Position numbers and translations under genes: made by a program
From: Gammaproteobacteria bacterium
GTDB taxonomy: Bacteria > Pseudomonadota > Gammaproteobacteria > Pseudomonadales > Azotimanducaceae
NCBI GenBank assembly: GCA_026705345.1
Contig: JAPPAV010000105.1
Span: 1-64,000 of the forward strand
Direction of reading: 5' to 3'
DNA length: 64,000 nt
Notes under the pieces: generated by a model
The model's input: only the letters and a program-made list of their open reading frames with translations
What the model was told of the DNA's origin: nothing
Databases searched by the model: none
Part shown: positions 1 through 64,000 of the stretch, one piece after another
Layout of the letters: each line of letters starts with the position of its first letter
Position numbering within the stretch: position 1 is the stretch's first letter

Positions 1-111
1 GTACCATGTCTCAAACCACTCTGCCGCATCGGCTTCGGTGGCGAACATCTGCGCCATGTCTAAGACGCTGATTCCGTCGCGGTGAGCCTTTCCCGGTGCC
101 TTGTGAGCCAT
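1..111 (-). CDS. IS1595-family transposase, N-terminal fragment (runs off the window)
   Basis: Only the first 37 codons are visible, starting at ATG 111 and continuing beyond the left edge. The peptide begins MAHKAPGKAHRDGIS and continues with a MFATEADAAEWFE stretch. This matches the family pattern KAPGKxHRxGISxxxxxxMF…AExWFE at the start of IS1595/ISXO2-type transposases, which normally lead into a zinc ribbon and a DDE-like catalytic domain; neither is in view. A GGAG ribosome-binding site precedes the ATG, and a TTGACG box (minus strand, 174-179) lies further upstream with only a weak -10 partner. The family call rests on one conserved N-terminal block, so the subgroup cannot be given. 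Confidence 0.72.
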   Translation of the reverse strand, partial: MAHKAPGKAHRDGISVLDMAQMFATEADAAEWFETWY

Positions 112-197
112 GTCGTAACTCCATGTAGGATAGCATCTTATCGTACATTGAAGTTAACAGGATGCCTGGCTTTCGTCAAGACAGCCTTATAATCCCC
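1..197 (-). mobile_element. IS1595-like insertion sequence, one end
   Basis: This covers the transposase fragment plus its 5' leader. The outer boundary is inferred: the minus strand reads GGGGATTATAAGGCTGTC just outside the promoter-like TTGACG, at about 180-197, and such a G-rich start is a plausible terminal inverted repeat. The other end lies outside the window, so neither the inverted repeat nor a target duplication can be confirmed. If the boundary is right, the element inserted about 33 bp beyond the stop codon of the giant polyvalent gene and did not truncate it. Confidence 0.45.
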
Positions 198-229
198 ATT
201 CCGAGCGGACCCAGGACCGCCGCACGGGC

Positions 230-3200
230 CTAGCGACTTCCCCGCTGTCGCGTGCTCCGGGTGCGCTGCGTACGGGTGCGGCGCCGGCGCCGACCTGAAC
301 CGCTCGCGCTCACGAGGTCCCGGTTCAATGCGATGACCTGCTGTGCGGTCGCCAGCAATTCGTCGCGCACCGCCAGTTCGGCGTCGATGCGCTCCAAGCG
401 CTCCATCGGCTGATCCAGCCTCGCCGGCTTGCCGCGCTCGTACTTGGTCAGGTACGAGTACGGGCTTCTGATGACGCCGAGCACATAGGTGGCGGTCAGC
501 GATTCGTCCCGCGCCTCGAGTGCGGCCTTGAGTTCAATGAGGTCGCGTCGGGCCTGCCCGTAGTCCTCGTCGCCCACGGATCCCTGTAGCCGGAACCGCG
601 CCTGCTGGCGCCGGTCGGTGGTGGCGGCGTCCTCCGCCAACAGGGTCCTGAGCGACGGCGGGTCGTCGCGGGTGGCCCGGTCGCGCAGGTCCTTCATGCC
701 GCCATAGCCGATCCCGTACATGTTCGCGAATGCGGAGAGGCCACGATCGGCGGCGGCCGCCAGTTCGCGCGTCGAGCGGGGCGCACCGCCAGGTGCCCGC
801 TCGTCGGCGCTGAACGCTTCAAGCGCCCGCACGGCGGCGGACCCCATCTGTGCGGCGTGCTCGATCGGTTCGGCGAACAGGCTGAGGTCCGACAGGCTGT
901 AGCCGGCGCCCTCGCCGAACGTGGACTCGATGATCGGTCGCAACACGGCCTCGCCAACGATCGTGGGACCCGAGGCCAGTTCGGTGGCCGACCTGCGGAA
1001 CCACTGCTTGAACCCGCTCTCCCACCACTCCCAATCGTCGTCGTCCCATTCGAGCCTGAGCATTGCCCGCACGCCGCCGACGACCATGCCGCTCGCGATC
1101 GCGCCCGCCATCAGCTTCCGGGCGGCCCCTCCCGCCACCTTCTTGGCCCCGACCGCCGTGTCGCCCTCGAACAGGTCAAACAGGCCGTCGAGAAACAGCG
1201 AATACTGCTTCGACTGTGCGGACCGCATCGGCACCATGGACGCCCATGCAACGTTCTCCTTCGCGACCTGGAGCGGCTTGGTGAGGTCCATGCCGTTCGA
1301 CGTGTTCTCGCTGCCGCGCGTGAGCCGCCACCACTCCATGTCCACGGCCTTCTGGTACGCCTCGGGGTCGGTCTCCCGGTTCTTCACCAGTTCGGGATGC
1401 TTCTCCTCGGCGTGGATCTTCGCCCAGGTCCAGCGGAGCGCGGAGTTGGCGCCGTCGAGCGTCATCAGCATCAGCATCTGAACCCGGTTCGCGGCCTCGG
1501 GCAGCCGCACGAACCGATCGGTGCCTACCGCGCCGGACGAGAGTTCGTCGATGAAGTTCGCGACCGACTCGAACCGTTGCCGGTAAAACGGCGACATGTT
1601 CAGCGCCTCGCGGTGGTCGGCGATGGCGACCCGGGGATCCGCCGTCCACCGGCCGACCGCCTTCGTGAGCCGCTTCCAGTCACCCGTGTCGCCCCGCAGG
1701 TTGGCGGCGATGAACAGCGACGCAGGCTGGAGCAACGCCGTTTGAATCCTCGCCGAGAGCAGCGACTGCTGGATGTTGCCGAGCACCGATCTCGCCATGC
1801 GCGCCTTGGACCCTTCCTGTCTCGCCGGCGCCACCTGCAGGCGGATTGCCGTGCGGATCGCGTCGAGTGCCCCGGGGCCCGCGTGATCGAGAATGGCGCG
1901 CTTCACCCGGATGTCGCCGAGAACGGATAGCGCGTAGCCGGCCGGCCCGATGTACGCCGCTCGCTGCGAGGCGCGGTGCGTGTGGTTCTGGAACGCGCTC
2001 CAGATGTTCACGGCCTTGAGCGGCTTGTTCGTGCCCTGCCGCTGCTTCGCGTGCCCCCAGGTGTACAGCCCGGGTTCGCCGTCGACCGCGTATTCGAGCA
2101 GCGGGTCGGCGTCGTCGGACGTGTGCTCGAAGCTGACCTTGCGCGGCCAGTACATCGGAACGGTGAAGATGTTGTAGCCCTTGGCGGCCTTCTCCTCCTT
2201 CGCCAAGGTCTGTTTCATGTTCCCGTTGAACAGCCTGTAGGCGGTGTGGATTGCTGCGAGTTCCTCCTTGGAAAGTGCGCCGACGAGGTTCTGATGGCCG
2301 TCCTCGGCGAACACGACGTGCTCGTTCCTCGACTCGATGTCGAATCCGGACCGGTGCAGGATCTCCTTGTTCGTCGGATCCAGCGCGGACCCCACGATCC
2401 ACAACGCCTCGCCACGCTGCATCGTCACGGTCTCGCCGCCGTTCTGGAACCGGACGGGCTCGACGAGCCAATTCCAGAGCATCCGGCTGGTGTCAAAATC
2501 GGCCTTGCCGAGCAGCAGGTTGAAACGGTTCCGCAACGGACTCACGCCCTTCCAACCCGCAGCCTTCGCCAAGGAGGCGGCGAACGCGTCGTTCCATTCC
2601 TGGCTCCAGGCAAGCTGCCTGCGCATCCCGTCCATCAACGGATCTTCGATCACGTCGTTGAGCCGGGGCGTCATTCGGCGCATGATCACATGCGGCCGCA
2701 CGTCGACCTGCGTGAGGAAGTAGCCGAGTTCGGTCTTCCTGCGCACGCCGCCCGAGGGCGCTTGACCGATCAGCAGCCTGTGCAAGAGCGTGTGGCCGGT
2801 GCGCCGGGGGAGCTTCTTCTTCTTGCGGATGTCGGCCGAGATCGCCTTCACATCCTTCTTGCGCCGCTTCGCGCGGGCCTTCGCGATCTCACCCTTCGCC
2901 TCGCGGTCCGCGGCGGTTTCGGCCGCGACGACCTCGACCAGTTCGCGCAGGTCGTCGAGGTGCAGATCGAGCAGGCGTCGGTCGCCGCCATTGTCGAGTA
3001 CCTGCCGGGTACGCGAATCCGTGACCTTGCGGAGATCCAGGCCCTCGAGGAACGGCCTCAGCCTGTTCCTGCTCTGCGAGGTCATCCGCCACACCTTCGC
3101 CTTCCGGAGCGCGTCCTTGATGTCGGCGATCGTGTTGATCTTGAGTTGGTTGTAGAGCAGCTGCTCGCTCTGCGCGATGCGGGTACGGAGTTCCCCGAGA

Positions 3201-6200
3201 TTCTTCGTCTGCAGGATGAGTTGCAACGTCGCGATCGGCTTGTGGGGGACCATCGCCTGCGAGGTCGCGTCGTAGACGAACTGGCGCAACTCGCCGGTAA
3301 GTTCCTTGGCGTTCTTCGCGCGCAATCGCGCGTGGCTCATAATGCCGAGACCGAGTTCCAGCCGGCCGGTCTGTTTCGCGCGCGAATCCCGGGCGGTGAT
3401 GTCGCCGTACTCCATGCCCTTCGGCTTGTCCTCTTTTTCTGCCGTTTTTCGGACACCCTCGCGGACGCGTGCGCGCCCGCCCGTGTGCGCGCCGATGATC
3501 GCGGCCGTCGAAAACGGCACCGCGAAGTCGGACCGGCCGATGAAGTCCTGAAGGTCCTTCACCACCACGCCGTCATGGCCCTCCGCGTGGGCCTGCTCTA
3601 TGTCGTCGCCGAGGCGCCAGGTGTCCTTGTCGCCGGAGTAGTCAAGGACCTTCGGGTTCTTGAGCGCCAGGAACACCTCGGCGTCCGTCCCGCCATCGGT
3701 TATGTCGACCGTGTAGTTGCCCTTGTAGTCGTCGGCGATGGCTTCGGAGTCGGTGAAGAAGAACCCGTACGCCTGACCCATCCCCGCGCCCGTGTTCTCA
3801 CCGAGTTTGCTTTCGTCGAACCGCCCGAACTTGCTCGGGCTGCCGTGCAGCCACATCCGCGGCCTGCCGTCCCGGTACATTTCCGAGTGCAGGCCCTCGA
3901 GCCGGTTGTCGGTTTCCGCGTCGTAGTCCGCAGGCCCCTCCCGCAACGTCCACGGTTCCGTGCCAATGTCGGCCGCCAGACGGCTTGCCTCCACCACATC
4001 GAACAGCAGCAGTCCCTCCCGGTCCGAATACGCCTCCTGCTCGGCCGCGCTGACCGTCGTCTCGAGGTAGGCGGGTTCGGGGTTGGTCAGGTCGAACACG
4101 TCGATGACCGATCCCGGCACGCTGAAATCGGGGTCGGCCATGCCGATGCCCTCGACCTGCCGGCGCAACCGGGCGGCCTCGTCGCCGTTCGGCGCCGCGA
4201 TGACCATGCCCTTGCCTCTGTACGTCGCGGCCGTGTCAACGAGCCACTCGCGCGTGACCTCCGTTCCCTCGGGAATCGCCAGCGTCGTGACGTGCTGCTG
4301 CACGGCGTCCAGAACGAGCACCAAGTTGCCCGTCTGGTGCTCCGATTCGAGAAGTGCCTGCTGCTGCCACTCCTCCGTGTCCATGAGCTTTTGCAGCGCC
4401 GGTTCCGTCGGCAGGTCCAGCAGGCGGACCATCGTCGACGGTCCCATGCCGGTGAAGTAGGAGAAGTGGTCGGAGTCGATCACCATGGACCGCACGTCGA
4501 CGCGCCGTCCCGGCCGGTTCAGCCGAATGAGCTGGTCGAGCTGGAACGCCTGGTCCTCGAGGGTCGGCACCGCGATACCGGACGGATGATTGTGGACGAT
4601 CATCACGCTGGCGGCGCCGGTCTCGTCAATCATCCGGTCGATCTTGGCGACCACGGGATCCGAAACGTCCACATAGTCGATCGCGCCCGAGGTCAGCGGC
4701 GCCCAGGCCAGCACGTTGCCGTCGTTGTCCCTGAGCAGGTAGTGCAGGATCTCGCGGTCCTTCGACCGGGCGAACTGGCGCAGGAACCGGTAGATGCGGT
4801 CCGGCGTGTCCAGCCGCATCCCGACCGGGTTGATCCATGCGTGTTCCGGCACGGCGACGCCCTCGACGATTCCAAGCCGGATGGCGGGATCCGTGTGTGA
4901 CGCCGGGATGTAGGTTATCTCCTGACCTTCGCCAAAGAGATCGGACTGCAGGAACGTCTCCATGACTCGTGCCGAGGCGTCGCTGACGGCCTCGGAATCG
5001 GGGTCCCGCCCATCGAGTTCCTCCTTGCGTTCCCGTGCCAGACGCTCGGCGTCCGCTTCGTCCAGGGCCTCCGCCACGTCCTTTGCATCCCGTTCGCCCT
5101 GCTCGACCTCGGCAAGCTGTCGGGCACGTTCACGGTTGCGGTCGCGGACATGGATGCGGGCCTCTTCGGCCAACCGCTCGTCCCGTGCCCGCTCCAATGC
5201 CGCGAACGCTTCCTCGAGCGCGCCTTCGTCCAATGAACCGGTGTCGAACGCGGTGTCCGTCCGCCACCCCCTGATGACCTCCCCGACCAATGCCTTCCTG
5301 TCGTTCTCGGACAACGATGCCAAAGGCGCCACATCATCCAGTTCGTCGATGATCTCACGGGCAAACGCGACGGCTTCCGCCTCTTCGGCTCGCAGCCGCT
5401 CGGCCCGCTCCCGGTACAGGCGGTCCCGTTCCTTCTGCGGCAGCCTTGCCGCTTCCTCGCCCAGCAGTTCGCGATCCGCACGGATTTCCATCCGTATCCG
5501 GGACCGGCGCCGGCGTGACGCGATCAGGGTGCCGGCGAGCGCAGTTGCGGACTTGCCGGATCGAACGACCGTTCTTGTGAGCGGCCCGGTCGCGACACCG
5601 GCAACGGCTCCCACCGCAAACGCGCCGATGGCCACCGGAATCGCGGCGACCGCAGCGAGGCCCGCCGTGCTCGCAACCGCTCCCCCCAAAAAACCTCCGA
5701 CAACGCCGTGGTGGAGGGCGCGCTCCCCTTTCCTTGCCCGCGCTGCCGCCTCCGGATCAGTGATAGTTCCGCCGAGCGCACGACCCGCCATCGGGTCGGT
5801 TCCAATGGATTTGATTTCGTCGACGATTGCGTTCCAGGCGCGGCTCACCCCGGTCCGCGTGACGGTGACCGCGCCCGAGGTTTCCGCCATGTCGTAGGCG
5901 TCCTCGACGACCCGCGTGACGGCTTGTTGCCGTTGCCGGCGGCCGCCGTACGTGAGCCGGTCGTGCTCGCGACCTTCGCGGACCCGCCGCTGGATACCCG
6001 TCTCCGCCCCAATGATGTGGTCCGCGTCCAGCACGACGAAGTGATCACTGATCGGCCCGGGGTCGGCGATGTTCCGGAACACCACGCCGTCGTAGCCTCG
6101 CTCCATGAGCGCCTGCCGGATACGGTCCGGAGCGTCGCTGCGCCAGCCCTCCACATCCACGCCCTCGCCCTGAGCCCAGTTGACGAGCGAGCCGAAGATG

Positions 6201-9200
6201 CCGCCGGCGATGCGGCCCTGCTCGTCGCCTTGGATTTCGAGCGGATTGTGGATCGCAAGGTGGACATTGGCGAGGCTGCCGCCGCGACTGGCCTCGAATA
6301 CGGCTATCAGGTCCGCAATGATGTCTTGCAGTTGGTCGGGGTTGACGACTGTGCCCACGAGGGCACCCCATGCGTCTCCGACTCTCATCAGGGTCGGGAT
6401 GTCGCTTTCGGAGAGCACAAGCCGCTCGTTCGCAATGGCGATCCTGGCCTCTACCGAACGGTAGTGGACGCTTGCCACCTCGTTATCTGAAAGTGCGAGG
6501 TCGTTCTCGAAAGCATTCAGGTTGCGGGCAATGTCGAATAGCTGTTCTTCCTGCGCAAAACCGGCGGTGTTCAGCAGGTTCAGGGCTTCGAATGCGGCCC
6601 CGGAGACGTTCTCCTCATTGATGACACGCAGCGACCGCTCTCGTCTTGCGTTGTTGAATATCCGTTCGAGATTTTCGGCCTCATGCAGGGTCGCCTGAAT
6701 GTTACGGATTCCATGCTTGACGTTGATCAGTAGGGATGCGGGAAAATAGGTGCCTGTTTCGAGGTCTTGGACCGCTCCGAACAGGTTCTCGGATGACCGG
6801 CTGTTGGCAAAATCCGAGAATGCCTCTGGAATGAATAGGCCGTCGCGCAAGAGCCTCCCCACAACCCTTCCCACGGTGGATTCAAGTTCTTCCAAGGCGC
6901 GTGCCGCATCGGCCTCGTTGCTATCGGGGTGCAGTTTCACATACGCCCGTTCATGGCCCGAAGCCTTGAGTGCCACTTGAGCGAGTTGGCCCGCCGTCTC
7001 AAGAGCGGAAATTTGAAGACCTTCCGTCCGCTCCCCCCCATACCCCTCTTGGTAACGCGACGCCACCTCGGGCGAGTCCGTGAAGAAGAACCCGACACGG
7101 GCCGACCGGGCGCCGGTGTGCCCGCCGAGCGACGCCATGTCGAACAGGTCGAACCGGCGGGGGCTGCCGTGGTACAGGGTCTTCGGCGCTCCGCTCGGCA
7201 GCAACACGGATTCGTGCGCCCCGGCGAACCGCACCGCCTTCGCGCGGGCAAGCATGTTCCGCGCCGAGACTGCGGCAGCGCCTTCCCGCACCTGCGTCGG
7301 TCCACCGTATTGCCCCGGCAGGCTTGCAACTCGACCCAGCGCGATCTCGCCTTCGTTCTGGTCGTGCGCCCACCGCTTCACGGCCGCAATCTTGATCTGC
7401 TCCCGAACACCCCGGCCCCATAGCTCGATCTGCTCGTCGGTGTAGCCGATCACCTTGCGCAGCCAGTCCCGGTACTCGGCGTCGCGCTTCGACTTCTTCT
7501 TCTGCGCGGTGATGTACAGCGCCCGGTCGGTGTCGCTGGCGAAGGCGATCGTGTAGTTGCCGCCCCGGTATCCGTACCTCGGCTTGGCGCCAGCGAGACT
7601 TTCCGGCAACGTAGGGCCAACAGTTGCCCGCCACGCCAACGCCTCGGGGGCGCCCTGCGACGTTCCCGCCCCTGGACGGGTATCCGCACCAGTTTCGCCT
7701 TCGGCGCGCTCAGGGGCCGTTTCTGGCGTTTCTGGAGGGGGTGACTTCTTCGGCGGGCGTTGTGTGCGGACGACGGAGTGTGCCGAGGGCTTGGTCTTCC
7801 GTTCGACAACCTTGCTGACGACGGCATCCCATGTCTTGCCGCGACGCGTGGTTATCGTGACGGTGTCGCCGACCTTCGGTCCGATGGTGTCGAGCAGACC
7901 CTCGCCGGGCACCTCGGACTCGACGGCTTCGTGCATGACCCGCGCGCCCCATGTGCCGTCTCGCAGCTTCGAGGGTGTTGCGGCAAAGTGCTTGGCGTCG
8001 GTGCGCGGCTCGACGGTCTCCGGTTGGCTGGCGGTTTCAAGATGCGTCTGCGCCTCCCGCTCACGGCGCTCCACCTCGCGTTTGAGGCCATCCAAGGCGC
8101 CGGCGGTGTCACCGGCCTTCAACGCCCTGGAGAGTTGCTTCACGGCGGCGTACGACTCCACGGGCCAGCCGGGGTTCTCTTTGTACAGCCGCTCAAGAGC
8201 GTCGAGCCGTCTGGCGAGTGCGGCCTCGCGTTCGGACAACTGGCCCGTCGCTTGGCGAAGACCCACGAGTGCCTTAGCGATTTCGGTTGTTGCATGGTGT
8301 CCCACCACCGTTGCGTTGTACGCGCTGATGCCGAGCGCCACGTTCGCGGGGCCACCAACAGCACTCAGGTCCACCATGTCCAGAATGAGTCTGCCGTCGC
8401 GGTTTCGCTCGACGCGGCCCACTATGTTGCCGTCGACCATCACGTCGAACGAACCAGCGCCCTTGCGGCCGGCTTGCACCGGTGCTCCAGACGTGATCCG
8501 GGCCTTCACGTCCAGCGCACGGAGGGTTCTGTTCGCGTAGTCCCTGCCCGCTTCGCTCCACCACTGCCGAATGCCCGCCTTGGCGTCATTCAGCGAAGTC
8601 CATCCGCCTGCCGGTGCCTGAGTGCCGCCCGCCGCCTCCATGAACGAGCGGAACATCGGGGGGACGGTCCAGTTGAGACCCTTTTCCTGCCGCATCAGGA
8701 ATCCGGCATCGGTGCGCGGCATTGACACGTCCACCCGGTCGTATGCCAAGGTGCCGCTACCCTGTCGCTCCATCTTCCCGAACGTCAGATTCTCGGGCGC
8801 GGTCTCGGGTTGCGCGATCTCGCTCCAACCACCGTGGTCTCGTTGCACCTTTCGGTCGTCTTCCGCTGTGGCCGCCTCCGCCTTCCGCACGTTCGGGTTG
8901 GCGACCAGCCACTCGGCGACAGCGTTCGTTACTTCGCGCTTTGCCGGCGACGCATCGGGGGACCAGTCGGCATCGAAGTCCCCCACGTCAGGGGGGCCGC
9001 CTATCGCGGAGAAGTCCGCCGACCTCGAGTAGTAGGTGCTGCCATCGGCCGGGTAGCTCACCTGCATGACGTTCTCGCCATCCACGAATACGTCGAACTC
9101 CCGATCGTAGCCTCGATCGGCCGGCGACCCGCGGCCCCCGCTCACGCCCATGTCGCCGCCGAGGAACCGCACCTTCGATGTCGTGATGCGCTTCTTTGCG

Positions 9201-12200
9201 TCGGCAACGGTTGCAACCGTGGGGGCCTCTGCCTCTGCCGGGGCCGCCTCGGGCTCCGCGTCCTCCGCCGCCTCGGCCGGCATTGCCGCCCTGGTTTCCG
9301 CCCGGAGGCGGCTCGTCGACTGGCGATCCCGCATTTCGCCGCCCCAATCGCGTTCCTTGTAGCGGCTTTCGACCTTGAACTCGCGCTCACCCGTCCGTGT
9401 CACGCGGAACGTCTTGCGGCCACGCGGCGAAGTCTTGAACCACTCGCCGAACGTGTTCTGCTCGATCGCCAGGCGAACGGCGGTCTTCTCCGTTGCGATC
9501 GTGCCGCGCGGACCCCACAGCATGATCTTGCCGGACGCCATGCGCACGAACTGTTCGGGATCCGTCGTGAACTCGGCCCCGGCTTGTTCGGCGGGCCGCT
9601 GCTCAATGATCTGGAGCATTTCCTGGACATGGCGGGCCGCGCTCCGTCTGGCGCCTTCGCTGGCGGTAGCGTCCATCGCCTTGGCGATGCCGTCGTCGAG
9701 GTCGGTGAGGTCTTGGCCGGACACCGCCTCGCGGGCCCGCTCAAGTCGCGACACCGGTATCCGGATGCTGTCGGCCGGCCGTCTGGCGCCACCGATCACC
9801 TCGGATCCTGCAGGCACCACGATGTCGGCCAGCGGGGGAGTATCCGTTGCAGGTTCCGGTTCGGGTGCCGGCTCCGCCGCCGTCTCCGGCGTTGGCTCTA
9901 CCGTGTACGCGTGGGATTGGATCGCCTCGGCCAGCTTCGTGCGCAAAGCCTTCTTGACCGCTGCGGGCTTGGTGCCCCAAGAGTCGCTTGTCTCGTCGAG
10001 CACGATCGGCTCAGAGCCACCACCGTGCTCGCCCAGCCAGACGGTTTCGCCACGGTTGCGGAATGCGTCCGGCATGTCAGGATCGCCGCGATCTCGACGT
10101 ACGCTGTAGACTTCCCGCCCGTCGAAGGTCACGGGAATCTCGCTCAGCACACCCGCCTGAATGGTCTCAACCTTGCCAATCTTGATGGTCTTGATGAGGT
10201 CCTTCGTGGCGTTGAGTGCCTTCACGGGATCGGTAATGCCGAGCGAGGCCGCCACGGCAATCCGCTGGTCGATGCGGGCCTGAACCGCGTCGCGAATCTG
10301 CTCACGGGTTCCGCTCGGCGGATCGGCAAACCATATCGTCGCCTCGGTGGCGTCGGGGGTCCTGAAGGTGTACTCGTGCTGGCTGTTGAGGTTGAGGTCC
10401 AGGTTTCCGATGTAGCCCACGCCGTCGACGACGATATATCTGCCGCGGCTGCTGTACTCAAGGCGCGCGACTGGACCATCGGCGATCGTTGGCGCGGCGG
10501 CCTCCGGTTCGGGCTCCGCCACGGGTTCGGCCGCCTTGCGCAGCACCAGTTCGACGGCCCCCCGGGTGCCGGACACGTCACCCACGCCCTCAAGCGGCGA
10601 CCCCGGTTGTGACACAAAGAGCACTCCGCCCCCGGCGTCCTGGTCCGGAACAACCATGCCCGCGAGCGCGCCGTCGAACCGCACCGCGCTCCGCCCCTCG
10701 GCATCCGGCGCCGACACCAGCAGTCCCGTGCTCCGACGCGCCAGCCGCCGGTCGTCGTCGGGGCTGATCGTGTCCCCCGGCTTCGCCCGCTTCGTCGCGA
10801 GCGGCTTGTGACCCTTCTGCGCAAGCTCGAACGTCAAACCGACGACGGGGTTCCCCTCGCGGTCGGAACGGGTCGACCAACTCACGATGCCCTTGATCGT
10901 CGGCTGAACGGCCAGCTTTGCCGCAAGCAGCCGGCGGTGGCCATCCGTGACCTTGAATGTCCCGCGCGACGTTTGGACCACCGTGATGGGCGGGGCCTCC
11001 ATGCCCGCGTCCAGCCACCCGGCGTACCGCTCCACATCCGGCCACCGCGTCACGTCCGTGTTTTCCGACACCTCGATGTCGTTCACGTCGAGTTCGACGA
11101 CTTGCGAGATTTCGTGCCCGTCCTGCAATGCGGTGTCGTCGATGAACCACGATCCGACAGACGGCACCCGCGCGGTTTGCGGCATTGTGCGGGAAGACGC
11201 CTCGGCAGGATCCGCGACCACTTCCGGCCCTTCGGGATCGGCGGCCTCGCCCGTGCCGCGGGCGGCAGGGTAAATGAACGCCAGTTCGCGCCTGTATTGG
11301 CGCTCGGACTGGTAGTCCGAGCGCGATGGCGGCGGCTCCCCCTCGGGCGTCACCACCGGCTCACTCGTTGCCTGTTCTTCGACCTCAACTGAGGGGGCGA
11401 AATCGGCAACGGCCTCTTCGGTGACGGGTTCCGTGACCTCTTCCTTGACAGGCGAAGGTGGGGGTTCCGTTGGCGTTACGTCGTCGGGTGGCGTTTCGGT
11501 GACGGCTTCCGTGACCGGTTCCGGTGCCGGCGCCGCGGGTGGCGGGGCCTCCGGTGCGGGTGCCGGCGTTCCGCCTTCCGGCTCGCCGCCCTCCTCTTCG
11601 CCGGTGTCCGTGTCGTCTTCGGCAGCGGTCCCCTCCCCGGCCGCTGGTGCCGTGTCCCACTCGGCCGGATAGGCATCCTCGGTCGTCAGCGGATACGTGA
11701 TGCCGAACAGTTCCCTGAGCGTTTCCTCAGGCGACGCCTCGAGCAGGCTCATTTGCTGGCTGTGATTCTGCCACTCCGCGAACGCGGACCGAATCGCCTT
11801 CTTGTTCTTCGAGCGCACCGCGTTGGCAATGAACCACGCGAGCTGGGCGCCGGCGGGGTCCATCGGGTCTTCGCCAAGCCCGAGGCCCTCCTGGTGGACG
11901 AGCGCGCCCAGGCCGCCCAGGGACAGCTTGCCCTCTTCGCCCTGTGCGGTCGGATTGCCGGAGTTCACCTGCCATGCGACGCTCGCCGCCCTCAGCGTCG
12001 GCGCCATGTCGTATTCGGGACCCAGACGCGACACGGCCAGCACGGTGGGCCACGAAGCGTTGAGCGCCTCCGCCATCTTGTCCGGCATTTGCCGCATCGG
12101 CCTGTAGCCGCCGATGGCCGTGGTGAACACCGCGTCCGCCAGCAGCTTGCGGCCTTCCTCGTTGGGGACGCCGGACGGATGCACGAACCGCCCGAGGTCC

Positions 12201-15200
12201 TCCGTCTTCATCACGCCGGACCGCACCAGTTCCGTCCAGTAGTCCTCGCCATCCTCCGTGTTCAGGAACTGCGGGATCGTCTGGCCGGGGTTGATGTTGT
12301 CGGCCAGCGCGTTGAGCAAATCGGGCCGGTCGCGGAGCCGCTTCGCGTAGGTCGCGGCCAACGTCGCGGCGTCCTTCTGCTTCCCGACGCTGGCGTCGCT
12401 CGCGTCGTTGAGTTGACGCAGCGTGTCGATGTCCGTCAGGTCGACGTTCGCATCGTCGAGTTGCCGCACCAGAACGGGCTGCTCGAACTGTTGGAGCAAC
12501 TCGAGCGGGTTGTCGAACCCGGCATCCGGAAGCACGGCCTCGAGTCCTGCCCGATACTCGATTTCGGTGCCCGCCGCTTCCTCGTAGATGCGCTGCAACA
12601 CCATGGTGCGTTCGTTGCCGGCGATGGCGATGCCGCCCGGTCCGATCGTCGGTGGCCCGACGGCCACGCTGCTGCCGAGGTCGAGCGCCTTCGCCGTGTT
12701 GAACTTGTTGGTGTGGTCAATCACCGCCGCGCGCGCGGCCGGATCGTTCTCGTAATCGCGGCCCTGCATTGGCGCCGGGTAGTCGGTGGCGGGCTGGCGG
12801 CTCAGGTCCGCCCGGTTCGAGGCATACAGGTTGCCGGCCTCGGTCAGGAGCCATCGGAACCTGGTCTGCTCGTCGGACCCGGGCCATGTGGCGTACCCGA
12901 CCTTGCCCGCGGTGCCCGTCGTCTCGCGTGTGCGCCAGGCCTCCCGCGGGGCCTCCGGCTCCTCGTCTGCCGCTACATCCGCTTCTTCGCCGGCTTCCTC
13001 ATCGGCTTCTTCGCCGGCCGCCGCTTCGTCGCCCGTCGTTTCGGCGCGGCCCTCTTCATCGGCTTCTTCTTGTGATACCCGGGCATCGGCCTCTCCTTCG
13101 GTGGTGGTGGTTTGACGATCATCGGTGATCACCAACGCGTCTTGTCGATCATCTTCGGGGGGCGGACGATCGGCAACGACCTCTCCGTCCTCGTTTCGCG
13201 TAACCCGCGAGCCGTCCTCGTACTCCTCCTCGAACACCCGCTGGCGGGTCGTCTCGGCCATGCCTTCGGCGTCGGTGGCTGTTCTTTCGCGCTCGGTGGC
13301 AGTTCGCGATCGCCGCTCTCCACGTCCCTCCAGTGGTGCTCGCGCAGCCTCTGCCTGAGCCTGTTCCTCGGCGACCTCGGCGTCCTCGTTTCGCGTAACC
13401 CGCGAGCCGTCCTCGTACTCCTCCTCGAACACCCGCTGGCGGGTCGTCTCGGCCATGCCTTCGGCGTCGGTGGCTGTTCTTTCGCGCTCGGTGGCAGTTC
13501 GCGATCGCCGCTCTCCACGTCCCTCCAGTGGTGCTCGCGCAGCCTCTGCCTGAGCCTGTTCCTCGGCGACCTCGGCGTCCTCGCCCGCACGCGCGCCCGC
13601 GTCGGGTTCGGCTTCGACCTCTTGCGCTGCCGCCCCTTCTTCTTCCACGGCTTCCGCTGTCTCATCGGCTTGGGCCTCCTGCCGCTCGGCGGCGGCCTCC
13701 TGCTCGACCTCCGTCCGCACCCGGTCGCGCATGGCGATCTGGAGCGCTTCATAAAGGTTGAAGAACGTCTGGTTCGAGTCGGGGTCCTCGGTGACGACCG
13801 GACTTACCTCGCGCGACCTTGCGTCGAACGTTTTCGCGATCACGTCCGGCTCCGCGTTCGGGCTGACGCCGAGCACGCCGAACGAGTCGTACCAGTCGGG
13901 CGTGTTGGCCGGCCCTTCCTGCCCGATGTTCGTGCCCGGCTCAATGCCCAGCTGCGTTCCCGACATGCCGAGGACGTACGAGGTGAGGTATTCGACCGCG
14001 CGACCAGCGTGGTCCGCCTCAAAGACAGCCTTGGCTAACGCCACGTCGTGCGGCGCGATCGAGTGGGCGACGGCTACGGCGCCGGCGTTGTTGATCGCCT
14101 CGTGGATGGCGCTGGTAACGGCGGGCAGCCCGACCTCCTCGCGCGTGTCCGCGTTTATCAGCCCCTGTACGAGACCGGAGCCGCCCGTCGTATGCTGGCC
14201 GATCGCCGTCACGACAGGAATCACCCGGGCGATGCCGGTGCCGACGTTGTACTGCTGCGCGCGGCCGGCCGTCAGGTTGTCCGCGCCGCCTTGGAGCGCC
14301 TCGCGGTAGCGGGTTTTAGCGTCGATCTGCGGACGGCCGCCGGGCATCCGGTTCCTGATGCCGAGATCCTGCGCCGCGCGCGCGATGCGTTGCAGATTCG
14401 GGTTGATCGGCTCGTCCGGAGTCCCGCCAAGCTGCTCCTGCACGCCGGCGTCGACGGCGGCTTGGTCCTCAATGCGGTTCTGCGTGATGACGGTCCAGGC
14501 AGTGGTCAGGTTGGCGTACTGTCTCGCCGCCCTCGGATCCGTGCCCTCCTTCGGTATGGGCAGGTCTGCCGCGTTCAAGACGATCCGGCCGTTGTCGTCC
14601 GTCTCCCATTCGATTTCGAGTTCGGACACCTCTTTCGTGAGCCGGCCGCGGACCTCCTCGTCGGAATCGCTACGCTTCGCCCCGAGCACGCCGTAGGCGT
14701 CGTAGAGCGGATTGTTCGGGTCGTTCGGCACGACCTTCTCGCCCGCCTTGTTCTGCAGGTACGAACTCACATAGCCCGCGCCGCCGCCGATGGTGCCGCC
14801 CGCGATGGACCCGAGCGCGATCGCTTCCAGCAACCCCTCGCTCAATTGGCGGTCCTCGTCGTACAGTTCGGCCGCGACGGCATTGCCGCTGACGGACTGG
14901 AACGCCTCCTGCGCGGCCTCCTCGATCGCCTCGCGGCCACCCATGATGAGCGGGCGGGCGCCGAGTCTGGCGACTGCGCGGGGAGCGAACCGGCTGATGA
15001 TGGCGGATATGGGCAGGGCCTCGGACGAACCGATCAGTGCGCCGAGCCTGAAGGCTTTTACAGCGGTCTCCTCGTCCGCCCCATGCTGCTTCGCCTCCTC
15101 GTACAGGCCGACCGCGTTCATCGCCGCGCCCTGTGAGGCGGGCCCGACCGCGCGGGTCGCGAGGCCGGCGCTTCGGGCGGCGGCCCGTCCCGCTGCCGAC

Positions 15201-15988
15201 GTGGCGCGCGCCGCAAGGCCCATGGCGGCGCCACGTGCGACCGCGGCCGAGCCGCCCGTCGCGACAAAGCCGAGTCCGGTTCCGATGGCCTCGGGCACCT
15301 TCGAGAACCAGAAGCTCTCCTCGTAGCCCGGTTCGTCGGGCAACACCTTGCCGATCGCGTCGTCGAGCGCCTTCCCGAACTTCCACCATGTGCGCTTGTC
15401 GAGCGGGTCGTCGGGCAGCGTCTCGGCCAATGCGCGTTCCCGGGCCTCCCGCTTGATGCCCTGAATGCGCAGACCCTTGGCGGCCTGCGCCCTGCTTCCG
15501 GCAACACCGCCAGCGGGAGTTTCGGTGACAAGGCGTTCGGCCTCGTTGATCCGCGGGGCCAGTTCGGACAGGTGCTTGTCGTACGCCTCGCCGTATCCCT
15601 CCGGCCTCCTGAGTGCCGAGGGCGCTTGGATCAGGCTCGTGATGTTGCGAGTGACACCCCGGATACCACGCCTGATCGCGTGACCGAGCGGGCGCGTGAC
15701 CTTTTCGGTGCGCTCAATGCCGCGCTGGCGGGACGCCGCACGGTCCAGCAGCCGCCGCGTCGGCTCTCCAAGCTGGTTGCGCTGCCGTATGCTTTCGCGG
15801 TCGTCGAGAAAGCTGGCGAGCCAGTCCTGTGCGTTCTCGTCACCATTGCCTTCCGACCGTGACGGTTCGCGCTCACGGGGAGTGAGTGTCGTCGCGTCGG
15901 CCGCTTCTCCCCGCCGCTTCTCGCGGTCGCTCAGAAAGCTGGTGACCCAATCCTGCTCGCCACGGCGATGCCCCGGTTCGTGCGGCAT
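230..15988 (-). CDS. Giant polyvalent ejection protein (5252 aa)
   Basis: One uninterrupted frame joins many unrelated modules, the hallmark of phage polyvalent proteins thought to enter the cell with the genome and counter host or competitor functions. Visible modules by approximate residue: two N-terminal QDW(V/L)xSFLxDRE motifs (1-65); Ala/Gly-rich helices (230-420); J-domain-like segments (425-470 and 695-755); an acidic repeat (800-935); a Pro/Glu-rich linker (1445-1550); a ParB-like domain with DGHRR (1630-1710); two related VKARIT…FDVxVDG modules; an ART-like module with YHGSP and GFFFTDSPE (from 2938); a glycine-zipper hydrophobic segment (3427-3475); a RadC/JAB-like domain with HNHPSG at 3799-3804; a second ART-like module with LHGSP and GFFFTDSE (4045-4175); and a long helical C-terminal region resembling LPD38, ending in an Arg-rich tail. 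The start has GGTGA upstream and follows the previous gene by 6 nt. The module assignments rest on motifs only. Confidence 0.85.
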   Translation of the reverse strand: MPHEPGHRRGEQDWVTSFLSDREKRRGEAADATTLTPREREPSRSEGNGDENAQDWLASFLDDRESIRQRNQLGEPTRRLLDRAASRQRGIERTEKVTRPLGHAIRRGIRGVTRNITSLIQAPSALRRPEGYGEAYDKHLSELAPRINEAERLVTETPAGGVAGSRAQAAKGLRIQGIKREARERALAETLPDDPLDKRTWWKFGKALDDAIGKVLPDEPGYEESFWFSKVPEAIGTGLGFVATGGSAAVARGAAMGLAARATSAAGRAAARSAGLATRAVGPASQGAAMNAVGLYEEAKQHGADEETAVKAFRLGALIGSSEALPISAIISRFAPRAVARLGARPLIMGGREAIEEAAQEAFQSVSGNAVAAELYDEDRQLSEGLLEAIALGSIAGGTIGGGAGYVSSYLQNKAGEKVVPNDPNNPLYDAYGVLGAKRSDSDEEVRGRLTKEVSELEIEWETDDNGRIVLNAADLPIPKEGTDPRAARQYANLTTAWTVITQNRIEDQAAVDAGVQEQLGGTPDEPINPNLQRIARAAQDLGIRNRMPGGRPQIDAKTRYREALQGGADNLTAGRAQQYNVGTGIARVIPVVTAIGQHTTGGSGLVQGLINADTREEVGLPAVTSAIHEAINNAGAVAVAHSIAPHDVALAKAVFEADHAGRAVEYLTSYVLGMSGTQLGIEPGTNIGQEGPANTPDWYDSFGVLGVSPNAEPDVIAKTFDARSREVSPVVTEDPDSNQTFFNLYEALQIAMRDRVRTEVEQEAAAERQEAQADETAEAVEEEGAAAQEVEAEPDAGARAGEDAEVAEEQAQAEAARAPLEGRGERRSRTATERERTATDAEGMAETTRQRVFEEEYEDGSRVTRNEDAEVAEEQAQAEAARAPLEGRGERRSRTATERERTATDAEGMAETTRQRVFEEEYEDGSRVTRNEDGEVVADRPPPEDDRQDALVITDDRQTTTTEGEADARVSQEEADEEGRAETTGDEAAAGEEADEEAGEEADVAADEEPEAPREAWRTRETTGTAGKVGYATWPGSDEQTRFRWLLTEAGNLYASNRADLSRQPATDYPAPMQGRDYENDPAARAAVIDHTNKFNTAKALDLGSSVAVGPPTIGPGGIAIAGNERTMVLQRIYEEAAGTEIEYRAGLEAVLPDAGFDNPLELLQQFEQPVLVRQLDDANVDLTDIDTLRQLNDASDASVGKQKDAATLAATYAKRLRDRPDLLNALADNINPGQTIPQFLNTEDGEDYWTELVRSGVMKTEDLGRFVHPSGVPNEEGRKLLADAVFTTAIGGYRPMRQMPDKMAEALNASWPTVLAVSRLGPEYDMAPTLRAASVAWQVNSGNPTAQGEEGKLSLGGLGALVHQEGLGLGEDPMDPAGAQLAWFIANAVRSKNKKAIRSAFAEWQNHSQQMSLLEASPEETLRELFGITYPLTTEDAYPAEWDTAPAAGEGTAAEDDTDTGEEEGGEPEGGTPAPAPEAPPPAAPAPEPVTEAVTETPPDDVTPTEPPPSPVKEEVTEPVTEEAVADFAPSVEVEEQATSEPVVTPEGEPPPSRSDYQSERQYRRELAFIYPAARGTGEAADPEGPEVVADPAEASSRTMPQTARVPSVGSWFIDDTALQDGHEISQVVELDVNDIEVSENTDVTRWPDVERYAGWLDAGMEAPPITVVQTSRGTFKVTDGHRRLLAAKLAVQPTIKGIVSWSTRSDREGNPVVGLTFELAQKGHKPLATKRAKPGDTISPDDDRRLARRSTGLLVSAPDAEGRSAVRFDGALAGMVVPDQDAGGGVLFVSQPGSPLEGVGDVSGTRGAVELVLRKAAEPVAEPEPEAAAPTIADGPVARLEYSSRGRYIVVDGVGYIGNLDLNLNSQHEYTFRTPDATEATIWFADPPSGTREQIRDAVQARIDQRIAVAASLGITDPVKALNATKDLIKTIKIGKVETIQAGVLSEIPVTFDGREVYSVRRDRGDPDMPDAFRNRGETVWLGEHGGGSEPIVLDETSDSWGTKPAAVKKALRTKLAEAIQSHAYTVEPTPETAAEPAPEPEPATDTPPLADIVVPAGSEVIGGARRPADSIRIPVSRLERAREAVSGQDLTDLDDGIAKAMDATASEGARRSAARHVQEMLQIIEQRPAEQAGAEFTTDPEQFVRMASGKIMLWGPRGTIATEKTAVRLAIEQNTFGEWFKTSPRGRKTFRVTRTGEREFKVESRYKERDWGGEMRDRQSTSRLRAETRAAMPAEAAEDAEPEAAPAEAEAPTVATVADAKKRITTSKVRFLGGDMGVSGGRGSPADRGYDREFDVFVDGENVMQVSYPADGSTYYSRSADFSAIGGPPDVGDFDADWSPDASPAKREVTNAVAEWLVANPNVRKAEAATAEDDRKVQRDHGGWSEIAQPETAPENLTFGKMERQGSGTLAYDRVDVSMPRTDAGFLMRQEKGLNWTVPPMFRSFMEAAGGTQAPAGGWTSLNDAKAGIRQWWSEAGRDYANRTLRALDVKARITSGAPVQAGRKGAGSFDVMVDGNIVGRVERNRDGRLILDMVDLSAVGGPANVALGISAYNATVVGHHATTEIAKALVGLRQATGQLSEREAALARRLDALERLYKENPGWPVESYAAVKQLSRALKAGDTAGALDGLKREVERREREAQTHLETASQPETVEPRTDAKHFAATPSKLRDGTWGARVMHEAVESEVPGEGLLDTIGPKVGDTVTITTRRGKTWDAVVSKVVERKTKPSAHSVVRTQRPPKKSPPPETPETAPERAEGETGADTRPGAGTSQGAPEALAWRATVGPTLPESLAGAKPRYGYRGGNYTIAFASDTDRALYITAQKKKSKRDAEYRDWLRKVIGYTDEQIELWGRGVREQIKIAAVKRWAHDQNEGEIALGRVASLPGQYGGPTQVREGAAAVSARNMLARAKAVRFAGAHESVLLPSGAPKTLYHGSPRRFDLFDMASLGGHTGARSARVGFFFTDSPEVASRYQEGYGGERTEGLQISALETAGQLAQVALKASGHERAYVKLHPDSNEADAARALEELESTVGRVVGRLLRDGLFIPEAFSDFANSRSSENLFGAVQDLETGTYFPASLLINVKHGIRNIQATLHEAENLERIFNNARRERSLRVINEENVSGAAFEALNLLNTAGFAQEEQLFDIARNLNAFENDLALSDNEVASVHYRSVEARIAIANERLVLSESDIPTLMRVGDAWGALVGTVVNPDQLQDIIADLIAVFEASRGGSLANVHLAIHNPLEIQGDEQGRIAGGIFGSLVNWAQGEGVDVEGWRSDAPDRIRQALMERGYDGVVFRNIADPGPISDHFVVLDADHIIGAETGIQRRVREGREHDRLTYGGRRQRQQAVTRVVEDAYDMAETSGAVTVTRTGVSRAWNAIVDEIKSIGTDPMAGRALGGTITDPEAAARARKGERALHHGVVGGFLGGAVASTAGLAAVAAIPVAIGAFAVGAVAGVATGPLTRTVVRSGKSATALAGTLIASRRRRSRIRMEIRADRELLGEEAARLPQKERDRLYRERAERLRAEEAEAVAFAREIIDELDDVAPLASLSENDRKALVGEVIRGWRTDTAFDTGSLDEGALEEAFAALERARDERLAEEARIHVRDRNRERARQLAEVEQGERDAKDVAEALDEADAERLARERKEELDGRDPDSEAVSDASARVMETFLQSDLFGEGQEITYIPASHTDPAIRLGIVEGVAVPEHAWINPVGMRLDTPDRIYRFLRQFARSKDREILHYLLRDNDGNVLAWAPLTSGAIDYVDVSDPVVAKIDRMIDETGAASVMIVHNHPSGIAVPTLEDQAFQLDQLIRLNRPGRRVDVRSMVIDSDHFSYFTGMGPSTMVRLLDLPTEPALQKLMDTEEWQQQALLESEHQTGNLVLVLDAVQQHVTTLAIPEGTEVTREWLVDTAATYRGKGMVIAAPNGDEAARLRRQVEGIGMADPDFSVPGSVIDVFDLTNPEPAYLETTVSAAEQEAYSDREGLLLFDVVEASRLAADIGTEPWTLREGPADYDAETDNRLEGLHSEMYRDGRPRMWLHGSPSKFGRFDESKLGENTGAGMGQAYGFFFTDSEAIADDYKGNYTVDITDGGTDAEVFLALKNPKVLDYSGDKDTWRLGDDIEQAHAEGHDGVVVKDLQDFIGRSDFAVPFSTAAIIGAHTGGRARVREGVRKTAEKEDKPKGMEYGDITARDSRAKQTGRLELGLGIMSHARLRAKNAKELTGELRQFVYDATSQAMVPHKPIATLQLILQTKNLGELRTRIAQSEQLLYNQLKINTIADIKDALRKAKVWRMTSQSRNRLRPFLEGLDLRKVTDSRTRQVLDNGGDRRLLDLHLDDLRELVEVVAAETAADREAKGEIAKARAKRRKKDVKAISADIRKKKKLPRRTGHTLLHRLLIGQAPSGGVRRKTELGYFLTQVDVRPHVIMRRMTPRLNDVIEDPLMDGMRRQLAWSQEWNDAFAASLAKAAGWKGVSPLRNRFNLLLGKADFDTSRMLWNWLVEPVRFQNGGETVTMQRGEALWIVGSALDPTNKEILHRSGFDIESRNEHVVFAEDGHQNLVGALSKEELAAIHTAYRLFNGNMKQTLAKEEKAAKGYNIFTVPMYWPRKVSFEHTSDDADPLLEYAVDGEPGLYTWGHAKQRQGTNKPLKAVNIWSAFQNHTHRASQRAAYIGPAGYALSVLGDIRVKRAILDHAGPGALDAIRTAIRLQVAPARQEGSKARMARSVLGNIQQSLLSARIQTALLQPASLFIAANLRGDTGDWKRLTKAVGRWTADPRVAIADHREALNMSPFYRQRFESVANFIDELSSGAVGTDRFVRLPEAANRVQMLMLMTLDGANSALRWTWAKIHAEEKHPELVKNRETDPEAYQKAVDMEWWRLTRGSENTSNGMDLTKPLQVAKENVAWASMVPMRSAQSKQYSLFLDGLFDLFEGDTAVGAKKVAGGAARKLMAGAIASGMVVGGVRAMLRLEWDDDDWEWWESGFKQWFRRSATELASGPTIVGEAVLRPIIESTFGEGAGYSLSDLSLFAEPIEHAAQMGSAAVRALEAFSADERAPGGAPRSTRELAAAADRGLSAFANMYGIGYGGMKDLRDRATRDDPPSLRTLLAEDAATTDRRQQARFRLQGSVGDEDYGQARRDLIELKAALEARDESLTATYVLGVIRSPYSYLTKYERGKPARLDQPMERLERIDAELAVRDELLATAQQVIALNRDLVSASGSGRRRRRTRTQRTRSTRQRGSR
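13186..13575 (-). repeat. Perfect 195-bp tandem duplication inside the polyvalent gene
   Basis: Two adjacent 195-bp copies (13186-13380 and 13381-13575) appear identical base for base and encode a 65-residue acidic, Ala/Arg-rich segment twice (it starts near EDAEVAEEQAQAEAARAP). The identity runs about 14 bases further into the unique flank. The length is a multiple of three, so the frame is kept. Perfect identity points to a recent duplication by slippage or unequal recombination. Confidence 0.93.
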
Positions 15989-15994
15989 GTAGTA

Positions 15995-17248
15995 TCACCG
16001 CTCATGGAGCCGTCCGCGGTCCACCCCCGGACGCTGGCGCGTGTTCTGTGCCCTCGCATAGTCTTCGAACGCATCAAGGATGTATTCGATCTGCTCGTCG
16101 GTGAACTTCTCGCGCTTCAGCATCCGTCTCGCTTCGCGATCGCTCTTCGGACCGAGTTGGAACAGTGCCGGAACCGCCTGTTCGACCTCCTGCGCCGTCA
16201 GGCCCAGGCCCGGGAGCAGTTCCGCCGTCGTCTCTTGCTGCTGGTTCGGCAGTTCGCGCTGGTTCGGCAGTTCGCGCGGCGTCTCGCCAGTTCTGAGATA
16301 CTCCTGCTCGGCCGCCAGCATTTCCTCGGGGTCCGCCCGCCATCCCTGGAAGTTGCCCTCCCCGTCAAAGGCGCCGAACGCGTCGAGCTTGAGCGCAGGC
16401 CACATCCGCTCGCGCTGGCGGCGGTTCTGCTGCGACTCCCGATAGCCCGCCAACGACTCCTCGTGTCCCCGCCGCGTTTCCGCCGCCTCCAGTTCCCGCC
16501 TGTGCGGGATGCGGCCCGTGGGGTCCACGAGTTGCACCGGATCAAGGCCGAGACTTGCGGCCCCGGCCGCCATTTCCGGCGTGATTTCGCGTCCGAGTCC
16601 GCGTCCGAGCAGCCCGAGTGCCGGTGTCATGCGGTCGAGATCCCTGCGTCGCTCCGCTTCTGGGGTGAATCCGTAGATGCCGCCGTACCGTTCCATTCCT
16701 TCCGGAAGGTCCATTCCCTCGGTGTACCGGCCCCCGCCGATCTGACGCCCCGTGAGCGCGAGATTCGTGCGGTCGGCGTCCATTCCCAACCCCAACCGCG
16801 CGAGATTCGTGCGGTCGGCGTCCAGTCCCAACCCCAACCGCGCGAGATTGTAGGGGTGGGTTTCGCCAAGACGCGTCTCCGCCGCCTCGGCGCGTCGTTC
16901 CGCCGCTTGAGCCCGCGATTCCGCAAAGTCCTCGAACTGGTGGCGCCGCTCGTCCTCAATGTCTTGGCGCCGTTCCGCCGCTTGAGCCCGCGATTCCGCA
17001 AAGTCCTCGAACTGGTGGCGCCGCTCGTCCTCAATGTCTTGGCGCCGTTCCGCCGCTTGAGCCCGCGATTCCGCAAAGTCCTCGAACTGGTGGCGCCGCT
17101 CGTCCTCAATGTCTTGGCGCCGTTCCGCGCGCCGACGTGACCGCATCGTCTCGAAGTTCTCGACGCCGCGCTCGAGGCCGCTGCCAAGGTGCGCGCCAAG
17201 CTCGCCGAGTCCGCGCGAGACGGGCCGGAAGTAGTAGCGACTGGGCAT
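15995..17248 (-). CDS. Coiled-coil internal or ejection-type protein with 25-aa repeats (417 aa)
   Basis: I recognise no enzymatic family. After an N-terminus MPSRYYFRPVSRGLGELG, residues about 43-120 consist of three identical 25-residue repeats beginning ERRQDIEDERR, a strongly charged helical design likely to form a long coiled coil. A second short repeat, RTNLARLGLGxDAD, follows twice. The C-terminal part is ordinary mixed sequence with a helical REKFTDEQIEYILDAFEDY segment. Its ATG follows the stop codon of the upstream zincin gene directly, and it lies 6 nt before the giant polyvalent gene, so it is translated as part of the same cassette. The context suggests a virion-internal protein that travels with, or chaperones, the polyvalent protein; that role is inference. 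Confidence 0.8.
   Translation of the reverse strand: MPSRYYFRPVSRGLGELGAHLGSGLERGVENFETMRSRRRAERRQDIEDERRHQFEDFAESRAQAAERRQDIEDERRHQFEDFAESRAQAAERRQDIEDERRHQFEDFAESRAQAAERRAEAAETRLGETHPYNLARLGLGLDADRTNLARLGLGMDADRTNLALTGRQIGGGRYTEGMDLPEGMERYGGIYGFTPEAERRRDLDRMTPALGLLGRGLGREITPEMAAGAASLGLDPVQLVDPTGRIPHRRELEAAETRRGHEESLAGYRESQQNRRQRERMWPALKLDAFGAFDGEGNFQGWRADPEEMLAAEQEYLRTGETPRELPNQRELPNQQQETTAELLPGLGLTAQEVEQAVPALFQLGPKSDREARRMLKREKFTDEQIEYILDAFEDYARAQNTRQRPGVDRGRLHER
16897..17121 (-). repeat. Three 75-bp tandem repeats
   Basis: Three exact copies, starting at 16897, 16972 and 17047, encode the 25-residue charged helix of the 417-aa protein. The phase is preserved, so copy number could vary between relatives without breaking the gene. 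Confidence 0.93.
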
Positions 17249-18253
17249 TTATCGTCTCCGAAGAAGGCGGGTCAGATAATATTGTGGGTGCTGAAGCCGC
17301 GATCGCGTGCTCTTCACATCCACCATCTCGTCTCTGGCAATGCGATCTGCACGCTCGGAGAAATCCGGCACGGAATCAGGGAACTGCAGGAACGCAGCCC
17401 ACAGGTCCGCGCCGCGTTCCCGCTGTGTCATCTGCTGACGTGCGATCGGGGATGTGGGGCTGTCAAGGTGGTGCCTCACCTTGGCCATGATTTCATCTTG
17501 GCTGCTTGCCGGATGATACATCGCGTCCTCAATGGTCTTCCGTAGCGCGAAGGCGGCATCGCGCGGGTATAGCTCTTCGTACGGGGCACGCACAGGATTG
17601 GCCCATTCAAGCGCGTGCCCGACTTCGTGGGCCAGTACTAACGGGCTGCTACTAGGGTCAATGCTTATCTGGCCACTCTTATTGATCGCTTGATAGGGTG
17701 CGTTGGGCGGAACCCCCACGATCCGGCCCGCGCGCTCGGGCCATATAGCGCTGTAAGGTCTCGCAAACGGCAGCATAAGTTCCCGTGCAGGACCCTCAAA
17801 CACTTCCGCGATGTCTTCTGTTGACCGGTAGCCGGATTCCGCCAGAGGACGAGTAGCAGGTTGCGGTGCCCTTCGTCCTCTGCGAACCAGATTGCGACCC
17901 AGCTTGCCGGCGACCTTGGCGGCTTTCGCCGGCGGGAACGCGGCGGTCGCGGCCTCGAACGCCCATTCGCCGGGCGTGTCGGGCACCAGCATTTCGCGCA
18001 CACCCCGGGCCACGCGGAGCGCGCGGTCCATCAGCGAAGGCTCCTCCGGCCGCGGCGCAAAGTCCACATGGTCCGCAGCCCGCATTTCGGGGATTTGGCG
18101 CCCCGTGGCGGAGGACCTTCCCCGGTACGCGCGGCCATGGCGGGCACGCTGGCGCTTGTCGGGGTCGGGGCCGTCGCCGCCTCTCTGCTCCTGCGTAGTT
18201 AGGCCCGACACCCCGTGGATGCGGTCGAGCACCTGCGAATCAAGGCTGGCCAT
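17249..18253 (-). CDS. Zincin-like metallopeptidase, virion-associated, paralogue 1 (334 aa)
   Basis: Residues 209-213 read HEVGH followed by ALEW, a typical zincin active-site helix, and a downstream ERGAD could supply the glutamate third ligand as in gluzincins. The N-terminus (MASLDSQVLDRIHGVSG) and roughly residues 28-118 are shared with the gene at 20219-21232; within the shared block the DNA is nearly identical, whereas the catalytic halves have diverged, keeping only motifs such as FPDSVPxFxE. The end is basic (LLRRR). The gene starts at ATG 18253, abutting the stop of the preceding gene. Zincin domains are a recurring component of phage polyvalent proteins, so an ejected protease acting in the host is a reasonable inference; no substrate can be named. 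Confidence 0.75.
   Translation of the reverse strand: MASLDSQVLDRIHGVSGLTTQEQRGGDGPDPDKRQRARHGRAYRGRSSATGRQIPEMRAADHVDFAPRPEEPSLMDRALRVARGVREMLVPDTPGEWAFEAATAAFPPAKAAKVAGKLGRNLVRRGRRAPQPATRPLAESGYRSTEDIAEVFEGPARELMLPFARPYSAIWPERAGRIVGVPPNAPYQAINKSGQISIDPSSSPLVLAHEVGHALEWANPVRAPYEELYPRDAAFALRKTIEDAMYHPASSQDEIMAKVRHHLDSPTSPIARQQMTQRERGADLWAAFLQFPDSVPDFSERADRIARDEMVDVKSTRSRLQHPQYYLTRLLRRR
17900..18172. repeat. 273-bp long-range direct repeat, copy 1
   Basis: This stretch matches 20882-21154 at 272 of 273 bases; the only difference I see is A at 17912 against G in copy 2. It encodes about 91 residues of the N-terminal region of the zincin-like proteins. The flanking sequence diverges sharply at both ends. 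Confidence 0.92.
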
Positions 18254-18958
18254 CTAGTAGAACCTCGACAGGCGCCCGTGCGTCGGGCGGGTGCGTTCGT
18301 TGGAGGACGATCCGCCGCCGCCGATCCTGCTGCCGACCGCGCGGCCGGCGGAGGCCCCGGCCACGGCACCGCCTGGCCCGCCGAGCAGACCCCCGGCCAC
18401 CGCACCGCCCGCCGTGATGACGCTGCCAAGGATGTTCCCCCAGAAGTTGCGCTTGTCGCGCGTGTTCTGCGCCCGCTGGTCGCGGAGCGAGTACAGTTCG
18501 CCGGCCCGGGCAGCCATCGCCCGTTCCCCCAAGCGGTCCGCGTGCGATCCGAGCAGGCCCAGCCGATCAAGTTCCATGCCCGCGGTCTGGAGAGCCGCGC
18601 TGCCGATCAGGTTCTGGAGGTCGCGTTGAGACTCGATCCAAAGACGGTCTTCGTCTTCGGTAGCGAACCCGGTGCGCAGCCGTCCCATGCCGACTTGGCT
18701 GCCGCGCAACCGCTCGAGGTCGCGGCTGAAGCGTTCGCGCGTCTGGTTCTGCGCCGCCTGGACGCGTCGCTCGAACGCCATCTGCGGGGAGAACTCGGAA
18801 ATACCGCTGACGAAGCTGTCGCTGAGTTCGCGGCCGGTGCGGCCGGTGCGGGCGATGTCGTCGTAGTATTGGCGGCGAAACCGGTTTTCGGGCATGGCTT
18901 CGGAGCGCTCCCTCGCCATCCTCGCGGTTCTTCGCATCCCGTCCGGCAGAGAGGGCAT
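18254..18958 (-). CDS. Internal virion or ejection-type protein with glycine zipper (234 aa)
   Basis: The first 160 residues are charged and helical. They are followed near residue 170-215 by a small-residue segment (NILGSVITAGGAVAGGLLGG and on) with alternating Gly and Ala, the pattern of glycine-zipper membrane-inserting segments found in phage internal proteins that help DNA cross the inner membrane. A GGAGGAG ribosome-binding site sits just before ATG 18958. The stop codon abuts the ATG of the next zincin gene. No database family is recognised; the ejection role is inferred from the zipper and from its place among ejection-type genes. Confidence 0.78.
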   Translation of the reverse strand: MPSLPDGMRRTARMARERSEAMPENRFRRQYYDDIARTGRTGRELSDSFVSGISEFSPQMAFERRVQAAQNQTRERFSRDLERLRGSQVGMGRLRTGFATEDEDRLWIESQRDLQNLIGSAALQTAGMELDRLGLLGSHADRLGERAMAARAGELYSLRDQRAQNTRDKRNFWGNILGSVITAGGAVAGGLLGGPGGAVAGASAGRAVGSRIGGGGSSSNERTRPTHGRLSRFY

Positions 18959-18968
18959 CCGCTCCTCC

Positions 18969-19190
18969 TCAGTCGGTGTAAACGACCGTGAGAATCAGCC
19001 TGCCGCTCTCGGTCGACATGTGGGTGTTAAGCAGAGAGCGCTCCCCGCTATTCGCACGCCAAGTTTCGTACGTTTCGTCTTCGCCATCGCCCATCAGGGC
19101 CGCCACGGCTGTCCTCGCGGCCTCGTCGTCATCCGTCAGCACACCGCCGACAAAACTCTTGACCCTGACGTTGCGGACCCGGAGCGACAT
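18969..19190 (-). CDS. Small hypothetical virion protein, tandem paralogue A (73 aa)
   Basis: This short protein begins MSLRVRNVRVKSFVGG and ends in a beta-like LILTVVYTD. It aligns along its length with the gene immediately upstream (19191-19382): both open with (R/K)NVR(V/I)KSF, have a central YExWRA, and close with (L/Y)LTVVY. Its ATG directly follows the upstream stop codon. The pair is a tandem duplication of a small protein of unknown function, probably structural given its neighbours. Confidence 0.75.
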   Translation of the reverse strand: MSLRVRNVRVKSFVGGVLTDDDEAARTAVAALMGDGEDETYETWRANSGERSLLNTHMSTESGRLILTVVYTD

Positions 19191-19382
19191 TCAGGCCCCC
19201 TTGTAGACGACGGTAAGGTACATACGGGCTCTGGTGGCTGACAGAAGGATGTCGATGATTTCCTCGTCTGTCAGCGTGGCCCGCCACGCTTCGTAGGCTC
19301 TGTCCACCTCGTCGGCGGGCGCCGCGCCGCTACCCTGTCCGGCGAAACTCTTGATCCTGACGTTGCGGCCCTTAAGCGCCAC
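19191..19382 (-). CDS. Small hypothetical virion protein, tandem paralogue B (63 aa)
   Basis: I place the start at GTG 19382 (MALKGRNVRIKSFAG) because a GGGGAGA ribosome-binding site lies at the right distance and because this start aligns with that of the adjacent paralogue at 18969-19190. The body carries YEAWRATLTDEE and ends MYLTVVYKGA. Function is unknown. The 64-nt gap upstream (19383-19446) holds a TTGACG box without a convincing -10 and no other gene. Confidence 0.72.
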   Translation of the reverse strand: MALKGRNVRIKSFAGQGSGAAPADEVDRAYEAWRATLTDEEIIDILLSATRARMYLTVVYKGA

Positions 19383-19446
19383 CGGCTTCTCCCCTTGCGT
19401 GTTCGTCGGTCGGTCCCACAAAACAACGAAATGACGACACCCCGCG

Positions 19447-19935
19447 TCAACCACCCTGCACGGTCGGCGACAGCGATTCCCACTCGAGCGTGATCTCGTC
19501 CAGAATCAGGTCGCCGGGGTATATGCCGTTGCCGGTCATGTTTCCAGCATCGTCGGTTTGCACGGAGTCGATCTGTAGCTGGAACCATGTCCCCCTCAGT
19601 CCCTCCATGTAGCGACCGTGCGCACTGTCCCTAAACAACGGCTCCTCGTGGACATGCGACCGCCTGCCGACAGGTGGAGGAAGTTCAATGTCGAACGCGG
19701 CCGCCGTGATGTGCTCGCCATTGACGATCGGGGTGCATCGAAGGTGCACCTGCCCGCTGTGCGTGAGCGTTATGAACAGCCGGTCGAACGAGCAATCCAT
19801 GCTTGCCCCGGCCGGAGCGAACGGGTTGGTGGTCGCCCGGATTGGGAGCGGGTCGACCCCGTCCCGGTGGCCTTCGCCGACGAGCAGGATGCGGTTGCCG
19901 CCCGCTTCGCCGAGCAAGGTGCGCGGGATCGTCAC
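19447..19935 (-). CDS. Hypothetical beta-rich structural protein (162 aa)
   Basis: It begins MTIPRTLLGEAGGNRILLVG and is rich in beta-type alternation, with segments such as LFITLTHSGQVHLRC and LILDEITLEWE, and no catalytic motif. Its start overlaps the stop of the zinc-finger gene upstream by 4 nt (ATGA), so translation is coupled. A tail or head accessory role fits its place, but the family is not recognised. Confidence 0.75.
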   Translation of the reverse strand: MTIPRTLLGEAGGNRILLVGEGHRDGVDPLPIRATTNPFAPAGASMDCSFDRLFITLTHSGQVHLRCTPIVNGEHITAAAFDIELPPPVGRRSHVHEEPLFRDSAHGRYMEGLRGTWFQLQIDSVQTDDAGNMTGNGIYPGDLILDEITLEWESLSPTVQGG

Positions 19936-20222
19936 CTGCCGCTCCAGGCGGATGTGATTCCACGTGCCGCCCGCGCCGCGTCCAGCTCGGCGGCCAAGCC
20001 GGGGTTGTCCTTACGCCATTGGACCGCCAGACGGCGGTTCCGTGCGCGAATCTGGCGGTAGCTCTTCTCGCGGACCGGACGGCGCTTGTCCCGAAGGTAC
20101 TGGCGCATGTATGTCCGCCTGTGGTACTTCGCAGCCTCAGCGGCGCACTTGCCCCGGTGACGTTTCTGCGCGGCCATCGGGTTCTCTATGGGCTTGCCGC
20201 ACCAGTCGCACATTCGAGTCAT
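19932..20222 (-). CDS. Small basic zinc-finger protein (96 aa)
   Basis: The N-terminus carries CDWCGKPIENPMAAQKRHRG followed by KC: a CxxC pair and a later H…C, consistent with one treble-clef or C2HC-type zinc site. The rest is very basic (many Arg, Lys and Tyr), which would suit binding DNA or RNA. Its ATG overlaps the upstream zincin stop by 4 nt, and its stop overlaps the next start by 4 nt. A nucleic-acid-binding accessory protein is likely; a packaged DNA-binding protein or an HNH-like remnant are alternatives, and no HNH catalytic residues are seen. Confidence 0.75.
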   Translation of the reverse strand: MTRMCDWCGKPIENPMAAQKRHRGKCAAEAAKYHRRTYMRQYLRDKRRPVREKSYRQIRARNRRLAVQWRKDNPGLAAELDAARAARGITSAWSGR

Positions 20223-21232
20223 CGCCTCCGCCTCCGTCGTCTGCCCCGCACGGCTTGGAGGGCCTCGCGCGGATACTGGAGCGCCTGACGCACCGGCTCC
20301 ACATCGATGCCACGCTCGGCCAGTTCCCGCTCGACGAACTCGGCGAACAGCGGTACGGAATCGGGGAAGGCGAGGTAGGAGCCCAGCAACGAGGCGCGCT
20401 CCTCGGTCGGGGCACCCGCGTGGTGCTCCAAGCCTTGACGGCCCACCCGCTCGAAGTCCTCCGGGTAGGCGCGCTCAATCGACTCGACCTGCTTGCGCCG
20501 CGCGAAATCGGCGTCGGCGTCGAACATTCGGCGAGGCTCGAAGGGCACACCGAGCCGACCGCCCATGTAGTCGAGTCCGTGGCCGGCTTCGTGGCCGATG
20601 ATGAACGGTGAGGACTCCTTGCCGATATGGATGGTGCCCGTGCGGGGATCGTACGAGGGGCTGCGCCTGGTGGCCGGGATCAGCGCCACGCGGCCCGGTT
20701 CGTCCGGCGTCCATTCGCCCTCTGCAAAATGCCGCCACGACGGCATCGTGCCCTCCGGCGGCCGGTGGCCCGCCAGCGGCTCGAACATTTCGCGCATGGG
20801 GCCTTCGTAGGCGCCTTGGATTTCCGGCCTTGTCCGAAATCCTATGTCCGCGAGCGGGGTGGTCATGTCGATCTTGCGGATCAGCTTGCCGGCGGCCTTG
20901 GCGGCTTTCGCCGGCGGGAACGCGGCGGTCGCGGCCTCGAACGCCCATTCGCCGGGCGTGTCGGGCACCAGCATTTCGCGCACACCCCGGGCCACGCGGA
21001 GCGCGCGGTCCATCAGCGAAGGCTCCTCCGGCCGCGGCGCAAAGTCCACATGGTCCGCAGCCCGCATTTCGGGGATTTGGCGCCCCGTGGCGGAGGACCT
21101 TCCCCGGTACGCGCGGCCATGGCGGGCACGCTGGCGCTTGTCGGGGTCGGGGCCAAACTCGCGGCCCTCCTGCGCGCTCAGCGTCGGCATTCCGTGGATG
21201 CGGTTCAGGACGCTCGAACCCAAGTCAGCCAT
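20219..21232 (-). CDS. Zincin-like metallopeptidase, virion-associated, paralogue 2 (337 aa)
   Basis: The catalytic helix reads HEAGH at residues 214-218 followed by GLDYMGG, and TEERASL downstream may provide the third zinc ligand. The start is ATG 21232, two bases past the upstream stop; this matches the paralogue start (MADLGSSVLNRIHG against MASLDSQVLDRIHG). About 91 residues are nearly identical to the gene at 17249-18253 at DNA level, while the remainder is only distantly similar. The tail is an Arg run. Likely an ejected protease; the substrate is unknown. Confidence 0.75.
   Translation of the reverse strand: MADLGSSVLNRIHGMPTLSAQEGREFGPDPDKRQRARHGRAYRGRSSATGRQIPEMRAADHVDFAPRPEEPSLMDRALRVARGVREMLVPDTPGEWAFEAATAAFPPAKAAKAAGKLIRKIDMTTPLADIGFRTRPEIQGAYEGPMREMFEPLAGHRPPEGTMPSWRHFAEGEWTPDEPGRVALIPATRRSPSYDPRTGTIHIGKESSPFIIGHEAGHGLDYMGGRLGVPFEPRRMFDADADFARRKQVESIERAYPEDFERVGRQGLEHHAGAPTEERASLLGSYLAFPDSVPLFAEFVERELAERGIDVEPVRQALQYPREALQAVRGRRRRRRR
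20882..21154. repeat. 273-bp long-range direct repeat, copy 2
   Basis: This is the partner of 17900-18172, 2982 bp away in the same orientation. It lies wholly inside the second zincin gene and ends abruptly on both sides. One mismatch was seen. Confidence 0.92.
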
Positions 21233-21234
21233 GG

Positions 21235-23367
21235 TCAGCCCCCATCCGCCGTTGCCGTTATCCAGCCCGAGTAGTCGCGTACCCCGAATTGCTCCCTGTA
21301 CTGACGGACCTCCAGCAGGGGGTTCGCCGGCGTCGAGCATGCGATCACGTTGCTGAAAGAGAACAGGTCGCTGATCCGACCGCTAGCGCCGCCTTCGCGG
21401 AACTCGTAGCGGAAGCCAAAGCCTGCCGAGTCCCAATCGACGAAGTAGCTCTGCTGGCCCGCTTCGCAGCGATGCGGCCCGGAGTACTTGGCGTACTGGA
21501 CCTTGGCGGGATCCGGCAGCGCGACCGGTACCTTGAAGGGCGTGGAATCTGCCGACTCAATGCCGTGCACCACCGCGCGGGCGGTATAGGAAACGCTTTC
21601 CCCGAGCGGTGCCGTAGCATCCTCGAACACATGCGTCCCGCCGGGAACGGTGGCGATGCGTGCACCGTCACGATACAGCCGGTGCTCGAACTCTTCATGC
21701 CCCATCGCCGGCGTGAACATGACCCGCATGGCGACTCGGGTGGCGGACAGGCGCACGAACCGGGCGGAAAGATCCGTGGGCATACCGGGCTTGGACGCAA
21801 ACGGCTCAGACCGTGATGTGGCCGGCCACTCGTTCGGATCGTCCGATTCGTAACCGTCTGCGTAGCGATTGTTCAGGCGATAGCGGAGTGCGACAGAGTG
21901 CCACTGGCCGATTTCCGGAACGCCGATGGCGGCAGATCCGGCGTTCGCCCGAACGTCGGGACGCTGCCGCTCGTATCTCGGCATGGCAATCCTGGCGGAC
22001 CCCCTGATAAGCTGCGTTCCCTCTTTGACGGACTCATCCGCGCCGGCAACGTCCGTGGCCTGCGCAAGCCACACCTCGACAAAGGTGTTGGCGGGCGGGG
22101 AGCCGCTCCAACTCACTGTTCCCGAGCCGCCTTCGGCACTCACCGCGTCCACCATTGGGCCGACCGGGGGGGCGTCCGCCGCCTCTCCCGCGCCGAGCCG
22201 GTCGCCGAATGCCACCGAATACATCAGGGCGCCGGCAGCCGCCTTCACGCCATTGCGTGTCCGAAATGACCAGCGCAACCCTCCGTCCGACAGCGACAGT
22301 GCGTAGATGCGCTCGCCAAAGTGAAACTCGACCACGCGCTCGCCGGGGATGTAGACCGCGAACCCGTCGCGCGTCGGCGACTCGGCCGGCAGGTCAACGG
22401 GAAACGGCGTGTCGTCGCGCAATGCCAACGGCTGCTCGAGGTCCTGGCCCTCGCCGGATCCGGCGATCCGGTAGGGACCTTCGAACCCCCACGCGTACAG
22501 GTCGCCCTCGACGGACACGGCGAGCCGGGTGCCGAGGCAGCCGAACAGCGAGTAGAATGGCATGATGCCGAAGTTCAGGCGCGAGGTGCCGGTGATTCGG
22601 AAGGATTCGGTCGGCTTGAGGACAACCAACGACGTGCCGGCCTGCCTTACGGCCATCACCGGGGAACCTTGGTCGCCGGCGATAAAGTAGTGCTCGCGCT
22701 CAAACCTTTCGGGCTCGCCCGGCAGGGACGCGCGCACATACTCGGGCCGGTCGAGGTCGCCCGTCCATCCGTAGCCCCATCCGAACAGATAATTGCTCCA
22801 CCGCTCGACGCCGCGGAAGCGGATGGGAACCGGGGTGTCTGCGTACATGTCTTCCACAAGATCACTGAGCGTGTGGGACTCGGCGTCGTAAATCTTCGTG
22901 GGCAGGCGGTTTTCGCGAATCGCCTCGTCGTGCGCGAGGAACGCCTTGCCGAACGTCTCGGCGGCCGTGAAGTAGGGTGGCGTCGCGGCACCTCTTTGCA
23001 GATCACCCCACTTGGCCGGATAAGCGGGGTTCGTGCCATCGCCGCCAACGCGAAACACATAGACGGTGCCCACGTGACCTTCGGTGGACATGTGCGGATA
23101 CCAACCAACAGCCAAGCCCTCCGAACTGGATCGCAGAGATTGCAGGAGACAAACGGTCTCGCATTTGACGCCGCCGTCGGACGCCGGCGTGTCGCTGGCT
23201 GTGTCCATCTTCGGCAACGTCGCCACCTCCAGCGTCCCCCGTCTCGCCTGGAGCTTGCCCATGAGCGTGCGCAGGTTGCGCATGTCGCTCATCGAGTTCG
23301 GCTCGACCTGCATCACGCCTGTGTAGCGGTCAAGGCCCATGCCGAGCGGGAGGGCCGTCGTGGGCAT
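21235..23367 (-). CDS. Propeller-like tail or head-completion protein (710 aa)
   Basis: The opening (LPLGMGLDRYTGVMQVEP, then NLRTLMGKLQARRGT) follows the pattern seen in phage proteins that seal the connector or build the short tail: a conserved NLxxxxGKLxxRxG followed by repeated beta strands. Blade-like strands recur through the first 380 residues (for example TSLVVLKPTESFRI and GDLYAWGFEGPYRI). The C-terminal half (from about 390) looks like two or three immunoglobulin or fibronectin-type domains. A P22 gp10-like or T7 nozzle-like role is my inference. The gene begins 28 nt after the upstream stop; the gap holds a small hairpin (CCCCTC/GAGGGG, 23377-23390). Confidence 0.7.
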   Translation of the reverse strand: MPTTALPLGMGLDRYTGVMQVEPNSMSDMRNLRTLMGKLQARRGTLEVATLPKMDTASDTPASDGGVKCETVCLLQSLRSSSEGLAVGWYPHMSTEGHVGTVYVFRVGGDGTNPAYPAKWGDLQRGAATPPYFTAAETFGKAFLAHDEAIRENRLPTKIYDAESHTLSDLVEDMYADTPVPIRFRGVERWSNYLFGWGYGWTGDLDRPEYVRASLPGEPERFEREHYFIAGDQGSPVMAVRQAGTSLVVLKPTESFRITGTSRLNFGIMPFYSLFGCLGTRLAVSVEGDLYAWGFEGPYRIAGSGEGQDLEQPLALRDDTPFPVDLPAESPTRDGFAVYIPGERVVEFHFGERIYALSLSDGGLRWSFRTRNGVKAAAGALMYSVAFGDRLGAGEAADAPPVGPMVDAVSAEGGSGTVSWSGSPPANTFVEVWLAQATDVAGADESVKEGTQLIRGSARIAMPRYERQRPDVRANAGSAAIGVPEIGQWHSVALRYRLNNRYADGYESDDPNEWPATSRSEPFASKPGMPTDLSARFVRLSATRVAMRVMFTPAMGHEEFEHRLYRDGARIATVPGGTHVFEDATAPLGESVSYTARAVVHGIESADSTPFKVPVALPDPAKVQYAKYSGPHRCEAGQQSYFVDWDSAGFGFRYEFREGGASGRISDLFSFSNVIACSTPANPLLEVRQYREQFGVRDYSGWITATADGG

Positions 23368-23395
23368 CAGCTAACGCCCCTCGTGAGGGGAGGCA

Positions 23396-26300
23396 TCAGG
23401 GCGCCCCGTTGCCATTGCCGTTGCCGTTGCCATTGGTCATGGCCGGAAGTTGGAATGTGTACGTCTTGGTGGCACTACCGCTTGCGTTGGAGGCGGTGAC
23501 AGTGATGGCAATCTGTACCGCGATCGGTCCCTCGGTGGGCGGCGTGACCGACAGCGTGCTACCGCTGATCGACACATCCCATTCGCTACCGCCCGTGCCG
23601 GCCTGATCCGTGCCTTTCGGCGAAGCGTCGTAACTCGTAGCGCCGGTGAATCCGGTGGACACGTCGACGGTCTTCTTGGTGGCCGACGTGACATCGACCA
23701 GTTGCACTGCGTTGCCGACGCGGACGGGCGGCGGCACCGTCACCGTGACGCTCACGGTCGCGATCGTCGACAAATCGCCCTCGTCATCGGTGGCGCGCAC
23801 ATTGATCGTCGTCGTTCCGGCCCGCACGCCGCGCACGGTGAAGACCCTGCTCGTCGTGCCTTGGATGGGGGTGTCGTGCATGAGCGTGCCGCCGGACACG
23901 GAGGCGGTCGTCGTGGCAGCACTGGTGGCGCTGATCGCGGCCACGCTACCGTCCGTGTCTCTGGCTTGAGCCGTGAACGTGGCCGTCTGTCCTTCCCGGA
24001 TTGACAGTTCGGTGGGCGCAACGCTGACCGTGGGCGCGACGTTCGCTGCTTGTGCCGCGATCGTGACCGCGATCGCCTGGGTGTTCGCGTTGTAGGTATT
24101 CGCCCCGTCCCTGTTGGTGCACGTCGCGCTCGCGCGCAAGGTCACCGCCACGGCGAGGTTCGCCCCGCCGCGCGGCGGCGTTCCGGTCGGCGTCAGCCGG
24201 ACGCGATGGCTGCCCCGGTTGGGGAACGTGGAGGCATGAACGGTTGCGGTGAGGTAGGACGCGCCGCTGCCGGTTACCACCGCCGTGGGCGTCTGGAGCG
24301 CGGCACCCCCGCGCGCAGCGACCGTGAAATAGACATCCTCGGCAGCCGGCCGGCTGCCGTCCGTCCACTCGTACCGCTTCGACAGATCCGAGTTGTTCTC
24401 CATGGTCACGCCGTCAACACCGGCGCCCGCGCACGGGTCCACGTACGTGACGCCCACGGTGAAGGTGCGTGACGCCCGCGCGTTCGGACAGCGCGTGCTT
24501 CCATCGACGGAATAGGCCGTGACGGTAACGTCGACATCCCCGGCCACGTCGTCGGCAGCGGTCACGATGTAGTCCTGGTAGCGAGTGTTGGCGAAAACGC
24601 CGCTGCCGCTCCGCACTCCACCGTCCTTCGTGACCGTGACCTTCGAGGTATCGTCGCTGGCTGCCTCGAACTCGACCGTATCGGCGCCGGACCCCAAGGT
24701 GGCTTCGGCCGTGAAGCTCGTGCTTGCGTTGTCGTTCAGGGATATGTCGGCCAATGCTGCCAACGCCGGCGATCCGACGTTTTCACAAACCGTCGCGCGA
24801 CGGTTGACCGTGACGCTGACGGTGGCGTTGTCCTCGAGGTCGCACGTGCCCGTGGCGATGTCGGTGCCATCCACCTCGACAAGCACCGTGCCGGACGCCG
24901 ATGAGGACGGATTCGAGCCCGTCGACCGGATGCGAAGCGCGTAGGTCGGGCTGAGCGGCGTGCCCGCCGAGACGATGGACGCCGTGATGCTGGCGCTGCC
25001 GCTGGTCACCCTCGCGGTCGGCGCGTTCGCCCTTGCCCCCCCGCTCGCCGAAATGGTGATCGGAATGTCCGCGGGGCTGCCGCCATAGGTGAACGACAGC
25101 GAACTCGAGTCGAGTGAAACGCTGATGGTCTGGCCCGCGCACGGGTCGGTCGTTGCCGCGTCGTCCCAAGCCGACCAACTGCTGGCTCCGGTGCTGTTCC
25201 GGCCTTGGACAGCCACCTCGTAGTCGGTGTCGGTGTCAAGACCGGTGAACGTGTGGCTCGTCGACGATCCCCAGCCGCTGGTCGAGAGAACGCTGGAGCT
25301 GCCGGACTCGCGGATCCGGAACCGGAACTCCGTTGCATCGTCACAGTCGCTGCCGCTGCCCTGCGATGCGGCGGCCGCAACCGACGTGTGGCCCTCGGAC
25401 GTGATGCGGAGGGACGGGATGCAGGCCGGATCCTCGGCTGGCGCCACGCAGGTCACGTCGATTGTCTTCGGCGTGTCCTCCCGTCCTGTAGCGGATCCGG
25501 TAATGGTGAACCTCACCGCGACCGCATTCGCGCTTCGGCCGGTGAAAACGATGGACCGGGTCGACCCGCTGCCCGTGACGCTGCCTGCGGTCACGGGTGA
25601 ATCGACCGTCCCACCGCCGGTTACGGCAAAGGTCGCGCCGGTCGGGGCGACGCCCGTGATCGTGACCGTCGTCGTGTCGTTCTCCTCCACACGGGCCGCC
25701 CCCTGCAGGGTGAAGGCAACGGCGGGAGCCGAATCGGTGGTCGTGTTGTCACGCGTCCACCCCGATGCGGTCCGGCCGGTGCGCAGCGCGCGCGCCTGGA
25801 CGTAGTAGCGCGTGTTCGGACTGAGGCCCGCGAACACCGCTGCGCCACCGGCTGCGGTGAGTGTCTGCGTGGCCACACGGCTATCGTACGCGCTCGAGGA
25901 GTGGATCTCGACTTCGTAACCGGTCGGATCGCCACCGCCCGATCCGCGACCGACCGTGGCCGTTACGCTGTTGTGCGTCTCGGTCAGCTCGAGCGTCGGG
26001 ACGGCGGGATCCATGTCCACCGCACCGTCGGTCATGAGTACAAGCGAGTCCGACTCCTCCGACCACAGGGCCATGCCCGCTCCGGAGCGCGCCTGCGCCT
26101 TCATATCGTAGGCGGTGCCTGCGGAGAGGCTGGCGAAGGTGGCGGTATTGCCCGTCCTCCAGTCCGTCCAGGCGTGCTGTGCGGACGACGTGGCGAGTTT
26201 GTGTCCGAATCGCCACTCGGCGGGCGCCACGCCTTCGGCATTGCGTTCTCCGCGGACGGTGATACTGCTCGAGCTTATGCTGTCCTTAACAACGGTTGGC

Positions 26301-26632
26301 TTTTTCGGCGCCATCGTCGCCGTGGTCCCGACCGGCAGTGTAATCGATCCCCGACCGCACACCGAGGTCCGGTATCCCGACTCGTGCGCCTTCACGCAGT
26401 ACTCGATCGTTATGGTGCCACCCGCCTTGGGGTCCGGCGCCATGCCGTCGGCATGGCTGAGGGCCGTCAGGCCCGTTGCGAGTTGCGTGAAGGACTCGCT
26501 CCCGTCCGTGGGTTCGACGCCGTCGACCGCGGATACTCGACGTTCGACCGAAAAGCGCAGGTTCGCAGGCACCACGGCCGATCCGTCGTCCCGGTGCGTC
26601 GGGGCCTTCCAGCCCACGGTGAGTTTGGCCAT
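23396..26632 (-). CDS. Fibronectin/Ig-domain adhesin or tail fibre (1078 aa)
   Basis: Starting at ATG 26632 (MAKLTVGWKAPTHRDD), the protein is a string of beta domains. Three fibronectin type III-like units lie in residues 1-310 (signatures such as FASLSAGTAYDMKAQA and FAGLSPNTRYYVQARA). Another unit (SHTFTGLDTDTDYEVAVQ) and several Ig/BACON/PKD-like domains follow, and the chain ends with a Gly-Asn repeat. Such proteins decorate capsids or tails and bind glycans or the cell surface. The frame is open upstream to 27502, but that part overlaps the preceding gene; ATG 26632 lies 8 nt after its stop and is preferred. Confidence 0.78.
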   Translation of the reverse strand: MAKLTVGWKAPTHRDDGSAVVPANLRFSVERRVSAVDGVEPTDGSESFTQLATGLTALSHADGMAPDPKAGGTITIEYCVKAHESGYRTSVCGRGSITLPVGTTATMAPKKPTVVKDSISSSSITVRGERNAEGVAPAEWRFGHKLATSSAQHAWTDWRTGNTATFASLSAGTAYDMKAQARSGAGMALWSEESDSLVLMTDGAVDMDPAVPTLELTETHNSVTATVGRGSGGGDPTGYEVEIHSSSAYDSRVATQTLTAAGGAAVFAGLSPNTRYYVQARALRTGRTASGWTRDNTTTDSAPAVAFTLQGAARVEENDTTTVTITGVAPTGATFAVTGGGTVDSPVTAGSVTGSGSTRSIVFTGRSANAVAVRFTITGSATGREDTPKTIDVTCVAPAEDPACIPSLRITSEGHTSVAAAASQGSGSDCDDATEFRFRIRESGSSSVLSTSGWGSSTSHTFTGLDTDTDYEVAVQGRNSTGASSWSAWDDAATTDPCAGQTISVSLDSSSLSFTYGGSPADIPITISASGGARANAPTARVTSGSASITASIVSAGTPLSPTYALRIRSTGSNPSSSASGTVLVEVDGTDIATGTCDLEDNATVSVTVNRRATVCENVGSPALAALADISLNDNASTSFTAEATLGSGADTVEFEAASDDTSKVTVTKDGGVRSGSGVFANTRYQDYIVTAADDVAGDVDVTVTAYSVDGSTRCPNARASRTFTVGVTYVDPCAGAGVDGVTMENNSDLSKRYEWTDGSRPAAEDVYFTVAARGGAALQTPTAVVTGSGASYLTATVHASTFPNRGSHRVRLTPTGTPPRGGANLAVAVTLRASATCTNRDGANTYNANTQAIAVTIAAQAANVAPTVSVAPTELSIREGQTATFTAQARDTDGSVAAISATSAATTTASVSGGTLMHDTPIQGTTSRVFTVRGVRAGTTTINVRATDDEGDLSTIATVSVTVTVPPPVRVGNAVQLVDVTSATKKTVDVSTGFTGATSYDASPKGTDQAGTGGSEWDVSISGSTLSVTPPTEGPIAVQIAITVTASNASGSATKTYTFQLPAMTNGNGNGNGNGAP

Positions 26633-26640
26633 GCGGGCCT

Positions 26641-27567
26641 CTACGGCGCTGCTGCAATCGTGATGGCGTACGGATAGTGGACCGCCTGGTCCGCATCCGG
26701 ATTCAGGGCGGTCATGGGGTAGAAATACCCGAGGTCGTGGACGCCGTACCGAATCTGCTCGCCGGTCAGAGCGGGGTGGGAACCCGACCCGGCTCGATGG
26801 CGGCGATAAGTGACGGACAGGTCGCCCCCGGAGGCGGTGCCGCTCACCTCCTGCGCCTCCTCGGTTCCCGTCGACCATCCATGGCTGTCGTCGCCCGGTT
26901 GGGTGACGAGCGCTCCCTGGTCGAAGGCCGGCGTGGAGCCGCCTGGCGTGCCTGTATCGTCGGTGACCGAGCCGCCGAACGTTGCGCCGCCGCGCGCCGT
27001 GGTCAGCATGAAGGCAAAGGCGTCGCTCACGTCCTCGGCGGTGAAATTCTTCCCGCTTAGCGTGAAGGTCAGCGTCCAGATGTACTGCCACGCCTCGCTG
27101 CCGGGCTTCACGCCGCTTGCCCACCCCGAGGTGAAGTTGCTCCACCTGGCCAAATGAATGTCCCCGTCGTTCGCGTCGTTCCTGAGAAGCACGTCCACGC
27201 TGGTCAGCGTATAGGCTTCGTCGGCACGGGCATCGGTCAGCCTGAAGACCAGCCCGCCGCTCGTCGTGAGCGCCTCGGTGCTGATACCGGTCTGTCCCTT
27301 CCGCAGGGTGGCGCCGGTTCCGGCGCTCACGTTCGTGCGGATCTTGAGCGCGCCGGCGGTTTCGGCGCTCCCGGAGTTCGGTCCGTCCACCCACGCCGTG
27401 CCGCCGCCCGCCATGCGCGCCGCGATTGCTTCCAAGCCGGCGTTCTGCACCGTGTTCTTCGTCTTCGTCGTCCGGCCGAGAACACGACCGGTCCTGATGC
27501 ACCGGCGAACAAGCTGCATCTCGCCGGTAACGACGGCGCCCATGGGTCTGTGCTTCATAAAGGTCAT
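26641..27567 (-). CDS. Tail or fibre structural protein (308 aa)
   Basis: The N-terminus MTFMKHRPMGAVVTGEMQLV, with a following NTVQNAGLEAIAARMAGG, resembles phage tail proteins that open with a short charged stretch and a conserved Asn-Ala-Gly turn, and the body is beta-rich. An AAAGGGA box precedes two nearby ATGs (27567 and 27558); a TTG start at 27627 is possible but has a poor ribosome-binding site. No enzymatic motif is seen. It lies between two adhesin-like genes and probably belongs to the same fibre assembly. Confidence 0.72.
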   Translation of the reverse strand: MTFMKHRPMGAVVTGEMQLVRRCIRTGRVLGRTTKTKNTVQNAGLEAIAARMAGGGTAWVDGPNSGSAETAGALKIRTNVSAGTGATLRKGQTGISTEALTTSGGLVFRLTDARADEAYTLTSVDVLLRNDANDGDIHLARWSNFTSGWASGVKPGSEAWQYIWTLTFTLSGKNFTAEDVSDAFAFMLTTARGGATFGGSVTDDTGTPGGSTPAFDQGALVTQPGDDSHGWSTGTEEAQEVSGTASGGDLSVTYRRHRAGSGSHPALTGEQIRYGVHDLGYFYPMTALNPDADQAVHYPYAITIAAAP

Positions 27568-27639
27568 GTCCCTTTGTTTGGGGGGGAGGTCCCTACTACT
27601 GTAGCGTCTGGCGGCGGGGTTGCTCAACCATCCGGCCCG

Positions 27640-30600
27640 TCAGCCCCAAAGCAGACTGATCCTCATGGTGGCACCGCCGAGGTCGGTGGCGGTCTGGGTC
27701 GGGCCGAGCCTGTTTCGCCACGCGACGATGTCGTTGAGGAGTCCGGAGGATGGCGGGGATTCAACAGTCGCAAAGTAGGGATCGGCGCTATCGGTTCGTG
27801 TCCACTGGGAGTTTGCGGGCCCGGGAAGGCTGATCACCTTTCCGGCTGGAAACGCAATAATCGTGGCTTGACCCCGAGACTCCCAGCTTTGTACCAATGA
27901 CCGCGCCGCTGCGGTGCCCGAAGCGTCTGCAGAAACGTTAAGGTCGAATGTCGCAACGTCGTCGACGCCGGGGGTATAGCAGGACAGCGCACTCAGGAAT
28001 CCCGGACTGGTGCCTTCCACCAAGTCGTCCGGCATCCTCGCCAGGGAGCCGGCGGGAAATCCGCCCGTGACGCCGTACGTCGCCCCGACGCGGTTGATCG
28101 GCACGTTCACGGTGTATAAACCACTTCCGTCGCCCGGTCGATCGAAGCGCGGCTGCTGTACCCACGGCCCGTTACCTTGGGCGGTCTCCGCACGGGCCCG
28201 AACAACCCAACTGTACGAGGCCGACACGTTGAACTGAACCTTCCCGGCTGTAGTGCGGGTCCTTTCCGCGGCGTTCTGGGCGTCGTCCCATGCAACGTCC
28301 TGCCTTCGTATCTGGATCCTGTACAGCGTGGGAGTTGGCCCGACAATTGGCGGCAACACCTCGGCCGACACGCCAACGCCGAACGTGCTGGTGGCCACGC
28401 CAATCGGACCCGGCGCCGTGCGGTCCGCCACCTTGGCCACATCGGCCCAAGCGGTCGCCGAGGTAAAGACGGCATTGGTGTAGGTTCGCGTCCGCTCGAT
28501 CCCGTAGACATCCTGCGTCGAGGTCGGCGGCGGTTCGGTTCGCATCCAACCGGCCGGCACATGGTTCTCGTCGGTTGTTCCACCCGTGGGCAACTCGGGG
28601 ACACTCGAGGCCGCTTGGTAAGCCCGGTCGGTATCGGTCGTCACGACATCGCCGGCCGGTCCGTAGAAAAACGTGACCGTTGCCGCCTCGCGCTCGGCCG
28701 CCGTGGTGTCGCTCGCCACGTTCTGGCAGAAGTCCTCGAACTCCTGATCCAGCTCGTTGCTGTCGGCCCGCACGGAATACGGCACGGTGTCGTCATCCAG
28801 ATCGTTCCACCACCCCGAGACGGCGGGACCGGGCAACGACAAGTGGTAGGCTCCGATGCGGACGACGCAAGCGACCGCCCGGTTTTCCCACGCCGCAACA
28901 AGATCGGGACTCGATGACGCGGTGCCAGCCCGTGGACGCGCGACGCCCACACGCCAGACGGACTCATTCGGCGTGTTGTCTCGCACTTGGAAGTCCGCGA
29001 GCCATGACGCCATTCCGTCCGACAGAAGCACGGCGGGCAATTCGGGCCGATCGGCGCTGTTCGTCCAGTTCCACTCGACCGATAGGGTGTTCACGGATGT
29101 CGGCGCGCCCATGGGCACCGTGTGGAATGCTGCGGTGGTGGCTTGCGTTGCCGTTGTCGAATAACCCGACGTTCCACTGCTGTTCGTCGCATTCGCCCGA
29201 ATGTAGTACGTCGTGCTTGGATCAAGGCCCGTGAGGGTCACGCTGCCTACACCGGTCCGCTGCGCGGTCGCGGTCGCGCTACCCGTGAAGTCCGATGTGG
29301 TGTACGCCTCGACCATGACGGTTTCCGGCTCGCCACCCGTGCCCGACCCCTTGGCCACGGCAACCTCGATGCTGGTGGCGGTTGTAACGCCGACCGTCAA
29401 AGTCGGCTTGTCGGGCGCCATAGTCGGGGCAGCCTCACCCGTCACCGTTACGTCGGTCGGGGGGTTGACCCGGCCCGTGGGCAGCCCCCTCGTCATCGCG
29501 CTCTCCGCCTTGGCCGCCAGCGTCCGCTCCGCAGCCAGCAGCGGCGGCGGCGGCCCGAGCACCGCGTTGCCCCGGACCACCGTCGCGGCTACAACGCTTT
29601 CAAGGTCGCGTTCCTGCTTCTGCGGCGCCTCCACGCGCACGGTGATCCGCTTGGTGGTTGCGCGGCGCCCGGTCGCGGAGCCCGTGACGCTGACCGTCAC
29701 ATCGCCTTCCGCCCTGCGGCTGACCGCCTGGAAGACCCACCCGAGCGAAATCGTCTGGGGCGTGCTGACCTGCACGATGGCCGCGTCGTCGCTGGCGGCC
29801 GCGAACGTCGCCGTGGCCGGGTCGTAGTCCTGGATCAGGAACGTGAACGCCTCGTTCGTTTCGATCGTCAGCGTGTCGCCGTCCTCCAACTCCACCGCTT
29901 CCGACAGGCCCTCGAGCGTGAACGTGACGGGTTCCTGGGCAAGCCCCCTCGTCATCGCGCTCTCCGCCTTGGCCGCCAGCGTCCGCTCCGCAGCCAGCAG
30001 CGGCGGCGGCGGCCCGAGACCAACCGGGCCGCGCGTGATCGTCGCGTCCACCGCCGACGACAGGCGGGCCTGCCGGGACCGCACCTCGCGGCGCATGTCG
30101 CTCTCCGCCTTCGCCGCCAAGGTCCGGACATCGGCCAGGATGCTGGTGTCGGCCAGAATGGGCTCGCCCCGGGCCACCGTGGCGGCGACCTCCGAAGCCA
30201 GCCCGCGCCGCTCGGCCGGCGGCGGGTAGACGAGGCACACTTTGATGCGAACGTCCGCGCCGTCCGCGTACACGCCGCGCAGGAACGACTGCATGGCCGT
30301 GGCCTCGGCCGCCGACGGCATCCACCTGTACGGCGCCTCGCTGTCGCCCCTCTGCCCCGGACCCGCAAGCCTGACCGAGTGCTGGCCGTCCTCGGAGGTC
30401 AGGAGGACCGCGAAGTCCAGTTGCTCGAACGCGGTCGCCAGTTCGGGGGACGCAACCTCCATGACCGGCGTGTTGCTGACGCTGCCGACGTTGAGTTGGA
30501 TTGCGACCGTTGTGATCGTGCCGGCCTTGCCGCTCGCCGTGAGCCTGCCCGTGATCGGCCAGGACCCGGTGGCCTCGAAGCGGTAGAACTCGACGCCAAA

Positions 30601-31377
30601 CTCTGGAAGCACCGTGCCGGCGTCCGTGAACGTCGGGATGAAGCAGTCGGCGTCGATCTGCACATCCCTCGTCATGTCGCTGTCGGCGGATGCGGTCAGC
30701 GCCCGCGTGTCGGCCAAGATCGGATCCGGCGAAGCCAGCAGCACCGGACCCCTGGCAATGGTCGCCGTGACGACCGACGCAAGGTCGCGATCGCGCATCG
30801 GGAGTTCCGGCAGCGTGGCCCGCCGTGCCTCGGTGCTCCAGTGGTCGGTCCGAACGTGCGCGTCGAGTTCGGGGAGCGTGGCCCGCCGTGCCTCGGTGCT
30901 CCAGTGGTCGGTCCGAACGTGCGCGTCGAGTTCGGGGAGCGTGGCCCGCCGTGCCTCGGTGCTCCAGTGGTCGGTCCGAACGTGGGCGTCGAGTTCGGGG
31001 AGCGTGGCCCGCCGTGCCTCGGTGCTCCAGTGGTCGGTCTCCGTCAGCAATCCTTCCTCGACGGTGACCATCATCGGCGAAAGCAATTGCGGCGCGAGAA
31101 CTGTCAGGCCGGTCGGGGGGCCCACCTGCGCGAGTGCTTGCGAAAGCGACACGGTGACCTGCGGCGGCAGGACCCGACCTTCTTGTAGCCCTACCGTGAC
31201 TACGGGGGAACCGACTCGCGGCGGCAGGGGATCCGGCGGGCACAGGTCTGCGCTGGTAAATGCCGAGTCCTTCGGTCGGCCTGACGCCCGCCTGAATGTG
31301 CCCGAGGCTTTGTCGGGCGGCCCCCTAAATCTGCTTGGGCCTTCCTTCTGCGGTGGGCCTGTGAAGCGCGAGGTCAT
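27640..31377 (-). CDS. Repeat-rich tail fibre or adhesin (1245 aa)
   Basis: The Pro-rich N-terminus (MTSRFTGPPQKEGPSRFRGP) leads into nearly four tandem 21-residue repeats (TDHWSTEARRATLPEL and a short linker). A recurring module then follows, with (D/A)(A/S)xVxATxxRG followed by LAAERTLAAKAESAM, and appears four to five times. A fibronectin type III-like domain follows (VTLTGLDPSTTYYIRANAT), then unique C-terminal beta domains. No enzyme signature is visible. The layout of an anchoring N-terminus, a repetitive shaft and a globular tip is typical of fibres. It starts at ATG 31377, 16 nt past the upstream stop. Confidence 0.78.
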   Translation of the reverse strand: MTSRFTGPPQKEGPSRFRGPPDKASGTFRRASGRPKDSAFTSADLCPPDPLPPRVGSPVVTVGLQEGRVLPPQVTVSLSQALAQVGPPTGLTVLAPQLLSPMMVTVEEGLLTETDHWSTEARRATLPELDAHVRTDHWSTEARRATLPELDAHVRTDHWSTEARRATLPELDAHVRTDHWSTEARRATLPELPMRDRDLASVVTATIARGPVLLASPDPILADTRALTASADSDMTRDVQIDADCFIPTFTDAGTVLPEFGVEFYRFEATGSWPITGRLTASGKAGTITTVAIQLNVGSVSNTPVMEVASPELATAFEQLDFAVLLTSEDGQHSVRLAGPGQRGDSEAPYRWMPSAAEATAMQSFLRGVYADGADVRIKVCLVYPPPAERRGLASEVAATVARGEPILADTSILADVRTLAAKAESDMRREVRSRQARLSSAVDATITRGPVGLGPPPPLLAAERTLAAKAESAMTRGLAQEPVTFTLEGLSEAVELEDGDTLTIETNEAFTFLIQDYDPATATFAAASDDAAIVQVSTPQTISLGWVFQAVSRRAEGDVTVSVTGSATGRRATTKRITVRVEAPQKQERDLESVVAATVVRGNAVLGPPPPLLAAERTLAAKAESAMTRGLPTGRVNPPTDVTVTGEAAPTMAPDKPTLTVGVTTATSIEVAVAKGSGTGGEPETVMVEAYTTSDFTGSATATAQRTGVGSVTLTGLDPSTTYYIRANATNSSGTSGYSTTATQATTAAFHTVPMGAPTSVNTLSVEWNWTNSADRPELPAVLLSDGMASWLADFQVRDNTPNESVWRVGVARPRAGTASSSPDLVAAWENRAVACVVRIGAYHLSLPGPAVSGWWNDLDDDTVPYSVRADSNELDQEFEDFCQNVASDTTAAEREAATVTFFYGPAGDVVTTDTDRAYQAASSVPELPTGGTTDENHVPAGWMRTEPPPTSTQDVYGIERTRTYTNAVFTSATAWADVAKVADRTAPGPIGVATSTFGVGVSAEVLPPIVGPTPTLYRIQIRRQDVAWDDAQNAAERTRTTAGKVQFNVSASYSWVVRARAETAQGNGPWVQQPRFDRPGDGSGLYTVNVPINRVGATYGVTGGFPAGSLARMPDDLVEGTSPGFLSALSCYTPGVDDVATFDLNVSADASGTAAARSLVQSWESRGQATIIAFPAGKVISLPGPANSQWTRTDSADPYFATVESPPSSGLLNDIVAWRNRLGPTQTATDLGGATMRISLLWG
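29483..29559. repeat. 77-bp direct repeat, copy 1 (partner 29942-30018)
   Basis: An identical 77-bp stretch occurs at 29942-30018, inside the fibre gene. Both encode the LAAERTLAAKAESAMTRGL segment. Exact identity 459 bp apart suggests duplication or gene conversion of the shaft module. Confidence 0.9.
30812..31039 (-). repeat. 63-bp tandem repeats, about 3.6 copies
   Basis: Units begin at 30812, 30875, 30938 and 31001 (the last partial) and encode a 21-residue unit containing TDHWSTEARRATLPEL. I see one or two base differences among copies. They are in frame in the fibre gene and have no spacers, so they are coding repeats and not a CRISPR array. Confidence 0.93.
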
Positions 31378-31393
31378 TCATTGAGCCGCTCTA

Positions 31394-33187
31394 TCAGACG
31401 CCAGATGACGTGAAGGTGAAGACGGCGTCCTTCGTCATGTTTTCGCTCGACGAGCTGGACCGTACCGTCACTCTTGCCGTCCCGCCAGCCCTGGGCGGAG
31501 TAACGCGGATGACCGACCCGGTAATGAGTGCCGCCCATCCGGTTGGCACAGAGCCTTGAATCACGTACGCCGCATCACCGCCGGGATCGTTGATGTAGTC
31601 ATCCAAGTCGAAATCGGCACCCGAGGGGTAGGGAACATCCAGTAGTGCCGGAACCCCAAACCAGCCGAAGCCGGTTGGGTCGGCCACCACCTCGGCGCTT
31701 CCGCCGATGGTCACGGGGACGAGAAGTTCCACCTGCGGCGGATAGCTACGGACAAGCCGCGTGTCTACATCCAGCCGGCCGTGGGAGTTGCTCCGGTGCT
31801 CCGCGAGATAGTCTCGCGCAATCGTGGCGGCCTGGTTGTCGTCATCCTCCGTGCCTGACGGCACCAAGTCGAGCATGTACCATCGTGCGCCGCCATAAAG
31901 ACCACCTTGGATGTTGCCGAAGTTCTCGAACTTGCAGGTCATCTCGTCGTCGCGCTTCGTATGAGCCTCCAGCGTCCCTTCGGTCATCGAAGTCATGGTC
32001 GAGTCCAAGGCAAGGGCCTCCGGTGTGCCTATGGTGCCGCCATCGCCGTCGTCCACCACGTCGGCCGGGTTGGGGTTCGTCGTATCCCATTCGCCCCCAT
32101 ACTCCTGGCTGCTGACCGTCGGATTGGGGCGAACCGCTCGCAACTGCGTGACGTTGGACGCGGTCAGCTGGCCCATTCGCATCCGGCATTTGGTGAATGC
32201 TTTCTGAGGGAGATAGCCGGATAGCCGATTGAGCAGCGCCCGGTGCGGCAGAGGCGGTCCGTCGAGAACCGAATCAACAGCCGAACGCTCTTCGACAGTG
32301 AGCGGATCCTTGCCGTGGCGGAACCTGAACTCCCGGGTGTCGCCGTCCGCATTGAACAGTTGGCCGGCACTGTCGCCGAAAAAACGGTGGGCCAGAAGCG
32401 GCGAGTCCGCGCTGGCCACCATCAGGTCGAAAGCCTCCTTGACAGTGATGTTCGCGAGGAACTCGTATGTGTGGATCAAGGCGGAACCGCTCCCGGACAT
32501 CGTGTACTTGCCGTTATCCGCATTGGTTGTCGTGGTCTCAAGGCGCAATGTGTGGTCGTTGCCGTCCGTGCCGGACACATTGTTCCGAACCTCGAAGCAG
32601 GCGGCGGAACCCCGTTCCTGTTCGACCAGGACGCGGGAAAGGAACAGATCCAGCGCGGCTACTTGGACGAACCAGTTGATCAGGTAGGCCGAGTTCGCTT
32701 TGATCTGTGTCAGTCTTGGCCTGAGTTTCCAGCCGTGCACCTGAAAGAACGCACCGTCGCCCGCATTGACGCCACCGGGGTTTATGCCCTTTACGTCGGC
32801 ACCTCTGGCCGCCAGAAACAGCGTAGGCGTCTGCAGGACCGAACTCGCCTCGTTCGTGGGAAACGCTATGAAGTTGTTGATGCTGCCTGTGTTGATCGCG
32901 AAGTAGTAGTTGTTGTTCACATCCTCGGCGTCACCCGTCAGCATCGTGAGTGGAGGCTCCTGCAGTTCGACGTTCACGATGTCGAACGAAGAGGCGGGCG
33001 GGTTCGGAGGCCGCCTTACGTCGAGCCTCGTATTCGCTTGACTCAGCGGGAGCTGGCCGTTGTCGCCAAGCAGCAGGTCTCGGATGCGCTCCTTGCCGCC
33101 TGCGGCGAAATCATTCGTGGAGGCATAGCGATGCTCAATGCCGTCCGTGATTTCGACGATTTCAACCCTGTTCCTGAATCCGATCAT
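31394..33187 (-). CDS. Virion structural protein, unrecognised (597 aa)
   Basis: It begins MIGFRNRVEIVEITDGIEHR with an AAGGAG ribosome-binding site 9 nt upstream. The sequence is a mix of helices and strands; the last 100 residues form a beta sandwich-like domain (Ig/cadherin-like, with GTARVTVRSSSSS near the end) similar in style to the neighbouring fibre genes. No catalytic motif was found. Placed between connector-type genes and the fibre gene, it is probably a baseplate or fibre-attachment protein; this is inference. Confidence 0.72.
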   Translation of the reverse strand: MIGFRNRVEIVEITDGIEHRYASTNDFAAGGKERIRDLLLGDNGQLPLSQANTRLDVRRPPNPPASSFDIVNVELQEPPLTMLTGDAEDVNNNYYFAINTGSINNFIAFPTNEASSVLQTPTLFLAARGADVKGINPGGVNAGDGAFFQVHGWKLRPRLTQIKANSAYLINWFVQVAALDLFLSRVLVEQERGSAACFEVRNNVSGTDGNDHTLRLETTTTNADNGKYTMSGSGSALIHTYEFLANITVKEAFDLMVASADSPLLAHRFFGDSAGQLFNADGDTREFRFRHGKDPLTVEERSAVDSVLDGPPLPHRALLNRLSGYLPQKAFTKCRMRMGQLTASNVTQLRAVRPNPTVSSQEYGGEWDTTNPNPADVVDDGDGGTIGTPEALALDSTMTSMTEGTLEAHTKRDDEMTCKFENFGNIQGGLYGGARWYMLDLVPSGTEDDDNQAATIARDYLAEHRSNSHGRLDVDTRLVRSYPPQVELLVPVTIGGSAEVVADPTGFGWFGVPALLDVPYPSGADFDLDDYINDPGGDAAYVIQGSVPTGWAALITGSVIRVTPPRAGGTARVTVRSSSSSENMTKDAVFTFTSSGV

Positions 33188-33200
33188 TACTCGGCGCTCC

Positions 33201-33947
33201 TTACCCGGTTATCTGTTCCCGACCGTAGGTGTAGCCTCTCACATGCTGCTCGAAGATCACCTCGAGTTCTGCGGACGCCTGCTTCGCCATCGCAAGGACC
33301 GGAGACTTCGCGCCACCGTCGACCGTGGCCGTGCGCCCTATAAGTGTCGCCACCAAGTCCCACACGAGCAACCAGTCCCACGGGTCGCCGATCTCAAGGT
33401 CCCGCTCCGCCCACACCAGCGAACCGTCCTCGTCATCGCGGCCGACAATGGTGTGGCCGCGACCGTCGATGCTCCGGGGGCGCCTCGAGTACCAGATGCG
33501 GATGGCCTCGACGCCGCTCAGGTCCCGCACCTCCTTGGAGCCGCCACCCGATGTCCTTTCATGGTAGGTGACGCCAGCGAGCGTGTGCGACCGGATCGTG
33601 CAACGCGGCGCGTCGTGCATCAGGCGTTCGTCCGCCCGACAGATCGTCACCTTCGTTCCCGGAAGGTAGTCGGTGGTGCCCGACCGAAGGACCTCCACCT
33701 GATCGATGCTCTCGATCGGATACAGATCCGTGCCTTCGAGGTCGTTCAGGTCAAGGCATCCGTCCTCGTCCAGGTCCGCATCGGCCGTCTCCCCGAAGTA
33801 CTCGCGGTTCCAGGACGCGGCCTTGGCGAACCAGTGCCGCTGGTTTGCGTTGAGCCGCGCGTACAGCATCGAATCGGTAACCGGGTACTGCGGCCCCGTG
33901 TCGCCGACGAACGAGCGGGCCTCGTCAATAGCCTGATCCGGCGTCAC
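33201..33947 (-). CDS. Head-tail connector-like protein (248 aa)
   Basis: I choose GTG 33947 (MTPDQAIDEARSFVGD), which overlaps the upstream stop by 4 nt (GTGA); an ATG at 33992 would force a 49-nt overlap. The protein has a helical N-terminus with YARLNANQRHWFAKA and a central LYPIESIDQVEVLR. Size and helix-strand-helix style resemble small adaptor proteins below the portal. The exact family is not recognised. Confidence 0.7.
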   Translation of the reverse strand: MTPDQAIDEARSFVGDTGPQYPVTDSMLYARLNANQRHWFAKAASWNREYFGETADADLDEDGCLDLNDLEGTDLYPIESIDQVEVLRSGTTDYLPGTKVTICRADERLMHDAPRCTIRSHTLAGVTYHERTSGGGSKEVRDLSGVEAIRIWYSRRPRSIDGRGHTIVGRDDEDGSLVWAERDLEIGDPWDWLLVWDLVATLIGRTATVDGGAKSPVLAMAKQASAELEVIFEQHVRGYTYGREQITG

Positions 33948-34654
33948 GATGCCGCCTCCCCCGTCACCGGAGCCGCCCTTGGAATGCTCCACTTGTACGC
34001 CCTCCGGCCCGGATCGACCACGCCGGGGTCCTCGTGTTCCAGGAACCTGAAGAACCGGGCTGCCTGCTCCTCGCGCTGCATCTCGAGCGCCGGGTAGTCC
34101 TCGGTCCGGTTGTCCTTGCGCGACAGGAACAGCGCCACTTCGATGCCCAACAGCGTCTCATGGCCATCCGGCCACATGGGATCGAGTTCGGTACTCAGTG
34201 CATCCACCGGCTGGGGACGCTGGGTATAGTAGAAGGTGAGCGTCGGCTGCTGCCGCGAGTCCGGCTCCGGGTACAACGGGTTCCGCGTCAAGCGGCCCGG
34301 CGCGTTGGACGGCACCGGCCGGTAGAGGCGCCCGATCCGGTACACGGCCGGCTTGTAGGGCTCCACGCCCTGTTTGTCGTACGGCACCTTGGCGACCCGT
34401 TCTCCGGCCGGCGTCGCGATCCGGTGGACGGACTCGGCCCGGTCGGGTCGGGGCCATCCGTCCAGCGTCGTGTTCACGGGCACCAACTCCTCCTCGGTGA
34501 ACCAGGCCCGATTCACCCGCTGTCCCTCGGCGACATACCGCCCCATCACCTCAGTGATGACCTCGAACAGTTCCTCGTCCGTGGCGTCCTTGCCCCGTTG
34601 CGCCCGCTTGTTTCTGGCGTAGGCGATGTTCAGTACGTCGGCAACCGTCGCCAT
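33944..34654 (-). CDS. Connector or neck protein, unrecognised (236 aa)
   Basis: The start ATG 34654 overlaps the upstream stop (TGATG). The N-terminal helices (MATVADVLNIAYARNKRAQR, then EELFEVITEVMGRYVAEGQR) are typical of adaptor proteins that dock on a portal ring. A beta-rich middle and a basic end, GRRAYKW, follow. It forms an overlapping block with the genes on both sides (33201 to 36109), suggesting that these proteins are made in fixed ratio for one structure. Confidence 0.7.
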   Translation of the reverse strand: MATVADVLNIAYARNKRAQRGKDATDEELFEVITEVMGRYVAEGQRVNRAWFTEEELVPVNTTLDGWPRPDRAESVHRIATPAGERVAKVPYDKQGVEPYKPAVYRIGRLYRPVPSNAPGRLTRNPLYPEPDSRQQPTLTFYYTQRPQPVDALSTELDPMWPDGHETLLGIEVALFLSRKDNRTEDYPALEMQREEQAARFFRFLEHEDPGVVDPGRRAYKWSIPRAAPVTGEAAS

Positions 34655-35415
34655 CAGAGCACGCTCACGGCCGTGGCGTTCGTCGACACGTTGCTGACGT
34701 TCAGCGTCAACTGCTCGCTCGCGAGGTCGTATTGGCCCTCGAGTGCCGCGGCCAAGTCCAGAAGGCCCTTCCGCTTCGCCAGTTCGGCGGCCGTGTCCAG
34801 AATGACCGGCGACCGAATGCCGGGGGCGATCGTCACCGTCCTCGTCTGCACATTGATGAGATCGTAAAACGGAACCGCGTGGTAGTGGAGCACGGGCCGA
34901 AACGCCTGCCACCCGTGGTTGCTGAATCCGACCTTGCGCAGATCGGTCAACTGAAAGCACGCGTTGAGCGGCACCAGCGCCGGAAACTCGATGTTTTCGC
35001 CGTAGGGGCCGGGGTATTGCGTCTGCAGGGTCCGATGCGGCACCGGGGTGTCGGAATTCGCCGGACTGGTCGGCGGTGTCCGCACGCTGTCAAGCAGGTT
35101 CGTGAACGGCTTGACCTGTACTTGGCGCCACGGATTGGCGGGGTTGTTGAAGACGCCGTCCCACCCCAATTCGAATTCGGGGCCGCGCGGTATCGGGCCG
35201 TCGTCTGCGTCGAAGGTGGCTCCGTTCGCGTTCAGGATGTACACCGTCTTCGGCTCGGACACCACATCCGGGTAGATCTCGACGATCCGGCCGACCTCGT
35301 AGTTCAGCTTGCGGCCCATGACGCGCAGGATCGCCCCCACGGGCAGGTGCTCGGCCGCAAAGTCCGGATGGAAGTCCCGGATCTCGTCCACAAGGTCAAG
35401 CACTTGGATTTCCAC
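34654..35415 (-). CDS. Neck/tail protein, tandem paralogue of the upstream gene (253 aa)
   Basis: It begins at GTG 35415 (MEIQVLDLVDEIRDFHPDFA), one base after the preceding stop. It aligns with the gene at 35417-36109: both have DL(V/M)(D/E)E(I/L)R(D/G)FHP(D/Q)F near the start, a central TQYP…FPAL and a final AALEGQY(D/G). This shared frame shows a duplication followed by divergence. Function is unknown; a ring-forming neck component is plausible. Confidence 0.75.
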   Translation of the reverse strand: MEIQVLDLVDEIRDFHPDFAAEHLPVGAILRVMGRKLNYEVGRIVEIYPDVVSEPKTVYILNANGATFDADDGPIPRGPEFELGWDGVFNNPANPWRQVQVKPFTNLLDSVRTPPTSPANSDTPVPHRTLQTQYPGPYGENIEFPALVPLNACFQLTDLRKVGFSNHGWQAFRPVLHYHAVPFYDLINVQTRTVTIAPGIRSPVILDTAAELAKRKGLLDLAAALEGQYDLASEQLTLNVSNVSTNATAVSVL

Positions 35416-35416
35416 G

Positions 35417-36109
35417 TCAGCGCTCCCCGTCCTCGGTCACGGCGACCACGTTCGTCGCCGTCGCCTGACCGTACTGCCCCTCGAGCGCGGCGGCGTACTC
35501 GAATAGCCCGCCCCGCTTCGCCAGCATCACGGCGGCGCTGTAGAGCACCGTGTCCTGCAGCGAGTCGGGAACCTCGACTTCGGCGCCGGCGCCTCGATAG
35601 TCGGACGTGCGGTGGAATGGCACGAAGTCGTAGTACAGCGGCTCCTGGTAGTTGTCCCAGTCGTCCCACGTCTCGCCATCATAGCCCTCGACGCGCCTGG
35701 GGTTGGTCAACTCGAAGACCGAATAGCCGCGGGTCGCCAGCGCCGGAAACGTCACATGCCTCGCGAACGGCGTCGGGTACTGCGTCGCCAGCGACACGAT
35801 CTCGACGCGGCGATCGCCGTCGCCGTGTCCGTCGGCGCGCGCAACCCGGATACTGCCGAGGATCTGCCTGAACGCCGACACCTCGATGCGGTTGCGCGGG
35901 TTGCTTGGATCGGCCACCACGGCCTTGAAATCCACCTCTGCGCTCTCCGACACCGTGTCGGGGTCCGCCGCGGCAGCGTTCCCGATCGCGTTATTGAGCG
36001 CCCGGACCAGAAACCGGCGCACGACCACGGGCGGCGCCGCTTCGGGCGAAAACTGCGGATGGAAGCCCCGCAGTTCCTCCATCAAATCGTCGAACGCGAT
36101 CCGGGCCAC
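35417..36109 (-). CDS. Neck/tail protein, tandem paralogue (230 aa)
   Basis: GTG 36109 gives MARIAFDDLMEELRGFHPQF. The protein matches its downstream neighbour in the opening helix, in SLATQYPTPFARHVTFPALA and in a terminal FEYAAALEGQYGQAT. No enzyme motif is present. The pair may form hetero-oligomeric rings at the portal-tail junction; this is inference from position and duplication. Confidence 0.75.
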   Translation of the reverse strand: MARIAFDDLMEELRGFHPQFSPEAAPPVVVRRFLVRALNNAIGNAAAADPDTVSESAEVDFKAVVADPSNPRNRIEVSAFRQILGSIRVARADGHGDGDRRVEIVSLATQYPTPFARHVTFPALATRGYSVFELTNPRRVEGYDGETWDDWDNYQEPLYYDFVPFHRTSDYRGAGAEVEVPDSLQDTVLYSAAVMLAKRGGLFEYAAALEGQYGQATATNVVAVTEDGER

Positions 36110-36120
36110 TGGTCACCGCC

Positions 36121-36741
36121 CTAAAGGTGGGGCGTCGGGCTCGGCTCGCCCTCCATCTCGCCCTGCCGCCAGGCGCTCATCCAGTCGCTCAGCGTGTCGT
36201 TCGGGATTCCGATTTCGGAAACCACCTGCTCAAGGTGGCCATCGTTCTCGGCCAGCTCGAGACGCTGGAGCACCTTGATCTTCTCGGCGTCGGTGTAGGA
36301 CCGCCAGAACTCGCTCGGGTGGCCGGCCGACTGCCCGCTGGACTCCAAGTCCGGCTCCACCTCCATCTCGTCTTCGGGCTCCTCCCCGGGCAGCGGCTCG
36401 TGCCGCGCCGCCTCCATGACCTGTTGCGGACCGCGGGCCAGGGGTTCGGCCTCGTCCATCGGCTCTGACGATACGGCGTCCGTGGACGGCAGGAAGAACG
36501 CGTGTGCGCAGTAGGGGCACTGCACGCCGCCGCGATTCAGGATCTGGCGATTCTGTTCCTGCGCGACACGATCGGCCCCGACGGGCAGGGGAGCGCCGGC
36601 GGGCGCCGGCGGGGTGCGCACGAGCGCGAGGCCCGTTGCCCGTGCCGAAGGCGCGGCGGCAGGAGTCGGTTCTTTCGGGGCGGTACCCCATGTCCCCGTG
36701 GCCTCGTCAAACACCATGTGCGGATTGGTGACTTGCGCCAT
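36121..36741 (-). CDS. Hypothetical protein with CxxC and a helix-turn-helix-like end (206 aa)
   Basis: A Pro/Ala-rich first third leads to CPYCAHAFF, a single CxxC that could bind metal with a partner subunit, then an acidic linker. The C-terminus (EKIKVLQRLELAENDGHLEQ, then IGIPNDTLSDWMSAWRQ) reads like the helix-turn-helix of transposase-type or small-terminase-type DNA-binding domains. A GGGAGATT ribosome-binding site precedes ATG 36741. It may be a late regulator or DNA-binding virion factor; no closer call is possible. Confidence 0.65.
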   Translation of the reverse strand: MAQVTNPHMVFDEATGTWGTAPKEPTPAAAPSARATGLALVRTPPAPAGAPLPVGADRVAQEQNRQILNRGGVQCPYCAHAFFLPSTDAVSSEPMDEAEPLARGPQQVMEAARHEPLPGEEPEDEMEVEPDLESSGQSAGHPSEFWRSYTDAEKIKVLQRLELAENDGHLEQVVSEIGIPNDTLSDWMSAWRQGEMEGEPSPTPHL

Positions 36742-36769
36742 GCTTGAATCTCCCTGATGAGGATGAGTG

Positions 36770-36784
36770 CTATTCCAAGAATAG
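36770..36784. promoter_or_regulatory. Short dyad in the leader of the HTH-like gene
   Basis: CTATTC-CAA-GAATAG is a perfect 6-bp inverted repeat with a 3-bp centre, about 30 nt upstream of ATG 36741, within a 100-nt non-coding gap (36742-36841). It could be an operator or a weak hairpin. It is AT-richer than its surroundings. No clear -35/-10 pair is visible. Confidence 0.3.
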
Positions 36785-36841
36785 AAGGGCAGACTGTTGG
36801 CTGTCGACCACCGGCACCGTCAGCGCGGGCGCCGAACTCGT

Positions 36842-37486
36842 CTATTCGGGGCCCGCGTGCGCCAGCAGGATGCCTCGAAACTCACCGGCCCGCGCGGGGT
36901 CCTCCTGGAACCACAGGGACTGCCTGACGGCATCCGCAGCACCCATGTAGTCGCCCGCGCGCAGGCTGTCGATCATGTCGCCGAAGTTCTCGGTGCCCCC
37001 GACACCCACCTCGTATACCATGTCCAGCAGCCCCGCCTTCACGGCGTCCGGAAGGTCGGACACAAAGGACTCGTCCGCGCGAAAGTCACGCCAGCGGTAC
37101 GCTAGTCCCGTCTCCAAGAGGCAGTGGCCTTGCGGCTCTGTGACAACGCTAGGGTTGGCAGACACCCCACAGTAGGCTTGCTGGTCGGTCGTAATGCCGC
37201 CCGTCGTGATGTTCGTCCCGTAGCCGATTGCGCTCGTCCCGCCGGCGTCCTGATAAGTCTCGGCGGAAAAGCCCTCCTCGGCCGCGACCCGGTCCACAAG
37301 GGGCGGGAACCAACCGGTGGCCCGAAGTTCGTCGACGATCACGGTCAGGCCGGACGGGGTCGCAGCAGGCGGCAGCTCCGGCGTGTGCGGCGCAAAGGCG
37401 TGCACCCCCATCTGGTAGCCCACCACGACGCCGATCAATAGGACGATCGCGCTATCGGTGTGTTTGCGGAAGAAATCTCTGAGCAT
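36842..37486 (-). CDS. Signal-anchor lysozyme, GH24-like endolysin (214 aa)
   Basis: The enzyme would cleave peptidoglycan glycan strands at lysis. ATG 37486 has GGGAG at good spacing and gives MLRDFFRKHTDSAIVLLIGV: an uncleaved membrane segment (about 11-32) with Gly and small residues, as in signal-anchor-release endolysins. The catalytic block is EGFSAETYQDAGGTSAIGYG with E71 and D80 in the T4 lysozyme spacing. The position equivalent to the T4 catalytic Thr is Ala86, next to Thr84 and Ser85. Downstream ITTDQQA and a helical domain match the family. Neighbouring small membrane proteins may be the holin. Confidence 0.8.
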   Translation of the reverse strand: MLRDFFRKHTDSAIVLLIGVVVGYQMGVHAFAPHTPELPPAATPSGLTVIVDELRATGWFPPLVDRVAAEEGFSAETYQDAGGTSAIGYGTNITTGGITTDQQAYCGVSANPSVVTEPQGHCLLETGLAYRWRDFRADESFVSDLPDAVKAGLLDMVYEVGVGGTENFGDMIDSLRAGDYMGAADAVRQSLWFQEDPARAGEFRGILLAHAGPE

Positions 37487-37512
37487 GTCGGCGCTCCCTC
37501 TTGCAGCGACAA

Positions 37513-37542
37513 CAGGGCCACGCCTCGACAAGCGTGACCCTG
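37513..37542 (-). terminator. Hairpin before the lysozyme gene
   Basis: In the minus-strand RNA, CAGGGUCACGC pairs with GCGUGGCCCUG (one G-U pair) around an 8-nt loop. It sits between the 147-aa gene and the lysozyme start and has no U tract. It may slow transcription or protect an RNA end. Confidence 0.4.
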
Positions 37543-37584
37543 GGTCGTGGTTCGTCTTTGTATCGGGCCTTCAGGCCGTGGGCC

Positions 37585-38028
37585 TCAGCCGCTGAAGTTC
37601 GCGCTCACGAAGGCGCTCACCGCGTCGTTCACCTTCTGGCCGGCCATTTGACCCGCCTCGTTGGCCTGCTGAATCCCGACCGCCGTCTGCTGTTTGCGCT
37701 CGACGGCAAGCTGCTTTCCCTGTACCGCCACGGCCATCTGCGCGTCCGCATCGGCGATCGCGTCACGGGCGTGCGAGTCCGCTGTTACGGCGGCACTCTT
37801 GTCATTCGCGCAACGGGTCAGCTCGCTTACTGCCTGAGCCAACAGTTCCGCAGGGGATGCGGTCTCAACCGGTTCGCCGGAATCGACTTGGTCCGGGCTA
37901 TCGTTCGATGGCCCCGGGTCCGGCGGTGGCGCCTGGTCCTGCGCATCCGAACCCGAGGCGTCGTCGGTCGGCGGTGGCGCTGACGTGGGATCGCGATAGG
38001 TGTTGTTCGCGTCCTGCGAGTCGTTCAT
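37585..38028 (-). CDS. Hypothetical helical protein with disordered N-terminus (147 aa)
   Basis: Residues 1-55 are Pro/Asp/Ser-rich and probably disordered; residues 60-147 are Ala/Gln/Lys-rich helix (AELLAQAVSELTRCANDK onward), ending VNDAVSAFVSANFSG. A GGAG ribosome-binding site precedes ATG 38028. There is no signal peptide or membrane segment. It lies directly before the lysozyme and may belong to the lysis block, but no family is recognised. Confidence 0.7.
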   Translation of the reverse strand: MNDSQDANNTYRDPTSAPPPTDDASGSDAQDQAPPPDPGPSNDSPDQVDSGEPVETASPAELLAQAVSELTRCANDKSAAVTADSHARDAIADADAQMAVAVQGKQLAVERKQQTAVGIQQANEAGQMAGQKVNDAVSAFVSANFSG

Positions 38029-38094
38029 GAGAAAAACTCCATGCCTTGGAGAAAATGCCGCTCGTTCTCACCGGAGCGACTTCGATACTTGGGG

Positions 38095-38137
38095 GTGGGG
38101 ACTATACCGATGGCTGGCCATTGGCATAGGTCCCCAC
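38095..38137 (-). terminator. Long near-perfect stem-loop at the end of the 115-aa membrane protein gene
   Basis: A 7-bp stem (GTGGGGA/TCCCCAC), a one-base bulge and a further 13-bp helix (one mismatch, one G-U) make a 43-nt hairpin that begins at the stop codon of 38137-38484. No U run follows on the minus strand, so it is not a textbook terminator. It could set an mRNA end, act as a processing site or be a recombination relic. Confidence 0.5.
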
Positions 38138-38484
38138 TACAGCAGGAGCTTGACGATCTCAATCGCGACTTCGGCGAGCACGAAGGCGCTGACCGCAAGC
38201 CAGAACACCGTGACCCTCGATGCGACGAGTTTCCGGCCAAGCTCCGTTTTTCCGATCACCGACCCCGCAAGGTCGTCGACCTTCTTCTCGAGCTGCTCGT
38301 ATCCCGGCAGCATTTCCGCGAGGCGCGCGATCGCAGCTTCTTGGCTGGCGTGCCTGTCGTGCAGGTCCTCAATGCGCTTGACTCCGGACTCCGCAACCTC
38401 ACGTACGGCGTCAAGGTTCTTGGCCAAGTCCAGATTGCTTACGGCCGCGCCACGCGCCTTCTTCGGTTTCGGTGTGGTTCCCAT
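38137..38484 (-). CDS. Coiled coil plus C-terminal membrane anchor (115 aa), XhlA-like layout
   Basis: A basic N-terminus and a charged helix (residues about 20-80, including LPGYEQLEKKVDDLAGSVIG) precede one C-terminal hydrophobic segment (VTVFWLAVSAFVLAEVAI). The layout resembles XhlA-type haemolysin or holin-accessory proteins. It shares L(L/M)PxxxQLExKVDxL and a terminal anchor with 39374-39601, so the two are probably paralogues. GGGAGA precedes ATG 38484. A role in lysis or envelope association is inferred. Confidence 0.7.
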   Translation of the reverse strand: MGTTPKPKKARGAAVSNLDLAKNLDAVREVAESGVKRIEDLHDRHASQEAAIARLAEMLPGYEQLEKKVDDLAGSVIGKTELGRKLVASRVTVFWLAVSAFVLAEVAIEIVKLLL

Positions 38485-38495
38485 CGGACTCTCCC

Positions 38496-38894
38496 TTACG
38501 CCGACTCCTCGGCTTCCAATTGTTTCAGTTCGGCTTCTCGCCGGTCTAGGTTCCGTTGAAGCTCGCGGATCTCGGAGTTCGCCCGCTCGACCGTCTTCTC
38601 GGCCTTCACGCGCTGTTCGCGTGCCTGTTCCTCCATGGACTGGGCCTGTTCCAACTGCTTGACGAGACGGTTGATCTGCCCCTGAAGAAGCCGGCCCTCC
38701 TCTGGACGCTCGCGCTGCATCTTCTCCAACTTCTCAATGCGCTCGCGCGTCTTCTGAATGCTGCCGAGCGCGTCTCGGCGCTTCGCTTCGAGCCGGTCGA
38801 CCTCAGCAATCTTGGCCCGCAGCTTCGGCCGCAACTCAAAGAGGAGTTTCTCCAGCGCAGAGATCTTCGCCTGAACCTCACCGACCGTGGGCAC
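38496..38894 (-). CDS. Coiled-coil protein (132 aa)
   Basis: An almost continuous heptad-type helix (ISALEKLLFELRPKLRAKIA through ELKQLEAEESA), highly charged, with no membrane segment or signal. I prefer GTG 38894 because it lies 4 nt after the upstream stop; an ATG at 38966 in the same frame would add 24 residues but overlap the upstream gene by 68 nt, unlike the rest of this operon. Neither start has a strong ribosome-binding site. It resembles other short coiled-coil genes in the block (42023-42705 and 44158-44553). Confidence 0.65.
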   Translation of the reverse strand: MPTVGEVQAKISALEKLLFELRPKLRAKIAEVDRLEAKRRDALGSIQKTRERIEKLEKMQRERPEEGRLLQGQINRLVKQLEQAQSMEEQAREQRVKAEKTVERANSEIRELQRNLDRREAELKQLEAEESA

Positions 38895-38898
38895 CGGT

Positions 38899-39372
38899 CT
38901 AGTTTCCGCCGCCGAACCTCGGAGGGCTGATCTTCGTGCCGACTTGGAACGGGTGTGGGTCGCCATGGATGTAGCGGGCGATCACGGCTCCGTACTGCAC
39001 GCCTACACCTCCCGCGAACGCGTGCTTTCCGGTGCGCATGGTCTTGCCGTCCATTTCGGCGTACTCATGGCGCTGGCCGACATACGCTACCAACCGCATC
39101 GCGTCTCCAGCCCGGAACTCGACACCCGCTGTCAGGTCAGTCCGTCTGTCGGTGCCGAAATCGACTCCAGCGGAGACTGCGTCCGTCAGGCTTACAACGA
39201 ATCCGCAGTGCATCTGCGGACCATCTGTCGTGTCCTGCCTTTCGGCATCGGGACTGCCAATGCCGACTCCGTGGTAGCACTTCAGGTCGGTGGTCTGGGC
39301 TGTGGCCGGCATCGCGAACGCGAAGAGGGCCACCGTCGCCAATGCGAGTGTTCTGACTCTGCTCATGTCCAT
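38899..39372 (-). CDS. Secreted small protein, possible outer-membrane beta barrel (157 aa)
   Basis: A clear signal peptide (VRTLALATVALFAFAMPATA, likely cleaved before Gln) is followed by alternating polar and hydrophobic strands (SAGVDFG, LTAGVEF, MRLVAYVG, AGGVGVQYG), the pattern of a small barrel or porin-like protein, plus two Cys. AGGAGGAGG precedes ATG 39372. Export of a barrel-like protein from a phage suggests alteration of the host surface, such as blocking superinfection; that is inference. Confidence 0.68.
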   Translation of the reverse strand: MDMSRVRTLALATVALFAFAMPATAQTTDLKCYHGVGIGSPDAERQDTTDGPQMHCGFVVSLTDAVSAGVDFGTDRRTDLTAGVEFRAGDAMRLVAYVGQRHEYAEMDGKTMRTGKHAFAGGVGVQYGAVIARYIHGDPHPFQVGTKISPPRFGGGN

Positions 39373-39373
39373 C

Positions 39374-39601
39374 TTATCCTCCTCCTATGAGGCCGCGGAC
39401 GACCTCGAACAGGGTTTGCGCCGCGATGGTGGCCGCGACGACCAGCCATGCGAGGCTCTTGTGTGCCGGGATCAGTTTCCCGACGCTCGTGTGTTCCAGC
39501 AGCTTGTCGACCTTCGCCTCCAGCTGGTCGTGCTTCGGCAGCAACTGGAGCAACTGTTCGACAGCATCAACATCCTTCTCGAGTTCCGGTCCGTCAACCA
39601 C
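39374..39601 (-). CDS. Coiled coil plus C-terminal membrane anchor, paralogue (75 aa)
   Basis: GTG 39601 follows GGAGGAGGT and gives MVDGPELEKDVDAVEQLLQL. A helix with LLPKHDQLEAKVDKLLEH leads to a C-terminal membrane segment (SLAWLVVAATIAAQTLFEVV). It shares layout and the LPxxxQLExKVD motif with 38137-38484. Two such genes close to a lysozyme make a two-part holin or antiholin pair conceivable, but the single anchors at the C-terminus also fit a tethering role. Confidence 0.68.
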   Translation of the reverse strand: MVDGPELEKDVDAVEQLLQLLPKHDQLEAKVDKLLEHTSVGKLIPAHKSLAWLVVAATIAAQTLFEVVRGLIGGG

Positions 39602-39605
39602 CGTG

Positions 39606-40751
39606 CTACCTCCTCCAGTCAATTGTTCGCTCGCAGGGGTCGACGCCGTATCCCGCCAAGACGGCGGCGTCGTAGTCCGAAGCGTGTTCGTAGAACTGCG
39701 CGCCGAGACACATTCGGATCGGTGATACGTTCTCCAGATGACTGCGGATCTGGTCCACATCCCGCAACGCCATTTCGCGGTCGGTCGCGTCGCCGCCGTT
39801 CCGCACCACATGCGTCACGCTCTGGTGCAGGTGCCCTCCCACCGGAAAGTCGTTCAGTGACTCGACGTAGGTGATCGTCACGAACCGAAGGGCCAGCACG
39901 GTGTACGGTTCACGAACCAGAGAGTCGAGCGTTGCTAGGAGCACCATCGCGGAGTCCTTGGCCGACCCGTCACCGGCCGCGATCAGGTAGGACAGGTCGT
40001 CAGCCAGTTCCACGGATTGACCCCCGTCCGGCTCGCCGGCGATCGCACGATGGCACTCGCCAAGGATGAAGCTGGTGTCGACGGCCGTGGAGTCTACGGT
40101 GTAGCCCAAGTCCGCCAAGGCGCCGGCGGTGAGCGGGCCGAGGTGATAGGGACCGCCGCCAATCGCCGGCACCATCAACTCCCGGCCGACGCAGAGATCC
40201 CAATGCGCGTCGTCGGATCCGACCTTGCCGCTACGATCAAGCGGCACGCAGTCGCCGTAACCGCCTTCTGCGGTCCACGCGGCAACGGCGTTCGGACCGT
40301 CGAAGCAGTGGTCGCCCTCGTGTCCAACCCACTTCGGAGAACCCCCGAACCCGAGCGCGTGCACCATTTCGTGGAGCAGTACCGTGTTGAGGATACCGGG
40401 AATGCGGACCTCCGCCGAATCGACGAACGCCGTGTCCACCCAGATCCGGGCCTCCGTGGTCAGCCCCTGGTCGTCACGCCCGGTCTGCGCGCCCTGTGCC
40501 AAGACGGATCCCGGCAGGTGGCGGGCAGACGCATGAAGGCGGAACGAATGGCCCGAAATGACGCCTTCCAGTTCCTCGGCGGTCGAGGTCAACACCTTTT
40601 GGAAGCGCGGTGGCCAGTTGTCAATGCCATGCACCTCGATGCCGGACAGTGTGGCCGAGTCGGGAGAGTCGGCATCACGGGTCAACGCGAAATACGCAGC
40701 GCCCCCCAACAGGACGGCAAGAATGAGGATGTCGGCCAGCGGTCTCTTCAT
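39606..40751 (-). CDS. Membrane-anchored leishmanolysin-like metalloprotease (381 aa)
   Basis: ATG 40751 is preceded by AGGAG at ideal spacing and gives MKRPLADILILAVLLGGAAY, a single N-terminal membrane segment that puts the rest outside the cytoplasm. The active site is HEMVHALGFG at residues 127-136 and a likely third zinc ligand is the His of DAHWD near residue 183. The following LCVGRELM and GPLTAGALADLGYTVD match the M8 leishmanolysin-like pattern of HW, ELM and (S/T)xxxLxDLGY. The rest (from about 210) is unique. It probably cuts periplasmic or surface proteins. An alternative start, ATG 40778, overlaps the upstream stop. Confidence 0.8.
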   Translation of the reverse strand: MKRPLADILILAVLLGGAAYFALTRDADSPDSATLSGIEVHGIDNWPPRFQKVLTSTAEELEGVISGHSFRLHASARHLPGSVLAQGAQTGRDDQGLTTEARIWVDTAFVDSAEVRIPGILNTVLLHEMVHALGFGGSPKWVGHEGDHCFDGPNAVAAWTAEGGYGDCVPLDRSGKVGSDDAHWDLCVGRELMVPAIGGGPYHLGPLTAGALADLGYTVDSTAVDTSFILGECHRAIAGEPDGGQSVELADDLSYLIAAGDGSAKDSAMVLLATLDSLVREPYTVLALRFVTITYVESLNDFPVGGHLHQSVTHVVRNGGDATDREMALRDVDQIRSHLENVSPIRMCLGAQFYEHASDYDAAVLAGYGVDPCERTIDWRR

Positions 40752-40777
40752 GGAAAATCTCCTGTTCCATTCGGTCA

Positions 40778-41926
40778 TTACGGCTTCCCCGCGTTGATCT
40801 GAGCACACGTCACCTCCGCGGTCGTGCCGTAGCTTTGGTCGTTCCGCCACTGGAGCCGCACGCGGCCGGATGCGAAGTCGGCCGGCTGGAGCGTCACGCT
40901 TCTGGATGGCGCGGCCCTGCATCTCTCCGTGATCATGTTGCTGATATCACTCGCCTTCCAACGGTTGAAGTCCGTCCCGAACGACGGGGGCTGTGCAGAG
41001 AACCCGACTCTTAGGTGCACGCCGCCCTCGACCGTCGTGCCGTCCCAGTCGATGCGGAACTCGGCGGGGCCATAGGTCACGATGTCTGCGCCCGTGTAGA
41101 ACACGCGAATGGATCGCACCTCGCGCGGTCGCGGCGGATCGCCTGCGCTCAAGCCGTTATAGCCCAGCATCACCGGATAGCCGTTGTCGGAAAACGGTCC
41201 GAAGTACGACAGATACGACCCCGTCACGCCTTTGAGAACCGCGTGCCAGTTTATCTTCGGGTTGTACTTCTGGTCATCCAGGTTTCCGTAATGTACCGTG
41301 ACGACCTTGTCCAATTCCTGGTGTGTGTACCAGGACTCCAGTCCTCGATTCCAGATGATGAACGGTCGCTCCTGCCCTTCGCCGGACAGGTCTGGTTCCG
41401 GCGTGAGGAAGAACAGCACGCTCTCGATGTCCTTGGCGTCCGGCAGATCGAACTTTCTCTCGTTCCTGCCAACGGAAATGTCGTGGATCTGCTTGATCGA
41501 CCCCGGCGTCACCGTGCGCTTGCTTTTCCACCGCGCCCTGGCGACGTGCCGGTCGTCCTCGTGCTCATGCACCGTCACGGTCTGCGCCGCGTCGGGGAAC
41601 AGCGTGTCCACCCGCACCGTCCGTCCGACCTCGTTGTCGTCCACGGAGGTTGTATACCAGCGTTTGCCGTTCGAATCGGTCACGTCGATTTTCGCGCCCT
41701 CGCGGATGTGGCAGATCACGTCGGTCTCGGCGGAATCGGTCACCACCACGCGGCACTGGTGGCGCTTCGGCTTGCTCGGCGTGCCCTGCTCGATGGCGTA
41801 CGCCACGGCCCCGGCCTCCGGCACGGCGACAGCGCCAACCATCTTCCCCTTGTCTGGAGCGGTCGGCAGCGGCTCACACGCGGCGAGCGTGAACAGCATA
41901 GCGAATCCCGCAATTGCCCTTGTCAT
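40778..41926 (-). CDS. Predicted lipoprotein, unknown function (382 aa)
   Basis: ATG 41926 follows GGAGGG and gives MTRAIAGFAMLFTLAACEPL, a signal peptide with a LAAC lipobox and lipidated Cys17. The mature part is beta-rich with charged stretches and no motif I recognise. Its stop overlaps an ATG of the metalloprotease frame by 1 nt, so the two are co-translated and both are exported. A 96-nt gap upstream (41927-42022) carries only the ribosome-binding site. Confidence 0.75.
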   Translation of the reverse strand: MTRAIAGFAMLFTLAACEPLPTAPDKGKMVGAVAVPEAGAVAYAIEQGTPSKPKRHQCRVVVTDSAETDVICHIREGAKIDVTDSNGKRWYTTSVDDNEVGRTVRVDTLFPDAAQTVTVHEHEDDRHVARARWKSKRTVTPGSIKQIHDISVGRNERKFDLPDAKDIESVLFFLTPEPDLSGEGQERPFIIWNRGLESWYTHQELDKVVTVHYGNLDDQKYNPKINWHAVLKGVTGSYLSYFGPFSDNGYPVMLGYNGLSAGDPPRPREVRSIRVFYTGADIVTYGPAEFRIDWDGTTVEGGVHLRVGFSAQPPSFGTDFNRWKASDISNMITERCRAAPSRSVTLQPADFASGRVRLQWRNDQSYGTTAEVTCAQINAGKP

Positions 41927-42022
41927 GTGAACATCCCTCCGTGGTGGTTCACGGCACGGGACTGGCGCCCGGGCTCTGGTTGAAATCGTAAGGTCCGCGG
42001 CCCTATCACACCAGCGGCGCAA

Positions 42023-42373
42023 TCACTTGATCGGCACCCCGGATCCCAACCTCTTGAGACTGGCCTGGATCTTCTCGACCCGTGCTTCGTGGGCCTCGAG
42101 CTGTTCGCGGGCCTTACCCGCAGATTCACGAGCGGCAGCGGTCTGCTCCTTCAATTCGGCCAGCAAGGTCTCGTATTCCTCGGCTTGGCCCATGTTCCCG
42201 GTCTCCTGGGCGCGAAGCAGTTTCGAACGGATCACCTTCTGCTGCTTGGCGTACGCCTCTTCTTCGGCCGTGTACCGCTTGACGAGTGCCCGCGCCTTCT
42301 CGGTCGAACTGACCTCGCGCTTGAGCGCGGTCCGTAGCCTTCGCTGGAGGGCCTGTCGTGTCGTGGTCGCCAT
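42023..42373 (-). CDS. Coiled-coil protein (116 aa)
   Basis: MATTTRQALQRRLRTALKRE opens a long charged helix with a break near LRAQETGNMGQ; it ends GSGVPIK. The first base of its ATG is the last base of the upstream TAA stop. It is one of three short consecutive coiled-coil genes (42023-42896). Function unknown; similar length and composition suggest that they assemble together. Confidence 0.72.
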   Translation of the reverse strand: MATTTRQALQRRLRTALKREVSSTEKARALVKRYTAEEEAYAKQQKVIRSKLLRAQETGNMGQAEEYETLLAELKEQTAAARESAGKAREQLEAHEARVEKIQASLKRLGSGVPIK

Positions 42374-42705
42374 TACTTGACTCCTAGCTTCGCGAGCGCC
42401 GCCTCGGTTGCGTCGAGTTTCGCTTTCGGGCCCTCGAGCCGCTCCTTCTCCCTCGCGAGTTGCTCACGCACCTCGTTCAGCTGGGGCTCCAACGCCTCGG
42501 CCTTTTCTCGCCAAAGCGCCTGCTGTTGGGCCGGGGGCTCCGCCGCTTTCCGGAGGTACGCATTCCGCTCGGCGATGATGGCGCTCTCACGATTCTCAAG
42601 CGCGTTCACCTTGGCCTGCTGGCGCTGGTAGGTGCGCCTGTAGCCGACCAGCGCCTTCTGGAGCTTGCGTCGCAGGATCGCCTTCTGCTCCTTGAGACTG
42701 GCCAT
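42373..42705 (-). CDS. Coiled-coil protein (110 aa)
   Basis: MASLKEQKAILRRKLQKALV begins a nearly continuous helix with a Pro-Pro-Ala break in the middle, ending AALAKLGVK. Start and stop each overlap a neighbour by one base, so it is strictly coupled. No motif or signal. It is similar in design to the genes on either side but not clearly homologous by eye. Confidence 0.72.
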   Translation of the reverse strand: MASLKEQKAILRRKLQKALVGYRRTYQRQQAKVNALENRESAIIAERNAYLRKAAEPPAQQQALWREKAEALEPQLNEVREQLAREKERLEGPKAKLDATEAALAKLGVK

Positions 42706-42896
42706 CAGGAGTCGTCCTCGTCCTCAGCCTCAGCCTTGGCCTCGGCTTCGCGTCTGGCCGCTTCCGCAACCTCCTCCAGGCGCCTCAGCCGCTCTTCAAC
42801 GTCCCCGAACCGGCCGTCGTGTCGCCTGACGATCGCGTCATGCTCGTCGAGTCTCTTGCCGATTTCCCCGCTGGTCAGTGGTCCTGACACTGGCAT
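42705..42896 (-). CDS. Very small acidic coiled-coil protein (63 aa)
   Basis: MPVSGPLTSGEIGKRLDEHD starts a helix rich in Arg and Glu and ends in an acidic tail (AEDEDDS). AGGAG precedes the ATG closely. The short length is supported by good codon phase, a ribosome-binding site and a TGATG overlap with the next gene. Confidence 0.7.
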   Translation of the reverse strand: MPVSGPLTSGEIGKRLDEHDAIVRRHDGRFGDVEERLRRLEEVAEAARREAEAKAEAEDEDDS

Positions 42897-42917
42897 TTCT
42901 CCTGTCTGGAGTTGGTC

Positions 42918-44153
42918 CTACTGGTTGTTGGTGTCGTCCCCGTTCCCGTCGTCGTCCCCGATCTCATCCTCGGCCTGCTTCAGGATGTCGTCAAGGTCAA
43001 GGCCGTCTCCGTCCCCGTCGTCATCGTCGGTGCCGCCGGTCCCGTCGTCGTCGTCGTCGCTCGTCAGGTCGTCAACCTGTTTCAGGAGGTCGTCGAGGTC
43101 AAGACCGTCGTCCCCATCCCCATCGTCGTCCCCGGTCCCGTCGTCGTCCCCGAAGTCGTCGGTGAGGAACGAATCGTCGAACAGCAGGTCGTCGTCGTCC
43201 GATCCGTCGTCACCGTCGCCGGGCGGAACGCCAAGCGCCTTGAGCACATCGTCGATGACCACTGCGATCAACTTCGCGTCGATGAACGGCGTCTGCATCG
43301 AGAACTGGGCGAGGCTCGTGTTCAGCACGACGAGGCTGAACGAGAACGTCCAGTCGATCATCAGGGCGTCCGGCGCCAGCGCGAAGATGAAGCGCCGAAT
43401 GTCGGTGCGGTTCCATTTCGGCGGGTGGTGCCGGTATTTGTCCAAGCCATCGATGATCTTGTCGGCGTGGTCTAGGAAGTTCGAGTAGAGCAGGAAGAAC
43501 GGTCCCACCGCGATGTTTTCGCCCAACTGCTGGATCGCGTCGTGGTACTCCGGGTGCTTCTCCTGAAGCTGCCGGAACCGCTTTCTCAGGCCATGAGCGG
43601 CCCGGTACAGCGCATCAATGCCGGCCTTTTCCGTCAGCGATTCGAGTTCCTTGAGAACCTTGATGACCTCGTCCTCGATGCCGTGCTCGAGTTCGCCGAT
43701 CCGATCCTCGATCTTCTTGAGCGACTGCGTGGCGAAGTGATCGGTCGCGGTCAGGACCGTCTTGCCCTTGTGTTCGATGTCCGCCATGTGGGTTTTCGCC
43801 GAGTGCTCGAGTCCGGCCTCGGCGATCTTGCCCTGGTTCTGGACGTAGGCGGCGACTTGGTCGCCCTCGTGCTTGATGGCCGAGACGGCTTGGTTCTCGG
43901 CGTGCTGGATGTCGCTCTTGGCCTTGTTGGCGGCCTGTTCGAGCTGGTGCTTCAGGTCATCGAATACGCTCATAATGTCTTTCTCCAAGGCGGCCTGCGC
44001 CGCATCCGCGGTCTGTTTCGCCGTGTCGACGACGGTCTTCCCCGTATCGTGGATCGTCTTGCCGGCATCGTCGGTGGCGTGCTTGACGCTCTTTCCGGCG
44101 CTGTCGGCGGCGTGCTTGACCGCGTGCGTGACGTGCTTGAACGAGAAGCCCAC
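42918..44153 (-). CDS. Amphipathic helical protein with repeated acidic tail (411 aa)
   Basis: GTG 44153 gives MGFSFKHVTHAVKHAADSAG followed by 11-residue-like repeats of Lys/Asp/Ala (VKHA, GKSVKHA, GKTIHDTGKTV), resembling LEA or apolipoprotein helices that lie on membranes or in amphipathic bundles. A globular middle (residues 200-310) is unrecognised. The last 95 residues are extremely Asp-rich and repeat DG(D/L)xLDLDD(L/I)LKQ twice, which could bind calcium or mimic nucleic acid. No signal peptide is seen. It is the longest member of the coiled-coil block and a good candidate for an undescribed virion or envelope-associated factor. Confidence 0.72.
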   Translation of the reverse strand: MGFSFKHVTHAVKHAADSAGKSVKHATDDAGKTIHDTGKTVVDTAKQTADAAQAALEKDIMSVFDDLKHQLEQAANKAKSDIQHAENQAVSAIKHEGDQVAAYVQNQGKIAEAGLEHSAKTHMADIEHKGKTVLTATDHFATQSLKKIEDRIGELEHGIEDEVIKVLKELESLTEKAGIDALYRAAHGLRKRFRQLQEKHPEYHDAIQQLGENIAVGPFFLLYSNFLDHADKIIDGLDKYRHHPPKWNRTDIRRFIFALAPDALMIDWTFSFSLVVLNTSLAQFSMQTPFIDAKLIAVVIDDVLKALGVPPGDGDDGSDDDDLLFDDSFLTDDFGDDDGTGDDDGDGDDGLDLDDLLKQVDDLTSDDDDDGTGGTDDDDGDGDGLDLDDILKQAEDEIGDDDGNGDDTNNQ

Positions 44154-44157
44154 ACCC

Positions 44158-44553
44158 CTAGCCTTTCCGGCCCGATTTGCGCTTGGCCCGGTTCACGGCC
44201 TCCTGGAGCCGGAGGATGGACTCGCGCTCCACCTTCATTCGCTGGACGAGAACCGCTTGCCGCTCTTTCAGGTCGGCGATTTCCGACTGCTCGCGCTCGA
44301 GCTTCGAGGTCGCGCCGTCCAGACGGGCTTGGAGTGCCCTGTCCCGAGCGTCGTTCTGCCAGCGGTAACCCGCCGACGGCCTGTAGTTGTCGATCTCGTT
44401 CTTGTACCTCTGGGCACGGGCCTGGTGCTGCCTGATCTGCTCCGTGATCGTCTTGTATTGGCTGCCGGTCTGGCTGTAGTCCTCCTTGGCCGCCGCGAGG
44501 TGCTCCTGCGCTTGGCGCAGAGTCGCGAAAAGCTGCTTTCGGTCGGTCGCCAT
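44158..44553 (-). CDS. Coiled-coil protein (131 aa)
   Basis: ATG 44553 overlaps the stop of the 44-aa membrane protein (TGATG), fixing the start as MATDRKQLFATLRQAQEHLA. The protein is an extended helix with a basic end (NRAKRKSGRKG). An in-frame upstream extension exists but would run through two real genes. Function unknown. Confidence 0.72.
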   Translation of the reverse strand: MATDRKQLFATLRQAQEHLAAAKEDYSQTGSQYKTITEQIRQHQARAQRYKNEIDNYRPSAGYRWQNDARDRALQARLDGATSKLEREQSEIADLKERQAVLVQRMKVERESILRLQEAVNRAKRKSGRKG

Positions 44554-44687
44554 CAGTCCCCCCCTTCCTTGGGTTGTAGCCGGGCCCGCCATGCGGAGGA
44601 CAGCCAAACGCCGGCGAGATTCGCAAGCACCCCGATGGCGAACCCCCCGGCGGCGGCACCGAAATGGGACCAGAAGTGAACGCTCAC
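44553..44687 (-). CDS. Very small single-span membrane protein (44 aa)
   Basis: GTG 44687 overlaps the upstream stop as GTGA, and the stop overlaps the next ATG as TGATG. The peptide MSVHFWSHFGAAAGGFAIGV continues into LANLAGVWLSSAW and a charged tail: one membrane segment (about 10-32). Coupled overlaps on both sides support it as a real gene. It may be a holin-like or spanin-related small protein, or an inner-membrane partner of the lipoprotein upstream; size alone does not decide. Confidence 0.68.
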   Translation of the reverse strand: MSVHFWSHFGAAAGGFAIGVLANLAGVWLSSAWRARLQPKEGGD

Positions 44688-45598
44688 CGAACCACCTGCG
44701 TGCGATGGTCGCTCTTTCGCGCCTGCTGCTCAAACCATGCGCGATAATCGGCGGACGAGTCGTACAGCCGCTGAGCACGCGCGACAAGCAGGTGCCACCG
44801 CTCCGACGTGCGGTGCGCATCGTATTCGTCGCCGATCTCGGTCGTGAGACATGCGATCTCGTGCCTCGTCTCGGTGCTCATGTCCGGCCAGTCGATCTTC
44901 AGCACCGACTGCGTGGTGCCGCCCGTCTTCGGATCTCGGGACCGCACGATGTTCGGACTCGATTCGAGGACGAAGTAGATGCCGGTTCGGCAGAGTTCGG
45001 GATCGGGGGCGTCCGAGAGCGTCACGCCGAATGCGCCCGCCGTTTCGCGGTCGAACACCTGAATGGCGCCGTCACCCCAAACCAGTCCTTCGGGATCGTC
45101 GGGATTGTTGGACCCGATTGGCCCCCAATTGCCGTTGTCGAGAAACCACCATCCGGTGCGGCGCGTTCCGGTTTCGGCGCGCACGGACACCTCGGCCCGC
45201 CCTGGCGCCACGGCCTTCATGCCGACCGTGCGGTAGAACGTCGTGTCGGTTCCATAGGCGATTTCCGGCACGGAGTCGTTCCAGACCCGTATGACGGAAG
45301 GGTCGCTGGACCGCGGAACGATCGTGACGGCAGAATCCTCGCCGACCTGTGAAAGCCAGTCCTCTCCGTAGAGCTGAAGCTCGAAAAACACGGAGTCGCC
45401 CTCGGTGAGCCACGGGATGATGTACGGGCCGTCCTGCTGGCCGTAGTGCTCCCACCCGGGCGGCCAGTTGTCGAGATACGGTCCGGCCACATAGCCAGCC
45501 GGGAGGAACCCGTATTCGTCGGCGACGGTGACGGACTCGGCGGGCGGCTGGCCACAGGCCGTCATCACGGCGAAAAGAAGGCAGGTCAACAGTCTCAT
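44684..45598 (-). CDS. Predicted secreted lipoprotein, unknown function (304 aa)
   Basis: ATG 45598 gives MRLLTCLLFAVMTACGQPPA, a signal peptide with a lipobox-like MTAC and Cys15. The mature protein has Trp-rich loops and an Ig-like beta part (TFYRTVGMKAVAPGRAEVSV), followed by a helical C-terminus. Its style is that of lipoproteins from environmental Gram-negative bacteria. It heads the envelope block just after the TnpB relic. Role unknown; surface modification or exclusion are possibilities. Confidence 0.72.
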   Translation of the reverse strand: MRLLTCLLFAVMTACGQPPAESVTVADEYGFLPAGYVAGPYLDNWPPGWEHYGQQDGPYIIPWLTEGDSVFFELQLYGEDWLSQVGEDSAVTIVPRSSDPSVIRVWNDSVPEIAYGTDTTFYRTVGMKAVAPGRAEVSVRAETGTRRTGWWFLDNGNWGPIGSNNPDDPEGLVWGDGAIQVFDRETAGAFGVTLSDAPDPELCRTGIYFVLESSPNIVRSRDPKTGGTTQSVLKIDWPDMSTETRHEIACLTTEIGDEYDAHRTSERWHLLVARAQRLYDSSADYRAWFEQQARKSDHRTQVVR

Positions 45599-45638
45599 CG
45601 TTCTGGATTCTATACCTGTGAGTTGACAGTGTACGTTT

Positions 45639-46223
45639 CTACGCGCTCGCGGCCAACTTCAGCCGCTCGTCTGCCCGCTCCGCGCGTCCCGGGGAAGTCC
45701 CTCCCGGGGGAGAGCCTCGCGCCCTCCGGAGCACATTCACCGCTGCGTTCACGTCCCGGTCCATGACCAGGCCGCAACCCGTGCAGCGGTACGTTCTGAC
45801 GGAAAGTGCCATGTCCCGCCTCCGTCCGCAACCGCTGCACTCGCGGCTCGTGTGGTGCGGGGGAACCTTCACCAGCCGGCCACCGGCTCTCTGCTCTGCG
45901 GCAAGTCGAGCGGCAGCCCGTCTGCAATCCTTCCCCGACCGCGTCGCCTTCGCTGGTCCTCGCACCGAACAATACGTCCAAGTAGGTAACGCCGTGCCGC
46001 CTCTTCTCGGTCGTAGGGTTGCCGAGGCCATCTTGGGGGCTGGCGGATTGGCCGATTCGAGGGGCCGCGAGTTCCCTGAGGCGCAAGAGGAACTCGCCCT
46101 TGCCATTTGACCCTGCGGAAATCCTAGGAGAAGTCCTTGGTAAGCCTGCCGCCGGGGCTGCACCCGGAAGCCAAGGAGCAGCTGGCGGTCGTGAACCCCG
46201 ACAAAGACAGCAGGGCTTCCCAC
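45639..46223 (-). pseudogene. TnpB-family relic, C-terminal part only
   Basis: The last 85 codons preserve the end of a TnpB-type nuclease: [20 protein letters not shown] with a second CTGC pair (zinc ribbon), and [14 protein letters not shown] with the final RuvC aspartate. Upstream of this, the conserved RuvC-I and RuvC-II blocks cannot be found in this frame, and similarity seems to shift among frames, so the gene is decayed. It is a different lineage from the intact TnpB at 58774-59922, judging by the zinc-ribbon and C-terminal sequences. It lies between fibre and lipoprotein genes on the operon strand. Confidence 0.7.
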
Positions 46224-46528
46224 CCGGCACCAGCGAGCAAGGCGTCCCTCAAGTGTCCCGCCCTGGGCGAACCGCAGGGTTCGACCCGGAGTCGCTGGAC
46301 TTCCGTTGCCCCTTCATTGATTCGAGATGCATCAAGCGCAGCGCGTCGCTAGGCAGCGAGCCGTATCCCGTTTGCTCGATCCGCCGAAACGTTGGGGGTG
46401 AGCCGAAGCAAATCTGCGTTTGTCCCAAGCGTTTCTACTCCGTTGATTTCCTAACCGACGTGGTTCAGCACTGCTGGCCGGGCGACCCGCCCGTTAATCC
46501 CCAGATCGCCCGTGAAGTCAAGATGGCC
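46224..46528. other. Gene-free stretch next to the TnpB relic
   Basis: About 305 bp with no supported gene on either strand. It probably holds degraded upstream sequence of the TnpB element. No terminal repeat or hairpin that would mark an element end could be picked out by eye. Confidence 0.5.
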
Positions 46529-48559
46529 TCACGAAGCATCCTTATCGACCGTCTCGACACTGAAGTCAACCTCCGCCACCAACAGGCTGTTGGGGATGTA
46601 CGGAATCGGGAGCCCGGACTGGCCGGAGACCAATACCTGATTCGGGTGACTTCCCTCGGGATTCACGCTGATCCCATGGATTTCAACATCGAAGAACTCC
46701 GTGACCTTCATGTTCGCCGCCAGAAACGAACTGTCGTCCCCCAGCGTCAGCGTGTAGCGGTTCTTCGAAACCCTGTTGAGCCGGACACGGGTCTTTCCGT
46801 TCCACACATCGGAGCGGTGCCCGGTGTTTTCGAACATCCGTAGCTGTCCGATAAAACTGGCCAGATCAAGGTCCCAATCCGGGAAGTTGAACACAAGCTG
46901 GAGGTCGTCGTCCTGATGCTCCGACAGGATCGACTGGGAGTAGTTTATGTTCGGAACCCTGAGCGTGTGCGTGAAGTACCGGTCGTTGAGTTGCCTGCTG
47001 TTTTCTTCCGTGTGTGTGTAGAAGAGCCGGTGGCCCGACCCGATGTATACTCGGAGGTCGCTGGGGGCCGTGTCGGTGCCGTCGGTCGTCGGAACGATTC
47101 CGTTCTCCTTGGGGGGATCCGAAGAGTCGAACATGTACCGGTAGTAGTAGTTGGCCGGAAAGCTGACGCCGGAGACATGGCGCTGGAGGTAGATCTTTCC
47201 GGTAAGGGTGCTCCCGATCCGCAGGCCCTCCAGACCGAAGCTCGCCACATCCGTCCAATGCGAAACAGCGGCATCTCCATCGCGGACGAAGTTCTCGCCG
47301 TCGGCTCCGATCAACAGCTTTCCGGTGTGCCGCATGTCCGCCATGACCTCGATGGCCTGGACCGGGCTGTAATCCGGAGGCGGCGCGGAGGCTGCGATCC
47401 CGAAGTTGTGTTTCCCGATCCAGCCCGTGACCTCGACGCCGTCCGGAATGGTGTCGAGCAGCGTTTTCATGGTGGCCTCGAAGTCGGCGACCGGATAGTT
47501 GTCGATCTCAACCCGGATGCGGGATCCCGAGGTCACTCCAGCGAACGAGAGAGTCGCATTGGCCAGCAGGCTGCGAACCTTCAGCGTCGTTCCGTTGTGC
47601 GCCCCGGCAACGAACGAGACTGTTGTGGGATCCGTATATCCGAGAGAACCCCAGATCTCCAGCTGGCTGCCGCTGCCGAGGATCACGTTCCCGGTGCTGC
47701 GGCGGCACAGCATGTTGGTCTTGCGGGTCAGGTCAATGCTTTCCCATACCGATGCCCGCGCGTCGACCACAAGGTTCGCAACGTTTCCTTCCGTATCGTT
47801 GTTGACCATGTCCGCGAAGGACGCGGCCTCCAGCGTGAAGATCGTACGGTGGTCGGTCGCGGGCATGAACGCCTTGGCCAACTCCAGTGCCTTGCCGGTG
47901 GACTGCACCGCCTTCGCGAGCGTCCTGCCGTCCTTGGTGTCGTCTCCCGCCGATGCGACGAAGATCACGTTGAACGCGTCCGGCTGCACCGGGATATGGG
48001 CGAGCCGGGAGAACGAGAGTTTCACGTCGGTAAACGAGCACGTCAGGCCATGCCGGTTGACCAGAACGTTGATCTCGGTGTCTTCCTTCGGGTGCCAGTA
48101 GCCAACTGCGGTGAACGGCTTCTGGACACTCTTCGTGTCGTGGAAGGGCACCTCCGACAGGACGGCGATCACGCTGTCATCGGAAGCGTCGCGAATCTCC
48201 AACTCGAAGACGCCAACCGCATTGCCGCCCACGTCACCCTCGGCGGTGAGCAGATATAGGCCGGTTGCGACGGTGAAGTCGTGGTTGCTCGGACCGGTGA
48301 GCAACTCTGCCGCGCCGTCGCCGTGCTCGACCTTGATCGGGTTGCTCTGAATCGGGTCCAGCTCAATGTCCGTGTCGGTTGCCGTGAGGTCTTGGAACGT
48401 GATGCTCTCCGTGCGGACGCCCACCAGTCCAGGTTCTTCGTCATGGCCGAGATCGGCCGGCAACTGGCTACGGTCCATGACTCCGTCGATGGCGTCCGCG
48501 TCGACCAGCTTTCGGTCGCGCCGCGTGGAGCCGAGCTTATCGGGAAAATCAATGGACAT
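46529..48559 (-). CDS. Tail spike or fibre with beta-helix-like core (676 aa)
   Basis: A charged N-terminal adaptor (MSIDFPDKLGSTRRDRKLVD) is followed by a beta domain and then, from about residue 215, VASAGDDTKDGRTLAKAVQS and RTIFTLEAASFADMV. This pattern (Gly-Asp-Asp, Asp-Gly-Arg-Thr, Lys-Ala) marks right-handed beta-helix spike proteins that bind or cut surface sugars. Short beta strands continue to residue 350, followed by a C-terminal globular part. No catalytic residues can be assigned. The gene starts one base after the stop of the giant upstream gene. Confidence 0.72.
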   Translation of the reverse strand: MSIDFPDKLGSTRRDRKLVDADAIDGVMDRSQLPADLGHDEEPGLVGVRTESITFQDLTATDTDIELDPIQSNPIKVEHGDGAAELLTGPSNHDFTVATGLYLLTAEGDVGGNAVGVFELEIRDASDDSVIAVLSEVPFHDTKSVQKPFTAVGYWHPKEDTEINVLVNRHGLTCSFTDVKLSFSRLAHIPVQPDAFNVIFVASAGDDTKDGRTLAKAVQSTGKALELAKAFMPATDHRTIFTLEAASFADMVNNDTEGNVANLVVDARASVWESIDLTRKTNMLCRRSTGNVILGSGSQLEIWGSLGYTDPTTVSFVAGAHNGTTLKVRSLLANATLSFAGVTSGSRIRVEIDNYPVADFEATMKTLLDTIPDGVEVTGWIGKHNFGIAASAPPPDYSPVQAIEVMADMRHTGKLLIGADGENFVRDGDAAVSHWTDVASFGLEGLRIGSTLTGKIYLQRHVSGVSFPANYYYRYMFDSSDPPKENGIVPTTDGTDTAPSDLRVYIGSGHRLFYTHTEENSRQLNDRYFTHTLRVPNINYSQSILSEHQDDDLQLVFNFPDWDLDLASFIGQLRMFENTGHRSDVWNGKTRVRLNRVSKNRYTLTLGDDSSFLAANMKVTEFFDVEIHGISVNPEGSHPNQVLVSGQSGLPIPYIPNSLLVAEVDFSVETVDKDAS

Positions 48560-48560
48560 G

Positions 48561-51500
48561 TCAGTCTCTCCACTCCAATGTCAGGGTACGATCGCCGGTT
48601 CCGAGAATCGCGGGGTTCTGTTCGGCGTTCGAGGCGTAGACGATGTGTCCGGCAAACAGGCCGTCCTCGAGCCGGACGAATCCGCCGAGAATGTCGTGGG
48701 TGTTACCGTCGAGATACGCTGCATCGGGCGGCCCGAGACTGTCCGGCACGGCGAACCACAGCCATCCATCGCCGTCTGACGGTTCGGCCGGAATGGGAAG
48801 AACGTTGGTCGATTCCTGCTCGCCACCGACGATCTCCAACTCGGTCGGTGTCTGCTGCGCGGCCCATCCGATGTACCGCTGGGGCGTCGTGGTGGCGGCC
48901 GCAGCAGTGATCCGGAAGTCGTGGTAGGCGACCGGCGTCTGCGCGTCGGTCGTCGAGTAGACCTCGAGCCTGAGCGTGTAGGTGTCGCCCTCGTTCGGCA
49001 GGCCGGTGGACAGGTCGTCCGGTATCTGGAAACTGCCTTGACCGTGCGAGAAGTCGGAAATCGTCGCCAGCTCGAGGACGCCGATCCCGTCTGCCGGCTT
49101 CGTGGCGCCCCCAAACCCGACGATGCGGGCCGAACCCACGTGATCCGCCTGCGAGATCGACACGTCGTAGGTGTACGACCGGCCCGCCAGCGTACCCACC
49201 GGGACGCTCTGCTCGCCGGTGATGTCGTATTGGAGGATCGTGGGCTTGGTGCCGCCTGGATCCGTGCCGGTGTTGTCTCCGCCCTCTCCGGCTTGGCCGC
49301 TTGGCAGGGTGCCGCCATCGAACCGGTAGATGTGCAGTTCCAGATTGCGGACAGCCCATTCGCCGACCTCGGGATGGAAATCGAGCGTAAACTCCGTGTC
49401 CTCGACGACATTGAACGCGACCGTGCGATCGGCGTGGACCCATGTATCGCCCTTGCGTTCGGTAATCGAAATTATCTGCAGGCTGCTCCCGCCGGAATGA
49501 ATGCGGATGTCGGCCGTGCGGTTGGCGCCGTCCGTGTTCACGTCGGCGTCGATTTTCAGCGCGTAGACGCCGCGCTTGAGGGTGACGGCGTTGCCGTTCA
49601 GCCCCTCCAGTAGTTCGGGGTCGCCGGATCCGTACTCGACCACCACGGGATCTGCCGCCAGCGGTTGGAGCGTGGTCATCGCCGACAATCTGGCCGAAGG
49701 CGAGCCCGCCGCCTGGTAGGAGATCTTCTCGACGCGCGCTCCGGACGACGCCTCTCGGTACGCTCCGAGTTGGTACATCGTCAGCGTCGGCGGGCCAGGG
49801 AAACTCAAGTGTGTGAGGTTCGCCGAGATCCGCGTGGGATTGGCAGATTGCTGTTCCGGTTGGTAGGCAATGAGGTGGAGCTTGATGGTGAGTGTTGCCC
49901 CATCAAGATCTGCCTCGGTGATGACAATCGGAGGGCCGAATCCAGGCGAAACCTCTCCGAGAGGCACGGTAAGTCGACGGTTGTACTGCGTGAAGGGGAC
50001 GAATCCCAGTCTCGCCGCTGAGATTTGAAGATTGTACGGCTCGAACTGCCGAATAACCTTGTCGTTGCCGAAATCCCAGTTGTACTCGAGCGAAACATTC
50101 AAGCGCATGTCGGTGTCGACACCAACCTCCATGCCGGCCGACCACTCAATCACCAGATCCTCGTACGGTGCCACGGGACCGGCTATGTAGACGGCGTCAA
50201 GCAAGGTCGAGATGTGGTGGTCACCACTATCTGACAGCGCTATCGTGCTCTGGTCAGCCAAAGTAGGCAACGTGAGGTCCGGCCGCACATAAAACGCGTA
50301 CGGCGAACCACCCGGAGACGCGGCGCCGGCGGTCTCCGTTCCGACCGAAGAAATCGAGGCGGTGGCTGCCGGATTGCTTTCGGGCGATACGAACGCCTGG
50401 GCGTCCCCGATGCCCGTCAGGTACACGATGACGGGACCGGCCTCCTCCACGATCGCGACTTCGTCGAGGTCGAGTTCCCAAGCGTGCGTCACCGTGTCGG
50501 TGCCAACTGCGATTTCGATTTCCTGCGATATCGGCTTCCGGTCGGAGTCGGTCACGAACATCCGGAATGTCCCGCCTTGCGGCCGGGTGAACGTCACCTT
50601 GCCCGCGAGTTTGACGATCCCGCCTTGGCGGACGACCCGACGCAAGCCTGCGGGCAGGGTCGTCGCCCAGCCCCGCCATGTGCCGGCCTCGATGATCGTC
50701 GACGTACCCTCAATGCCGCCGATCGCGGCCACGGCGGCCGGGTCGGCGTCTTCCGGCGCGCTTCTGGTCGCGCCCGTGAACGCGAACAAACGCTTCGTCT
50801 CGTAGAAGAACTCCTTCGGCCGCCAGTCGACGGCACCATCCCGATCAGTGCTCAGGTCGCGGAACGACGAGTCGCCGGGGAGATCGGGCAGGCTGGCCTC
50901 GGCACTGATGATCAGCGTGTCCGCGTCGTCGTCATGCGCGATCGTGATGTTCGATCCCTCGCGAAGGAACTGTGCCACCGCGTCCAAAACGTTTTCGGTC
51001 GTCAGGCTGGATGTGCCCGCCCCGATCCGGGCGCGCATGGCCGACTTTTGGTCCGCGTCATCCGCGACCAGTTTTCCAGGCGTGATCGAGTCGTCGGGAA
51101 TCTGCAGGCCGATCACGAGCCTGTCGCTGTCGTCGTCGTGCGTGACGATCACCCCGGATCCGGCGGCCGCTCGAATGAACGCCGCCACGGTGTCGCGCAC
51201 CTGTTCCGCCGTCAGTCCGGTATCCTGCGGCACGGTCAGTTCGAATGAGGTGGCCTGCTCGGTCGCGCCGATACCGTTGACATTCTGGATGGCGCCCGAC
51301 GCGTTCCAGATCCTGTAGCCCTCGGGCACGTTCGACCAGTTGTCGGTGTCGTCGGTCCAGTCTTCACCGTTTCGGTAGAGCGTGCCCTGCTCGGTGGAGA
51401 CGCCGTACGGGTAGCGGAAGTGGTTCGCGTCCAGATGCTCCTCGAGCGCGACGAGCAGGACGTAGGTGCCTTCGGTGATCGGAATGATCGCCTGGTTCTC

Positions 51501-54500
51501 GTACCACTGGTGGTCGCTGTGGCTGTAGTCCTTGTTCGCGGCCTCGCCGTCCGTATTGGCTTGGCTCGCGGCGAAGCGCACCGCAAGCCGGTCGCGTACC
51601 GAGGTCCATCCGGTGACGGTGAGCGGCAGGGCCGCAAGGCGCCGGTCGTGATCGTCAAGCCGGCTGCGCAGAATGTGCTCGCGGGTCAGTTGCCGCCAAT
51701 TGGGTGCGAGTTCCCACGGGGGCCAACCCACGGGCACGTCGCGCAGCGCGAGGAACAGATCCTCGGGATGCTGGAGCACGTCCTCATGCAGCGTCACGAG
51801 ATCATTCTGTTCGTACGCCGAGTCCGAGGACCAGACGCCCTTGAATCGCATTCGGTCGGTGGCGGTGACGTTTTCGGGACCGGTACTGAAGTCCATGGCG
51901 TCAGCCAGTGCGACGAAGCCGCCCTCGCCCAGGTACGGATCGTCGGGAATGGCGGGCTTGGGCGGGTCTCCGCCAATCCAGTCGACGAGCTTCATCACCC
52001 GCCGGCCATCCTCCGTGTCTTCGAACCCCACCTCCGGCGACCAGCCATGCTTTCCGATTCCCGGGATGCCCCGGAGACCCTGCGGGCCGCGGACGTTGAT
52101 TGCCCGGTCGATCGCGGTGTAGCCGGTAGAGCCGAGATACGCTGCGTCGGCGTCGGGAATGGCGGGCTTCTGGCCCGTGCCGCCCGTCCAGTTGACCAGC
52201 TTCTGAACCGCAATCGCGTCGCTCACATGTTCGAGCGCGTAGACCGGTGACCACCCACGTTTACCCTGCCGCGTCAACTCGACCGCTACACTCCAGTCGG
52301 AACTGTCGTCGGCCGGCTTCGAAGCTCCGGATGCGAACCGAATGTACCGGTCGCCGTCCGCCGCGTCGTCCATCCACGCCGTGCCGTCGGCGGAAAACTG
52401 CGTGAACACGCTGGCACCGTCGGCGCCCATGAACCGGACCGCGCCGCTGAACGTGTCCGGCCCGGTCCGGAAGCGGAGGTACGCCGAACCTGCCGCGGGC
52501 ACCGGGCTCCACGATCCGTCCGTACCGTCCGCCGAGAACTGCGGGATCGGCGTGAACCCTGGAGCGCCGGCGACGCCTTCGAGCCGGTACAGCGTGAGCG
52601 GCGTCGGATCGATGTTGGCGTCGTCGATGGCGGCGTAGATGCTACGGCCGTTGTGGCCGATGTAGAGATCGGCGCCGGACGACACGGGCAGTTGGAGCAG
52701 CTTGCCGTCGTTGTGCTTGGCCGAGGTGTCGCCACTCAAGTCGATGTCGGCAAGCGTCGTCAGCTTTGAGGCGGGGAAGATGAACGCGGCGTCCATCGCC
52801 ACCTCGCCGACCGTGATCATCCACACCTCGCCGAGCCGCACGCTGTCCGGATAGTCGAACGTGGTGTCGACGACGGTGCCGGCGGCGGTGAAGGTGAGGT
52901 TTCCGCCAGCGAGTTGCTTCGCGAGCAGGGGACCGGCCTCGAGACTTCCGCTGGCGCCCGGAATCTCGATGACCTTCTTATCGGGGTCGTTCGGGTCGTT
53001 CTGAACCGTGACGCCGGCGCCGACCAGATTCAGTACGCGGGCATTGCCGGCAAGCTCCGACCCTTCGTCCTCGACGGTGACCGACCCGCCCTCGCCGATG
53101 TCGAGTTCCTTGTTCGGGTCGTCGGCCGTGACTCCCGGGTTGCTCGCGGGATGCAGAATCGCCTTGACGGCATCGTAGAGGTTGCTCTTGGTCGGCAGAA
53201 ATACGCCATCGCCGCCGCCTTGGAACATGGAGCGCGTGAACGGCGGGGACTCGGGCAGTTTTGTCAGGTCGGTCCCATAGACCACGACGACGTTGACAAT
53301 CCCCTGGAGAGCCAACGCGTCGGCAATGTCCTGTAGCGTGTCGGCGCCCGCGTGGTAGCGCACCTCGACGTTCGGTCCGTGCGCCTGGTCATCGGGCCTG
53401 ACCAACGCCTCGAGCGGCGTTTCCTCGACGCCGTTCGCACCGCCCGTCGGCTTGAACGGATTGGAAATGGCGGACCGGTCTATCAGCGCCGTCTCATCCG
53501 ACGCCACCCTGTTCGCTGCGGGGAATGGCTGATCGCCGTCCTCAGCAGGATAGGTGGCGGGTGTCGGCAAGTCGCTGAACGGCCGGTCGTCCTGAACGAC
53601 AATGCGAATGCCGTCGGCCGCCAGCGTCAGCGACATATCGACGGTTGGCTGGCCCGCGACACCACCCGTCACGTCGACGCTCTTCGTCAGAAACAGATCC
53701 GTTCCCTGCGCGTTCGCGTCCACGGAGGCGGTCACCCATTGGCTGTACGTCATGTCGCCGTTGATGAAGTCGACGACATCTTGAATCGTCGTCACGCCCT
53801 TGAGCGTGCCACCTACCGAAAACGAGATAAAACTCGGAAAGTCGATGGGGTCTCCCTTCCCCTTGTTCAGCAGGTCGCCACCGCCCACTCCGTTCGCGAA
53901 GTTGTAGGAGGCATAGTCGCCGTCGTCGGCGGGCAGCGTGATCGTATCAACACCAATGTCGTCACCGAGATAATAGAGCCCGTTAGCCAATTCCGGATCT
54001 GGATTTTCAGGCACCTCGAAAGCGGGCAGCGCCTCGATCGCCGCCTTTACTTGGGCCATCGTATCGGTCGGCAGCGCGTAGATGGCAAGTATGCCGGTGC
54101 CCGCGTCCCACTCGGCGCGAAGAGGGATACGCTTCGCCGTCGCGCCACCGGCAAGCGTGCGGGACCGGGACGCGAAGCCGCTGCCGCCGGTAGTTGTCTG
54201 TGACCCGACACCGCGCGGGCTGGCTTGGATCAATTGGACGTTGTTGCGGCGCGCGGCGTTGATCGCGTTTGCGATCTGCGTCATGGAGGTATTGCCGTTG
54301 ACGCCGATCGTCATGGCCGTGTCGCTGGTGTAAGCGACGCTTGGGTTGCCTGCGGTCGCATTCGTGGTATCACGCGTGAGCGTCACGGTGAAGCCGTTGC
54401 CCGAGGGGCCGGTCTCGTGGTATACCAGATTGATCTTGAAGTTGTCCGACCCGGAACCATCGGTGAATCCAACATCAATGACTGCCGACGCCGCGACAGG

Positions 54501-57500
54501 ACCTCCCAACGCCGTCCTGTGCGCTTCCACGCGACCGTAGTTCGTCTCCTTTGCGGTCAGCACCGTCCCGCCGTCCGCAAGGACTGCGGCGGTGGACCAT
54601 ACCGTCGCGCTGCTCCCGATCTGCTCCGCGCCCTGGGGCAACCCTGGCACCAAGCTGGCCGTGACCAGTTGGTCGTCGTTGTCGTCCCGGGCCGCGTTGA
54701 TGGCGGCAATGACTTCTTCGTTGGTGATGTGGCCCCGAAGGCTCACCACCATCGCGGTTGCGGACGTGTATCGAGCCTGCGGCGTGCCGTCCGGTGCAGT
54801 CGCCGAATACTCGAATGTGACCTCGAAGCCGTTGCCCACCGTTCCCGGCGTGTTGTGCGTGACCCGGACGGTTGCATTGCCACTGGTTGAGGCCCACCGG
54901 GCATCCGCAAACGCCCTTGTGAGCCCGTCGGGCCGCGTGATGCGTAGCAACCCACTTGACGAGGCCAGGTCCGCATAGGCGTTGGCAAGGTAGCGCGGCT
55001 TCCCTCTGTCCGGTTCCCCGTCGAGGTCGGGGTAAAAGGATTCACTGCCGTATTCGCTCGAAACCGAGATGGTGCTGCCAATCTCATTCTGCGTCTGCGT
55101 CAGCCGGAAACCTTGATTTACGGCCGTGCCCAACTCTTCTTCAGCTGGCGCCGCGTACGGCGTCACGGTGATGTCCTCGGCATTCAGCGTCTCGGGCAGG
55201 CCGAGCACATAGTCGTTCGGTAGAACGAACTCCAAGGTATCACCCCCATCGCCGGGAATGACGATCCGCGCCAGCACCTCTTCCTCGGCAAGCTGCCGCT
55301 CGAAGCCGCGCAGGTGCCATGAGTAGTCCGCATCGGGAACGCTGACGAACAATCCGAGCGCGGCATCGTCGCCTTGACGCAACAGCGCCCCGACATTCAG
55401 ACCTTGCAGATCCTCGTGCACCGAACGCCGGAATCCCGTGGGTTCCGGAACGGCGTCGAGCGACGTTCCGTACAGAGGTCTTACGACATAGCTCTTCAAC
55501 GCCTCGAGGATGTCGCCCAGGGTATCGGTGTCCGGGTCGTAGCGAACCTCGATGTGCGGCCCCTCGGGAGCATCCGGCCACAACCCCGCCTCGATTGGTC
55601 CGAGCAGGGCGCCGTCCACTCCGCCCTCGGGGGACGAAGGCAGCATATGCGACACGGGGTCGGTCGCTGACCCACCACCTGACGTGTCGATTTCGACGTT
55701 CGCCGCCGGCAGGTTGGCCGTTTCGCCCTCCAGGTTGACGTACACTGCACCGCTGAACGCGTCGGCGAGTTCCTGCAAGGTCGTGTTCTGAGCCTCGCCG
55801 TCGTAAGCGATCAGGCTGATCCTTAGCGGTGACCGCGGGGCGATCGGCAGGGTGACGGCCGCAGACGGATTGCGGCGGGCCACGCCATCGGATCCGCCCG
55901 ACAGCCGGACTTCCTCCTGAATGCTCAGATACTCGGCGCCGGTAGCCCCCGGATCTGTCGCGACCGACAGGACGAAGTTGGTGTCGGAATATGCGTCGAT
56001 CATGTCCTGCACGGTGGCCTGAAGGGCCGTGTAGGTGATGACGAGATACAGGATACCGTCCCGGCGCTGTGTTTCCTCGGCGACCGAGAATGCCTCGCCG
56101 TCCTCCGCAAAACGGAGGGCAACGGCAAGGTTGTTACCCGCTGCTCCAGCCGCCGCGGCATCCACCCGCAGGGATCCGATCGTCACGCCGGCGGTCGTCA
56201 CCTGATTCGTCGGCTGCGGGAACGGGGTGTAGGCCGGTTCAATCCTGTTCTGATCAGACGGCCCGAGCGGTGCGACCACCTCGTAGGTGAGTTGCCCGCC
56301 GCTCATAGATTCGGCGTACGCCATGTCCGTTGGGAGCGTGACGGCCAGCGTCGCGTCCCCGTCCGCATTCGCGAACACGAGTTTGGCGGCCACGGGGTCG
56401 CGCGGCGGAGTGCGCGGCGCACCGTGAATGTGCCAGTCGTGACCGACGCTTTCGTGTGCCAGGTACAGAGCGCCGTCTTGGTCGCTCAGCGCGCGGAGAA
56501 GCCCTCCGAGCAGCAACCCGCTTTCGCCGAAGATGCCGAACGGCTTCGCGAAATCGGGATGTTCGAGTTCATTCGATACCTGCGTGCCGGGAAGCAAAGC
56601 GACTTCAACGCCGCGGAGACGCTCCAACGCCGACCACAGTACATCGGCGGTCGTGCCGGGAACGTAGCTGACGACAACGCACTGGTTGTCGGCGTCGACC
56701 CACGCCCTCGCATCACCCGCGACGAAGGGAAACGACTCCGGGGGGCCGCTACTGTGATAGGCCGACATCGGCACCGTGGGGTTGGCTTCGCTGATGTCGC
56801 CGCCGAACTCCGTCCAGACGCGCGCCAACACTCCCGTGGTGTCGGTGTCCGGGTCGTAGTTGAACCGGAGCACCCGCGTACGCGTGTCCACATGCAGATA
56901 CGCATTGTCCGCGCTTCTTTCCAGGACGCCGAAGGTGAAAACGCCTCTGACCGCGAATCCCAAGTACCGCTCCGCTTGGTTCAACAGCACGCCGTTGGCG
57001 GTGGCTTCGGTTGTGTAGCCGTCCGGATCGCCGATCAGGTAGACCGAGAATCCAGCGGGCACGTTCGTCCAATTCTGCCTCTGCCAGGAATTGAACTCAT
57101 AGGTCGTGTCCCCGATGTCCGTCCCGAAGATCCTGATCGAATATTCGTTCACGTCGTCGTCGTAGACGAGTGCGTAGAACCGATGAGCGGCACCACCGCC
57201 TGCAACGTACGCAGCGGCCGTAAACACATGATCTTCCGCGTCCGTGCTATCGGACGTGGTGGCGACAAAACCGATCGTCGCGGGCGGGCCGCCAACCGCC
57301 AACGCGGAATCTTCGGTCCCGTTCCATGTGCCGGTCTCCATGACCTGCTCACCGTTGACCCGGTACGTCTCAAGCCGACGGCGAACATCGGCCACCGTGT
57401 CGCCGGTCTCGACGATCAGGCCGATCTTGACGGGGTCGGAGGAGCCTTCGACGGCATCAAGGTGATAGACGTTCTGTCCGGGCACGGGCACGAACGGAAA

Positions 57501-58274
57501 TGCCTTCGGCTGGAGCCAGTCGTCCAGTTGCTGGCGCCATGCGGCGTAGAACTCGCCGTGCTCCAGCGTTGCACCACTCCATGAGCCAACCCCGCGAACC
57601 CAAATGCCGCCGTCGGGGATCCCGTCCCTGTCGCGGTCCAGGAAATCGACATACAGCGTGGGCGCCTCGAGTTCCAGCCCGGGACTGCCCGCGCGTCCTT
57701 CTTGGTTGCCGGCGAACTGTGTCACGCCAATGTCGTCCGGCGTCAACGTTCCGTTCTGGTCGTGCGACGCGATTTCAAACTGATCCGCTATGTCACCCGT
57801 GGAGGGGAACGCCGCGACGATCGTCGAAATCGGCGTGTAGGGTTCCGCCTCGAGGAGCAGGGTTCTCCCGAAACTCAGCGACCAGGACGGCGGCTCGCCG
57901 GGAAATGCCGGACGCACCTGAAGGGTCGGCTCCTGATTTTCGCTTTCCTGCCTCTGGGCGTATCTCCGCTGTACGGTCAGGACATCGCGAATCGAAACCG
58001 ACGACGGTCGGGCCTCCACATAGTTGTTCAGCTCGAAACGCCACCCGGCATGATCCAAAGCCCGGTGCAGAAACAGGTCGACCCGTTGGGCGCCAGATCC
58101 CAGCCTCACATATGGCTGTGGCTCGTCGATCCCCTTGAGCGTCCATTCCGGGTTCGCCTTGCGGTAGGACACCGCGATTCCGTGCGAGCGGTCGTTTGCC
58201 GAGCGCACGACCGCCCACGCGCGACCCTTTCCACCAGTCCCTGTACCGAAAAACGGGGGTCCGATTCTGGACAT
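48561..58274 (-). CDS. Giant modular virion or tail-fibre protein (3237 aa)
   Basis: One unbroken frame with no enzyme motif, made of repeating beta modules. A motif like VRYDPDTDTLGDILEAL occurs near residues 475, 915, 1400 and 1645. A second module (GNGFxVxL, then YTSxTAMxIxxxG and AINAAR) recurs near 710, 1145 and 1295. Short Gly-X-Y pieces (GPQGLRGIPGIG near 2060) and an Asp/Gly-rich shaft follow, then a jelly-roll-like region (GVYALKIDADVNTDGANR near 2910). A GGAGG box 11 nt upstream supports ATG 58274. Length and composition suggest a long fibre or a wrapped structural protein; an ejected role cannot be excluded. Confidence 0.78.
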   Translation of the reverse strand: MSRIGPPFFGTGTGGKGRAWAVVRSANDRSHGIAVSYRKANPEWTLKGIDEPQPYVRLGSGAQRVDLFLHRALDHAGWRFELNNYVEARPSSVSIRDVLTVQRRYAQRQESENQEPTLQVRPAFPGEPPSWSLSFGRTLLLEAEPYTPISTIVAAFPSTGDIADQFEIASHDQNGTLTPDDIGVTQFAGNQEGRAGSPGLELEAPTLYVDFLDRDRDGIPDGGIWVRGVGSWSGATLEHGEFYAAWRQQLDDWLQPKAFPFVPVPGQNVYHLDAVEGSSDPVKIGLIVETGDTVADVRRRLETYRVNGEQVMETGTWNGTEDSALAVGGPPATIGFVATTSDSTDAEDHVFTAAAYVAGGGAAHRFYALVYDDDVNEYSIRIFGTDIGDTTYEFNSWQRQNWTNVPAGFSVYLIGDPDGYTTEATANGVLLNQAERYLGFAVRGVFTFGVLERSADNAYLHVDTRTRVLRFNYDPDTDTTGVLARVWTEFGGDISEANPTVPMSAYHSSGPPESFPFVAGDARAWVDADNQCVVVSYVPGTTADVLWSALERLRGVEVALLPGTQVSNELEHPDFAKPFGIFGESGLLLGGLLRALSDQDGALYLAHESVGHDWHIHGAPRTPPRDPVAAKLVFANADGDATLAVTLPTDMAYAESMSGGQLTYEVVAPLGPSDQNRIEPAYTPFPQPTNQVTTAGVTIGSLRVDAAAAGAAGNNLAVALRFAEDGEAFSVAEETQRRDGILYLVITYTALQATVQDMIDAYSDTNFVLSVATDPGATGAEYLSIQEEVRLSGGSDGVARRNPSAAVTLPIAPRSPLRISLIAYDGEAQNTTLQELADAFSGAVYVNLEGETANLPAANVEIDTSGGGSATDPVSHMLPSSPEGGVDGALLGPIEAGLWPDAPEGPHIEVRYDPDTDTLGDILEALKSYVVRPLYGTSLDAVPEPTGFRRSVHEDLQGLNVGALLRQGDDAALGLFVSVPDADYSWHLRGFERQLAEEEVLARIVIPGDGGDTLEFVLPNDYVLGLPETLNAEDITVTPYAAPAEEELGTAVNQGFRLTQTQNEIGSTISVSSEYGSESFYPDLDGEPDRGKPRYLANAYADLASSSGLLRITRPDGLTRAFADARWASTSGNATVRVTHNTPGTVGNGFEVTFEYSATAPDGTPQARYTSATAMVVSLRGHITNEEVIAAINAARDDNDDQLVTASLVPGLPQGAEQIGSSATVWSTAAVLADGGTVLTAKETNYGRVEAHRTALGGPVAASAVIDVGFTDGSGSDNFKINLVYHETGPSGNGFTVTLTRDTTNATAGNPSVAYTSDTAMTIGVNGNTSMTQIANAINAARRNNVQLIQASPRGVGSQTTTGGSGFASRSRTLAGGATAKRIPLRAEWDAGTGILAIYALPTDTMAQVKAAIEALPAFEVPENPDPELANGLYYLGDDIGVDTITLPADDGDYASYNFANGVGGGDLLNKGKGDPIDFPSFISFSVGGTLKGVTTIQDVVDFINGDMTYSQWVTASVDANAQGTDLFLTKSVDVTGGVAGQPTVDMSLTLAADGIRIVVQDDRPFSDLPTPATYPAEDGDQPFPAANRVASDETALIDRSAISNPFKPTGGANGVEETPLEALVRPDDQAHGPNVEVRYHAGADTLQDIADALALQGIVNVVVVYGTDLTKLPESPPFTRSMFQGGGDGVFLPTKSNLYDAVKAILHPASNPGVTADDPNKELDIGEGGSVTVEDEGSELAGNARVLNLVGAGVTVQNDPNDPDKKVIEIPGASGSLEAGPLLAKQLAGGNLTFTAAGTVVDTTFDYPDSVRLGEVWMITVGEVAMDAAFIFPASKLTTLADIDLSGDTSAKHNDGKLLQLPVSSGADLYIGHNGRSIYAAIDDANIDPTPLTLYRLEGVAGAPGFTPIPQFSADGTDGSWSPVPAAGSAYLRFRTGPDTFSGAVRFMGADGASVFTQFSADGTAWMDDAADGDRYIRFASGASKPADDSSDWSVAVELTRQGKRGWSPVYALEHVSDAIAVQKLVNWTGGTGQKPAIPDADAAYLGSTGYTAIDRAINVRGPQGLRGIPGIGKHGWSPEVGFEDTEDGRRVMKLVDWIGGDPPKPAIPDDPYLGEGGFVALADAMDFSTGPENVTATDRMRFKGVWSSDSAYEQNDLVTLHEDVLQHPEDLFLALRDVPVGWPPWELAPNWRQLTREHILRSRLDDHDRRLAALPLTVTGWTSVRDRLAVRFAASQANTDGEAANKDYSHSDHQWYENQAIIPITEGTYVLLVALEEHLDANHFRYPYGVSTEQGTLYRNGEDWTDDTDNWSNVPEGYRIWNASGAIQNVNGIGATEQATSFELTVPQDTGLTAEQVRDTVAAFIRAAAGSGVIVTHDDDSDRLVIGLQIPDDSITPGKLVADDADQKSAMRARIGAGTSSLTTENVLDAVAQFLREGSNITIAHDDDADTLIISAEASLPDLPGDSSFRDLSTDRDGAVDWRPKEFFYETKRLFAFTGATRSAPEDADPAAVAAIGGIEGTSTIIEAGTWRGWATTLPAGLRRVVRQGGIVKLAGKVTFTRPQGGTFRMFVTDSDRKPISQEIEIAVGTDTVTHAWELDLDEVAIVEEAGPVIVYLTGIGDAQAFVSPESNPAATASISSVGTETAGAASPGGSPYAFYVRPDLTLPTLADQSTIALSDSGDHHISTLLDAVYIAGPVAPYEDLVIEWSAGMEVGVDTDMRLNVSLEYNWDFGNDKVIRQFEPYNLQISAARLGFVPFTQYNRRLTVPLGEVSPGFGPPIVITEADLDGATLTIKLHLIAYQPEQQSANPTRISANLTHLSFPGPPTLTMYQLGAYREASSGARVEKISYQAAGSPSARLSAMTTLQPLAADPVVVEYGSGDPELLEGLNGNAVTLKRGVYALKIDADVNTDGANRTADIRIHSGGSSLQIISITERKGDTWVHADRTVAFNVVEDTEFTLDFHPEVGEWAVRNLELHIYRFDGGTLPSGQAGEGGDNTGTDPGGTKPTILQYDITGEQSVPVGTLAGRSYTYDVSISQADHVGSARIVGFGGATKPADGIGVLELATISDFSHGQGSFQIPDDLSTGLPNEGDTYTLRLEVYSTTDAQTPVAYHDFRITAAAATTTPQRYIGWAAQQTPTELEIVGGEQESTNVLPIPAEPSDGDGWLWFAVPDSLGPPDAAYLDGNTHDILGGFVRLEDGLFAGHIVYASNAEQNPAILGTGDRTLTLEWRD

Positions 58275-58278
58275 GCGG

Positions 58279-58578
58279 CTAAGCCTCCGGGATCGGAGTG
58301 ATCGTCAGTTGGCTGCCGAGCATGTTGCTCTCGGTCAGCCATGCCCAGATCGGGCGGCCCTCGCTGTACTGGATGGTGCGCAGCGACAGTATGCCCCTCG
58401 GAAGAACCTGGTGCGTCGGCGTTCGGGCGGGATCTGGCTCGTCGGTCGCCACAACGATGCCGACTCGCTCCAGGCCCGTGTTTTCGAGGACGTAGATCAC
58501 ATCCTCTTCAAGCTGGGCGGCCTCGGCCAGATTGATCGGCGACGAACCCGGGGGGATCGAAACGGTTACGGTGTCCAT
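58279..58578 (-). CDS. Small virion protein, unrecognised (99 aa)
   Basis: MDTVTVSIPPGSSPINLAEA begins a compact beta-rich protein with no motif. GAGGAGAAGG precedes ATG 58578, and the stop lies 4 nt before the giant fibre gene. A head decoration or fibre-joining role fits its place after the capsid genes, but this is a guess. Confidence 0.7.
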   Translation of the reverse strand: MDTVTVSIPPGSSPINLAEAAQLEEDVIYVLENTGLERVGIVVATDEPDPARTPTHQVLPRGILSLRTIQYSEGRPIWAWLTESNMLGSQLTITPIPEA

Positions 58579-58773
58579 GCCTTCTCCTCGCGGCGAAAAG
58601 ACCCGTTGATCTGTTCCAGAATCGGTAATGGAAGAAAAGGGGAGGGGTCAACCACCGGTTGCGAGCGGAAAGTTCCTTGCGGGAGCGCAAATCGCGCCGT
58701 AGCATGAACGGAGAACGCCGGGTCGGGACTCGTGACCCCTCGCCGGCGCACTACCACGAACGGGGAAGCGTTC

Positions 58774-59922
58774 ATGGCCTCCAAGCCCGAATCTACGATC
58801 GTTGCTCAGGCAATCAAGGGGCGGCTCTATCCGAACCGCGACCAGGCGACAGCGCTCCATTCGATGCGATACCTGCTCGCCTGTATCCGCGAGCGCGTCA
58901 AGGCGGAGTCGCGGGAATACTACGAGACCCACGGCAAGTCATGTCCGGCCGGTTGGCTCCAGAAGGAAATCGCGCAACCGATGCACCGGAAACTCGGGAT
59001 GCGGTGCTGTGCGCTGTCGGTCGTCAACGTCGTGGACACGGTGCGCCGTTCCTACGTCAACTGGTGGAAGCGGCCCGACCACTGCAAGCCGCCGGCGAAG
59101 CGGCATCCCGATCGCTATCCGGCAAACATCTACATCCACAATCAGCGGCTCGAAGTCAACCCCGCCCGGGGCCGTATCCGCATCCTCGGCAACAAGGTCG
59201 GCTGGATGCGCTGGCGGGGCGGCCGGTGGCCGGAAGGCAAGATCATGTCCGGCCGGGTCTCGTACCGGGGCGGCTACTGGTATCTGTCGATCCAGTTCGA
59301 CGCGCCGCCGCCGCAATATGCCGTGCCGAAGGTGGAGGCAGTCGGGATTGATCCCGGGATCCGGGCGATGACCATGCACGACGGCGAGCACTCGGTGCAG
59401 TTCCGCCGGGTCCCGGAGCGGTCGAAGAAGCGGCGGCGGCGGCTCGACCGCAAGATGAAACGGTGCAAGCCGGGGTCGGCGCGCTACCGGAAGATGAAGG
59501 CGACGCGCGCGAAGCTAATGGAACGCGAGGCGAACGTCAGGCGCGACACGAGCCACAAGATCACGCGCGCATTGGTTGACCACGCCGAAATCGTCGGCTA
59601 CGAGGATCCGAGCGCGAAGGCGTGGCAGGAGTCGGGGATGTTCGGCGAGGCGTCGCGCGAGGCGAGCCCAGGTGAGTTCTGCCGCCAGTTGCGCTACAAA
59701 GGCAAATGGGCGGGCCGCACGGTTGTTGCAGTGCCCGAGTCCGCCGCCAGCACACAGACGTGCCACGAGTGCGGCGAGCGGACGCCGCACGCGCTCGGCG
59801 TCGCGCTGTTCCGGTGCGAATCGTGCGGCCACGCTTCAGGCAGGGACGCGAACGCGGCGAAAAACGTCCGCCGCTTGGCTATAGAGGGGGCGCGGGCAGC
59901 GCCGCCCGAGGCGGTTACATGA
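58774..59922 (+). CDS. tnpB: TnpB-family RNA-guided nuclease (382 aa)
   Basis: The protein has the full set of TnpB/Cas12-type RuvC residues: D193 in AVGIDPGIRA, E277 in IVGYEDPSA, and D358 in SGRDANAAKNV. A zinc ribbon (C330, C333, C348, C351) lies between the second and third blocks. An N-terminal helical and basic half would recognise guide RNA and target. Family members are guided by a non-coding RNA from the 3' end of their gene to cut DNA. ATG 58774 has GGGGAAG upstream and is preferred over GTG 58732. It is the only gene on the plus strand, set against the late operon, and no Y1 transposase gene is nearby. It is probably active as judged from the residues. Confidence 0.88.
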   Translation: MASKPESTIVAQAIKGRLYPNRDQATALHSMRYLLACIRERVKAESREYYETHGKSCPAGWLQKEIAQPMHRKLGMRCCALSVVNVVDTVRRSYVNWWKRPDHCKPPAKRHPDRYPANIYIHNQRLEVNPARGRIRILGNKVGWMRWRGGRWPEGKIMSGRVSYRGGYWYLSIQFDAPPPQYAVPKVEAVGIDPGIRAMTMHDGEHSVQFRRVPERSKKRRRRLDRKMKRCKPGSARYRKMKATRAKLMEREANVRRDTSHKITRALVDHAEIVGYEDPSAKAWQESGMFGEASREASPGEFCRQLRYKGKWAGRTVVAVPESAASTQTCHECGERTPHALGVALFRCESCGHASGRDANAAKNVRRLAIEGARAAPPEAVT

Positions 59923-60073
59923 CCGTCCGAAATGTGCGGGTGACGGAGAGAGGTTCAGGCCGCCACGGCGGCCGGTGCTCCCGGACGATCCCACCCATCC
60001 TGTTCCGGCAAATCGCGGAGCGCTCGAAAACGAGTACTCATCCCCGGTCACGGCAACTACTTGCGGCGGGGGA
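59923..60073 (+). ncRNA. Structured 3' region of tnpB, candidate guide (omega) RNA scaffold
   Basis: The sequence behind the TnpB stop carries a 7-bp perfect hairpin (GGCCGCC/GGCGGCC, 59958-59973) and a second stem with an AAAA loop (60018-60039), leading straight into the repeat at 60074. TnpB guide RNAs are known to come from this place, starting inside the gene and ending at the element boundary. Exact ends cannot be given from sequence alone. Confidence 0.5.
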
Positions 60074-60182
60074 AGTCGCAATCGCGAGATCGCCGGACAG
60101 CGAGTGCTAGATGTCACCTGCGCCACCACATCGGCCCGGTGCGAGAGTCGCAATCGCGAGATCGCCGGACAGCGAGTGCTAG
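60074..60182 (+). CRISPR. Two-repeat CRISPR-like structure (37-nt repeats, 35-nt spacer)
   Basis: Two identical 37-nt repeats (60074-60110 and 60146-60182) begin AGTCGCAATCGCGAG and end AGCGAGTGCTAG. The spacer 60111-60145 is unrelated to the repeat and to both flanks as far as I can see. Repeat and spacer lengths match type V CRISPR arrays, and the pair lies just behind a RuvC nuclease gene with the same orientation. It could equally be a tandem duplication of the TnpB element's right end that trapped a former guide, or a chance local duplication. No adaptation genes are present. Confidence 0.42.
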
Positions 60183-60307
60183 GAGGCATTGCCCTGGCCA
60201 TTCGGGACCCGCACCCACAGCGTGCGGCGTCCCGTCTCGGCGTCGCGGCTCCACATCATGGCCCCGATGCCGTGGTCCATGAATTCCTTCCAGTTGGCGG
60301 TGATCAT
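60179..60307 (-). CDS. Small open frame (42 aa), possibly a gene cut short by the TnpB element
   Basis: ATG 60307 lies 4 nt after the stop of the gene at 60312, giving MITANWKEFMDHGIGAMMWS and ending VPNGQGNAS. Its TAG stop lies inside the second 37-nt repeat. If that repeat is the right end of the mobile element, the frame is the surviving N-terminus of a longer phage gene, and the remainder may lie on the far side. Codon phase and coupling favour translation; function unknown. Confidence 0.5.
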   Translation of the reverse strand: MITANWKEFMDHGIGAMMWSRDAETGRRTLWVRVPNGQGNAS

Positions 60308-60311
60308 GGCC

Positions 60312-60818
60312 TCAGAACCAGTCGTTCACGCGCTTGCGCTGCGACCTCGTGAATTCGCCCCGGTGCATGAACTGCTTCGGCGTCAGCGCGAACGCGATCT
60401 GGCGCGCGGCATCGTCCATCACCTCGTCGCTCTCGGCCCACAACCGCCGGTCGTACTCGGCGTTGTGGTCATGGATCCTCTCCTGGGCGTATTGGAAGAT
60501 GTCGGCGTTCCAGCGCGCCAGATGGTGCTCGTACAGATCGTCGAGTATCCATGGAGCCGGTTCTGCGTACTCGCCGTCCACTTCGATCGACTTCACGAAA
60601 TAGTCCTCGCCGTACTGGTCCCGGCAGCGCACCACGAACCGCCCCTCGAACTGCGGCGCCCGGTAGCTGCCGTCGAGGTTGTAGCCGGCCCAGCCGGTAA
60701 GTACGGCACGCGGGTTCCAGGCGAGGTACATGCGGTGATCGAAGCGGCGCAACGCCTCGTCGAACCAAGGGTCGACATAGGGCGCATCGCAATCTCGTGC
60801 GGGCAACATGGGATTCAT
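60312..60818 (-). CDS. Hypothetical phage protein (168 aa)
   Basis: I place the start at ATG 60818 (MNPMLPARDCDAPYVDPWFD), three bases past the tRNA-like gene; earlier in-frame codons would run through that RNA. The protein has a central LDGSYRAPQFEGRFVVRC and a helical second half rich in His and Asp. There is no room for a separate ribosome-binding site beyond the tRNA 3' end, so translation may depend on tRNA processing. It lies between capsid and fibre genes; role unknown. Confidence 0.7.
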   Translation of the reverse strand: MNPMLPARDCDAPYVDPWFDEALRRFDHRMYLAWNPRAVLTGWAGYNLDGSYRAPQFEGRFVVRCRDQYGEDYFVKSIEVDGEYAEPAPWILDDLYEHHLARWNADIFQYAQERIHDHNAEYDRRLWAESDEVMDDAARQIAFALTPKQFMHRGEFTRSQRKRVNDWF

Positions 60819-60820
60819 AG

Positions 60821-60889
60821 TAGCGGGCGCCGGGATTGAACCGACCAAGCCGGGAATATGAACCCCGGGGGGCACCAGCCCTGCCCGCT
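60821..60889 (-). tRNA. tRNA-Met-like gene (CAU) with a reduced D-arm
   Basis: The minus strand folds with a 7-bp acceptor stem (AGCGGGC/GCCCGCT), an anticodon stem CGGGG/TCCCG with loop TTCATAT (CAU), a T-stem GTCGG/CCGGC with loop TTCAATC, and discriminator A. Only 15 nt separate the acceptor and anticodon stems, so the D-loop is very short (GGGC-TGGT-GCCC). It has no encoded CCA. It could be an elongator Met, an Ile2 (modified CAU) or an initiator-like tRNA. Confidence 0.7.
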
Positions 60890-60893
60890 GAAG

Positions 60894-60967
60894 TCGAGAA
60901 GGAGGGACTCGAACCCCCGATCTCCTGCTCCCAAAGCAGGCGCCTTGCCGGACTAGGCCACTTCTCG
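60894..60967 (-). tRNA. tRNA-Pro (UGG)
   Basis: A complete cloverleaf: acceptor CGAGAAG/CTTCTCG, D-stem GCCT/AGGC, anticodon stem CCTGC/GCAGG with loop TTTGGGA (UGG), T-arm GGGGG-TTCGAGT-CCCTC and discriminator A. The C1-G72 pair fits proline tRNAs. CCA is not encoded. It lies four bases before the tRNA-Met-like gene, between the capsid gene and the next operon part. Confidence 0.93.
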
Positions 60968-60979
60968 ATGTGGGGGAGC

Positions 60980-61005
60980 CGCCGGGGGACCGAAGTCCCC
61001 CGGCG
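60980..61005 (-). terminator. Very stable UUCG hairpin behind the capsid gene
   Basis: In minus-strand RNA, CGCCGGGGGAC-UUCG-GUCCCCCGGCG forms a perfect 11-bp stem closed by a UUCG tetraloop, 27 nt after the capsid stop and 12 nt before tRNA-Pro. No U tract follows, so it may block 3' exonucleases and raise capsid mRNA, or mark an end for tRNA processing. Confidence 0.65.
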
Positions 61006-61032
61006 ACGAATCAGGGTGTCAACCGATCAGGA

Positions 61033-62373
61033 TTATACCGTCGCGCCCAACCCTGTCGGCGTCGCGTAGCCGGTCACGTTCGTCATCATTCCCTGGTTCT
61101 GCACATGCTCGTTGATGAGGTTCCGGTAGGTCCTCATGTAGCCGGTCGCGGCGTCCATGTGCTCCGGGACGCGGAGAACGCGGCCGTCGAGCTGTGCCCA
61201 CTGCGGCCTCTGGTAGTAGGCCCAGCACCAGTCGCGCATGTTCAGGAAGTACACCCGGCCGGGCGGGCTGAGTTTCTCGGCGGTCCACGGGATGCCGTTG
61301 AACGACAGCGCGCTGCGCCCGCCGGCCAGCCCGGTCGGAGGGTTGATGTACCGCTTCTGGCCGAGCAGGGCCTGCATGTACAGCGTCTGCTCCGCGTAGC
61401 CGCTCATCAGGAGTCCCGGCGTGGTGTTCATGCCGTCGCTGCGGACCATGATCTGGTTGTAGGCACCCTGGAGCATCGCCTCGGAGACCCGACCGCCGTT
61501 CGCGCTCAGCACCGTGCTTTGCATCGACGGCTGGTCCGTCCGGTCGAAGCTGAGGTAGGTGTTCTCGTTGTGGACCGTGTCGACCAGCCCGACGTAGTTC
61601 TCGTTGTAGCTGGTGCGCTTGAGGGAAAGTTTCTGTGCGTCCCCGCGGAGGATCCGCGCGTTGTCCATGATCGTGGTTTCGTCGAGGGTCGCCACCACGA
61701 TCTCGCCGGAGTGCTTGATCCCCGTCACCGTGCCGGCGTTGAGGATCGTCGCGTTCGTGGGGTGCAGGAACACGAGTTGCATTCCGAGCCGGAAGAACGG
61801 GAACTTCGCGGTCAGGTCCGCACTCGCTCCGTCGCTCTGTCCGTACGGGCTGTCGAACGCCAGATCGGCCGTCAGCGGGCTGCCCGACGGCGTTTTGGCT
61901 CCGGCCACCAACGCCACAACACCGCTTTCGGCGCCGATGGTCTGGAAGTAGGTCTCGAGGAAGAAGCCCTGCCGCACATCCTTAAGTGCGTTGTTCAGGA
62001 TGCTGACGTAGGCGGCGGCAGGCTTGTTCGACGTGGCCATGGAAGGCCCGGTGAGGCGCAGCGTGGCGTATTGATAGCGCACATAGTAGCTGATTTCCTC
62101 GTACGAACCCGCCCCGAAGTTGGGCAGCTGCACATCCTCCGCGCGGTTCCCCTGGCCCTCGGCCAGTCCGGTGCGGAACGAGTAGATGAACTTCTTGCCA
62201 CCCGTCATCTTCTCGCGCTTGATCTGCGAGAGGAACCAGGTGGACCGGTTCACCGTGTCCACGATGCTGTCCATGATATAATCGAGCTTCAGGATCGCGT
62301 CGATCGTGCTCATGGTGTCGGCGTCGCTCCCGCCGTAGATACTTGAGCGGGCGCCTACTTTCAGGTTTGCCAC
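61033..62373 (-). CDS. Major capsid protein (446 aa)
   Basis: GTG 62373 has AGGAGGG at ideal spacing and gives MANLKVGARSSIYGGSDADT. The protein has the order expected of an HK97-fold shell protein: an extended, charged first part (KREKMTGGKKFIYSF), a long helix region, a beta-rich core (QLVFLHPTNATILNAGTV) and a compact end (WAYYQRPQWAQLDGRVLRVP). It directly follows the scaffold gene, and the strong ribosome-binding site and hairpin suggest high expression. No known protease motif is seen; maturation is unclear. Confidence 0.82.
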   Translation of the reverse strand: MANLKVGARSSIYGGSDADTMSTIDAILKLDYIMDSIVDTVNRSTWFLSQIKREKMTGGKKFIYSFRTGLAEGQGNRAEDVQLPNFGAGSYEEISYYVRYQYATLRLTGPSMATSNKPAAAYVSILNNALKDVRQGFFLETYFQTIGAESGVVALVAGAKTPSGSPLTADLAFDSPYGQSDGASADLTAKFPFFRLGMQLVFLHPTNATILNAGTVTGIKHSGEIVVATLDETTIMDNARILRGDAQKLSLKRTSYNENYVGLVDTVHNENTYLSFDRTDQPSMQSTVLSANGGRVSEAMLQGAYNQIMVRSDGMNTTPGLLMSGYAEQTLYMQALLGQKRYINPPTGLAGGRSALSFNGIPWTAEKLSPPGRVYFLNMRDWCWAYYQRPQWAQLDGRVLRVPEHMDAATGYMRTYRNLINEHVQNQGMMTNVTGYATPTGLGATV

Positions 62374-62407
62374 GATACCCTCCTATTGGTTGGAGTGGCT
62401 CAAATCT

Positions 62408-63712
62408 TCAGGTCCCGAGGTGGGACAACAGTTCGTTCTGGACCTGCTTTTCGAGTTCGTGTGGCGTGAGCGGCCGCGACGGCTTCTTGCGGCCCCCCCT
62501 GCCGGGTTGCGGCCGTCGGGTGCCCTGGGTGTGCGGCGCGCTCTTCGTCCGCCGGGCCTTGTTCTTCGTCGCCTTGCGCTTCGTTGCCGCCTGGCCGTTC
62601 TTGATCTTCTGCCGGCCCTGCGCGCGCCTGTACCGCTTGTCCAGGTACTCGATGTGCCGCACATGCCGCGCGACCAGCGCCTTCAGATCCTTCTCGCCGA
62701 GGTCCACGCTGCCGTCGTCCTGAACCTTCTTCTTGACGATCGCATCGAAGTCGGCGAGAACGTCGTTCTTGAACTCCTTCGGGATCCGGTTGCGCATCTG
62801 GCGAGTCAGGAGTCCTTCGAGTCTTGCCCGCTCGCGATGCGCCCTGCGATTGGCGGCGTGCATCTTGTCCGCCTGCAACTGCTGTTTTTCGAGCGTCAGC
62901 TTGATCCGGCCGTCGTGGTTTCGGCGCGCGTCCTTGTCGGAGCGGAGCAGCTCGAGGCGCTCGTTCACCCGGTCGAGCAGCTTCGGCTGGTTTAGGCCGA
63001 TTTCGATCAGCGCGTCCATCTGCTCGGTGTTGGTCAGCACGGTCTCGAACGCCTTGCCGCCCGCCACCGGGTTGATCCGCATGATCTCGCCCATGTAGGC
63101 GGCGGCCTTCTCCGGGTCGTTCACGTCGCGGAAGAACCGGTCCTGAGACGCCTCGCGGCCCTCGACCTCGCGGGTCCGGTCGTCGAGTTCGGCCCGCTGC
63201 TTTCTGGCCGCCTTGTCGATCGCCGCCAGATGGCTTCGCAGCTTGGGGTCTTTCCGGATCTCGCGGCGCTGCTCCCTGGTCAGTTCGGCAACAACGCCGT
63301 CGTGGCCTTCGTCGTCATCCTCACCTTCGTCGTCGTTATCCTCACCCGCAGCGTCAACGCCTTCCTCGTCGTCCCAACCGTCGTCGTCCTCGCCGGCGTC
63401 GGCGTCGTCGACGCCATCGTCGTCCTCGCCGGCCTCGTCCTCGGGAATCACGTCCACGAGCGGGTGCGGCACTTCATTCGGGTCGACTTCGAAGTCGGAG
63501 GCCGAGTATTCGTCGGTCGCCCCTGGATCGTCATTCCCGTCTTCGTCGGCGTCGGCGGCGGTGTCTTCGCCCGGGCTTGCACCCCGGCTCATGCCCTTGT
63601 CCATGGCCGCGAGCAGGCCCGACTGCCACTCGGGAGAGTCGAACGCGTCAACGTTCGAGGTGAATACCGGCTGGTCGGTGTCGCCGTGCTGCGCGGTGTC
63701 CTGGTCAGGCAT
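62408..63712 (-). CDS. Scaffold-like head assembly protein (434 aa)
   Basis: Residues 30-150 are dominated by Asp and Glu and look disordered; the middle is helical (KQRAELDDRTREVEGREASQ, then a second helical stretch); the last 80 residues are strongly basic, with many Lys, Arg and Pro, ending HELEKQVQNELLSHLGT. This acidic-helix-basic plan just before the capsid gene is the usual design of a scaffold that binds coat protein by its C-terminus. ATG 63712 follows AAGGGAAA. A weak TTGACG/TACTAC pair upstream might be a promoter. Confidence 0.75.
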   Translation of the reverse strand: MPDQDTAQHGDTDQPVFTSNVDAFDSPEWQSGLLAAMDKGMSRGASPGEDTAADADEDGNDDPGATDEYSASDFEVDPNEVPHPLVDVIPEDEAGEDDDGVDDADAGEDDDGWDDEEGVDAAGEDNDDEGEDDDEGHDGVVAELTREQRREIRKDPKLRSHLAAIDKAARKQRAELDDRTREVEGREASQDRFFRDVNDPEKAAAYMGEIMRINPVAGGKAFETVLTNTEQMDALIEIGLNQPKLLDRVNERLELLRSDKDARRNHDGRIKLTLEKQQLQADKMHAANRRAHRERARLEGLLTRQMRNRIPKEFKNDVLADFDAIVKKKVQDDGSVDLGEKDLKALVARHVRHIEYLDKRYRRAQGRQKIKNGQAATKRKATKNKARRTKSAPHTQGTRRPQPGRGGRKKPSRPLTPHELEKQVQNELLSHLGT

Positions 63713-63775
63713 CTGGCTTTTCCCTTTCGCGGGTGATGGGACAGGTCAATGCGTAGTAAAACGTTTTCCCGGTCG

Positions 63776-64000
63776 TCAACCACCGCCGGCCGGCGTGATC
63801 GGCTGTTCGCTCGGGTGCAGGCTGGCGCCCTGGTCGGGCGGGAGCCCGCCTTCGCTGTCCCCGGTTGGGGCCGTTCCCTGCCCGCCGACTTGGCCCCGCG
63901 CCGTCATTTCGGCGAGCACCATCTGCTGCGTTCGGAGCATGAGTTGCTGTTCGAGCATCACCTGATGCGCGATCCAGTGCGCCTCGACCGCCCTTCGCTT
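63776..64000 (-). CDS. C-terminal end of an upstream gene, portal position
   Basis: The frame enters at the right edge (KRRAVEAHWIAHQ, then VMLEQQLMLRTQQMVLAEM) and ends in a Gly/Pro-rich tail (SEQPITPAGGG) at the stop 63776. Helical ends of this kind with Gln-rich turns are common at portal C-termini, and the place before a scaffold gene fits, but too little is visible to identify it. Confidence 0.5.
   Translation of the reverse strand, partial: KRRAVEAHWIAHQVMLEQQLMLRTQQMVLAEMTARGQVGGQGTAPTGDSEGGLPPDQGASLHPSEQPITPAGGG

What the first reader, a model, noticed from the sequence alone, without database searches (positions are those of the whole stretch)
58774..60182. A TnpB nuclease with a miniature CRISPR-like array in a phage late operon
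An intact RuvC nuclease (D193, E277, D358, zinc ribbon) on the opposite strand to the whole operon is followed by a structured non-coding stretch and two exact 37-nt repeats with a 35-nt spacer. Repeat and spacer sizes match type V arrays, while the protein has the size and layout of TnpB. This may be an intermediate between omega RNA and CRISPR guides, or a homing-type nuclease that defends its own site.
Basis: partly seen in the sequence, partly recalled or inferred. Interest (0 to 1): 0.9.

Follow-up and report, generated by a model that had tools for sequence, protein, structure and literature searches.

The report
TnpB nuclease with CRISPR-like mini-array
A virus of bacteria carries a small transposon-type DNA-cutting enzyme followed by a tiny two-repeat guide array, and close relatives in bacteria carry one to about six such repeats, so this looks like a transposon nuclease on its way to becoming a CRISPR system.

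Summary
An intact 382-aa TnpB (58774-59922, +) lies opposite a phage structural operon and is followed by a non-coding stretch and two exact 37-nt repeats 72 nt apart. It is not chance. Four relatives (64-71% identical, by method) share the scaffold and a homologous 36-nt repeat: one copy in L035, two in L034, four in L048, about six (three incomplete) in L049, with different spacers. Of 35 distinct TnpB ORFs, 4 of 5 clade members and 0 of 30 others have a downstream repeat-spacer-repeat; the five form one clade, support 100/100. In the four loci with an intact scaffold, duplex predictions pair one scaffold stretch with the repeat in largely the same columns; statistical support is moderate. 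I read it as a type V-U-like mini-system: a TnpB whose omega-RNA is splitting into a tracr-like scaffold and crRNA-like units, the last guide being the insertion flank. About 50 independent TnpB-CRISPR associations are reported (PMC12669027, passages), so the kind is known; this lineage may be new. Not shown: expression, cleavage, any protospacer, how spacers arrive.

The parts
58774..59922 (+). tnpB, 382 aa, RuvC triad D193/E277/D358 and zinc ribbon intact
59890..60073 (+). scaffold (omega-RNA or tracr-like) overlapping the 3' end of tnpB; conserved in sequence in four relatives up to the repeat, except that L049 lacks its second half
60000..60024 (+). predicted anti-repeat, complementary to much of the repeat
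   Evidence: moderate support
60075..60110 (+). repeat 1, 36 nt (37 nt identical to repeat 2 if 60074 is counted)
60111..60146 (+). spacer / guide 1, 36 nt; no other match (up to 3 mismatches in its first 24 nt) in the assembly
60147..60182 (+). repeat 2, 36 nt, identical to repeat 1
60183..60218 (+). putative guide 2: the flanking phage DNA, antisense to a 42-aa minus-strand ORF (60179-60307) whose stop codon lies in repeat 2; length assumed equal to guide 1
   Evidence: read by eye from the sequence; inference

Best explanation
A TnpB of the IS200/IS605 type whose omega-RNA has become a scaffold plus a miniature repeat-spacer array. Inferred steps: the tnpB transcript runs on through scaffold and array. 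The scaffold's anti-repeat (60000-60024) pairs with repeat 1 in cis, which gives an ordinary omega-RNA carrying guide 1. A processed repeat 2-guide 2 unit can pair with the same anti-repeat in trans, as tracrRNA and crRNA do. Guide 2 is the flanking phage DNA, so it would cut phages lacking the insertion (homing or exclusion of rivals); guide 1 would address another, unknown target. Shown by computation: intact nuclease, conserved scaffold and repeat, clade-specific arrays of 1, 2, 4 and about 6 repeats with different spacers. Supported but not proven: the pairing. Not shown: transcription, processing, cleavage, targets.
For: Homologous repeats beside homologous nucleases in five loci, with different spacers. 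4 of 5 clade members but 0 of 30 other TnpB ORFs have a downstream repeat-spacer-repeat. One clade, support 100/100 in a tree of 35 proteins. All four clade members scanned (window, L034, L048, L049) pass the guided-TnpB cut-off. L034 and L035 are 98% identical over 2.3 kb up to repeat 1 and have different sequence after it. Duplex predictions made separately in the window, L034, L035 and L048 share nine pairs of alignment columns in 4 of 4 loci. A named 17-pair structure has 94.6% of cells paired against 26-57% when slid; 6 of 500 shuffles reach the covariation score.
Against: No protospacer was found. RNAalifold's covariation term is unfavourable (+1.41); of its two compensatory pairs the one in L049 (columns 120-236) would leave one base between the partners and cannot form, so one remains, in the window. 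40 of 500 shuffles reach the number of double changes and all 500 the number of pair types. Anti-repeat pairing beats shuffles clearly in the window (4 of 1000 as good) and L048 (11), not in L034 (103) or L035 (93), where other scaffold windows pair better (-31.1 against -28.6, -40.8 against -30.3 kcal/mol); the own repeat is the best partner only for the window's anti-repeat. L049 has lost the anti-repeat. No RNA data.
Confidence: 0.7

Rival explanations
1. An ordinary TnpB homing element: repeat 2 plus the phage flank is its normal omega-RNA end and guide, and repeat 1 with the 36-nt spacer is a leftover of a nested or repeated insertion, not a working array.
For: The last guide is the flank. 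L035 has a single repeat with flank after it. L034 and L035 share an abrupt left boundary with an inverted repeat ATCCTGCC/GGCAGGAT (read by eye), the kind I recall for IS200/IS605 ends, and sit in different surroundings.
Against: L048 has four repeats at 72, 73 and 69 nt and L049 about six, with different spacers; nested insertions need not give such spacing.
Confidence: 0.2
2. A phage mini-array or RNA anti-CRISPR that exploits or blocks a host Cas system and merely lies next to a TnpB.
For: Viral mini-arrays and single repeat units of this kind exist (PMC11656645, passages).
Against: Those use repeats identical to the host's (same passages); this repeat occurs nowhere else in the assembly, the arrays near the Cas1 genes fetched from G604 and G605 have unrelated repeats, and the repeat follows the TnpB clade.
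Confidence: 0.03
3. An RNA-guided regulator (TldR-like) that binds without cutting.
For: Phage-encoded TnpB-derived regulators exist (PMC13418256, start of abstract in the listing).
Against: RuvC triad and zinc ribbon are invariant among the aligned homologues; that TldRs have a degraded active site is recalled.
Confidence: 0.04

Closest known systems
IS200/IS605 TnpB with omega-RNA (ISDra2 TnpB type)
   Same: Size, RuvC and zinc-ribbon layout, HMM score; PDB entry 8h1j matches at E 1.7e-35; scaffold overlapping the gene's 3' end; last guide is the flank.
   Different: A second repeat and a separate guide; relatives with four to about six repeats; no TnpA-like ORF was recognised beside it (not searched by model).
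Type V-U CRISPR loci (TnpB-like effector beside an array, without adaptation genes)
   Same: TnpB-like effector, 36-nt repeats, 33-39-nt spacers where complete, no Cas1 on the tnpB contigs.
   Different: The window has only one enclosed spacer; retains a transposon-like guide from the flank; curated models of C2c8 (V-U4) and Cas12f2 are far below cut-off.
TranC (transposon-CRISPR intermediates; name recalled, LaTranC entries in the PDB)
   Same: The idea of one RNA split into scaffold and repeat-guide (recalled; the paper was not found in the library).
   Different: Only residues 232-369 match LaTranC, E 6.1e-14, weaker than TnpB.
Virus-encoded TnpBs near CRISPR arrays in landfill viruses (PMC12607003)
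   Same: Two TnpBs of 401 and 433 aa near arrays in viral contigs (passages).
   Different: Sequences not compared here; no scaffold-repeat relation is described in the passages seen.

Membership tests
TnpB (IS200/IS605) | Curated guided-TnpB model over cut-off | tested here: met
   167.1 bits, cut-off 100. The stricter IS200_TnpB 'exception' model is below its cut-off, 155.8 of 425.
TnpB (IS200/IS605) | RuvC D-E-D triad and four-cysteine zinc ribbon | tested here: met
   Invariant.
TnpB (IS200/IS605) | Conserved structured RNA overlapping the 3' end of the gene, ending at the guide | tested here: inconclusive
   Sequence conservation yes; structure moderately supported.
TnpB (IS200/IS605) | Guide-dependent DNA cleavage | not testable with these tools
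   needs an experiment
Type V-U CRISPR | TnpB-like effector next to an array of identical or near-identical repeats with unique spacers | tested here: met
   Four and about six repeats in L048 and L049, two in the window and L034, one in L035.
Type V-U CRISPR | Spacers matching viruses or mobile elements | tested here: inconclusive
   No protospacer found; only 3 of the spacers were searched in phage records.
Type V-U CRISPR | Array transcribed and processed to crRNA | not testable with these tools
   needs RNA sequencing
C2c8 / V-U4 (Cas12n) | NCBIfam C2c8 model over cut-off | tested here: not met
   49.7 bits of 350; 36-41 bits in L048, L049, L034. PADLOC Cas12u4, which has no cut-off here, is its best PADLOC model, E 1.7e-38.
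TranC | Close sequence relation to a characterised TranC | tested here: not met
   LaTranC only E 6.1e-14 over residues 232-369; only that one TranC was in the search result.

The most novel reading that the evidence does not exclude
One TnpB clade caught turning into CRISPR: near relatives carry one, two, four or about six repeats, so the omega-RNA end is being copied into an array that gains spacers without adaptation genes of its own, either through host Cas1-Cas2 in trans or by a TnpB-dependent route; a phage carries it against rivals, and the last guide keeps its old homing role.
Probability: 0.35. Interest if true: 0.85.

Novelty: new variant of a known kind. Interest (0 to 1): 0.66.

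Why it matters
How a transposon nuclease with one guide becomes a CRISPR effector with many is a long-standing question. Here relatives 64-98% identical differ in repeat number and guides, so the split of the RNA and the gain of spacers can be tested within one family and with one small protein. A phage-borne copy also shows how such intermediates could travel.

Tried and rejected
Scans of IMG/VR with the full protein, the repeat, an alignment and fragments gave no close relative; the loci they gave (L025, L026, L037) are distant TnpBs. Distant DNA search of phage records found no match. Protein searches of phages and plasmids gave only matches under 60% identity. In the window's family (206 genomes, own included) and phylum (398 drawn) the best non-self matches were E 2.8e-28 at 30% and E 1.3e-30 at 32% identity. 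Rfam found nothing in the array region. The capsid protein gave no relative in IMG/VR or in the other 205 family genomes and only eight phage records at 21-23% identity, so no empty site in a related phage could be shown.

Spacer targets. Spacers S3 (L048) and T2 (L049) agree at 20 of 33 positions; 12 of 2000 shuffled sets reach that. I first thought of a capsid gene and dropped it. A degenerate pattern with up to 3 mismatches hit 36 of 154 genomes, against 7 hits of the reversed control pattern; one recurring hit, identical in 11 genomes, lies in dnaB, another group in an S9 peptidase. These are host genes, so a phage dnaB as target is only a lead. Spacers of host arrays in G604/G605 gave short, chance-like matches to the window and to the array spacers in the part of the output that was shown.

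The AlphaFold model was poor (mean pLDDT 46.1); no fold search was made. Literature searches for TranC by name returned unrelated papers.

Full report
What is there. The window is bases 1-64000 of a 66,754-base contig in a 5.07-Mb unnamed assembly. A 382-codon tnpB (58774-59922, +) is intact and scores over the cut-off of the guided-TnpB model. Its neighbours are long minus-strand ORFs, one of them a major head protein by PHROGs. After the stop codon come a non-coding stretch and two identical 37-nt repeats with starts 72 nt apart, unique in the assembly. The stop codon of a 42-aa minus-strand ORF (60179-60307, read by eye) lies in the end of repeat 2, so the right flank looks like phage coding DNA, and the element sits between phage genes.

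Relatives. Phage records and viral contigs gave only distant TnpBs. The 154 held genomes of the order of L034's genome gave two more copies, both in G605 (L048, L049), and a TnpB in G612 that is 33% identical and has no such repeat downstream (row L044). Identity to the window protein is 64-70% by tblastn, 68-70% by alignment, 71% over 265 columns for L035. In a tree of 35 TnpB proteins the five form one clade, support 100/100.

The array. The five loci share the scaffold and a homologous 36-nt repeat, except that L049 lacks the scaffold's second half and the 5' half of the first repeat. L035 has one copy. The window has two identical copies. L034 has two, starts 76 nt apart, 87% alike over 30 nt. 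L048 has four, 72, 73 and 69 nt apart. L049 has six matches, of which the first lacks its 5' half and the third and last lack their 3' ends. Complete spacers are 33-39 nt and differ. L034 and L035 are 98% identical over 2.3 kb up to repeat 1, with no match beyond the shared left boundary and, apart from repeats, none after repeat 1; I infer that the element moves. The left boundary holds an inverted repeat, ATCCTGCC...GGCAGGAT (by eye). Control: of 35 distinct TnpB ORFs with at least 250 nt downstream, 4 of 5 clade members have a repeat-spacer-repeat and 0 of 30 others (L048, L034 and L049 appear there as overlapping loci L064, L054 and L059).

Link between repeat and nuclease. A 27-base core pattern with up to 3 mismatches hit 7 of 154 genomes. 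The nine zero-mismatch hits, and one 3-mismatch hit that is the truncated first repeat of L049, are in G603, G604 and G605 beside the nuclease. Four other genomes have one 3-mismatch hit each (L055-L058); none of these loci has a TnpB by tblastn, and I read them as chance (L056 lies in a lon-like ORF).

RNA. RNAalifold on the five-sequence alignment predicts pairing of scaffold columns 112-120 and 125-135 with the repeat. Duplex predictions made separately in the window, L034, L035 and L048 put nine pairs in the same columns in all four. On a named 17-pair structure 94.6% of cells pair, against 26-57% with slid partners, and 6 of 500 shuffles reach the covariation score. Against this: the alifold covariation term is +1.41; of its two compensatory pairs the one in L049 cannot form for want of a loop; 40 of 500 shuffles reach the number of double changes and 500 of 500 the number of pair types; in L034 and L035 about one shuffle in ten pairs as well and other scaffold windows pair better; only the window's anti-repeat prefers its own repeat. 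I take the pairing as likely, not proven.

Adaptation. A Cas1 model finds Cas1 in G000, G604 and G605, on contigs other than those with tnpB, and none in G603. Arrays beside the Cas1 loci fetched from G605 (two) and G604 (one of two) have unrelated repeats; no array was seen in the G000 stretch. How spacers arrive is open.

Targets. The first 24 nt of spacer 1 have no other match in the assembly, and spacer 1, S3 and T2 have only chance-level matches, or none, in phage records. S3 and T2 share their first nine bases and 20 of 33 positions; 12 of 2000 shuffled sets reach that. On the other strand they read EGNRKIY and EANQRIY, like EANRRIY in the N-terminal domain of a host DnaB. This is a lead only.

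Verdict. It most likely works as a TnpB guided by a small array, with an omega-RNA on the way to tracr plus crRNA. By tested features it is a TnpB with a type V-U-like array; it is not C2c8/V-U4 by the curated model and not a close relative of the one TranC in the PDB search. PMC12669027 (passages) states about 50 inferred independent TnpB-CRISPR or adaptation-module associations; PMC12607003 (passages) reports two virus-encoded TnpBs near arrays. The detailed survey cited there is not held, so I cannot say that this lineage is unreported; the listings showed no paper that I recognised as describing it. The value lies in close relatives that differ in repeat number.

Noticed in passing
window 45610-46520: A second, partial TnpB-like reading frame on the minus strand (45705-45971 matches residues 287-378 at 40% identity), followed by a non-coding stretch with a predicted tRNA-Ser (46144-46210) that Rfam does not confirm.
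   Followed up: partly
window 60820-60967: Two adjacent tRNA genes on the minus strand by ARAGORN (Met, Pro); Rfam confirms the Pro one only.
   Followed up: no
window 230-15988 and 48561-58274: Open reading frames of 5252 and 3237 codons in the phage contig, not searched against families.
   Followed up: no
L048 about 4115-4165 and L049 (minus strand) about 1060-1110: After both G605 arrays there is a shared stretch with a long hairpin (GGCTGGCTTAGCCAC...GTGGCTAAGCCAGCC in L048), perhaps a terminator or element end; in L048 it is followed by a phage-type integrase gene (PF00589).
   Followed up: partly
L034 2517-2861, L035 2032-2376, L048 1839-2318: A conserved ORF (MVQQ...) upstream of tnpB in three of the five loci; no Pfam match for the L048 copy.
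   Followed up: partly
window 17892-18172 and 20874-21154; 16892-17128; 30739-31039: Near-identical long repeats inside phage structural ORFs (281 nt at 99%; 75-nt and 63-nt tandem units).
   Followed up: no
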